The position numbers and the translations under genes were made by a program. From Rariglobus sp. (GTDB lineage: Bacteria; Verrucomicrobiota; Verrucomicrobiia; Opitutales; Opitutaceae): a DNA stretch of 32,852 bases. Location: positions 1 to 32,852 of the forward strand of contig JAQSWS010000036.1 of assembly GCA_029266495.1 (NCBI GenBank), written 5' to 3'. Shown here in pieces: positions 1 through 32,852 of the stretch; positions within the stretch are counted from its first letter, which is position 1, and each line of letters begins with the position of its first letter. The notes below the pieces were generated by a model. That model was not told the origin of the DNA, ran no database searches, and saw only the letters and a list, made by a program, of their open reading frames with translations.

Positions 1-8
1 CAGTCGAG

Positions 9-497
9 ATGCCGGCGCACCCGTTCGCGTCGAGACCGGTCAGGAGGATGGCGCTGACCGCCTGTGTCACGGTGTTGATCGCCGGCTTTGTCTTTTTTCA
101 CGGGATGAAAAACGACCTGGCGCCCGTCTTGGAAACCGCGAGCGCCGACGTGTTGACGCTCGCGCAAATGCAGACGCTGTTTCCCGGACAGCTCAATGCG
201 GTGATAGAACGCGACGGGAACGTGCAGCTGGATCTGGCGGGCGGATCTTCGACTGCTGCCAGCGAGCAGCCCTTGGTTGTGCAACTCGAGCGCGGCGGTC
301 ACCGGTTGCGCGTGCTCAGCTACAGCGGGCGCAGCATCACGCTTGAGTTGAAGGAGGGGCGTTTGACCTTCGAGGCGTTGGTGACCAGCGGTGGCGACGT
401 GGTGCTGTCGGGCGAGGATTTCGTCTGGAGTTCCACGCGGCCCGGAGTGCTCGCGGGTTACCGGGTCAACGCACAACCACTCAACACCGGTCTATGA
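9..497 (+). CDS. Membrane-anchored protein of unknown function
   Basis: This 162-residue protein has an Arg-rich N-terminus followed by one hydrophobic segment (about residues 14-32, ALTACVTVLIAGFVFF), which looks like a signal anchor. The rest is a polar, beta-rich domain of about 120 residues with no motif I recognise. The first ATG is 8 bases from the window edge and a second ATG at position 48 would also keep the hydrophobic segment, so the start is uncertain. Its stop overlaps the next ATG (ATGA at 494-497), so the two genes are probably co-translated. The C-terminal domain is presumably periplasmic. The function is not known. Confidence 0.6.
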   Translation: MPAHPFASRPVRRMALTACVTVLIAGFVFFHGMKNDLAPVLETASADVLTLAQMQTLFPGQLNAVIERDGNVQLDLAGGSSTAASEQPLVVQLERGGHRLRVLSYSGRSITLELKEGRLTFEALVTSGGDVVLSGEDFVWSSTRPGVLAGYRVNAQPLNTGL

Positions 498-1297
498 AAA
501 CCGCCGTCCTCTTGTGCATGGGATTGATGGCGATCGCGTCCATGCCGGCTCGCGAAGTCATTTTGCTGGGCGCGCAGGACGTCCGTGATCCCGTGCCTCA
601 ATTCGCGGTCACGGCGGGGGGCGTGCTCACATTCGAGGTTTTGATTCCGGCCTCGTTAGATCGCTCCATGATCGCGGTCGGGTTGTGGCAGATCTCTGGC
701 AGTCTGACTTTGCCGCTTGGCGATCCGGTTGCGGTGACGGAGCCGTCCGATGTCCACGGCATCACTCCGGTTCGACTGGAGTTTCCCGAGTTGGAGCGAA
801 AGACCCGGGTGCTTGTGAAATTTACCACCAAGGACGAGCCTCGCACGATTCTCGGACTGGCACAGGTGCAGGTGCATCCGCCACTCGATTGGACTCCGAT
901 CGCTCGCAAGGTGAAGAAAGAGGGCCCGCGGCTGCTCGTCTTCGGCAGGAACGCCACTCTTCTCGACTTTCTTAAGGCTCGTGAAATCGAGTGTGCGGAC
1001 AATGGAGAGAACCCGCCCGGGCAACTGGATCGCGATACGCTCACGCTCGGATCGATTTCGACAAAAGACTGGGAGGAGCGCAAAGACCGGATTTCAACCG
1101 ATGGCGGGAGCCTGCTGGTGTTCGTTTCCGATTCAGATGCGCTGCCCGGCGTCCACAGGAGTCCGGCCGGTGAGGGCGCTATCACCAAGATCACGCTGCC
1201 TGTGCTCGCGATGCTGGCGAACGATCCACGCGGCGAAGACCTTCTCTTTCAACTCATCGAACAGCACCTCCATTCCGCGCCCGCCGCGAATCCCTGA
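494..1297 (+). CDS. Secreted protein of unknown function
   Basis: This 267-residue protein starts with a signal peptide (Lys at residue 2, hydrophobic core about 4-16, likely cleavage near SMPA). The mature part has a beta-rich first half and an alpha/beta second half containing LLVFGRNATLLDFLKA and LLVFVSDSDALPG. I see no catalytic motif and do not recognise the family. The start overlaps the upstream stop, and a CsgG-like gene starts 7 bases after its stop, so it is the middle gene of a three-gene operon. It probably acts in the periplasm or outer envelope with that protein. Confidence 0.65.
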   Translation: MKTAVLLCMGLMAIASMPAREVILLGAQDVRDPVPQFAVTAGGVLTFEVLIPASLDRSMIAVGLWQISGSLTLPLGDPVAVTEPSDVHGITPVRLEFPELERKTRVLVKFTTKDEPRTILGLAQVQVHPPLDWTPIARKVKKEGPRLLVFGRNATLLDFLKAREIECADNGENPPGQLDRDTLTLGSISTKDWEERKDRISTDGGSLLVFVSDSDALPGVHRSPAGEGAITKITLPVLAMLANDPRGEDLLFQLIEQHLHSAPAANP

Positions 1298-1304
1298 AAA
1301 TCAC

Positions 1305-2267
1305 ATGAAAACCCTACTCATCACTCGCATCTTTTTCGTGCTCGGCCTTGTCGGCGCGGGCTGTCTGCCCTCCATCGTGTTTGCGCAAACACCGGTCGAA
1401 GCCGCGCCGCTGCCGATGGCCGTGTTCGACTTCCAGACCACAGACCGTGCACTTGAGAAAAAAGGCGGCGAGGTAGCGACGCTGCTCAATGCCCGGCTCT
1501 CGATTTTGCCCGATGTGTTCCTCGTCGAGCGTCAGGAGATCGAAAAAATCCTCGGTGAACAAGAAGCCGGCATTTCCGGGGCGATCAGCGCCGATAACGC
1601 GGCGAAAATCGGCGCGCTTGTCGGTGCCAAGGTTCTTGTCACCGGCCGAGTGTTTGAATCGGGCGGCAAGGTTTACGTTGTTGCCAAGATCATGAGCGCG
1701 GAGACCGGCCGCGTTTACGGCGAACTGGCGACCGCGAAGGATTTCAACGCCATTGATCCGGCGGTCGAGGAGCTTGCGGGCAAGATCGCGCAGCTCACGA
1801 AAAAGCAGGCTCTGACGCTGGTGGCCAAGGTCGAGGATCCCGCCGCACGCATCGAACGCCTCAAGAAACTCACCGAAGGCAAAACGCTGCCGGCGGTTTA
1901 CGTGAGCGTTGTCGAGCAACATCTGACGCGTGCGGTGATTGATCCGGCGGTGCAGACGGAGATGATGATCGTGCTCAAGGAAATCGGATTTCCAGTGGTG
2001 ACCGTCGAGGAAGCCGCGAAGCTCACGGATGTCGTGGTGATTTCCGGCGAGGCCTTCAGCGAACTCGGTATGCGCCGCGGCAACCTTGTGTCGTGTCGCG
2101 CCCGGGTGGAGATCACCGTGACACAAGCCGCGACGAAGAAGCTGCTCCATGTGGATCGTCAGATGGACGTGGCCATCGACATCGCCGAGCACATCGCGGC
2201 AAAGAAATCGCTGGAGAACGCCGCGCTCAAGCTGCTCGACCGCATCGTGCCGCAGCTGGTGAAGTAG
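1305..2267 (+). CDS. CsgG/LpoB-like envelope protein
   Basis: This 320-residue protein has a signal peptide at about residues 1-27. C20 lies in a weak lipobox (Gly at -3), while VFAQ at 25-28 fits ordinary signal peptidase, so lipidation is uncertain. Residues 37-120 carry the pattern of the CsgG/LpoB/HfaB group: an AVFDFQ strand, a helix ending in a poorly conserved segment, FLVERQEIEKILGEQ, then KIGALVGAKVLVTGRVFE. Members of this group are secretion-channel subunits or activators of penicillin-binding proteins. The C-terminal half (about 160-320) is less conserved. The reading frame is open upstream to 981, but the ATG at 1305 follows the previous stop by 7 bases and is followed directly by the signal peptide. 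With its two upstream neighbours it probably forms an envelope complex. The exact role cannot be read from the sequence. Confidence 0.72.
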   Translation: MKTLLITRIFFVLGLVGAGCLPSIVFAQTPVEAAPLPMAVFDFQTTDRALEKKGGEVATLLNARLSILPDVFLVERQEIEKILGEQEAGISGAISADNAAKIGALVGAKVLVTGRVFESGGKVYVVAKIMSAETGRVYGELATAKDFNAIDPAVEELAGKIAQLTKKQALTLVAKVEDPAARIERLKKLTEGKTLPAVYVSVVEQHLTRAVIDPAVQTEMMIVLKEIGFPVVTVEEAAKLTDVVVISGEAFSELGMRRGNLVSCRARVEITVTQAATKKLLHVDRQMDVAIDIAEHIAAKKSLENAALKLLDRIVPQLVK

Positions 2268-2465
2268 ACGTCCGTCTGTTTCACCCCTCACTCAGTTCAA
2301 AAAGTCGATGTTTTTGATTCCTAAAAACGAGCAAAGAGTGGATCACCCTCACCGTGGCCAGAGACATCGAGTTTCTGATCCGCTGGAGTAGATAAATCGT
2401 CCGTCACGATGTTCACAGTTTGTGCGGTCATTACCGCCAAGGCTGCCACTGCCACATCCAGGCCC

Positions 2466-3244
2466 ATGCGTTTCCGTCTACTCTTCATTGCGCTTCTTTT
2501 TTCTCCGTTTGCGGCGCCGTTGCCTGCGGCACCGCCCGATCCCGCCGCGCTGGCGGCGGCGATCGACGCGGCACTGATGGCCCGCGACCTGCCGGCGTTA
2601 TGCGCGTTGGTGGACACCGAGGGACTGTCGGCCGAGGACCTGAAAAAGGTCGGGCCCGGACTGGCGGGCCTATGCCGGACATCTCACGCATCAAGGGTTC
2701 GATCAGGGCGCTTACCCTCTTCAATGATCTTCGGCTTACTCCGGAGGGATCTGAACTGTCGCCCAAAGCGCCCGCTGAATGGACGCATTATGCGGCGCAA
2801 TCTCCTCTGGTTCGCGGAATCGTGACCCCAGCTGAACGCGACGCAGCCGCTCTCTTGTGCAACGCGGCCCGTATCCTTTGGACTGCGTATTATTCAATGG
2901 GCGGGCAAAACGGTAAGGGTGATCCGCATTTGATTCGGTTGCGGACGGAGGCACGGAAACTGTTCGAGCGTGAATGGCAGGCGCTCGCGTTGGATATTCG
3001 TCCGCGAGTTTTTGATCGTTTGCCGCCGGTGAACCGCGGGGGCCTAGCCACGCCGGTCCAACTGGATAATCTGCCGCTGGCGGGCTTTGTTCACGGTGCC
3101 CTCTGGGCGGAACGGGCCAAGGACCACGAGGCTTTCGTGCATAAGCTTTTGAGCAGCCAGATCGTCGGAGAAGGGCGGATTTATGATCTGATTCTGACTA
3201 GAAGCCGCTGGTCTGATCATTTACGAGTGGGGGCAAGCCCGTGA
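2466..3244 (+). pseudogene. Frameshifted gene for a secreted protein of unknown function
   Basis: The ATG at 2466 opens a convincing signal peptide (MRFRLLFIALLFSPF, then an AxA-type site) followed by an Ala-rich helical segment up to about 2669. That frame then becomes non-protein-like and stops at 2825. The frame one base back continues with well-formed sequence from about 2669 to the stop at 3244 (from PDISRIKGS to LRVGASP). One base is therefore missing, or two are extra, near 2660-2672. The restored protein would be about 258 residues. The second part could start alone at the ATG at 2672 (190 residues), but it would then lack a signal peptide. I do not recognise the family. It may be a true mutation or a sequencing error. 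Confidence 0.6.
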
Positions 3245-3268
3245 AGACGTTCGGAATCCGCAACCGTT

Positions 3269-3742
3269 TCACAACCGCTTGCTCATGCGGTAGCGGTCGA
3301 AGTCGACGCCGTTGCGTTCAACGCGTTCCGGCGTGTCGACGGTGTAACCATGACGCAGGAAAAAGGGGTGGCTGATCAGGCTTGCGGCCGTGTGCACGCG
3401 GGCGATACCGCGCCGGAGCGCCTCGCTTTCCAGCGCATCCAGCAGGCGGCTTGCGCGCCCCCGGCGTGAGGCGCGGGCGCGACAATAGAGCAACGATATG
3501 TAATCGGGCGGGTCCAGCACGGCGAAGGCTTCGATGTCGTCATTGGTTTCGATGACGAGGCGGTAGCCTTGCGCGAGCATCGCGGCGAGGCCGTCGCCTT
3601 TTTCGGCGAACGCGGCCCAGGCTTCCACTTGCGCCGGCGTGTAGAGCGTCGGCGCGATTTGTCTTACGGCTTCGCGATACACATCGACGACCGCCGGCAG
3701 GTCTTCGGGACGATATTCACGCAGGACGGCTTCGGGCTTCAT
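3269..3742 (-). CDS. GNAT-family N-acetyltransferase
   Basis: This 157-residue protein has the GNAT layout: an N-terminal strand and helix (VLREYRPEDLPAVVDVYREA), a central sheet with YISLLYCRARA, and an acetyl-CoA pyrophosphate loop at about 92-99 (SRRGRASR, a variant of R-x-x-G-x-G/A) followed by the helix LLDALESEALRRG. The C-terminal part has the usual FFLRHGYTVD turn of YafP/ElaA-like members, which often acetylate small molecules or amines. The length is normal for the family. It lies 95 bases downstream of the dehydrogenase gene on the same strand and converges with the frameshifted gene. The substrate is unknown. Confidence 0.88.
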   Translation of the reverse strand: MKPEAVLREYRPEDLPAVVDVYREAVRQIAPTLYTPAQVEAWAAFAEKGDGLAAMLAQGYRLVIETNDDIEAFAVLDPPDYISLLYCRARASRRGRASRLLDALESEALRRGIARVHTAASLISHPFFLRHGYTVDTPERVERNGVDFDRYRMSKRL

Positions 3743-3837
3743 GGGACGTTTGACTGGCTATGGATATCAAGGGGTGGCGGGTTTGCGATCTTCGCGGGCG
3801 GTTTGAGAAACCGCGAGGCCATGCGAGAGGGGACAGG

Positions 3838-5256
3838 CTACGGGGCCGGAACGAGCCGGACAATGTAATCGGGGGTGTCCGGCCCCGGGATCTCCAGGGC
3901 AACATAAAGACAGCCATCGGGGCCGGTGATCATGTCACGGACACGACCGAGGCTTTTGAGGATCAGTTCCTCGTGAATGACGCGGTCGCCTTTTACCTCG
4001 AGGCGGCGGAGTTCCTGCTGCCCGAGTGTTCCGAGGAAGAGGTGGTTTTTCCACCGGGGGAATGCATCCCCGGTGTAGAAACGGATCGGGCTCACCGCGA
4101 TGGACGGGGTCCAGTGGAGCACGGGTGGCTCCAGTCCTTTTTTTTCCGTGAGGGGCGAAACGGGCGTGCCATCGTAGTTCATCCCATGCGTGACGAGGGG
4201 CCATCCGTAGTTCCCGCCGCGGCGGAGGTAGTTGAGTTCGTCGCCTCCGCGCGGGCCGTGCTCGGTTTCCCAGAGTTCGCCGGTTTTCGGGTGAACGGCG
4301 AGCCCCTGCGGGTTGCGATGGCCGTAGCTCCAGACCGACGGGAGCGCGCCCGGGGTTTTGACGAAGGGATTGTCCGGCGGAATGCCGCCATCGGGCAGGA
4401 GGCGGTGGATTTTGCCATTGGGGAGGGCGAGGTCCTGTGCCTGGCCGACCTGGCCGCGTTCACCGAAGGAAAAAAATACGTATCCGTCGCTGAATACAAC
4501 ACGGCTGCCGAAGTTCACCCCGAGGCTGGTGTAGCTGTCGCGGGGTGCTTCGAGGAGGGTTTCCTGGTCGGTCCAGCGACCGTCGCGCAGCCGTCCGCGG
4601 ACGAGCTTGGTGTTGCCGGTGTCCTCGGGACCGGGATCGCTCAGCGTCAGGTAGAGCCAGCCGTTCGTTGCGTAATCGGGAGGAACGGCCACGGAGAAGA
4701 GTCCTCCTTCGTCACGCACCCAGACGGGCGGCGCTCCGGCGACGGGCCGGGTGGTCCAGAGGCCGTCCTGCTGCCTCGCCACGAAAATCCCCCCGGTGCG
4801 TTGGGTGAACAGGAGGTGTCCGTCCGGGAGGAAGGCGAGGGACCAGGGCACGTCGAGATCGTCGACGACCTTTTCGATGCGATAGGCGTGGTGCTCGCTT
4901 GCCTGGACTCCGGAGGGGAGCGCGCGGGCCTGGTGCACGGCGGGATCGATGCGGCGTTTGGCGGTTTCGCGGATGAAAACGACGAGAGCGCGTGTTTCGG
5001 CGTCGTTCAAGGCCGCGGCAAAAGCGGGCATGCCCGATTTGCGATCCCCTTGTCGAATGATCCGGGCGAGACCGGCGTCGTCCCGGGCATGACGCCAGGT
5101 GGGATCGATGAGACTGGAGGCTTTGTTTCCCTGGAGATCGGTGCCGTGGCAATTGGCGCAGAGGTGTGCGTAGAGCGTGGCAGCGTCGCGATCGGGCGGG
5201 GACGCGTGCACCACGGGCAGCAGCACGGAAGCAAGACAGGGAAGGAAAAAACGCAT
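3838..5256 (-). CDS. Cytochrome c - PQQ-dependent sugar dehydrogenase fusion
   Basis: This 472-residue protein is predicted to be periplasmic. Residues 1-18 are a signal peptide. Residues 23-110 form a class I cytochrome c domain with the heme motif CANCH at 33-37 and a likely distal ligand M76 (in KSGMPAF). From about residue 125 it matches the soluble aldose sugar dehydrogenase family (Asd/YliI, GSDH fold): DVPWSLAFLPDG, RTGGIF, YGHRNPQGLAVHPKTGELWETEHGP at about 340-365 (family active-site His/Arg region), GGNYGWP and a C-terminal RDMITGPDG. It probably oxidises a sugar with PQQ and passes electrons through the attached heme. The open frame runs further upstream, but the ATG at 5256 precedes the signal peptide directly. 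No PQQ synthesis genes are seen here. Confidence 0.88.
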   Translation of the reverse strand: MRFFLPCLASVLLPVVHASPPDRDAATLYAHLCANCHGTDLQGNKASSLIDPTWRHARDDAGLARIIRQGDRKSGMPAFAAALNDAETRALVVFIRETAKRRIDPAVHQARALPSGVQASEHHAYRIEKVVDDLDVPWSLAFLPDGHLLFTQRTGGIFVARQQDGLWTTRPVAGAPPVWVRDEGGLFSVAVPPDYATNGWLYLTLSDPGPEDTGNTKLVRGRLRDGRWTDQETLLEAPRDSYTSLGVNFGSRVVFSDGYVFFSFGERGQVGQAQDLALPNGKIHRLLPDGGIPPDNPFVKTPGALPSVWSYGHRNPQGLAVHPKTGELWETEHGPRGGDELNYLRRGGNYGWPLVTHGMNYDGTPVSPLTEKKGLEPPVLHWTPSIAVSPIRFYTGDAFPRWKNHLFLGTLGQQELRRLEVKGDRVIHEELILKSLGRVRDMITGPDGCLYVALEIPGPDTPDYIVRLVPAP

Positions 5257-5321
5257 GGAAAACGGGACGGGATCAGCCCCGCGACATGGACCTGAAGATG
5301 CAGATGTAGTGCCGGAAAGAG

Positions 5322-6572
5322 CTACACCGGCTCGAAGTAATCGAGGTCCTTCCCGTGGGTTTCCTCCAGTCCGTGGAGCGCCCAGAGGGCGAGCGCGATG
5401 CATGCGCCGCCGACGATCATGGCGCCGGGGAGAAGGCCGAAACGGTCTTTGCAGAAGGTGAAGCCGAGCGTGATCGGCACGACCGCGCCGCGCACGAAAT
5501 TGGGCACCGTGGTGGCCACGGTGGATCGCAGGTTGGTGCCGAATTGCTCGGCACCGATCGTCACGAACACCGCCCAGTAGCCGATGCCGACACCGAGTCC
5601 GAAGATCACGGTGTAGAACCAGCGTGACCCCGCGTCGGCGGAGAGGAAGTAGGCGATCGTCCAGGCCACGGTGAGCAGGATGAAGCCGAGCACGACCTTG
5701 CGACGGGAGCCCATCCATTGCGTGAGCAGGCCGCTGGCAAGATCGCCGAAGGTGAGGCCGAGGTAGAGGATGGACACCGCATAGGCCGCCTTCACCTCGC
5801 CGGAAATGTTGAGCGCCCTGGCGAACTCGGGGGAAAACGTCACGAGCACCCCGACGACAAACCAGCTTGGCAGGCCGATCAGGATGCAGCGTGCATATTT
5901 CGAAAACCGCGACCACTTCGTGAAGAGGGAAAGGAAGTCCCCGCGTTTCACGTGTGGCGCCGCCGCCTTCAGTTGTTTGAACATGCCTGACTCGGCGACG
6001 CTCACGCGAAGAAACAGCAACGCCAGGCCGAGGCCGCCGCCGATGAAGTAGGACGTGCGCCAGTGCACGAGTTCCGCGACGAAGCCGCCCACGACCGCGC
6101 CCATCACGCCGATCGTCGCGACCAGGGCGGTGCCGTAGGCGCGACGTTCCTTGGACAGCACTTCGGAAACGAGGGTGATGCTGCCGCCGAGTTCGCCGGC
6201 GAGACCGAAGCCCGCGATAAAACGCAGCACGAGGTAGCTCTCGAACGAGGTGACAAAGCCATTCGCGATGTTCGCGAGCGAATAAAGCAGGATGGAACCG
6301 AAAAGCACGGTGAGGCGGCCGATGCGATCACCGATCACTCCGAAGACGATTCCGCCCAGGAGCATTCCGATCATCTGCCAGTTGAGGAGGCTGACGCCGC
6401 TGTTCACCAGCTCCGCCTCCGGCACGCCGAGTTCGAGCAGGCTGGGCCTTCGAAGGATGGAGACCAGGGTGAGGTCGTAGATGTCGACGAAGTAGCCGAG
6501 CGCGCCGACGATGACGGCGGGCTGGAGGATTTCGCGAACGGTGGATGATCGGGCGGCGGGGGCGGGCGGCAT
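5322..6572 (-). CDS. MFS transporter, metabolite:H+ symporter type
   Basis: This 416-residue protein is an inner-membrane carrier with about 12 hydrophobic segments. The MFS signature GDRIGRLTVL lies between TM2 and TM3. RFIAGFGLAGELGGSITLVSE in TM4 and RRAYGTALVATIG after it resemble the sugar porter/metabolite:H+ symporter (MHS) branch. A second-half loop MGSRRKVVLGF matches the repeated motif. Asp69-like acidic residues in TM1 (GYFVDIYDLTLVS) may bind the proton. I chose the ATG at 6572 because the open frame above it is Ser/Arg-rich non-membrane sequence and the palindrome at 6640-6656 lies inside it. The gene is followed by the dehydrogenase on the same strand 65 bases downstream, so uptake and oxidation of related sugars or acids is possible. 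The substrate is not predictable. Confidence 0.85.
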   Translation of the reverse strand: MPPAPAARSSTVREILQPAVIVGALGYFVDIYDLTLVSILRRPSLLELGVPEAELVNSGVSLLNWQMIGMLLGGIVFGVIGDRIGRLTVLFGSILLYSLANIANGFVTSFESYLVLRFIAGFGLAGELGGSITLVSEVLSKERRAYGTALVATIGVMGAVVGGFVAELVHWRTSYFIGGGLGLALLFLRVSVAESGMFKQLKAAAPHVKRGDFLSLFTKWSRFSKYARCILIGLPSWFVVGVLVTFSPEFARALNISGEVKAAYAVSILYLGLTFGDLASGLLTQWMGSRRKVVLGFILLTVAWTIAYFLSADAGSRWFYTVIFGLGVGIGYWAVFVTIGAEQFGTNLRSTVATTVPNFVRGAVVPITLGFTFCKDRFGLLPGAMIVGGACIALALWALHGLEETHGKDLDYFEPV

Positions 6573-6639
6573 GCGGATAGTGCGATAGCAAGAAGCGGCC
6601 GAAGGAAAGATGAATCCGACCCGGGCGGTGCACCCCATC

Positions 6640-6656
6640 GCATCCGATTCGGATGC
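6640..6656. promoter_or_regulatory. Perfect 8-bp palindrome, candidate operator
   Basis: GCATCCGA and TCGGATGC are exact reverse complements separated by one T. The site lies 67 bases upstream of the transporter start and 198 bases upstream of the divergent ACP-dehydratase start. Its size and symmetry fit a dimeric repressor site (LacI- or TetR-type). No regulator gene is adjacent, so the binding protein is unknown. Confidence 0.4.
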
Positions 6657-6792
6657 CAGCGAACGGGGCGTTCCTATCAAGCCGCCCAAGGGGAGATTTC
6701 GATGGTGGAGGGAACCAGAACAGGCGGAACCTATCTTAAGGGGAAACGATGTTCGCTGGCGGGAAACCTGCTGGAGTCCATGCCGACCTGAT

Positions 6793-6822
6793 TGATCATT
6801 TCTTGCAAAAAAGCTTTAAAAT
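6793..6822 (+). promoter_or_regulatory. Possible sigma-70-type promoter for the ACP-dehydratase gene
   Basis: TTGATC (6793-6798) and TAAAAT (6817-6822) are separated by 18 bases, and the gene starts 31 bases further on. It lies in the only AT-rich stretch of the divergent 281-base region between 6573 and 6853. Only consensus similarity supports it. Confidence 0.3.
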
Positions 6823-6853
6823 CAACGCCCCGCTTACAGCGTCCTATTGAACT

Positions 6854-7795
6854 ATGGCAGACATCCTATCACCGGCCTGCGTCGCACCGCCCGTTGCCCC
6901 TGCTAAATCACCCGCCTTGGATGGAGAAGCGGTTTTGCGAGACAGCCTTCGCCGCTGTTCGCCTGCGACCATTGATGCGGCGCTCGCCTATCGGCGAACC
7001 GGCGACACGACGCACCTCGCCCCGATCATTCTTGGTATTTTCGAGCGTTTTGTGGAACCGGACCTGAGGCCCCGTTTGCAGGCCCCGGATAGTGATGATC
7101 TCCGCGTGATCGAGGATCTGGGACTCGATTCCCTCACCATGATGGAAATCGTCATGCTGGTCGAGGAGGTCACCCAGACTCGCATTGAGAACGAGGAATT
7201 GCGCGGGCTGGTCACCATCGGGGACATCAAGACGTTTGTCGATTGCCGGGCCCGTGGCGTGCAGCCTCCCGCCCCGGCGCGGATGATTTCAGGTGACGAG
7301 GTGCGTGCGATCATGCCGATCCAGGCTCCGTTTTTGTTTTTGAATGATGCTCGTGTGGGACCCGCCCAAGCGACGGCGAGCTATCGCATCACCGGCCAGG
7401 AATTTTTTCTCGCAGGTCATTTCAAGGACAACCCGGTGATGCCGGCCTCCATCATGCTGGAGGCGCTGGGGCAGCTTGGCGTGCTGCACCTGCTCGCCGG
7501 CCTTCCCGTGGAGGAAGGCAAGGTCGTGGGCACCTCGACGATCTTCTTTGCCTCGACCGACGGCGTGCGATGCTCGCGCGTTTGCAAACCCGGCGATGTG
7601 CTCATGCTCACGCTCAAGCCGAAGCGCGTCAAAGCGCCGCTGGCGGTCTACATGGGCAACATTCGCGTGGGACAGGAAAAAGCCGTGGTCGCGGAGGAGA
7701 TCACCCTGACCTTCGGCCTGGTCGACGCACCGGCTCCCGTTGTTGCCGAACCGGCGGCGGCTTCCGTGGCTGAGGCGCCGGCGAGCGCCTCGTAA
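6854..7795 (+). CDS. Acyl carrier protein fused to FabZ/FabA-like dehydratase
   Basis: This 313-residue protein has two domains. Residues 50-135 form an acyl carrier protein with the phosphopantetheine motif LGLDSLTMMEIV (Ser93). Residues 148-290 form a hotdog-fold 3-hydroxyacyl-ACP dehydratase with AGHFKDNPVMPASIMLEALGQ at 187-207, where H189 and E203 match the catalytic His and acidic residue of FabZ/FabA. The tail is an Ala/Pro-rich linker. The protein thus carries the growing acyl chain and dehydrates it. A FabF-like synthase follows 77 bases later, so the pair probably makes or modifies a specialised fatty acyl chain apart from the housekeeping pathway. The start ATG has no clear Shine-Dalgarno sequence; the preceding bases are attgaact. 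Confidence 0.87.
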   Translation: MADILSPACVAPPVAPAKSPALDGEAVLRDSLRRCSPATIDAALAYRRTGDTTHLAPIILGIFERFVEPDLRPRLQAPDSDDLRVIEDLGLDSLTMMEIVMLVEEVTQTRIENEELRGLVTIGDIKTFVDCRARGVQPPAPARMISGDEVRAIMPIQAPFLFLNDARVGPAQATASYRITGQEFFLAGHFKDNPVMPASIMLEALGQLGVLHLLAGLPVEEGKVVGTSTIFFASTDGVRCSRVCKPGDVLMLTLKPKRVKAPLAVYMGNIRVGQEKAVVAEEITLTFGLVDAPAPVVAEPAAASVAEAPASAS

Positions 7796-7825
7796 CAGGC
7801 TGAGGACACTTTTGGGCTTTATCAG

Positions 7826-7842
7826 CGACGCTCTTCGCGTCG
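7826..7842 (+). other. Small hairpin between the acyl genes
   Basis: CGACGC (7826-7831) and GCGTCG (7837-7842) form a 6-bp GC-rich stem with a TCTTC loop, 30 bases before the ketosynthase ATG at 7873. No T-run follows, so it is not a standard terminator. It could affect translation or transcript stability, or be chance. Confidence 0.25.
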
Positions 7843-7872
7843 AGCATGACGCCTGTAACGTCCCCATCTCCC

Positions 7873-9144
7873 ATGCCGCGCGTTTTCATCACCGGATTAG
7901 GATTTATCACCAGCATCGGAAACACGGCGGATGCCGTTGAGCAAAGCTTGCGCGAACTGCGCCATGGCATGGCGCGCCATCCCGGGCTCGAGGCGGAGAA
8001 TATTCCGGTGAAGGTCACCGCGCCGGTGCGTGATTTCCAGACTGATTCGGAGGACCCCGAGGATTGGGTGATCCCCGCGCCTTATGCGATCAAGCGCGAG
8101 CAATTGCGGAGCCTGAGTCCCAGCGCGCTTTATGCGATGTGCGGACTGCAGCAGGCGATCGCCGACGCGAAGCTGTCGCCCGAAGAGGTATCGAATGAGG
8201 ACACCGGACTCTACGCGGCCTCGGCGGGCTCCCCCGCGATCATGACGCGCATGGTGAATCGCATGCACCAGCAGGGCGTCATGCGCTGCCCGCCACTGGG
8301 CATCGTTGCGAGCATCGCCGGCACGGTGCAGTTCAACCTGGTCGCCTATTTTAAGATCAAGGGAGCCTCCACCGGGTTCACCTCCGCGTGCGCCGCCTCG
8401 GCGCACGCACTGGGCTTTGCCTTCGATGAAATCAAACTCGGACGTCAAAAGCGGATGTTTGTCGTGGGTGCCGAGGACGGCAACATCGAGACCATCCTGC
8501 CGTTTGCGGCGATGCGGGCGCTCTCGCTCAACACCGACCCCGCGATGGCTTCCCGCCCGTTTGACAAGAAGCACGACGGCTTTGTGGGCACCGGCGGCGC
8601 GACCGTGCTGGTGCTCGAAAGCGAGGAGGAAGTGATGCGCCGCGGCGCGACGCCGTATGCCGAAGTGCTGGGTTGGGGGCAGGCTTCGGACGGGCACAAC
8701 GTGGCGATTTCCCACCCGGAGGGTGCGGGCTTGGCGCTGGCGATGCGGCACGCGTTCAAAGCGACCGGCATCACTGCGGCGGACGTGGATTACATCAACG
8801 CCCACGCCACATCGACTCCCATCGGCGACGCTTCCGAATGCAAGGCGTTGCGCGCGGTGCTGGGCGAGCATGCATCGCGCGTCGCGGTGAGCAGCACGAA
8901 GGCGCTGACCGGCCACGGACTCTCGCTGGCCGGGGCGATGGAGGCGGGATTCTGCGCCCTCGCCCTCAAGCGCGGCTTCATCCCCGGTTCGGCGCACATC
9001 ACCGAACTCGATCCGGCCTGCGATGGACTCAACATCGTGCGCACCACCGAATCGGTGCAGCCTCGCGTGGTGCTGAACAACAGCAGCGGTTTTGGCGGAG
9101 CGAACGTTTGCGTCGTGTTTAAAGCCGTATCCGGAGCCCGTTAA
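7873..9144 (+). CDS. Beta-ketoacyl-ACP synthase, FabF-like
   Basis: This 423-residue cytoplasmic protein has the full thiolase-fold elongating condensing-enzyme layout. It starts with MPRVFITGLGFITSIGN, has the nucleophile Cys173 in FTSACAASAHALG, and the Cys-His-His partners at His311 (NAHATSTPIGD) and His348 (STKALTGHGLSLAG). The late motif NNSSGFGGANVCVVF is also present. It condenses malonyl-ACP with an acyl chain, probably using the ACP-dehydratase encoded just upstream. An ATG at 7846 would add nine residues, but homology favours the ATG at 7873. No ketoreductase gene is next to it, so one must be borrowed from the general fatty acid pathway. Confidence 0.9.
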   Translation: MPRVFITGLGFITSIGNTADAVEQSLRELRHGMARHPGLEAENIPVKVTAPVRDFQTDSEDPEDWVIPAPYAIKREQLRSLSPSALYAMCGLQQAIADAKLSPEEVSNEDTGLYAASAGSPAIMTRMVNRMHQQGVMRCPPLGIVASIAGTVQFNLVAYFKIKGASTGFTSACAASAHALGFAFDEIKLGRQKRMFVVGAEDGNIETILPFAAMRALSLNTDPAMASRPFDKKHDGFVGTGGATVLVLESEEEVMRRGATPYAEVLGWGQASDGHNVAISHPEGAGLALAMRHAFKATGITAADVDYINAHATSTPIGDASECKALRAVLGEHASRVAVSSTKALTGHGLSLAGAMEAGFCALALKRGFIPGSAHITELDPACDGLNIVRTTESVQPRVVLNNSSGFGGANVCVVFKAVSGAR

Positions 9145-9176
9145 ATCGCGTTGATTTTAAAGCCGCAAATCGCTCA

Positions 9177-10505
9177 TTGAAAACGTCAAATACAGGTTTG
9201 TCACTTAATAGGTTACAAACCGGGTTGGTTTCGGACTTGTCGGTGGAGCCGGATGGGGGAGGCGGGGAAAAGGTGGGGGGGCGAGTGCGGCGCGGGTCCG
9301 GGGCGGTTGCGTATATTTTCACGACGTTTCCGAAAGCCACCGAGACGTTTCTCCAGCGCGAAGTGGCGGGGCTGCGGTCGCTGGGGGTCGAGTTGCGTCT
9401 CTATTCCATGTGGGGAGGGGGGGGCGAATTCGAGGGTCTGCCGGTCACGCGATTTCCCAAGTGGAGACTGGCGACGCTCGTCGTCCGGATCCCCTGGCTG
9501 GCGGTTTGTCATCCCCATGTAGTGATGGAACTGATACGCGGCGTTTGTTCGCGGAAGGCTCCGTCACGGCTGAACTTTTTCGAGAATCTGCTCGGGCTGG
9601 GTTTCGGGCTGGTTTACGCGAGGCATTTCCGGCGGTTCCGGCCGGCGCATGTGCATGCGGTGTGGGGGGGCGGGCCTGCGACCGCGGCCTGGCTCTTGTG
9701 GCGGCTTGACGGGCATCCTTACAGCGGTGCGGGGCATGCCTATGATCTGTATCAGGACGGCGGAGACTGGTGGTTGAAGGAGAAACTGGAGCCCGCGCTT
9801 TTTATTCACACCTCGACGGAGATGGGGCGCCGCACGCTGGTGGAGAAGGGGGTCGCGGACGAAAAAATCCACGTCATCCGGCGGGGATTGGGGACGCTGC
9901 CCCGACTCAAGCCCTTGCGCACGCCGCGCCGGCCATTGCGGTTGTTGTGCGTGGCGCGACTCGTGCCGAAGAAGGGGCTCGACCATCAGATGCGAATCTA
10001 TGCGGCGTTGAAGGCGGCGGGGGTGGAGTTCGAGGCGCGGATCGCAGGAGAAGGACCGCTGCACGCGTCATTGGGGAAACTCGCCACGGAGCTGGGCGTG
10101 GCAAATGCGGTGGCCCTGCTGGGCCACCGTCCGCAGACGGAAATCATGGAGCATCTCGGATGGGCCGACGTGTTGCTGCACACCGGTGTGGTCGCGGCGG
10201 ATGGCGATCGTGACGGGTTGCCCAACGTGATTCCAGAGGCGATGAGCGCGGGAGTGCTGGTGGTGACGTCTCCGGCGGCGGCCACGACCGAGGCGATCGC
10301 CGACGGTGAGACCGGACGCGTGGCCTTGCCGGAGAATGCTGGCGAGTGGGTCGCGATTTTGCGCGAATTGCGCGACGACGATGCCCAGGCGGAGCGGCTG
10401 CGCGCGGCGGCCCGGGCCTGGGTGGAGGCAAATTTCGACGCGGTGAAAAATGCCTCGAAGCTGGCCGGACTTTATGAGCGATTGATATCAGCAACATCCC
10501 TATGA
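9177..10505 (+). CDS. Glycosyltransferase family 4 (GT-B)
   Basis: Numbered from the TTG at 9177 this is a 442-residue protein. The conserved fold starts at about residue 44 (VAYIFTTFPKATETFLQREV), typical of WcaL/AmsK-like exopolysaccharide transferases. The C-terminal half has RLVPKKGLD at 261-269 and the nucleotide-sugar-binding PNVIPEAMSAG at 349-359 with the conserved Glu354. The first 40 residues are Gly-rich and not conserved. GTG codons at 9273 or 9285, next to a GGGGAAAAGG stretch, are better starts. It adds a sugar to a lipid-linked or growing glycan in the cytoplasm. It overlaps the sulfotransferase gene by ATGA at 10502-10505, linking the two in one step of polysaccharide assembly. 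Confidence 0.85.
   Translation: MKTSNTGLSLNRLQTGLVSDLSVEPDGGGGEKVGGRVRRGSGAVAYIFTTFPKATETFLQREVAGLRSLGVELRLYSMWGGGGEFEGLPVTRFPKWRLATLVVRIPWLAVCHPHVVMELIRGVCSRKAPSRLNFFENLLGLGFGLVYARHFRRFRPAHVHAVWGGGPATAAWLLWRLDGHPYSGAGHAYDLYQDGGDWWLKEKLEPALFIHTSTEMGRRTLVEKGVADEKIHVIRRGLGTLPRLKPLRTPRRPLRLLCVARLVPKKGLDHQMRIYAALKAAGVEFEARIAGEGPLHASLGKLATELGVANAVALLGHRPQTEIMEHLGWADVLLHTGVVAADGDRDGLPNVIPEAMSAGVLVVTSPAAATTEAIADGETGRVALPENAGEWVAILRELRDDDAQAERLRAAARAWVEANFDAVKNASKLAGLYERLISATSL
9195..9221 (+). other. Inverted repeat upstream of the GT4 gene
   Basis: GGTTTGT (9195-9201) and ACAAACC (9215-9221) form a 7-bp stem with a 13-base loop containing TAATA. It lies 51 bases after the ketosynthase stop. No T-run follows, so a terminator is unlikely. 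It may be a protein site or a leader hairpin, and it suggests the glycosyltransferase starts further downstream than its first possible TTG. Confidence 0.3.
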
Positions 10506-11788
10506 CGAACACATCCATCCAGGGAGGGACCGATCTGAAGCGAAGCGGTTGCCTGACCTTGGTGCAGGGCAATCGAATCACCGGCTGGGTGCGTGATGAT
10601 GCGGGGGCGTCGGAGGTGGAGATCCTGGTGAATGGCCTGCCGATCACCTGTATCGAAGAACAGGAGAATGCCGGGATGCTTCCTAAAACCGGAGCGTCTG
10701 GTCGCCGCGGGTTTATCTTGAGCGCGCCGGCCGGCGCGCTGAACACAGGTGACGTGGTGGAGGCCCGGTTCAGGGATAATGGGCAGCCGCTCGAAGGGAG
10801 TCCCTGGAGGAACAACCTCACGATTATCGAAACGGGGAAGGCGGCCGACAAGGGGCTGAAAAGTCCGAGAAAACAAAGAACGCTGAAGCGCATGCGGAAG
10901 GCGTATGCCGCGGTTGCGGCCGATCCGGGAGCCCTGGCCCGGTGCCGGACGTTCACGCGGATGGTGGCGATCGTCGGGGCGATGAAATCAGGCACCACGG
11001 GCCTGCATCGCATCCTGGCCAGCCATCCCGAGATCGTGCGCAACGCCTTGGTCAAGGAGCCGGAGTTTTTTGCCAGGTGGAACCAGGACGAAAGAAAGCT
11101 GCCGGAACTTGCGGCGTATTTCGCGCAATATCCATTCAAGTCGCGCCGTCATCGGTATGCCTTGGATGGGTCGACCTCCTACAGCAAGACCCCGGCGTTC
11201 AGTGATGTGTATTCACGCATGCGGGAGTCGGGAGTGGAGTTTAAGTTCATCTACATTTTGCGTGATCCGCTGGACCGGCTGGAGTCGCATGTGAAGCATT
11301 CCATCGCCAATGGACGGTTCCGGTTGGGGAGCGATCCGCTGACCCGGCTGCATGTGGCGACGTCGTCCTACGCACAGCAACTGGATGAGTTGACGAGGTA
11401 TTATCCGAGGGAGTCGGTCCTGCTGCTGTCGTTCAACGAGTTTATCGCCGAGCCCCAGCAAGTGACGAACCGGGTGCTGGCGTTTTTGGAATTGTCGCCT
11501 TTTGACGTGCGCAAAGCGGAACCGTTGTTCAAGCGGCTTCGAGAGCGGTTGCTTGCCCTGGTGCGGGGCAAATCCACATCGAAGTATGAGCCGCGGAACG
11601 TGAGAAAACTGCAGGTCGACGGTCAGGATTGGAGCCTCGACGAGGCGACGCGGCGCCGGGCTTACGAGCTGCTCAAGCCGGATGTGGAGCGTCTGGCATC
11701 CGTTTACGGCGTGGATGTGGACACCTGGTTCAAACGGGTGGCCGGGTATCGTCGCGCGGATGCGGCGGCCGGGACCGGGTTGCGGTGA
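10502..11788 (+). CDS. Sulfotransferase with N-terminal beta-type domain
   Basis: This 428-residue protein has a PAPS-dependent sulfotransferase domain from about residue 150 on. The 5'-phosphosulfate loop is GAMKSGTT at 159-166, KEPEFF follows at 185-190, and the 3'-phosphate site is LRDPLDRLESH at 253-263. This pattern is that of carbohydrate sulfotransferases of the NDST/heparan type. Residues 17-110 form a separate domain (ITGWVRDD, VEILVNG, GFILSAPAGAL) of the sort found in front of bacterial glycan-modifying enzymes, possibly a recognition module. It starts within the GT4 stop codon (ATGA) and ends only 6 bases from the convergent alpha-oxoamine synthase gene. It probably sulfates the polysaccharide built by the neighbouring cluster. 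Confidence 0.85.
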   Translation: MTNTSIQGGTDLKRSGCLTLVQGNRITGWVRDDAGASEVEILVNGLPITCIEEQENAGMLPKTGASGRRGFILSAPAGALNTGDVVEARFRDNGQPLEGSPWRNNLTIIETGKAADKGLKSPRKQRTLKRMRKAYAAVAADPGALARCRTFTRMVAIVGAMKSGTTGLHRILASHPEIVRNALVKEPEFFARWNQDERKLPELAAYFAQYPFKSRRHRYALDGSTSYSKTPAFSDVYSRMRESGVEFKFIYILRDPLDRLESHVKHSIANGRFRLGSDPLTRLHVATSSYAQQLDELTRYYPRESVLLLSFNEFIAEPQQVTNRVLAFLELSPFDVRKAEPLFKRLRERLLALVRGKSTSKYEPRNVRKLQVDGQDWSLDEATRRRAYELLKPDVERLASVYGVDVDTWFKRVAGYRRADAAAGTGLR

Positions 11789-11794
11789 CGGGGT

Positions 11795-12991
11795 TCAGCT
11801 TTTTTTAAGGGCGTAGGCCATCGCCTCGCCGATGCGGTCGAGTTGCTCGTCGGTGTGGCCGGCGGAGATGGCCGTGCGGATGAGGTCCTTGCCGGGGGGC
11901 ACGGCGGGGGCGATCGAGATGACGGTGAAGACGCCTTTTTCCAGGAGCGCCTGCCAGAACGCATAGGCGCGTTGTTTGTCGCCGAGGACGATGGGCACGG
12001 CAGGGGTTTCGCTGCCCCAGGTGTCGAGGCCGAGCGACTGGAGCATGGCAATGTAGCGGCGGGTGTTGCGCCAGAGGCGATCGAGGTGCTCGGGCTCGTT
12101 TTGAATGATGTCGAGCGCCGCCGAGGCGGCGGCTGCCTGCGATGGACTGAGCGAGGCGCTGAAGATGGTGTGTTTGCCATGCGTGCGCAGGTATTCGATA
12201 AAATCGCGATCCCCGGCGACGAAGCCGCCGGTGCTTGCGAGGGATTTCGACATGCTGCCGCAGAGGATGTCGACCTTGTCGGTGAGGCCGAAATGATCGG
12301 CGGTGCCGCGGCCCTGACGACCGAGCACGCCGAAGCCATGCGCGTCGTCGAGAACATTGAAGCAACCGTAATCGCCGGCAACCGAGAGCAGGGACGGGAG
12401 GTCGGCGATGTGGCCTTCCATCGAGTAGACGCCTTCGATGACCATCATCTTGGGAGTGCCGGCGGGCACGCTGGCGGCGACGGTGCGCAGGTCCTCGGCG
12501 TTGTTGTGCGAAAAGCGTTCGACCGTGGCGGAGGAAAGGCGGATGCCGTCCCAAAGGCAGGAATGGATGTTTTTGTCGGCGAGGATGACGTCGCCTTTTT
12601 GGGCGAAGGCGGCGATGCCGGAGAGGCAGGACAGGTAGCCGGCGGCGTGAATGTGGCAGGCTTGCTTGCCGAGGAAGGCCGCGAGTTTTTCCTCAAGCTC
12701 GACATGGTAGGCGCGCGAACCGTTGGACACGCGGGCGCCGGTGGGGCTGGAGCCCCACTTGAGCAGGGCTTCGCGAGCGGCCTCGATAACCTTTGGGTGG
12801 AAGGAGAGCCCCAGGTAGTCGTTGCTCGCGAGCATGATCAAATCGCGGCCCTGCAGGCGCACGGTGGTGCCCTGTTGCGCCTCCATCGCGTGATAATAAG
12901 GCGCGTAGCGCAGGCGGAGCTTCGTGGCGGAGTCGGACTTGCAGCGGTCTGCGATCGTGGAGGGGCTGCGGGAAAAAAGTGAGAACGCCAT
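11795..12991 (-). CDS. Alpha-oxoamine synthase (serine palmitoyltransferase/KBL-like)
   Basis: This 398-residue PLP enzyme has all marks of the alpha-oxoamine synthase family: ASNDYLGLSFHPKV near 55-68, GSRAYHVELE, the PLP-stacking His143 in NIHSCLWDG, DDAHGFG at 215-221 and the Schiff-base Lys249 in GSMSKSLASTGGF. The SKSLAS-x-GGF context resembles serine palmitoyltransferase more than BioF, which usually has a GKAFG-type site, but BioF, KBL and cysteate acyltransferase are alternatives. It would join an acyl thioester to an amino acid, releasing CO2. It is last in the minus-strand capsule run, 53 bases after the lyase gene. An ACP and ketosynthase are encoded about 3 kb away on the other strand. 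No other biotin genes are present. Confidence 0.85.
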   Translation of the reverse strand: MAFSLFSRSPSTIADRCKSDSATKLRLRYAPYYHAMEAQQGTTVRLQGRDLIMLASNDYLGLSFHPKVIEAAREALLKWGSSPTGARVSNGSRAYHVELEEKLAAFLGKQACHIHAAGYLSCLSGIAAFAQKGDVILADKNIHSCLWDGIRLSSATVERFSHNNAEDLRTVAASVPAGTPKMMVIEGVYSMEGHIADLPSLLSVAGDYGCFNVLDDAHGFGVLGRQGRGTADHFGLTDKVDILCGSMSKSLASTGGFVAGDRDFIEYLRTHGKHTIFSASLSPSQAAAASAALDIIQNEPEHLDRLWRNTRRYIAMLQSLGLDTWGSETPAVPIVLGDKQRAYAFWQALLEKGVFTVISIAPAVPPGKDLIRTAISAGHTDEQLDRIGEAMAYALKKS

Positions 12992-13044
12992 CGGTGAGGA
13001 TTGTGCAGGGAGTTGTGGGGATGGAGCGGGACAGGCTCAAGTGC

Positions 13045-14784
13045 CTACTTTGCCGTGGCGGAAGCGGGGACGGGCTCCGGTTCCGATCCGGGGCAGGGTC
13101 GCAACTCCGGTTGAGCGGGGTCGAGGATGAAGGAGGCTTCGTTTTCGAAGGCGAGGCGGAGCCGTCCGTCCTGGAGGAGAGCGGCCCGGATTTCCGGGGC
13201 ATCGCCGGGTTGGAACAACCAGGCGTTGATCACGGTGCCGGTGACGTCTTGATGATGGAGAAGGGCGGGCGCCGGTTCACGGTGGTTGAAACGTGCACTG
13301 AACCATCCTTGCGGCGCGGGGAGGGTGCGGCCAACGGCGAGTTCGGCGAGGCCGCGGGAGGCGTTTGTAAGGAGACGCAGACGAAGCCGGGATTCCGCGT
13401 GCCTGATCCGAAGACCGCCGGCCGGATCCGGATCCGCCGGCAGGGCGCACCCCGGGTGCCAGTGCCACTGCGTCGAGAGACGGTGGGGGGCGAAGGTGAC
13501 GACGCGGTCGAGGACGATCCATCCGAGGTCATCGAGGTGAACCACGATGCGCCGCCAGTCGGCCGCACGTGGATTCCCATCCAGGGCGAACACGCCATCC
13601 CCCCAGGCGAGGGTATGGCGGCTGGCGCGTTGAAACGTTGCGCGTCGTGGTGCGGAGGAGACGGCGCGGGGTCCCTGGTCGCACGCGCGGTGATCGAGCA
13701 GAAGGATGTTATGGGCGGCGGGTCCGGCGAAATAATCACGCCAGGGCCCGGGGGCGTAGGTGTGACGGCCATTGTCCACGAGAAACTCACGGGTCCCGAG
13801 GGCGAGGGTGAATGAAAGAAAGTCGGCGTGGTCGTGGTCGGTGCCCCGGGGGCCCGCATCGAAAAATCCCCAGAGGCGGTTGGCCGTGTCGCGAAAAACG
13901 GTCTGGCCGGCCCAGGCGAAATGCACCGCGTGACACGGAGGGCGTTCGGCGAGCGCGGGGGCTTGGCTGCGAAGGAGGCGGGCGTAGGGCTCGCGGTCGG
14001 AGTCGTTGTTGAGGGGGTTGAAACCGGCGGGCGTGGTGACATCCCGCACATAGGCCCAGAGCCGTTCGACGCGTGGAGTCCAGGCCGCCGTGAGATCGTC
14101 GCGCCGGGCTTCCCGCAAGGTGTCGAGGAGCTGCTGGTAGTTCAGGGTGACGATGCGTTGATAATGGCTGGAGAGCTCCTTGTATGCGCCATCCGGATAC
14201 ACCTGTTCACGATAGGAGCGGTCGAGGCGGTCGAGGCCGTAGGCGAGCCAGTCCGGGGCGGGTGGGTGGCCCGGCAATGACAGGGCGAGGCGCACCAAGG
14301 CCAGCATTTCGGTCACCAGATGGTTGCCCCCGAGCGCATGGTGGGCGCGGAGGTGGCGCCCATGGTCTTGAAGGCTGGCTTGAAACTGCGTCGTGAGGAC
14401 GGAACCGGCCGCGGGATCTTCGAGGATCGCGCCGCGGAGCGGGAGCCATGAACCGAGGAGACGACGGGCGGCTTCCAAGGGGCGCCAGGCGTGTGAAAAT
14501 GAGAAATGGCGCGGAGGTGGATTGGCGGCAATCCAGTCGCCGAGCGTGGTGAAAAGCGCGTCGCGATAGCGGGGATCTGCTGTGGTTTCCCAGGCGTGCC
14601 ACAAATCGGGGAACCAGCCGTGGCGGTTAAAGAACCACGCCCATTCCGGATCGCGATTCGGACCGGTCCAGCGCCAGTCGAAACCCCCGTCCGGGCCGCG
14701 CGGCTGGCGCGCGCGGAGACCTTGCAGGGTGAAGGAGTCCTCGAGCGCGTCGGCGGCGGCGGCGTGAGACGTGACAGTGGGCAC
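13045..14784 (-). CDS. Heparinase II/III-type polysaccharide lyase
   Basis: This 579-residue protein has the heparinase II/III layout: an alpha/alpha toroid domain (about 45-270) with SFSHAWRPLEAARR at 95-108, GGNHLV at 152-157 (His155) and DGAYKELSSHYQ at 198-209 (Tyr201), then a beta-sandwich with DAGPRGTDHDHADFLSF at 309-325 (His317, His319) and AAHNILLLDH (His358). Such enzymes cleave uronate-containing glycans by beta-elimination. The start is GTG. An in-frame TGA at 14806-14808 rules out a longer N-terminus, and the first 20 residues are not a signal peptide, so the protein looks cytoplasmic. It lies in the capsule run and may trim or proof-read the polymer, or contribute to synthesis by an unknown route. 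Confidence 0.82.
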   Translation of the reverse strand: MPTVTSHAAAADALEDSFTLQGLRARQPRGPDGGFDWRWTGPNRDPEWAWFFNRHGWFPDLWHAWETTADPRYRDALFTTLGDWIAANPPPRHFSFSHAWRPLEAARRLLGSWLPLRGAILEDPAAGSVLTTQFQASLQDHGRHLRAHHALGGNHLVTEMLALVRLALSLPGHPPAPDWLAYGLDRLDRSYREQVYPDGAYKELSSHYQRIVTLNYQQLLDTLREARRDDLTAAWTPRVERLWAYVRDVTTPAGFNPLNNDSDREPYARLLRSQAPALAERPPCHAVHFAWAGQTVFRDTANRLWGFFDAGPRGTDHDHADFLSFTLALGTREFLVDNGRHTYAPGPWRDYFAGPAAHNILLLDHRACDQGPRAVSSAPRRATFQRASRHTLAWGDGVFALDGNPRAADWRRIVVHLDDLGWIVLDRVVTFAPHRLSTQWHWHPGCALPADPDPAGGLRIRHAESRLRLRLLTNASRGLAELAVGRTLPAPQGWFSARFNHREPAPALLHHQDVTGTVINAWLFQPGDAPEIRAALLQDGRLRLAFENEASFILDPAQPELRPCPGSEPEPVPASATAK

Positions 14785-14808
14785 GGTGGGGCCGGACGAG
14801 GTGGATCA

Positions 14809-15042
14809 TCAGGGAGCGGGACTCGCGGTGAGCCAGCTCACGATGGGTGTTTCGCAGAGGAGAAGCAGGCTCGCGAACGCCAGCCCGACAAGAGGGCGAA
14901 GGAGCTGCTGCCGGATGTAGTGCCCCTTGTAGCTGGGATTAAAGGTATCCCAGGTTTGGGCCAGGTTCGCAACCAGGATGCCCGCGTGGACGAGGGCCAG
15001 GACGAGCACGACGGTCCGAAGGATGAGTTGAGCAGGAGACAT
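14809..15042 (-). CDS. Small two-helix membrane protein
   Basis: This 77-residue protein has two hydrophobic helices (about residues 6-28, LILRTVVLVLALVHAGILVANL, and 48-66, LRPLVGLAFASLLLLCETP) joined by a polar loop with YKGHYIRQQLLRP. It has no signature I recognise. It lies 24 bases upstream of the lyase gene and 46 bases downstream of the GT-A-like gene, on the same strand, and so belongs to the capsule transcript. It could be an accessory subunit of the export or assembly complex. The evidence that it is a gene is the clean ATG, the coherent membrane topology and the tight packing. Confidence 0.6.
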   Translation of the reverse strand: MSPAQLILRTVVLVLALVHAGILVANLAQTWDTFNPSYKGHYIRQQLLRPLVGLAFASLLLLCETPIVSWLTASPAP

Positions 15043-15088
15043 GGGAGTCGGATTGCCTCAACGGACAGACTAAAGGGCAACGGGTGCC

Positions 15089-16204
15089 CTAGGGAGGCGT
15101 TGAGGCGGGTTGCGAGGCTGAAGACGAAGGGCTGCCGTAGGTTTGATCGAGCGTCTGGAACAGGGTGAGAATGGCTTCCTGGCGGGCGACGCCCCGCTGG
15201 CTGGGAATGCCCCGGCCCTCGATTTCCAAGTGAGGCACTCCTGAAAACAGCCGTGCGACCCAGCCGGCAGCACCGAACTGATAGGCTTCGGGGGAGAGGG
15301 GACGGCGGGGGATATCCCAAGCCGATTCGGTCCAGAGATCCCATGGACCTGGAATACCGAGACGCCAGAACAGTTCTACTTTGGGGCGGCGGCCATAAGG
15401 AAAGTCCGGATGGAATGATTCAGCGGCGTCGCGGCGAAAAAGCAGCTGGGGCTCTTCCTTGGCGGGCGGGACGAAGTTGGGATCGAAAAGCCGCTGATTA
15501 TCGAGAAGCCGTGCCATGGGAACGGCGAAATATTTCAACCAAGGGCGGGCAGTGACATCGGCAACCAAGCGGCCCCATGCGGTGGTCGTAAAAAAGCAAT
15601 TGCCGTCGAAGGGAAGCACCCACTTGGCGCGGGGGCGACCGTCGGCAAGCGCGGCGTTGCGCGCACCATTGTTGTTCATCACGTAGAGATTCTTCAGGCG
15701 ATGGGCGGCGCCGAGCAGACGGTTTTTTTTCTTCTGACTGAGCTGGGAGAAGCGCTGGCTGGAAAAATAATCGGGGCTTGGCAGGCAGGTCAGATCAAGA
15801 CCCAGGCGGATGTATTCGTCGGCGACGAAAGGCAGGTGGAGCACCGGTTGGTTGTGCTGTGCCAGCAGCGCAAGGACGGCGGCTTCCTGGGCGGAATCGG
15901 TGATGCGGTTGACGACCCAACGTTTCTCGCAATGAGCGAGGGCGGGCTCGTTTTCGAGGATGAAGCGAAGGTTGGCGAGTGACTGTCCTTCGCGATGGCG
16001 CGGCGGCAGATCGTTGCCGATGATCCGGTAGAGGACGAAGGTGTTGGATTGTTGCGAGAGGGGTGAACTCGCGTAACTCGCACGCAGTGGCGCTTCATCG
16101 ATCCGAACATGATGGATGGCCGTTGTAAAATCAGGCTTGGGCAGCGGAAGAAGCGACCACGCTTGCTTGCGCAGGTTGTCGAGGAATCGGGAGCGGAAGG
16201 GCAC
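15089..16204 (-). CDS. Capsule-locus protein with GT-A-like features, family unrecognised
   Basis: This 371-residue protein has a distinctive motif YRIIGNDLPPRH at 59-70, followed by GQSLANLRFILENEP. Later NNNGARNAAL at 177-186 and KWVLPFDGNCFFT at 194-206 recall the N-x-x-RN helix and acidic DxD strand of GT-A glycosyltransferases, here with DGN at 200-202 in place of DxD. The C-terminal region is rich in Trp, Pro and Arg. I know no function for this family. The position between a GT4 and the lyase gene, in the middle of a capsule run, and these GT-A-like motifs suggest a glycosyltransferase. The start is GTG at 16204, with no nearby alternative. It is cytoplasmic, with no membrane segment. 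Confidence 0.7.
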   Translation of the reverse strand: MPFRSRFLDNLRKQAWSLLPLPKPDFTTAIHHVRIDEAPLRASYASSPLSQQSNTFVLYRIIGNDLPPRHREGQSLANLRFILENEPALAHCEKRWVVNRITDSAQEAAVLALLAQHNQPVLHLPFVADEYIRLGLDLTCLPSPDYFSSQRFSQLSQKKKNRLLGAAHRLKNLYVMNNNGARNAALADGRPRAKWVLPFDGNCFFTTTAWGRLVADVTARPWLKYFAVPMARLLDNQRLFDPNFVPPAKEEPQLLFRRDAAESFHPDFPYGRRPKVELFWRLGIPGPWDLWTESAWDIPRRPLSPEAYQFGAAGWVARLFSGVPHLEIEGRGIPSQRGVARQEAILTLFQTLDQTYGSPSSSASQPASTPP

Positions 16205-16231
16205 GATGGAAACCGGTTTAGCGCATGAGGC

Positions 16232-17350
16232 TCAGGAGTAAATAAAGTCGTGGATCGCTTTTGCACGCACGGGCCACGTGTAGCGGGCCTCGAAATCGAC
16301 CCGGGCCCGGGCACCGAGCCGCCGGCCGAGGTCGGGGTTCTGCCGCAGGGCGCTGATATGGGCGCAAAACCCGTCGACGTCCTCCGGCGGACAAAGCAGG
16401 GCGTTCACGTTATTCTGAAGGGTGCCGCTCAACACCGGTAGATCGGACGCAATCACGGGCCGGCCGGTCGCCATGTATTCAAACATTTTCAACGGCGAGG
16501 TATGCCGGCCGATGTCGGCCCCGCTACGAATGATGACCGAGCGCTGGTTCGGCAATAAAAGGCAGTCCATGCTTTTGAGCAGACCGATGGCTTCGCGATT
16601 GGTTTTGCGGCCGTAGACGAGGACATTGGCACCAGCCAATCCATAAGGCCGGCAATCTTCCCCGGACGGTCCGATGACATGAAAACCGACATCCGGCATT
16701 CGGGACGCACAGGCGGCGAGGATTTCCAGCCCCTTGCCTTTAAAGGCGCTGCCGGCATAGCCCGCATTAAACGCGAATCGGCGCTGCGGTTCCAACGCAG
16801 GCACGGTGAGGAGGGCGGGGTTGGCGGCCCCGCCGGCGACTAAAATGCCGGCTGCGGACAAGCCGGTTTTTTCGATGACATCGGCCTTCAGGCGTTCGGT
16901 CGTTGCGACAACTTTGAGCCCGGGTTCGAGGCGTCGGCGCCGGCGCAGCCACAAGGCATACGGTATAATCAACGGGTCGTGGAGCTCGACGATCGTTTTG
17001 AAGCCCAGTGAAGCGGCCACCCAGCCGACTTTTCCGCTGCGTGTATAAACCACCGAAGTCGCCGGTTGCCGGCGCAGCCAGGCTGCATAGCCCGTTAAAT
17101 ATAGATTGCTCCAATCCGTCGCGGGGCGGACGGCTATCAAGTGCGGGTTGCGGGGCGGGGGCAGTTCGAATCCTGCGAAGACAGCTGGCAGATCTTCGAG
17201 ACGGCAGGGGCTTCTAAAAACAGTGGAAAACGATTCGAAGAGATTCGAAAACGCACAGGCCATATTGGCGGACTGGATGGCGTTGGCGGAGCCGGAGGGG
17301 ATGATGGACCGGGTGGCATAAATAAAAGGGTGCTGCCGGGCTTGTATCAT
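16232..17350 (-). CDS. Glycosyltransferase family 4 (GT-B)
   Basis: This 372-residue protein starts with FIYATRSIIPSGSANAIQSANM, a usual first strand and Gly-rich loop of GT4 enzymes. AFNAGYAGSAFKGKGLEIL at about 194-211 opens the second Rossmann domain, and SPLKMFEYMATGRPVIASD at 285-303 is the nucleotide-sugar site with Glu291. The family moves sugars from nucleotide donors with retention. Its ATG overlaps the stop of the upstream sialyltransferase-like gene (17347-17350), so the two are translated together and probably act in sequence on the capsule chain. Donor and acceptor are not predictable from sequence. Confidence 0.85.
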   Translation of the reverse strand: MIQARQHPFIYATRSIIPSGSANAIQSANMACAFSNLFESFSTVFRSPCRLEDLPAVFAGFELPPPRNPHLIAVRPATDWSNLYLTGYAAWLRRQPATSVVYTRSGKVGWVAASLGFKTIVELHDPLIIPYALWLRRRRRLEPGLKVVATTERLKADVIEKTGLSAAGILVAGGAANPALLTVPALEPQRRFAFNAGYAGSAFKGKGLEILAACASRMPDVGFHVIGPSGEDCRPYGLAGANVLVYGRKTNREAIGLLKSMDCLLLPNQRSVIIRSGADIGRHTSPLKMFEYMATGRPVIASDLPVLSGTLQNNVNALLCPPEDVDGFCAHISALRQNPDLGRRLGARARVDFEARYTWPVRAKAIHDFIYS

Positions 17351-18441
17351 CGGGTGGCTTGGAGTTCCAAGCCGACCACCTTCAGGTTGTTATGCCTGTT
17401 TTCAATATGATAGTGGATGATATCCGAAAAATGGCCGTTCATGACTCCGTCGCAATACTTGGCGCCGGGTGTAAAGCAGCGCAACGTGAGCGAGTTGGAG
17501 AAAATGATTGCGAGATTGTCGAGTGCGGACGACGCAATGGAGGCGACTTCGGCGGGCAGGGCGGAGGATTCGATCAACGACAATTCCACCGGAAGGAGGT
17601 CGGGCCTGGACACGATAAATCCCAAGCCGGCGACATCTGCTAATTTTTCCGCCGACTCGTCCCGGTGCGGGCGGTAGACGACGCGGCGTTCTTGATAAAA
17701 CTCTTTTATTTTCTGAAGGCTTTCCAAGTAACACTCCCGGGTGGTGAGTTTTTTTTCCACATGGGACATCCCGAGAAATAGAATTTCATCCCCGGTGGCG
17801 TGTTGTCTGCCGGCCAGGCGGGAGCGCCAGAATTCATAATGATGGGGGATGAGATGATCGTGGGGGGAGAGGTTGATGGCGTAATGGCTGAAAAACGTAA
17901 GGTGGCGAATGGGAGGAAGGGTTATCCCCGCCCACATTTTCAGCCGGAGCGAACGCAGGTCGTTATGCGGAAACATGGGCGCCAGCTTTGGATCCCGCGG
18001 ATTGCGTCTGAAGCGTGCGATCTGGTGGGTGGCGGAGCCGTCGTCGAGCAGGACGATCCGTGCTGCCGGAAACTGGGCGGCCAGATGGCGGCATTCACGA
18101 CTGCGGTAGTCACCGATGACAATTTCGTCGGGAGCGGGCATCGAGGACAGAATGCTCGCGAGTGTATGACTAAAGCGCCGGGCAGGCTTGCGCTCGCTGA
18201 GTGAATACCACCAGCCCTTTTCCCCCGGGACGACCGGGGCGACCCGGAGGGTGACGGAGTCGATCCCTGCGAGCAGGCGGCTCAGCAGGTCTGCTAACTG
18301 CGGCTTCCGCGCCGAGCAGAATACGATCGCGTAAACCTTCAGGGAGACGCCCTGGGTTTTTAAATAGTGGTGATATTCAATCGCGTTAAAGGCTTGAAGG
18401 GGGGACTTGACCGCAATCAGGACTGTTTGCGAAGTGACCAT
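17347..18441 (-). CDS. Sialyltransferase-like protein (GT52/polysialyltransferase type)
   Basis: This 364-residue protein begins VLIAVKSPLQAFNAIEY, the first strand typical of bacterial GT52 and polysialyltransferase proteins (the 'TPLQ' type start). It has the D/E-D/E-G motif of these families (LLDDGSATHQ, residues 133-135) and a following S-S motif (ASSALDNL at 303-310). The catalytic HP motif appears altered: YRPHRDE at 256-262, with PHR where KPHP is expected. E286 in PVELSLIESS also fits. It probably uses the CMP-nonulosonate made by the NeuA/NeuB pair of this cluster as donor. It has no signal peptide and would act on the inner face of the membrane. It shares ATGA with the GT4 downstream. 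Confidence 0.68.
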   Translation of the reverse strand: MVTSQTVLIAVKSPLQAFNAIEYHHYLKTQGVSLKVYAIVFCSARKPQLADLLSRLLAGIDSVTLRVAPVVPGEKGWWYSLSERKPARRFSHTLASILSSMPAPDEIVIGDYRSRECRHLAAQFPAARIVLLDDGSATHQIARFRRNPRDPKLAPMFPHNDLRSLRLKMWAGITLPPIRHLTFFSHYAINLSPHDHLIPHHYEFWRSRLAGRQHATGDEILFLGMSHVEKKLTTRECYLESLQKIKEFYQERRVVYRPHRDESAEKLADVAGLGFIVSRPDLLPVELSLIESSALPAEVASIASSALDNLAIIFSNSLTLRCFTPGAKYCDGVMNGHFSDIIHYHIENRHNNLKVVGLELQATR

Positions 18442-18488
18442 GGGCGGGCCTCCGGGGGTGGAATCGGGATTACGCGAGAGTTAATCGA

Positions 18489-20168
18489 TCAGGGGTCCAG
18501 AACGACCCGGGCGCCGATCGCGATTTGATACAGGATGCCGGTGATGTCCTTCGCAAACTGGAGGTTCTTGGTGTCGGGCTCGGGCAGGACAATGATCTCA
18601 TCGCCGGGCTCGGGGCGGTAGGAACGCGCGGATTTGCCCGTCAGCGCGAGATTCATGGTGGCGCCATTATTCTGGATGATAATGACGTTCTTTTCGTCGG
18701 CGGTGTCGGTATAGCCTCCGGCATTACGAATATAATCGGTGGCTTTGAACTTGCGCTGATAGGTCTGCGTATTGGGGAAACGGATTTCGCCGTAAACACT
18801 GACGAGCCGGGTGTGTGCGGGGACGTAGAGGATGTCGCCGTTCTCGAGGTGGATCGAGTCGCTCTCCGGGCGGGGGCCGAGGAGGATCTGACCCTTGGGC
18901 TCCACTTTGCGGGCGCGTTCGATGAATGCCAGGATGGTCTGGGTTTCGACCTGGCGGAGTTGAGCCTCCTCCAGTGAATCCGAGGGTGTGCTGGTGACAC
19001 TGCGCGCAAGGTTGTCCAAGGACTGGTCAAGCATCGCCTTCTGGCGGGCGGCGACCGATTTGCGGAAGAGCTGGACGTTTTCGAGACTGGAGCGCGCGGC
19101 GGGGGTGATTCTTCCGAGCGCGTCTCCCAACGTGGAGCCATACGGAAGGACCAGACGGATTTCGCCGTCCTGTTCGCCCATGACGGAAACCATCAGGGAA
19201 TGGGGGCGGCTGCGACGCAGGACGGTGATCAAATCGTTGGGCTTAACGACGAGCCCGTTCACCGCGTCGATTGCATGAACCTCCGCGTCGGAGCGACCGG
19301 GGGTGGAGCGCAGGATGCTGACGTGCGTGCTGTTGGGGTTGACCTGGGCCAGCTTGAGAAGATCCGCGAGCGGGATTTCGCCGGATTTAAATTCAAAGCG
19401 GGAGGCATTGAGGACCTCTCCGTTTAACTGCACGTAATGATGGCGGGCATTGACGAGCAGCGTGTCGCCATCGCGAAACTGGCTGCGATGGGTTTTTCCG
19501 GTGGCGAGGAAATCATAGAGATTGATGGACTCGACGACTTCGCGGTTACGGATGAGCGAGATATCTATATAACTGCCGCGGTCAGGGTCGATGCCCCCGG
19601 CCTTGGAGAGAAAATACAGCATGATGTCCGACGAATTTCCGCCGTATAGGCCCGGTTTTTGAACGTAGCCGGTGACGAAGACCTTCACCGGTTGGGCGGA
19701 GGCGAGGTTTGTATAGACGCTTACGCCCTTGATGTAGACTTGCTGGACACGATCACGGACGAAGCGGTCGAGTTCTTGATTGCGGACGCCGGCGACGGTG
19801 ATCGGGCCGACTTCCGGAATGAAGATGTTGCCTTGCGCATCGACGGTGAGCGCGAGGGATGACTGAACGGAACCCCAGAGCATGACCTTTAGCTGATCTC
19901 CGACCGCTATTTCGTAGTCGGGGTTGAAGCCTGAAAAGGAAACCGACGTGAAATCACCCTTGAAAAGATGGGCGCCGAAAGGTGTCGGGGTGGCGGGCGC
20001 TTCTTCCACGACGACGGGGGAGACCTTGGGCTGGAGGACCTCCATGCTGGTCATTTCCTGGGCCACCGACGGGGTATTGGTCTGGATCGCCAGCTGTGCG
20101 GGAAGCATTGCCGGGGCTGCGAGCACCCAAGCTGCAAGAATGAAGCGGAGGAACGGACGTGGTTTCAT
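18489..20168 (-). CDS. kpsD: Polysaccharide export outer-membrane protein, KpsD/Wza-like
   Basis: This 559-residue protein has a signal peptide (residues 1-24, ending PAMLPAQ) without a lipobox Cys, as in KpsD rather than the lipoprotein Wza. The polysaccharide export domain begins at about 84 (YEIAVGDQLKVMLWGSVQ). SLBB-type repeats follow: VKVFVTGYVQKPGLYGG, then YVQLNGEVLNASRFEFKSG, and near the end LVSVYGEIRFPNTQTYQ with YIRNAGGYTDTADEK. Such proteins form the periplasmic/outer-membrane channel for capsule chains. The gene lies 10 bases after a KpsE-like gene and after the KpsMT pair, matching an ABC-dependent (group 2/3 style) export system. The length is like KpsD of E. coli (about 558). 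Confidence 0.9.
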   Translation of the reverse strand: MKPRPFLRFILAAWVLAAPAMLPAQLAIQTNTPSVAQEMTSMEVLQPKVSPVVVEEAPATPTPFGAHLFKGDFTSVSFSGFNPDYEIAVGDQLKVMLWGSVQSSLALTVDAQGNIFIPEVGPITVAGVRNQELDRFVRDRVQQVYIKGVSVYTNLASAQPVKVFVTGYVQKPGLYGGNSSDIMLYFLSKAGGIDPDRGSYIDISLIRNREVVESINLYDFLATGKTHRSQFRDGDTLLVNARHHYVQLNGEVLNASRFEFKSGEIPLADLLKLAQVNPNSTHVSILRSTPGRSDAEVHAIDAVNGLVVKPNDLITVLRRSRPHSLMVSVMGEQDGEIRLVLPYGSTLGDALGRITPAARSSLENVQLFRKSVAARQKAMLDQSLDNLARSVTSTPSDSLEEAQLRQVETQTILAFIERARKVEPKGQILLGPRPESDSIHLENGDILYVPAHTRLVSVYGEIRFPNTQTYQRKFKATDYIRNAGGYTDTADEKNVIIIQNNGATMNLALTGKSARSYRPEPGDEIIVLPEPDTKNLQFAKDITGILYQIAIGARVVLDP

Positions 20169-20178
20169 AGGGGAGGGT

Positions 20179-21288
20179 TCAGCGGTCGATATGACACATG
20201 ACGGAATCGTAGATCAGCCGGCCGAGCACGGTGACCAAGCCGAGGAGGGCGAGGGCCGTAAGAGTCCAGTAGCCCACGCGGGGATAGGTGGCGTCTTCCA
20301 GGCTCGACGGATGGGCGATCACGATGAGGGATCGGATATTGAGTGCGGCTTGGGCATGGGCGGATTGAAGGGCCAGCAACGCCGAGGCGTAGGTTTTGGC
20401 GGCGAACTCGGTTTCGATTGCGGCGTCATTGAACTTCATGATCTCACTGGCCAGCGGGGTGCCGCCCGGGGCCTGCCCGGCGAGGCGGGCGCGAAGGGTG
20501 GAAATTTCGGTGGTGAGCGCGTCGATGCGGGACTGCGTTTCAACCAACTGCGGGGCGCCGGCGGCGATGAAGGTCCTGCGGCCGGCGATCCGGGTGTTTT
20601 GCTCCGCGAGTTCGCGTTCCATGCGGGCGATCACCTCCATCAGGGCTTCGGAGTAGCGGGCGGGGTCCAGCTGGCCCGCGGTGTTTTGATAGAGGGTCAG
20701 CTTTTGCGTGCGGTCCTTGAACAGGGACTCGGCTTTGGCGACTTCGAGGCGGATGAACCCGACCTGCTTGTCGGCGAGCTGCCTGGAGACGGCGTTGAGC
20801 ATGGCCTCGGACTCGGAGACGATGTGGTCCGCGAGGGCGAGGGTCTGCCCGGGTGAAAATCCGCGGGCTTCGACATGGAGGATCGAGCTGCTGTCCACGA
20901 TCACGCGGACCATCCCGCGATAATAATCCAGGAACTCGTCGAATGACGCGTCCTTGGGAAGGCGTTGCCAGCGGTTGATCGAAGGCGACGAGTAGTGGTC
21001 GCGCAGCCGGAGATCCGCATCGAGGCGTTTGAGCATGTCGGGCGAGAGGATGTATTGCTCGATCATGTGCGAATCGACGTCCTTGCTGCGCAGGGCTGCG
21101 CCGAGCATCGCGCCGGCGGGGTCCGCGCCGGAGGGAATGTCGCTGCTGCGGGGCAGGACAACGACCGCGGCCTCGTAAACGGGCGTGTATAGGAAAACCC
21201 AATACGCGGCGAGCAGCAGCGTCGGGGCGATCACGAGGAGGAGCAGCCGCTTGAGGGCCGATGGAGGACTCGGGGAGGAGTGTTGCAT
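20179..21288 (-). CDS. kpsE: KpsE-like capsule export inner-membrane protein (copy 1)
   Basis: This 369-residue protein has the PCP/KpsE layout: one N-terminal membrane helix (about 11-34, RLLLLVIAPTLLLAAYWVFLY), a long periplasmic part with IEQYILSPDMLKRLDADLRLRDHY and coiled-coil regions (about 150-290), and a C-terminal helix (about 340-361) after the PRVGYW turn. Proteins of this class join the inner-membrane KpsMT transporter with the outer-membrane KpsD channel. A TTG 21 bases upstream would overlap kpsT by 14 bases; the ATG at 21288, 7 bases after the kpsT stop, is preferred. A second, clearly related copy is encoded on the other side of kpsMT. Confidence 0.88.
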   Translation of the reverse strand: MQHSSPSPPSALKRLLLLVIAPTLLLAAYWVFLYTPVYEAAVVVLPRSSDIPSGADPAGAMLGAALRSKDVDSHMIEQYILSPDMLKRLDADLRLRDHYSSPSINRWQRLPKDASFDEFLDYYRGMVRVIVDSSSILHVEARGFSPGQTLALADHIVSESEAMLNAVSRQLADKQVGFIRLEVAKAESLFKDRTQKLTLYQNTAGQLDPARYSEALMEVIARMERELAEQNTRIAGRRTFIAAGAPQLVETQSRIDALTTEISTLRARLAGQAPGGTPLASEIMKFNDAAIETEFAAKTYASALLALQSAHAQAALNIRSLIVIAHPSSLEDATYPRVGYWTLTALALLGLVTVLGRLIYDSVMCHIDR

Positions 21289-21295
21289 GGCGGGA

Positions 21296-21955
21296 TCAGT
21301 CGTCGGCAAAGGGGGCGATCGCTTCCTCGATGTCCTCCACGAGGGTGAGTTTATGGTCCTGAACGACGACGGCCACCTGGCAGAACTGGCGGATCGTGTT
21401 CATCTGGTGGGACACGAGGATGATGTTGTGTTTTTGATTCCGGGCCCGGAGCCAGGTCTTGCAGGTGTCGCGAAAACCCGCGTCGCCGACGCTGGTGATT
21501 TCGTCGAGGAGGAAGTAGTCGTAGTCAAAAGCCATGCAGAGGGCGAAGCCGAGGCGCACGCGCATGCCGGCGGAGTAGTTTTTGACGGGCTCGTCGAAGT
21601 ATTCGCCGATGCCCGAGATCTCATGAACTTTTGCGAGTTTCTCGCGGATCGCCTCGCGTGAATAACCGTGGATGGAGAATACCACCCAGCAGTTTTCCCG
21701 GCCCGACATGACGGGCAGAAAGCCGCCGCGCAACGTGACGGGCCACGACAGGCTGCCGGTGGAGGCGATCCGGCCGCCGTCGGGCTGGTCGACGCCGGCG
21801 AGAAGACGGAGCAAGGTGGATTTGCCGGCGCCGTTGGCACCGAGGATGGCGACGTTGACGTCCGGCGGGATCGTCACGGAGGCATCTTGGAACACGGGGT
21901 GGAGGCGGCCGTTTCCGAGCCGGTAGGCTTTGTCCAAATGGGAGATTTTAATCAT
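21296..21955 (-). CDS. kpsT: Capsule ABC transporter ATP-binding protein KpsT
   Basis: This 219-residue ATPase has Walker A GANGAGKST at 39-47, the signature YSAGMRVRLGFA at 127-138 (in place of LSGGQ, typical of polysaccharide exporters), Walker B FLLDEI at 148-153 and the switch His183 in VSHQMNTIRQ. The length and motifs match KpsT/CtrD/BexA, without the C-terminal glycan-recognition extension of Wzt, so export is probably not tied to a terminal cap. It powers transfer of the lipid-linked chain across the inner membrane with KpsM, whose gene it overlaps by 8 bases at 21948-21955. Confidence 0.93.
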   Translation of the reverse strand: MIKISHLDKAYRLGNGRLHPVFQDASVTIPPDVNVAILGANGAGKSTLLRLLAGVDQPDGGRIASTGSLSWPVTLRGGFLPVMSGRENCWVVFSIHGYSREAIREKLAKVHEISGIGEYFDEPVKNYSAGMRVRLGFALCMAFDYDYFLLDEITSVGDAGFRDTCKTWLRARNQKHNIILVSHQMNTIRQFCQVAVVVQDHKLTLVEDIEEAIAPFADD

Positions 21956-22748
21956 CCTGGAGCAGGCGTTTGTGGTTCAGGCGCATCGCCAGCATCCCCG
22001 CGGTGAGAGAGGCGGCCGCGCACACGGCGATGAAGTCGAGCCGCCCGTGCGACGTGTAGCTGTAGTAGAAGCAGCTGCGGGTGATCTCGGTCGCGTGCAG
22101 CAGCGGGTTGAGCAGAAAATAGGGGCGAATGTCGGACGGCAGCGACTCCGCCGTGAAAAAAATACCCGAGATAAAAAACAGCGGACGGATGAAAAACGGC
22201 ACGAAGCGGCGCGCTTCGGGCAGAACCGTGAGAAGGACCGTGAAGAGCATGCTCAGTCCCAGGGCGAGGATCAGCAACAGGCCGATGTTGACCAGCAGTT
22301 CAAGGAACCGGACCTGCTCGATTCTAAAATGGAGGATGTGGCAGACCGAGGTGAAGACCGTGAGGGTGAAGATAAAAAAAACGAAATGATGGAGCCCGTT
22401 CGACAGGACGGGATCGACGGGCTGGACCAGCCGGTAGTTGAACAGGGCGTCCGCCTGGCGAAATGCCCTGGCGCCTCCGTGGGCGACCTGCCGGAAAAGA
22501 ATGAACGGCGCGACCCCGGTGATCACCAGCATGGGAATGGGGATGTTTCCCAGTTCATGCCGGCCCCGCAGGTAAAACAGGAAAGTAAACAAGAGCACCT
22601 GCATGAGGGGCTCCACAAACGCCCACGCGATGCCGCCGCGAAGCTGGCCGAATTGTGCGCTCAGGTTGCGAACGAACAACGCGTGGATGACCGCCCATTG
22701 GACTTGGGGGGGCTTGCGCCGGGGCAGGCCGGTGGAGTTCGGGTTCAT
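21948..22748 (-). CDS. kpsM: Capsule ABC transporter permease KpsM
   Basis: This 266-residue membrane protein belongs to the ABC-2 permease family. It has a cytoplasmic N-terminus with LFVRNLSAQFGQLRGGIAWAF, about six hydrophobic segments, and the late segment PFFIRPLFFISGIFFTAESLP followed by LLNPLLHATEITRSCFY, all as in KpsM/CtrC/BexB. It forms the channel for capsule chains in the inner membrane with KpsT. The frame is open further upstream, but the ATG at 22748 overlaps the stop of the KpsE-like gene by ATGA and gives the family's normal N-terminus. Coupling with both neighbours fits a single export complex. Confidence 0.92.
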   Translation of the reverse strand: MNPNSTGLPRRKPPQVQWAVIHALFVRNLSAQFGQLRGGIAWAFVEPLMQVLLFTFLFYLRGRHELGNIPIPMLVITGVAPFILFRQVAHGGARAFRQADALFNYRLVQPVDPVLSNGLHHFVFFIFTLTVFTSVCHILHFRIEQVRFLELLVNIGLLLILALGLSMLFTVLLTVLPEARRFVPFFIRPLFFISGIFFTAESLPSDIRPYFLLNPLLHATEITRSCFYYSYTSHGRLDFIAVCAAASLTAGMLAMRLNHKRLLQDD

Positions 22749-23875
22749 CGTTTGCCTTTCGGGCCTGGGGCGGGGCGGAGGAGCCGGCCGGCAATCGGCG
22801 CGGCCGTGAACAGGTGCAACGTGCCGGCGGCAAGCATCCACACCCAGATGCGCGGGTAGGAGTGGTCTTGCGGCAACATGGGTGAGGAGACCAGGACGAG
22901 GGACTTGAGGTTTTCAGACGCGGCGATCTGCGCGCTTTGCAACGCCGTCAGGGAGCCCGCGTAGCTCTGCGTGGCGAGGTCCAGCTCCAGTTGAACGATT
23001 TGGTAGGATGCAAGGAGCTGGTTGAACGGCGTGGCACCTTCGTCCGTGGCGCTGGCGGAACGGGTGAGCCGGGCCCGTTCAAGGGCGATTTGCTCCTCGA
23101 TCGCCCTGATCTTGGCCTGGCTCTCGCTTGCCGCGGGTGCGGTGGGCGCCAGGTATGCCAGCGTGCTCGCGAGGTGGGCCTTTTCCGTGGCGAGGGCGGA
23201 CTCAAGGCCGGCGATGATCGACAAGGCGGCCGAGCCGTCCTTGTCCGGCATGAACGTGTTGTTCTCCTGTTGAAACGCCAGCACGTGGCGGCTTTTCGCG
23301 GCATGCTCGGCCTTTGTCTTGTCGAGGTGCTCGCGTGCGGCCGACGTCTGACGCTCGGCGATCTTGCGGGAGACCTCGTTCACATAATCCTCGGCCGCTT
23401 TAAGGGTGAGCTGGGATTGGCGGAGGGTCTGCTCGGGCGAGTATCCCTCGACCGTAAGGGTCAGGATGCTGGAGGTCGTGTCGATCGACACGTCGATCAA
23501 GGACTGATACTTCGCTAGAAAAACATCGAAACTGGCGTCCGCCGGCAGGCGCTGCGGAGGCAGAATGGAACGGGCCGAATAATGAGTCCGCAGATCAAGC
23601 TCCCGATTGAGGACCTCGAGAAGATTGGGTGAGAGTATATACTCCCGGATCATGTGCAGGTCCTGTTGCTCGCCACCTCCAGCACCGAGCAGGGATGCCG
23701 CGCCCAAGGACATGCTCGCGGTGTCGTGCTGATTGCGAAGAACGAACTGCGTGGTCGTCGCGTAGCGATGTGTATAGCCGAGCGAGAGCCAGAGCCATAA
23801 CAGTAGCAGCGGAAGACCGTAGGCAATGAGCCAGCACGCGCGCCTGGATTGAAGGATAGAAGAGGTCTTTTGCAC
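22745..23875 (-). CDS. kpsE: KpsE-like capsule export inner-membrane protein (copy 2)
   Basis: This 376-residue protein shows the same layout as the copy downstream of kpsT: N-terminal membrane helix (about 13-33, CWLIAYGLPLLLLWLWLSLGY), IREYILSPNLLEVLNRELDLRTHYS, coiled-coil regions at about 160-290, and a C-terminal helix after YPRIWVW. Shared positions such as EYILSP, LDLRxHYS, RLPxDASFDxFLxxY and EGYSPxQTL show that the two copies are paralogues. The start codon is GTG, 4 bases after the GT8 stop. Its stop overlaps the kpsM start. Whether the two copies form mixed or separate complexes cannot be told from sequence. Confidence 0.86.
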   Translation of the reverse strand: MQKTSSILQSRRACWLIAYGLPLLLLWLWLSLGYTHRYATTTQFVLRNQHDTASMSLGAASLLGAGGGEQQDLHMIREYILSPNLLEVLNRELDLRTHYSARSILPPQRLPADASFDVFLAKYQSLIDVSIDTTSSILTLTVEGYSPEQTLRQSQLTLKAAEDYVNEVSRKIAERQTSAAREHLDKTKAEHAAKSRHVLAFQQENNTFMPDKDGSAALSIIAGLESALATEKAHLASTLAYLAPTAPAASESQAKIRAIEEQIALERARLTRSASATDEGATPFNQLLASYQIVQLELDLATQSYAGSLTALQSAQIAASENLKSLVLVSSPMLPQDHSYPRIWVWMLAAGTLHLFTAAPIAGRLLRPAPGPKGKR

Positions 23876-23879
23876 GGGC

Positions 23880-25022
23880 TTAGGGATTCTCGGTCATGGC
23901 CGAAAGCTGTCGCGCCATCCTGGTTTGCTGGCGCGACCACTTCTTCCGGGCCTTGGAAATATTTCTCCGCAATGTGCCGGCCCGGATGTGACGGAAGACG
24001 CCGGTCAACCGGCCCCAGAGGGATGTTTTTCGCTCAGGAAGAATGCCATCCAAGTCGTCTAGAAGCCGGCTGATGACGGTGTCGGCATTCCCCGCGTAAC
24101 GTCGCAAATCCGCGAGCCTCGACTGGCGCTCCTGCAGAATACTCAGCTTTAGCTGCTGAAGTCGCAGATGGTGCAGAATCTCACCCGGCGTCAGCGCCTC
24201 CTGCAAAATTGAAGCCCATAAATTTTCGAGCTTGGCGTAGTTCGATTCCTCCGGGGTCAGGTGAAGCTGCCATGGTTTCTCGCCTACAAAATGGAGGATC
24301 CGCAGGTTTTCTGTCAGGAGTTCATTGATCTGATTGAACGCGGTATCCGGGTATTTCCGCTTGGTGACATTGAAGGCCTCATCCAGGGCGCAGACCTGTT
24401 CGATGGGGAAATAGTCATTGAGAATCGCCTGATCCGCCTTCCCTTTGCGGGCATTATAATCCGGCGAGATGCGGTGATTGAGCAGAGCCTGGTATGTTTC
24501 GCCCGTGAGGTGGAGGCGCCCGATGACCATGACGCCTGTATTGAAATAATCGAGGGGCTTGCCTGTTTTATAATTGAGGCTGCGGGTCGCTGCGAACGGC
24601 GCCGCGTGCTCAAACAAGGCGGTGAGCGAACCGGTGCAGATCATGTCGCTGTCCAAGGTCACCACGCGGTCGAATTCGTCCAAGGCAAACGCCTCGAGTA
24701 TAAAAAAGGCCGGCTTCAGGCGTTCCGGAGTGTGGAGGTGTTCGTCGCGGTTGGCCCAGACCGTGCCGTATCGCGAATCGTCCGCCTCGTGATAGCGAAC
24801 ATTAGAATAGAGACGGCTCACCAGCTCGCGGCTTTCCTTGGACAACGGGGCCAGCTTGCGATTGTGAATGATTATAAAAGGCAGGTTGAGCCCGGGGTGC
24901 CTTTGTTTCAGCGAATGGACAAGCACTGCGAAGCCCGGCACGAAGTCGTCGTTGAGGACGGTGCACAGTGCGGTGCGACCAGGAGTGGACGGGCTGCAGG
25001 GAGCAGGAGGGGAGGCGCTCAT
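23880..25022 (-). CDS. Glycosyltransferase family 8
   Basis: This 380-residue protein has the GT8 (glycogenin/LgtC-like) GT-A core: ALCTVLNDDFVPGFAVLVHSL at 18-38, the metal-binding DxD motif LDSDM at 124-128, YFNTGVMVI at 159-167, KADQAILND at 195-203 and the C-terminal HFVGEKPW at 244-251. Family members move galactose or glucose with retention. The C-terminal 110 residues are a helical, Arg/Lys-rich extension with likely coiled coil (LHHLRLQQLKLSILQERQ), which may bind the membrane or a partner. The start overlaps the stop of the large sulfotransferase fusion by ATGA (25019-25022). It probably adds one sugar of the capsule repeat. Confidence 0.88.
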   Translation of the reverse strand: MSASPPAPCSPSTPGRTALCTVLNDDFVPGFAVLVHSLKQRHPGLNLPFIIIHNRKLAPLSKESRELVSRLYSNVRYHEADDSRYGTVWANRDEHLHTPERLKPAFFILEAFALDEFDRVVTLDSDMICTGSLTALFEHAAPFAATRSLNYKTGKPLDYFNTGVMVIGRLHLTGETYQALLNHRISPDYNARKGKADQAILNDYFPIEQVCALDEAFNVTKRKYPDTAFNQINELLTENLRILHFVGEKPWQLHLTPEESNYAKLENLWASILQEALTPGEILHHLRLQQLKLSILQERQSRLADLRRYAGNADTVISRLLDDLDGILPERKTSLWGRLTGVFRHIRAGTLRRNISKARKKWSRQQTRMARQLSAMTENP

Positions 25023-27250
25023 GTCACAAGGTTCTCATAACGGGCGGAGGGCAGGACGGTCAGGCGGCCTCCATTCGTGGCGTTGACGAGTTTCACGCCC
25101 TTTGCCGCCAAGGTGTCGCGCAGGATCTCGTAGCTTTTGAAGACCGGTCCGTTGTCGGCCCAGATTCGCTGCAGGCTTTCGAATTTTGAGGTGGACGTCT
25201 TGTGGAGCTTGGCGTCGTAACAATAGCGCTTGGAATCGTCCGGGCTCTCGATGCCATAGTCACAGTCGCATCCGAGCAAATAGATCTCCGTGCAGCCCAT
25301 GTGCACGGCCAGTGGTATACACATGGTTTGGATGACGGTATAGCCGTCGTCCAGATGCCTGCTGAGATCCAGATTGATCTTGCCCGCTTCGTCCACGAGC
25401 CGCTTTGGACGTTCGAAGAGGAGATATTTCACGTCCTCGCCGGGAAACAGTCCCGCCTCTTTTATATAGTCTCGAAAAGCGAACGAAAAGAATTTGGTGG
25501 CACCGCGCGCCTTGGCCTGCATTGCGGCATAATAATCGGGGTTCAGCTGAGGATCCGGCTTGTTCCAGCCGCCAAACATTTCGTGGGAGGAGACGCAGTA
25601 GTATTTCGGGCACAAAATCGAATACTGCTCGGCGTTTACAAACCAGTTTGAGACGAAGGTGATTTCGTCCTTTAGCTTGGAGAGGTCCTGGCTGTTGAGC
25701 GACGGGCCGTTGCCTATGATAAAACAACGACGCCCCGCATGTTTGTTCTTCAGCGCATGGATCCTGTCGTATTCCCCCGAGGCGACATACACTTCCCGGC
25801 GGCTCGCCCGCCACTGCTTTGTTCGTTGATTGGCGGGCAGATGCTTCCATTCCCTGACCTGGGCGCGCATGACGGGCTGGGCCATGTCAACCGCCGGGTT
25901 GGAGTGCCGCTTGTCGATGGCTTGATGTTTTTTGGGTTCGGGCCGGCCTTCCCTGGCCGACTTCGGTTTTTTTTTAACCGGGTTGGCTTCGGCCAGGCTT
26001 ATCCGGAGCTGGTTGCGGACCACGCGAAGATCCTTGCGCACCAGAATGGCAGCCGCGCTTCTGGACCGGCTGTAGATGGCGTCCGCCGCCTGTTTGGCAT
26101 CCTCCGAAAGCTTCTTTAGCCGGGCTTCTGTTTCGCCCAGGTGCCGCGCCTTTGTTTCGATCTCATTTTTCAAGGCCGCAATCTCTTTTGCTTTCACCTC
26201 CAGCTCCGACTTGGTGGAGCGCTGGTCCTCTTCAAGCTGCTTATAAGTTGCGACCCGGGCCGTGGCTTCATCGAGCGAGTTCCGACTGTATTGAAACACC
26301 TTCTGAAGGACCTGAACCCCGAGGGACTCAATTACCGCCTCCTGTGCCGCCGGTCGCCGGTCGTCGGCGCCTTGATCGATCTTTGGATTTATATAGAGCT
26401 CGGTGCCGGCTTCCGGATGGCGTCTGGCCAAGGCTTCGTTGGACGGGGCGAACAAGCCGAGAATGCGCGAACGCTCGCTGGCGCTCCAAAGACCCAAGGG
26501 TTCTTCCGGCGGTTTCGGCGAGCACGTCTCGAAAATTTTTCTAAGCTCCGACTTCGAAGACGCATCAAGGAACCGGTTGGCCTGCCGTAACATTTCGATG
26601 GCCTGTCGTGAGACACTGGGATTGACCGGCTGTTTAGGGGGAAGCGCGAGCGTGCCTTGATAGGCCCAGTTCTTGAAATGGGCATCCAAGATCAACCGGG
26701 GATCCTTATACGCCCGTTCGTAGGAGATCACCCGGACGCATTCCCGGCCGAACCGATCTTCATAGCAGGCGGCAACGCGGTTCCAATCCAGGTTTTCATA
26801 GGGAGTATTCGCGATGAATTCATCGAATGTCCAAAATCCTCCCTCCTTGATGGATTGATTATACCACGACTCGAGGAACACATCCTGACGCCTTGTGGAT
26901 AAAAGTATATGCACCTTGCAGTCGGTGAAGAGCCCGGGCAGCGCCTCCGCAATTGTTTCCACGTCTTTATACCCCGTATAGGGATTCCCCATGAAATGTT
27001 CTGATATCAAAATGATATTGCGTTCTTTCCAGCTGGAGTGGGCCAGTTTGATTTCATGATCGAGTTTCGCGACGGTGAGCGGATCAATCGGGTGGCCGCG
27101 GGCGAGCAGCGCCTTTGCGTATTTCACGCCTTCCGGATCGTAGCGGCAGTCGAGCGCGGACAGTTGCGCTTCAAGTTTTACGAGTTCCCGGTGCAGGAAG
27201 GTCGTGCCGGTTTTGTGGGCACCGACGTAAATAAAGATATTTCGCTTCAT
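25019..27250 (-). CDS. Sulfotransferase - coiled coil - GT42/DUF115-like fusion protein
   Basis: This 743-residue protein has three parts. Residues 1-320 are a sulfotransferase with the PAPS loop GAHKTGTT at 10-17. Residues of about 325-395 are coiled coil (ELEVKAKEIAALKNEIETKARHL), followed by a basic linker to about 430. From about 505 the C-terminal domain begins RRCFIIGNGPSL (GNGPSL at 513-518) and has TEIYLLGCDCDYG later, like GT42 sialyltransferases (CstII type) and like DUF115/MptE-type proteins. A GT42-like role would suit the CMP-nonulosonate pathway nearby. The ATG at 27250 (context ACCACTATG) is chosen over a GTG 33 bases upstream, which overlaps the previous gene. It may glycosylate and sulfate the capsule in one protein. 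Confidence 0.75.
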   Translation of the reverse strand: MKRNIFIYVGAHKTGTTFLHRELVKLEAQLSALDCRYDPEGVKYAKALLARGHPIDPLTVAKLDHEIKLAHSSWKERNIILISEHFMGNPYTGYKDVETIAEALPGLFTDCKVHILLSTRRQDVFLESWYNQSIKEGGFWTFDEFIANTPYENLDWNRVAACYEDRFGRECVRVISYERAYKDPRLILDAHFKNWAYQGTLALPPKQPVNPSVSRQAIEMLRQANRFLDASSKSELRKIFETCSPKPPEEPLGLWSASERSRILGLFAPSNEALARRHPEAGTELYINPKIDQGADDRRPAAQEAVIESLGVQVLQKVFQYSRNSLDEATARVATYKQLEEDQRSTKSELEVKAKEIAALKNEIETKARHLGETEARLKKLSEDAKQAADAIYSRSRSAAAILVRKDLRVVRNQLRISLAEANPVKKKPKSAREGRPEPKKHQAIDKRHSNPAVDMAQPVMRAQVREWKHLPANQRTKQWRASRREVYVASGEYDRIHALKNKHAGRRCFIIGNGPSLNSQDLSKLKDEITFVSNWFVNAEQYSILCPKYYCVSSHEMFGGWNKPDPQLNPDYYAAMQAKARGATKFFSFAFRDYIKEAGLFPGEDVKYLLFERPKRLVDEAGKINLDLSRHLDDGYTVIQTMCIPLAVHMGCTEIYLLGCDCDYGIESPDDSKRYCYDAKLHKTSTSKFESLQRIWADNGPVFKSYEILRDTLAAKGVKLVNATNGGRLTVLPSARYENLVT

Positions 27251-27260
27251 AGTGGTTGGT

Positions 27261-28712
27261 TCACGGTTTCGAATTCCATTCACGGGCCCAGCGGTTGGGG
27301 TCGGCCCACGGCGAGTGGGATCGTCTTTCAGTTTGCCGGATAATCTCGGGGAAATGCATGCGCTTCAGCGCGGATGGATCGTGGAGATTCAGGGAGAAGA
27401 CTTCCGCGCGCGCCATGGGGCGGTTGAAAATATAGATGCCGTCGACCCCGGACGACCATGCATTCAATGCTTCGCCCCGCCATAGCTCCGGCCTGATCGG
27501 GACCGACATGCTTGCGGACGAAGACGCGTCGGGAACGTTCTGTTCTATTCTGCGGCGCTCCAGGCACGCGTAATAAGGGACGTCATAGCGATGGCAGAAA
27601 TCGGCGAAGCTGCTCCATGAGCTTAACATATAGTAATCGCTATTTACTACCATGTCGACGAGGTCCTCCTTTAGCCATTCTTCTATATCAATGCCGATGG
27701 CACGGCAAAATTCGACGGAGTCGGGAATGCGCACCATCAACAAGATTGGCCGGCCCCGGTCCAGGGCGGTTTGATCAAGGTCCTTGCGAATGAGCCGGAC
27801 GAGATCCGTGATCAGCGCCAGCTGGCGGTCCGAGGCTTTTCCGCCATCGGCGACAGACTTGAACAGGATGGTATGCCGGGTGAAATCGAGTTCGATGCCA
27901 TCAAGTCGGTGCTGGCCGGCCAGTTTGTCCACACCGGCTTTGATGGCCCGAATAAACTTTTTCCTGACCTCAAAGTTATCATAGTTCAGGGCATTCGGGC
28001 GTGCGAATCGAGGTGGTCGGGACGTGGTGCCGACCAGAAACGGATTACCCTTTTTGTCGGTTGTGGAGGCCATTCGTTGCTTCCATCCGTGCAGCGACTT
28101 GACCGGGAGATTGTGATCGTGCGTATCATTGACCCGGATCGTCCAGAACACCTCCTTGCCATGATTTTTGAGATACTCCATGCATGTAACGAAAGGATCC
28201 TGACGGACCGCATTTCCGGGATTTTGGGCCTCCAGTTTGGCAATTATTTTGGGCCAAAAAGAATCGGTTTCGCCGCTATCATCTTTGAACTGTGGTTCCC
28301 AAAAACGGGAGCCTGCGCTTAATACAACCGTGGATAGCGCGGATGCTTCTTCGTAGCCGACCACCGTTCCTGTCAGGATGGCGGCATGCACATCCGTGAC
28401 GGAGGGGAATATGCGAATGCCATCTTTATTGACGAGGAGGGGCCTGGGCTTCTGACGAAGCTTCCGCCGGGTCATGTAGGGGGATGGGGGGTGATCGGCC
28501 CGATACTTTTGAAGAATCTCGGCTTCCTGTGTTCCCAACTGCTGGGCGGGGCGGTTTTCCAAGAGGCCGTCGGCGCGCCGGAGGCGGACGACGGTGTCAT
28601 TGTCTTCGACGATCTGCGCGGGATCGGAAAGCCGGACGGCGTGTGCGGTGCCGGTCAGTAATCCGGTGCAGCAAACGCAGACGAGAAGTATACACTGGAG
28701 GCGAAAAGGCAT
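27261..28712 (-). CDS. Secreted TIM-barrel, glycosidase-like protein
   Basis: This 483-residue protein has a signal peptide (residues 1-25, hydrophobic core at 8-20, ending TAHA). The mature part has strands and motifs seen in glycoside-hydrolase-like (GHL-type) TIM barrels: HGKEVFWTIRVNDTHDH at 184-200, LDGIELDFTRH at 270-280 with acidic E274 and D276 as possible catalytic residues, RPILLMVRIPDS, and DMVVNSDYYMLSS. The frame is open 12 codons further, but the ATG at 28712 precedes the signal peptide. It lies between two sulfotransferase genes, so it could trim or anchor the exported polysaccharide at the surface. No specific family name can be given from sequence. Confidence 0.7.
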   Translation of the reverse strand: MPFRLQCILLVCVCCTGLLTGTAHAVRLSDPAQIVEDNDTVVRLRRADGLLENRPAQQLGTQEAEILQKYRADHPPSPYMTRRKLRQKPRPLLVNKDGIRIFPSVTDVHAAILTGTVVGYEEASALSTVVLSAGSRFWEPQFKDDSGETDSFWPKIIAKLEAQNPGNAVRQDPFVTCMEYLKNHGKEVFWTIRVNDTHDHNLPVKSLHGWKQRMASTTDKKGNPFLVGTTSRPPRFARPNALNYDNFEVRKKFIRAIKAGVDKLAGQHRLDGIELDFTRHTILFKSVADGGKASDRQLALITDLVRLIRKDLDQTALDRGRPILLMVRIPDSVEFCRAIGIDIEEWLKEDLVDMVVNSDYYMLSSWSSFADFCHRYDVPYYACLERRRIEQNVPDASSSASMSVPIRPELWRGEALNAWSSGVDGIYIFNRPMARAEVFSLNLHDPSALKRMHFPEIIRQTERRSHSPWADPNRWAREWNSKP

Positions 28713-28723
28713 CACGGGGTCGA

Positions 28724-30238
28724 TCAGGCACTGCCGTAGGTCATCCACGAGGACTGGTCCCGGCCAAGGAGTGCGAATAACCGCTTGTTATGCGGTTCAT
28801 ATATACGGAAAAGATCCTTTTTGGCCTGGTCGGAAAAGGGATATTGATAGGCGTCTTGTTCGTTGAAGCGTTTGATTTCCAAGGGAACGCGGTGAACGCC
28901 TATAAAGTCCAGAATCTGCCCATAGGCCTGCCGCTCGTCTTTCTTGAAATCGTCAAGAAACGCGACGTGGACTTGTGAGCGCGGGTAGAGGGCGAAAATC
29001 TTTTCGAGCTGCTCGTCGTAGAATCCCCGGTCGAGAATGCGTTTGTCGAAGGAGGGTTCTTCCAGGTGTTCTATTTTGAATTCCCGTGCATGAAGCAGCC
29101 GGACCTCTTCCTTTACCTTTGGGCGTTGGATGTAATTATAGTGGGATTGGAAGCGACTGACGGGATCCCGCAATATCATGATAAGCTTGGCATCCGGCAA
29201 AGCGGCGCGAATGCGCGGCAGGTTCGGCAGGTCGGCATACGTGGGTGTTTTGTCGCCGTAAGCGATTATGCCGTCTTGTTCAGGGAAGTGGCTGCGATAC
29301 CAATCCATCCCTTGCTTGTAATTACGGGCCTTGTCGAAGAAGTGGACTTCATAGCCGCCCCTCGCCATGTGGATTTGGGGGTGTTCATGAAGATTGTGTC
29401 CAATGGAACTGGTGCCGCATTTCATTCCACCGATGATGAGAAAGTTGGGCAGCCGGCAGGTGAATTCCAGTGGCATGGCCGGTGGCTGTCTGGTTTCGAT
29501 ACGCGGCTTCGGTGCTTTCTTTGGCGAAGGGGGGGCGACGGCCATCAACCGGTCGGGACCGGCTGATTGAACCACGGGAGCAGGCGCGAGCGAAGTGGAG
29601 ATGCCTGCCTTGGCGGCCAGTCCGTCGAACGTGTAGCCAAAGGTTTCGATATCCTCTTTATATATTTCGGCGACGAGGCGGATGGTTTCCTCGTTATAAT
29701 ACTCCGAATAGTGTTTGTGACTGCTGCTATTCACATGGGGGAGGCTGTCGTTTTTTAGATTATAGGTTCGGGCCAGTTGTTTGAAATCATCCGACAACGA
29801 TTCGAAGCGAATGATATCGGAGACGCCGATCCGCCCATCGACATCCCGCAGCCAGATCACTTGGGGACGGAGAAAAACGGCCTTCCGGTTGGCGTTCCTC
29901 ACGTAGTCCTCGAAAGAGCCGCCGGCGGCGAGAAGCTCGCGATTGGGCCTTCCGCGAACGATGCCTTTTTGGGCCATTTTTAGCTCGTAAATATAGCTGC
30001 TGACCATCCGCGCCCAAGGATTCCGCACAATCGCGAAGGCCCGGTATTTTGTGGTGTTATATTTCCTTTTATACCGGGACCACGGGGCGTGGCGGGGAAA
30101 GGACTCCGGCCACAGCCCGGGATTCTCGCTCCGCCGTTTATACGATGGCGTCCATTTCCGGCCGAAGAACGCCTCCACGCTCTGTCCGGCATTTTTGGGA
30201 ATATGTATAAAAATGATTTTTTCTTCTTTTATAATCAT
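28724..30238 (-). CDS. Double sulfotransferase (two fused sulfotransferase domains)
   Basis: This 504-residue protein has two sulfotransferase domains in a row. Residues 1-205 match the Sulfotransfer_2 type: PAPS loop HIPKNAGQS at 12-20, 3'-phosphate site VRNPWARMVSSY at 71-82, and YSEYYNEETIRLVAEIYKED. Residues 215-258 are a Pro/Ala linker. Residues 265-500 match the heparan-sulfate/NDST-like type: GGMKCGTSS at 270-278, GDKTPTYADLPN at 328-339 and LRDPVSRFQSHY at 356-367. Each should use PAPS, probably on different sugar positions. It has no signal peptide or membrane helix, so sulfation would happen in the cytoplasm before export. It follows the neuB-like gene by 47 bases. Confidence 0.87.
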   Translation of the reverse strand: MIIKEEKIIFIHIPKNAGQSVEAFFGRKWTPSYKRRSENPGLWPESFPRHAPWSRYKRKYNTTKYRAFAIVRNPWARMVSSYIYELKMAQKGIVRGRPNRELLAAGGSFEDYVRNANRKAVFLRPQVIWLRDVDGRIGVSDIIRFESLSDDFKQLARTYNLKNDSLPHVNSSSHKHYSEYYNEETIRLVAEIYKEDIETFGYTFDGLAAKAGISTSLAPAPVVQSAGPDRLMAVAPPSPKKAPKPRIETRQPPAMPLEFTCRLPNFLIIGGMKCGTSSIGHNLHEHPQIHMARGGYEVHFFDKARNYKQGMDWYRSHFPEQDGIIAYGDKTPTYADLPNLPRIRAALPDAKLIMILRDPVSRFQSHYNYIQRPKVKEEVRLLHAREFKIEHLEEPSFDKRILDRGFYDEQLEKIFALYPRSQVHVAFLDDFKKDERQAYGQILDFIGVHRVPLEIKRFNEQDAYQYPFSDQAKKDLFRIYEPHNKRLFALLGRDQSSWMTYGSA

Positions 30239-30285
30239 GTTGGTCAGAAGGGCGCGTGGCCAAATCCAGGAAAATACGGGAGCGG

Positions 30286-31158
30286 TTAAACGCGCTTGAG
30301 CTTCTGGCGCTGCACGGCTTCGACAGGCAGAATCTCTTCTTTTTTATAGCCGAGGCTCTTGTGCACGTTGCGAAGATCGCGGACGAGCTTGCGCAGGCCG
30401 TCCGGCTCCAGGCTTGCGGCATGATCGGTGCCTTTGTTGGTGCGATCCAAGGTGAAGTGGCGCTCAAACCAGATCGCACCGAGCGCGAGAGCGGCGGTGT
30501 CGGCGGCGATGCCGAGGTGGTGTCCGCTGAAGCCGACCGATTTGACGCGGTAGTTGAACGTCTCCTTGAGGCGCACGATTTCGTGGAGGCAGATGTCTTC
30601 AAAGGCGACGGGGTAGCCTGAGGTGCAGCTGTAGATAACGAGGTCTTTCGCGCGGTCTTTATTCTCAAAGAAGCTTACGATTTTTTCCTCCTCTTCATGG
30701 GAGGTCATTCCGAACGAGAGGTGAATTTCCCCCTCATAGTTGTCGGCGAGCAGCCCGAGCATCTCGAAGTTGAGATTGCAGGCGCTGGGGACCTTGATGA
30801 GCGCCGGCTGCAAGGCGATGATTTCGCGGGCGGAGGTGACGTCCCAGACGCTGGTCGAGTAAACGGTGCCCCATTCCTCGCAGCATTCCTTCAGCTTGCG
30901 GTGCTGGTCGGCGGTGAATTCCAGAAATTCGCGATGCTGGCCATAGGTGGCACCGTAGGCGTTGGCGGGGTTGGGATGCGGCGCATTATATTGTTCCTCC
31001 GTGAGGAGCTCGCGCGGGGTGCGTTTTTGGAACTTCACCACGTCGGCGTGGCAGAACTGGGCGGCGACGCGGATCATTTCCAAGGCGGTTTCGAAGTCGC
31101 CGCAGTGATTACAACCGACTTCGGCGATGAGTTTGGGCTGTTCGATGGACGTATTCAT
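30286..31158 (-). CDS. neuB: NeuB-type nonulosonate synthase lacking the SAF domain
   Basis: This 290-residue protein is a TIM-barrel synthase of the NeuB family, which joins PEP and a six-carbon N-acyl or free sugar (or its 6-phosphate) to make a nine-carbon acid. Seen motifs: LIAEVGCNHCGDFETALEMI at 10-29, VVKFQKR, STSVWDVTSA, IKVPSACNLNFEML, CTSGYP, GFSGHHLGIAADTAALALGA, and FERHFTLDRTNKGTDHAASLEP near the end. Common NeuB proteins have about 345 residues with a C-terminal SAF (antifreeze-like) domain; this one stops after the barrel, so that domain is absent. The ATG at 31158 is 7 bases after the stop of the cytidylyltransferase gene and replaces a longer frame lacking family similarity. 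Neu5Ac, Kdn and other nonulosonates are all possible products. Confidence 0.87.
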   Translation of the reverse strand: MNTSIEQPKLIAEVGCNHCGDFETALEMIRVAAQFCHADVVKFQKRTPRELLTEEQYNAPHPNPANAYGATYGQHREFLEFTADQHRKLKECCEEWGTVYSTSVWDVTSAREIIALQPALIKVPSACNLNFEMLGLLADNYEGEIHLSFGMTSHEEEEKIVSFFENKDRAKDLVIYSCTSGYPVAFEDICLHEIVRLKETFNYRVKSVGFSGHHLGIAADTAALALGAIWFERHFTLDRTNKGTDHAASLEPDGLRKLVRDLRNVHKSLGYKKEEILPVEAVQRQKLKRV

Positions 31159-31165
31159 ATAGTGG

Positions 31166-32344
31166 TTAAAAAATATCCGTGGGCTCGGTTGAAATAAGGT
31201 TGAGCAGTTCGCGCACGGCGTCGTCGCCGCCGTTTCGTTCAAGGACGATGCGGGCGTGGGCTTTGACTTCGGGGTGGGCGCTGCCGACCGCGACACCGCA
31301 GCCCACCAGTTTAAAGCAACCGAGATCGTTCAGGTCGTTTCCGAGGAAGAGGGTGCGTTCCGGCGGCACTCCCTCGCTCTTGAGCCATTGATTCAAGGCT
31401 TCCTCCTTGGTGGAGACGCCGTGAATGCAGGGGAGCCCGAGTTTCTGACAACGGCTCAGGACGACGGGGTTGGTCTCGGTCGAAAGGACGAGGATTTTTC
31501 CTGGAAAGACTTTCTTGAACCGGCTGATGGCCAGGCCGTCGCCGCGACTGCAGACAATGCTTTCTTCTCCGCTTTGGGAGAGGTGGACGAGGTTGTCCGT
31601 AAACACGCCATCGAAGTCGAGGACGAGGGCCTCCAGGGGATTGGGCAGGCAGTTCTTCCGTTCCTCGATCTGGCGGGCCTGGGCGACGGTTTGCACGAGT
31701 TGCAGGTCGAGTTCCTCATCGATCTCGATCGCATGGTGGGCCGGGAGTTCCCAGCAGACGGTTTTGCCGAAGAAGCGGTGTTTTCGCTCAAGGAAGCCGG
31801 CGGTTTTAATCAGGTAGGCGGCGCCGTTTTCCATGATTTCGCGTTCGCGATCCTGACGGCGGGGGCGCTTGGATTTCTCATGGTTTACGCCGACCCAGTT
31901 TCCGAACAGGTCCTCTCTCCAGATAAAGCGGTGATTGGCCACCCCGGTGAAGGCGGTGTCGGCATTGGAGGCGATCGCATGGGCGATCATTTCTTCAAGA
32001 TCGGAAGCACGGGTGAGCGGGCTGGTGCACTGCAGAAACAGCAGGTAGTCGGGAACCCAGCCGGCAGCCCGCCAGGTTTCGAGCCCGTGGAGGAGGGCCA
32101 GTTCCGAACTGGCGGCGTCGCCGCTGAGTTCGGGCGGGCGCCAGATGATTTCGGCGCCGGCGGCTTTGGAGAGAGCGGCGATGGCGGGGTCGTCGGTCGA
32201 AACGGCGACGCGGTCGACTTTGTTGCAGAAGAGCGCCGCGTGAATCGTGTGGACGACGAGAGGCTTGCCGGCGACGTGGCGGAGATTTTTACCGGGGATT
32301 CCTTTGGAGCCCCCGCGCGCCGGAATGATTGCACCGATGGTCAT
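31166..32344 (-). CDS. neuA: CMP-nonulosonate synthetase fused to KdsC-like HAD phosphatase
   Basis: This 392-residue protein has two domains. Residues 1-225 are a NeuA-type cytidylyltransferase (P-loop-like IPARGGSKGIPGKN at 7-20, SPLTRASDLEEMI, GAAYLI, then HHAIEIDEELDL), which activates the nine-carbon sugar with CTP. Residues 236-385 are a HAD phosphatase of the KdsC type: VLDFDGVFTD at 241-250 (Asp243, Asp245) and LGNDLNDLGCF near 334. The domain order resembles vertebrate CMP-sialate synthetase. A phosphatase beside a NeuB-type synthase suggests that the sugar passes through a 9-phosphate. An upstream ATG at 32380 would overlap the regulator gene; the ATG at 32344 fits the family start. 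Confidence 0.88.
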   Translation of the reverse strand: MTIGAIIPARGGSKGIPGKNLRHVAGKPLVVHTIHAALFCNKVDRVAVSTDDPAIAALSKAAGAEIIWRPPELSGDAASSELALLHGLETWRAAGWVPDYLLFLQCTSPLTRASDLEEMIAHAIASNADTAFTGVANHRFIWREDLFGNWVGVNHEKSKRPRRQDREREIMENGAAYLIKTAGFLERKHRFFGKTVCWELPAHHAIEIDEELDLQLVQTVAQARQIEERKNCLPNPLEALVLDFDGVFTDNLVHLSQSGEESIVCSRGDGLAISRFKKVFPGKILVLSTETNPVVLSRCQKLGLPCIHGVSTKEEALNQWLKSEGVPPERTLFLGNDLNDLGCFKLVGCGVAVGSAHPEVKAHARIVLERNGGDDAVRELLNLISTEPTDIF

Positions 32345-32364
32345 GTTAGTTGGAAAAACGGGGC

Positions 32365-32852
32365 TTATTTGGTCAGCCATTTTTGGATGTGGCTGAACTT
32401 GGTGCGCCAGCGCTGCAGCTTCTTGATGCGCCCGGTGAGAAAGGCGTCCGTGTGTGAAGTGAGGCCGGGTTGAATCGATTCGATCTGGTCGAAAAAAAGA
32501 TCGAAGGCCGGGACGACACGGCCTGTGAACAGGCTTTTGATCACCACGCCCAGGTCGGGTTCGATGACGAAGGCTTCGCGGCGGGCGCCGAGTTCGAAGG
32601 CGGAACGGATCGCGCCGACGTCTTTCAAGGCTTTCAGTCCCTGGCCGGCGGAACTGCGGCTGATCTTGAGGGCATCGACGCAGTCTTGGGCGCTGACGGG
32701 GTGTTTTGAAGTGAAGAGGAGCCCGTAAATTTGAGCCAGCGACTTGGGGAACCCGAGGGTGTCGGCCAGCTGGACCCAGTGCTCGATCATCCCGAGTTCG
32801 GCGGGAGTAAGGGTGCGGGCGGGTGCATCCGCCGGTTCAGTCTCGGAACCAC
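32365..32852 (-). CDS. GbsR/MarR-like transcriptional regulator, 5' end outside window
   Basis: The visible frame stays open to the right edge, so the N-terminus is cut; an internal ATG at 32790 is probably not the start because the coding pattern (LTPAELGMIEHWVQLADTL) continues above it. The winged-helix domain carries GFPKSLAQIYGLLFTSKHPVS, then a DNA-recognition helix ALKISRSSAGQGLKALKDVGAI, typical of GbsR-type MarR relatives. The C-terminal part is helical and likely dimerises. It is the most upstream gene of the capsule run, 20 bases before the neuA start, and so may control the run and itself. The promoter lies outside the window. Confidence 0.8.
   Translation of the reverse strand, partial: GSETEPADAPARTLTPAELGMIEHWVQLADTLGFPKSLAQIYGLLFTSKHPVSAQDCVDALKISRSSAGQGLKALKDVGAIRSAFELGARREAFVIEPDLGVVIKSLFTGRVVPAFDLFFDQIESIQPGLTSHTDAFLTGRIKKLQRWRTKFSHIQKWLTK

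Follow-up and report, generated by a model that had tools for sequence, protein, structure and literature searches.

The flagellin glycosyltransferases of the Maf type carry a central PF01973 domain, and one paper describes their three-domain architecture, states that they transfer nonulosonates, likens the central domain to CstII and reports that one Maf enzyme takes Kdo as well as Neu5Ac (PMC11339370). CstII, together with CstI (both of Campylobacter jejuni) and 9c08 of Pasteurella multocida, belongs to the GT42 sialyltransferases, while MptE, the archaeal HPPK (8sd5, 8sbu), shares the Pfam family and the fold. Further PF01973 domains are joined to glycan-modifying enzymes, either a GT2 glycosyltransferase (loci L006, L009 and L025) or an FkbM methyltransferase (L007), but in none of these is the partner a sulfotransferase. 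In the open-licence papers searched, we found nothing relevant on a glycosyltransferase-sulfotransferase fusion or on a DUF115 sialyltransferase.

Here we analyse a fusion of a predicted sulfotransferase to a PF01973 domain, encoded within a 32,852-nucleotide stretch of Rariglobus sp. DNA (hereafter the window; Table 1). The N-terminal Rossmann-like and C-terminal helical domains of Maf are both absent from this protein, which ends with the counterpart of the Maf central domain and has a sulfotransferase and a coil in residues 1-483; it is encoded in a capsule locus, in contrast to the flagellar setting of Maf.

Results

The fusion is a single intact gene

A sequence-only reading had placed a PAPS-binding sulfotransferase, a coiled coil and a GNGPSL-type domain in one protein at positions 25019-27250. 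These coordinates are right, all three parts being present in a single open frame of 743 amino acids on the minus strand that ends in TGA; the plus strand of the same interval has seven internal stops in the given frame. A GTG at 27283 is an alternative start that would add 11 residues, and similarity to the protein of the second genome of the genus (hereafter the congener) begins at the ATG. Since the congener carries the same architecture, at 63% identity, we judge from the sequences that the fusion did not arise through misassembly. Comparison of the two proteins gave dN values of 0.23 for residues 1-290, 0.75 for residues 291-450 and 0.15 for residues 484-743, from which both domains are judged to be conserved and the linker to drift. 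The heptad score of the coiled coil, at about residues 354-402, was reached by only 1 of 300 shuffles of the whole protein. Each half of the fusion is a known kind of module.

Table 1. Features of the fusion gene and of the surrounding locus, in window coordinates.
Feature	Position	Strand	Basis or remark
Fusion protein P0001, 743 aa plus stop	25019..27250	-	Open frame, ATG 27250 to stop 25019 (TGA)
Predicted N-terminal sulfotransferase domain, residues 1-~290	26381..27250	-	PDB profile matches, invariant residues, weak Foldseek support from low-confidence model
VGAHKTGTTF, residues 9-18, with K13	27197..27226	-	G10, K13 in 10/10; T14, G15 in 9/10
E84, candidate catalytic base of sulfotransferase (putative role)	26999..27001	-	Invariant in 10/10
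R120-S128	26867..26893	-	R120 in 10/10, S128 in 9/10
Proline-free helical stretch, residues 310-405, coiled coil about 354-402	26036..26323	-	Heptad score; fast-evolving linker
C-terminal Maf/GT42-like PF01973 domain, residues 484-743	25022..25801	-	Pfam, family profile, model, fold search
GNGPSL, residues 513-518, putative donor-site loop	25697..25714	-	Alignment with CstII GNGPSL
N535	25646..25648	-	Aligned with Asn of CstII RCNQF; invariant in 42/42 relatives
G660-C661-D662	25265..25273	-	Aligned with CstII GID; G, D invariant in 42/42
Variable lid, residues 679-710	25121..25216	-	90.6% identical to congener; same motif in Rhizobium
H683 in lid, candidate base	25202-25204	-	Kept in congener and Rhizobium
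NeuA-like cytidylyltransferase fused to KdsC/KDN-9-phosphatase-like HAD domain	31166..32380	-	
NeuB-family nonulosonate synthase	30286..31296	-	PF03102, 7.5e-68
Double sulfotransferase (Sulfotransfer_2 then Sulfotransfer_1)	28724..30238	-	Pfam
Protein with signal-like N-terminus, no Pfam family	27261..28748	-	Conserved in congener
GT8-family glycosyltransferase	23880..25022	-	Its ATG overlaps fusion stop (ATGA)
Capsule export genes: KpsE-like, KpsM-like, KpsT-like, second KpsE-like	20179..23875	-	Conserved in congener
Outer-membrane polysaccharide export protein	18489..20168	-	
Polysialyltransferase-like protein	17347..18441	-	PF07388, 26.4 bits, cut-off 23.3

The N-terminal domain resembles PAPS-dependent sulfotransferases

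A Pfam scan of the fusion's own N-terminus found no sulfotransferase family at E<=1, and profiles built from two and five members did not find sulfotransferases in the PDB. With a ten-member profile, all 21 PDB matches at E<=10 were sulfotransferases (best 3rnl, 1.1e-7), and the residues of the PAPS site (K13, R120 and S128) are those shared by 3rnl, CurM ST (4gbm) and the SULT family. K13, E84 and R120 are invariant in all ten relatives. We take VGAHKTGTTF, with K13, to be the 5'-phosphosulfate-binding loop, and R120 and S128 are presumably the pair that binds the 3'-phosphate of PAPS. The structure model of this domain is poor (pLDDT 47.7); when it was used for Foldseek, 3rnl (1.4e-5) and 4gbm (2.1e-4) came first, followed by nucleotide kinases. 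The genome also encodes an APS kinase. The profile matches and the conserved residues bear out the earlier assignment, and we conclude that residues 1-~290 are, as judged from sequence, a divergent PAPS sulfotransferase which, unlike the known ones, lies below Pfam detection and is joined to a glycosyltransferase-like domain.

The C-terminal domain belongs to the GT42, Maf and MptE superfamily

The GNGPSL-type domain belongs formally to PF01973, which the whole protein matches with 38.9 bits (gathering score 34.6) and the domain on its own with 42.6 bits. This was its only Pfam match, the CST-I model PF06002 (GT42) not being matched; weak matches to PF06002 were seen in 9 of 28 relatives (best 0.012). 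A single-sequence search of the PDB with the domain gave no match. The family profile found GT42 best (1.4e-5), Maf next (1.3e-4) and MptE weakest (0.03-0.26), GT42 making up 9 of the 17 sequences matched at E<=10 (1.4e-5 to 1.2e-4), so that by sequence the profile lies closer to GT42 and Maf, with MptE more distant.

The AlphaFold model of the domain reached pLDDT 81.1 and pTM 0.85. In fold comparison the best match was Maf (Z 13.7, rmsd 4.3, 209 residues aligned to residues 252-511 of 5mu5), followed by MptE (Z 11.8), GT42 (Z 10.1-11.5, rmsd 3.8-4.3, 170-198 residues aligned) and GT29 (Z 9.0-10.0), while the best Foldseek match was a GT42 sialyltransferase. Maf, MptE, GT42, GT29, SteA and thiamin pyrophosphokinase all lie above the drop in Z from 8.3 to 4.2, and therefore the fold alone is not decisive. 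The structure check suggested at the outset thus confirmed a resemblance to GT42, Maf and MptE without choosing among them. Likewise the likeness to both GT42 and DUF115/MptE proteins stands, although the two are not true alternatives, since all belong to one superfamily.

GNGPSL, the Asn that follows it, GxD and a flexible lid are common to GT42 and this domain; for 26 of the 42 relatives the alignment rows were chosen by a GNGPSL-like pattern, which itself accounts for part of the conservation of this motif among them. The 28-row alignment omits L019 (no GNGPSL-like motif found in the search frame), L022 (truncated at a contig end) and L026 (one of the genes already represented by L004). Viral contigs, 22 loci from one search, were used solely in the structure alignment; of two further viral-contig searches, one yielded no usable stretch and the other no relative. 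The lid reads HKTxT...WADxGPxFKxYE in place of the NHF...Y of the wider family, in which H and Y each occur in 41 of 42 relatives, NHF being conserved partly by construction in 16 viral rows because it lay within one of their search patterns. In the YYxVxD stretch, the D of the relatives is S or H in the sub-type found here. H683 lies in the lid, where its pairing with the catalytic H188 of CstII is uncertain and model confidence is low (model residues 190-201 and 203-205). Because there is no GT42 Pfam match and no NHF...Y, and the two flanking domains of Maf are absent, we consider on sequence grounds that the domain departs from the standard form of both GT42 and Maf.

The fusion was found in two genomes, and its C-terminal module lies near some NeuB genes

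The full-length fusion was found in 2 of 189 relatives, here and in one congener, and the N-terminal part alone in 2 of 252 genomes of the family. When two N-terminal peptide patterns were run against the whole species collection, one locus was recovered, in the same congener; these patterns fit near relatives only, so a comparable but more distant fusion might have escaped detection. Among plasmids, none of 15 matching records covered 80% of the fusion query, and no relative of the fusion was found among phages. Other long PF01973 frames (seven proteins examined with Pfam) contained no sulfotransferase, and none was seen in the first 330 residues of 11 more, as judged from translation alone; at least one of these, L121, opens with a stretch that looks antisense.

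The C-terminal module occurs alone, at ~50% identity, on a Rhizobium plasmid beside NeuB, NeuA-HAD and GT8 genes; it keeps the substituted motifs of the window protein, and no sulfotransferase part was detected in it. In a phylum sample, the module lay within 10 kb of NeuB at 9 of 63 places, the window being one of the 9, against 9 of 150 for a GT2 control (p 0.047). Within 1.5 kb the figures were 4 of 63 for the module and 0 of 150 for the control (p 0.007). All of these linkage counts are lower bounds, and the control comprised the best 150 places among those listed, scored by eye for closeness to the NeuB places. Linkage within 10 kb is therefore only modestly above the control. NeuB is present in 28 of 40 genomes with the PF01973 domain and in 107 of 347 without it (p 1.9e-6, a figure that overstates the support, as the genomes share ancestry and capsule genes tend to move as a group). 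In the other 12 of the 40, NeuB was not matched at E<=1e-10.

Discussion

Both domains are present and conserved, the C-terminal fold is Maf/GT42/MptE-like, and the gene lies in a locus of nonulosonate, sulfotransferase and export genes that, from its sequence, appears suited to making a sulfated, sialic-acid-like capsule. That one protein may both glycosylate and sulfate, as had been proposed, is the reading best supported by domains, conservation and locus, with the reservation that its C-terminal domain is no standard GT42. Whether the fusion is a bifunctional enzyme of capsule assembly, passing a CMP-activated nonulosonate to a glycan that it also sulfates, we regard as evenly balanced. 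We infer the donor, the acceptor, the sulfation site, the catalytic residues, the order of the steps and the coupling of the fusion as follows. The neighbouring NeuB and NeuA-HAD proteins would supply the CMP-nonulosonate, and the C-terminal domain would move the nonulosonate (Kdn, Neu5Ac or a related sugar) from it onto the growing glycan, the donor site being formed by GNGPSL, N535 and D662 with the flexible lid and H683 closing over it. The N-terminal domain would move sulfate from PAPS, bound by K13, R120 and S128, to the same glycan with E84 as base, the target probably being the newly attached sugar or the one next to it. The coiled coil may hold subunits together and couple both steps, after which a KpsMTE-type system would export the product. 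The stricter version, in which one polypeptide adds the nonulosonate and sulfates that residue or its neighbour in two coupled steps to give a sulfated sialic-acid-type polymer, we put forward tentatively, as possible.

The C-terminal domain might instead draw on a different donor, such as CMP-Kdo or a nucleotide-diphosphate sugar, in which case the fusion would still glycosylate and sulfate, and the PF07388 protein, a second candidate nonulosonate transferase in the locus, would add the nonulosonate. The presence of that polysialyltransferase-like protein, the 12 genomes that have the domain without a NeuB match, the differences from relatives in the lid and in the column after YYCV, and the acceptance of Kdo by a Maf enzyme, reported in PMC11339370, all favour such a donor; however, the nearest characterised relatives of the domain use CMP-nonulosonates and the same sub-type lies beside NeuB and NeuA-HAD in Rhizobium, and we consider it unlikely.

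The loss of NHF...Y and the change of D to S or H in YYxVxD would also fit a catalytically dead domain that binds glycan or CMP and thereby anchors the sulfotransferase at a nonulosonate-bearing capsule. This seems decidedly improbable, as the domain is the slowest-evolving part of the fusion, its lid is highly conserved, and the Rhizobium protein, in which a sulfotransferase part was not detected, retains the substituted motifs. An MptE-type pterin diphosphokinase, or another nucleotide-phosphate kinase, is suggested by the name of PF01973 and by a fold match as close as that of GT42 (Z 11.8 and 11.5), but of the three MptE has the weakest profile match (0.03), a FolK-type HPPK is encoded elsewhere in the genome and the fusion gene is surrounded by CMP-nonulosonate and capsule genes, so that we regard a kinase as very improbable indeed.

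The extracellular matrix of granular sludge has been reported to contain both nonulosonates and sulfated glycoconjugates, by authors who describe bacterial sulfation pathways as poorly known (PMC10483923). The fusion joins both chemistries in a defined gene, with a locus and residues that are open to testing. A Campylobacter gene of the PF01973 type is read as folate metabolism in another paper (PMC12102941); the fusion suggests that PF01973 proteins in surface-polysaccharide loci, which are often labelled pterin kinases, include nonulosonate transferases.

Domain identity of the fusion protein

No Pfam match was found for the N-terminal domain of the fusion, and its relatives were gathered stepwise into 2-, 5- and 10-member profiles. 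The two smaller profiles found no sulfotransferase in the PDB; with the largest, 21 sequences were obtained at E ≤ 10, every one a sulfotransferase and 3 below 0.001. G10, K13, E84 and R120 are invariant in all 10 relatives, and T14, G15 and S128 are present in 9/10. The conserved Lys, Arg and Ser presumably match the PAPS-binding residues of sulfotransferases, and the Glu the base. The PAPS sulfotransferase recognised in the sequence-only reading is upheld by the 10-member profile and by K13 and R120. The structure model of this domain was poor (pLDDT 47.7, two-sequence alignment); Foldseek with it placed two sulfotransferases on top and nucleotide kinases, which have the same P-loop fold, below. 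The genome encodes an APS kinase, and a Sulfotransfer_1 search of it found two places besides the fusion's own domain, both within the window. It also holds a stand-alone relative of the domain (Table).

The C-terminal domain scores above the Pfam cut-off for PF01973, which 28/28 family members match, with a weak match to the GT42 model CST-I in 9/28. The family profile ranked GT42 first, then Maf, and MptE last. An AlphaFold model built for residues 484-743 from 18 sequences (pLDDT 81.1, pTM 0.85) is ill-defined in the lid, residues 679-710. VIA-align 2 gave Z scores of 13.7 for Maf, 11.8 for MptE, 10.1-11.5 for GT42, 9.0-10.0 for GT29, 9.1-9.9 for SteA and 8.3 for thiamin pyrophosphokinase, with 4.2 in the following row, and the top Foldseek match was a Pasteurella GT42 enzyme (2.8e-5). 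The earlier proposal of a domain like both GT42 and MptE holds by fold, with the profile nearer GT42; the structure prediction and fold search that it called for gave a GT42/Maf/MptE-like fold, but no choice by fold alone. PMC11339370 likens the pfam01973 domain of Maf to Cst-II, and PMC4202792 describes a flexible lid in CstII with His188 as base.

Spread and locus

Features of the window and of related loci
Feature	Position	Strand	Remark
Fusion gene	25019-27250	minus	743 aa
NeuA-HAD	31166-32380	minus	cytidylyltransferase + KdsC/KDN-9-phosphatase-like HAD domain
Double sulfotransferase	28724-30238	minus	Sulfotransfer_2 + Sulfotransfer_1 in one protein
Congener equivalent	L032 9642-10277, 10336-11829		separate Sulfotransfer_2 gene; hexapeptide acyltransferase fused to Sulfotransfer_1
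Heparinase II/III-family protein	13045-14784	minus	adjoins capsule genes
Further cluster	6854-12991		FabA-like/ACP protein, ketosynthase, GT4, sulfotransferase, aminotransferase-fold 8-amino-7-oxononanoate-synthase-like gene
Stand-alone N-terminal relative	G000:C166:11577-12617		loci L087, L116
Rhizobium sp. 32-5/1 plasmid NZ_CP120639.1	L140 7603-22271		root-nodule isolate; related nonulosonate-capsule locus

The full-length fusion occurs in 2/189 relatives, and a near-identity pattern search of 84,980 species found it only in the congener (an Opitutaceae metagenome-assembled genome), already one of those two. The C-terminal module by itself is common, occurring in 19 further relatives and in 40/387 genomes of the phylum, the window's own counted. 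Of seven long relatives scanned, three have GT2 domains attached to it and one has an FkbM methyltransferase. At three loci (L123, L124, L125) a PF01973-like domain is N-terminal in longer proteins whose downstream stretch appears dehydrogenase-like by eye.

The window is an entire contig of a 4.9-Mb genome. Its minus-strand run reads NeuA-HAD, NeuB, the double sulfotransferase, a protein without Pfam family, the fusion, GT8 (whose ATG overlaps the fusion's stop codon), KpsE-, KpsM- and KpsT-like genes, a second KpsE-like gene, an export protein and a PF07388 polysialyltransferase-like gene. The cytidylyltransferase-HAD fusion suggests that Kdn or Neu5Ac would be made by way of a 9-phosphate. 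NeuB falls well short of the cut-offs for the Neu5Ac and the Pse synthase models alike, and the matches of the HAD part to the KdsC and KDN-9-phosphatase models are also below cut-off; the nonulosonate may be Kdn, Neu5Ac or a relative. The double sulfotransferase and its congener equivalent are a second case of module shuffling within the locus. The heparinase-family protein may act as a lyase on a sulfated or uronic polymer. The further cluster, four genes of which also lie near a PF01973 gene in another relative's locus (L042), is possibly a lipid pathway.

The Rhizobium plasmid carries the module in two pieces, at 50-51% identity, with GT8 after it and NeuB (60%), NeuA-HAD (41%) and KpsT/M/E-like genes nearby. 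In the plasmid record a frame change splits both the module gene and the NeuA-HAD gene. Gene order agrees with that of the window only in part, and the sulfotransferase part and the double sulfotransferase both went undetected at this locus.

Function of the C-terminal domain

Comparison with the congener gave dN of 0.23 (residues 1-290), 0.75 (291-450) and 0.15 (484-743), and dN/dS of 0.14 for the whole protein, 0.59 for the linker and 0.11 for the C-terminal domain; saturated dS precludes a ratio for residues 1-290. Both ends are conserved while the joint drifts, as would be expected of two functional domains connected by a tether. The second-motif N, GxD and two C-terminal residues are invariant in 42 relatives of the C-terminal domain, and in the lid motif NHF...Y the H and the Y are each present in 41/42. 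The window, the congener and the Rhizobium homologue instead have HKTxT...WADxGPxFKxYE in the lid, with SSHEMFGGW following YYCV. These motifs are shared by members of two phyla, and window and congener are 90.6% identical in the lid, so the change looks like a functional variant and not decay; H683 is the candidate base. With these observations in hand, a dead binding module seems improbable.

A kinase is not told apart from a glycosyltransferase by the modelled fold alone; sequence and gene context favour the glycosyltransferase, and we consider a kinase very improbable indeed. Use of another sugar donor is somewhat unlikely. NeuB lies within 10 kb of the domain in at least 9/63 places (window counted) against 9/150 GT2 places among the matches listed (p 0.047), and within 1.5 kb in at least 4/63 against 0/150, again among the matches listed (p 0.007). 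From these counts the domain's tie to nonulosonate genes is therefore genuine, yet partly common to capsule glycosyltransferases generally.

We conclude that a PAPS sulfotransferase and a Maf/GT42-like module form one protein here, encoded in a locus that probably makes a sulfated, nonulosonate-bearing capsule. The fusion would move nonulosonate from its CMP form and sulfate the same glycan, a full reading to which we give an even chance. A literature search of open-licence papers did not find this combination in print; both halves are of known kinds, and the novelty lies in their combination.
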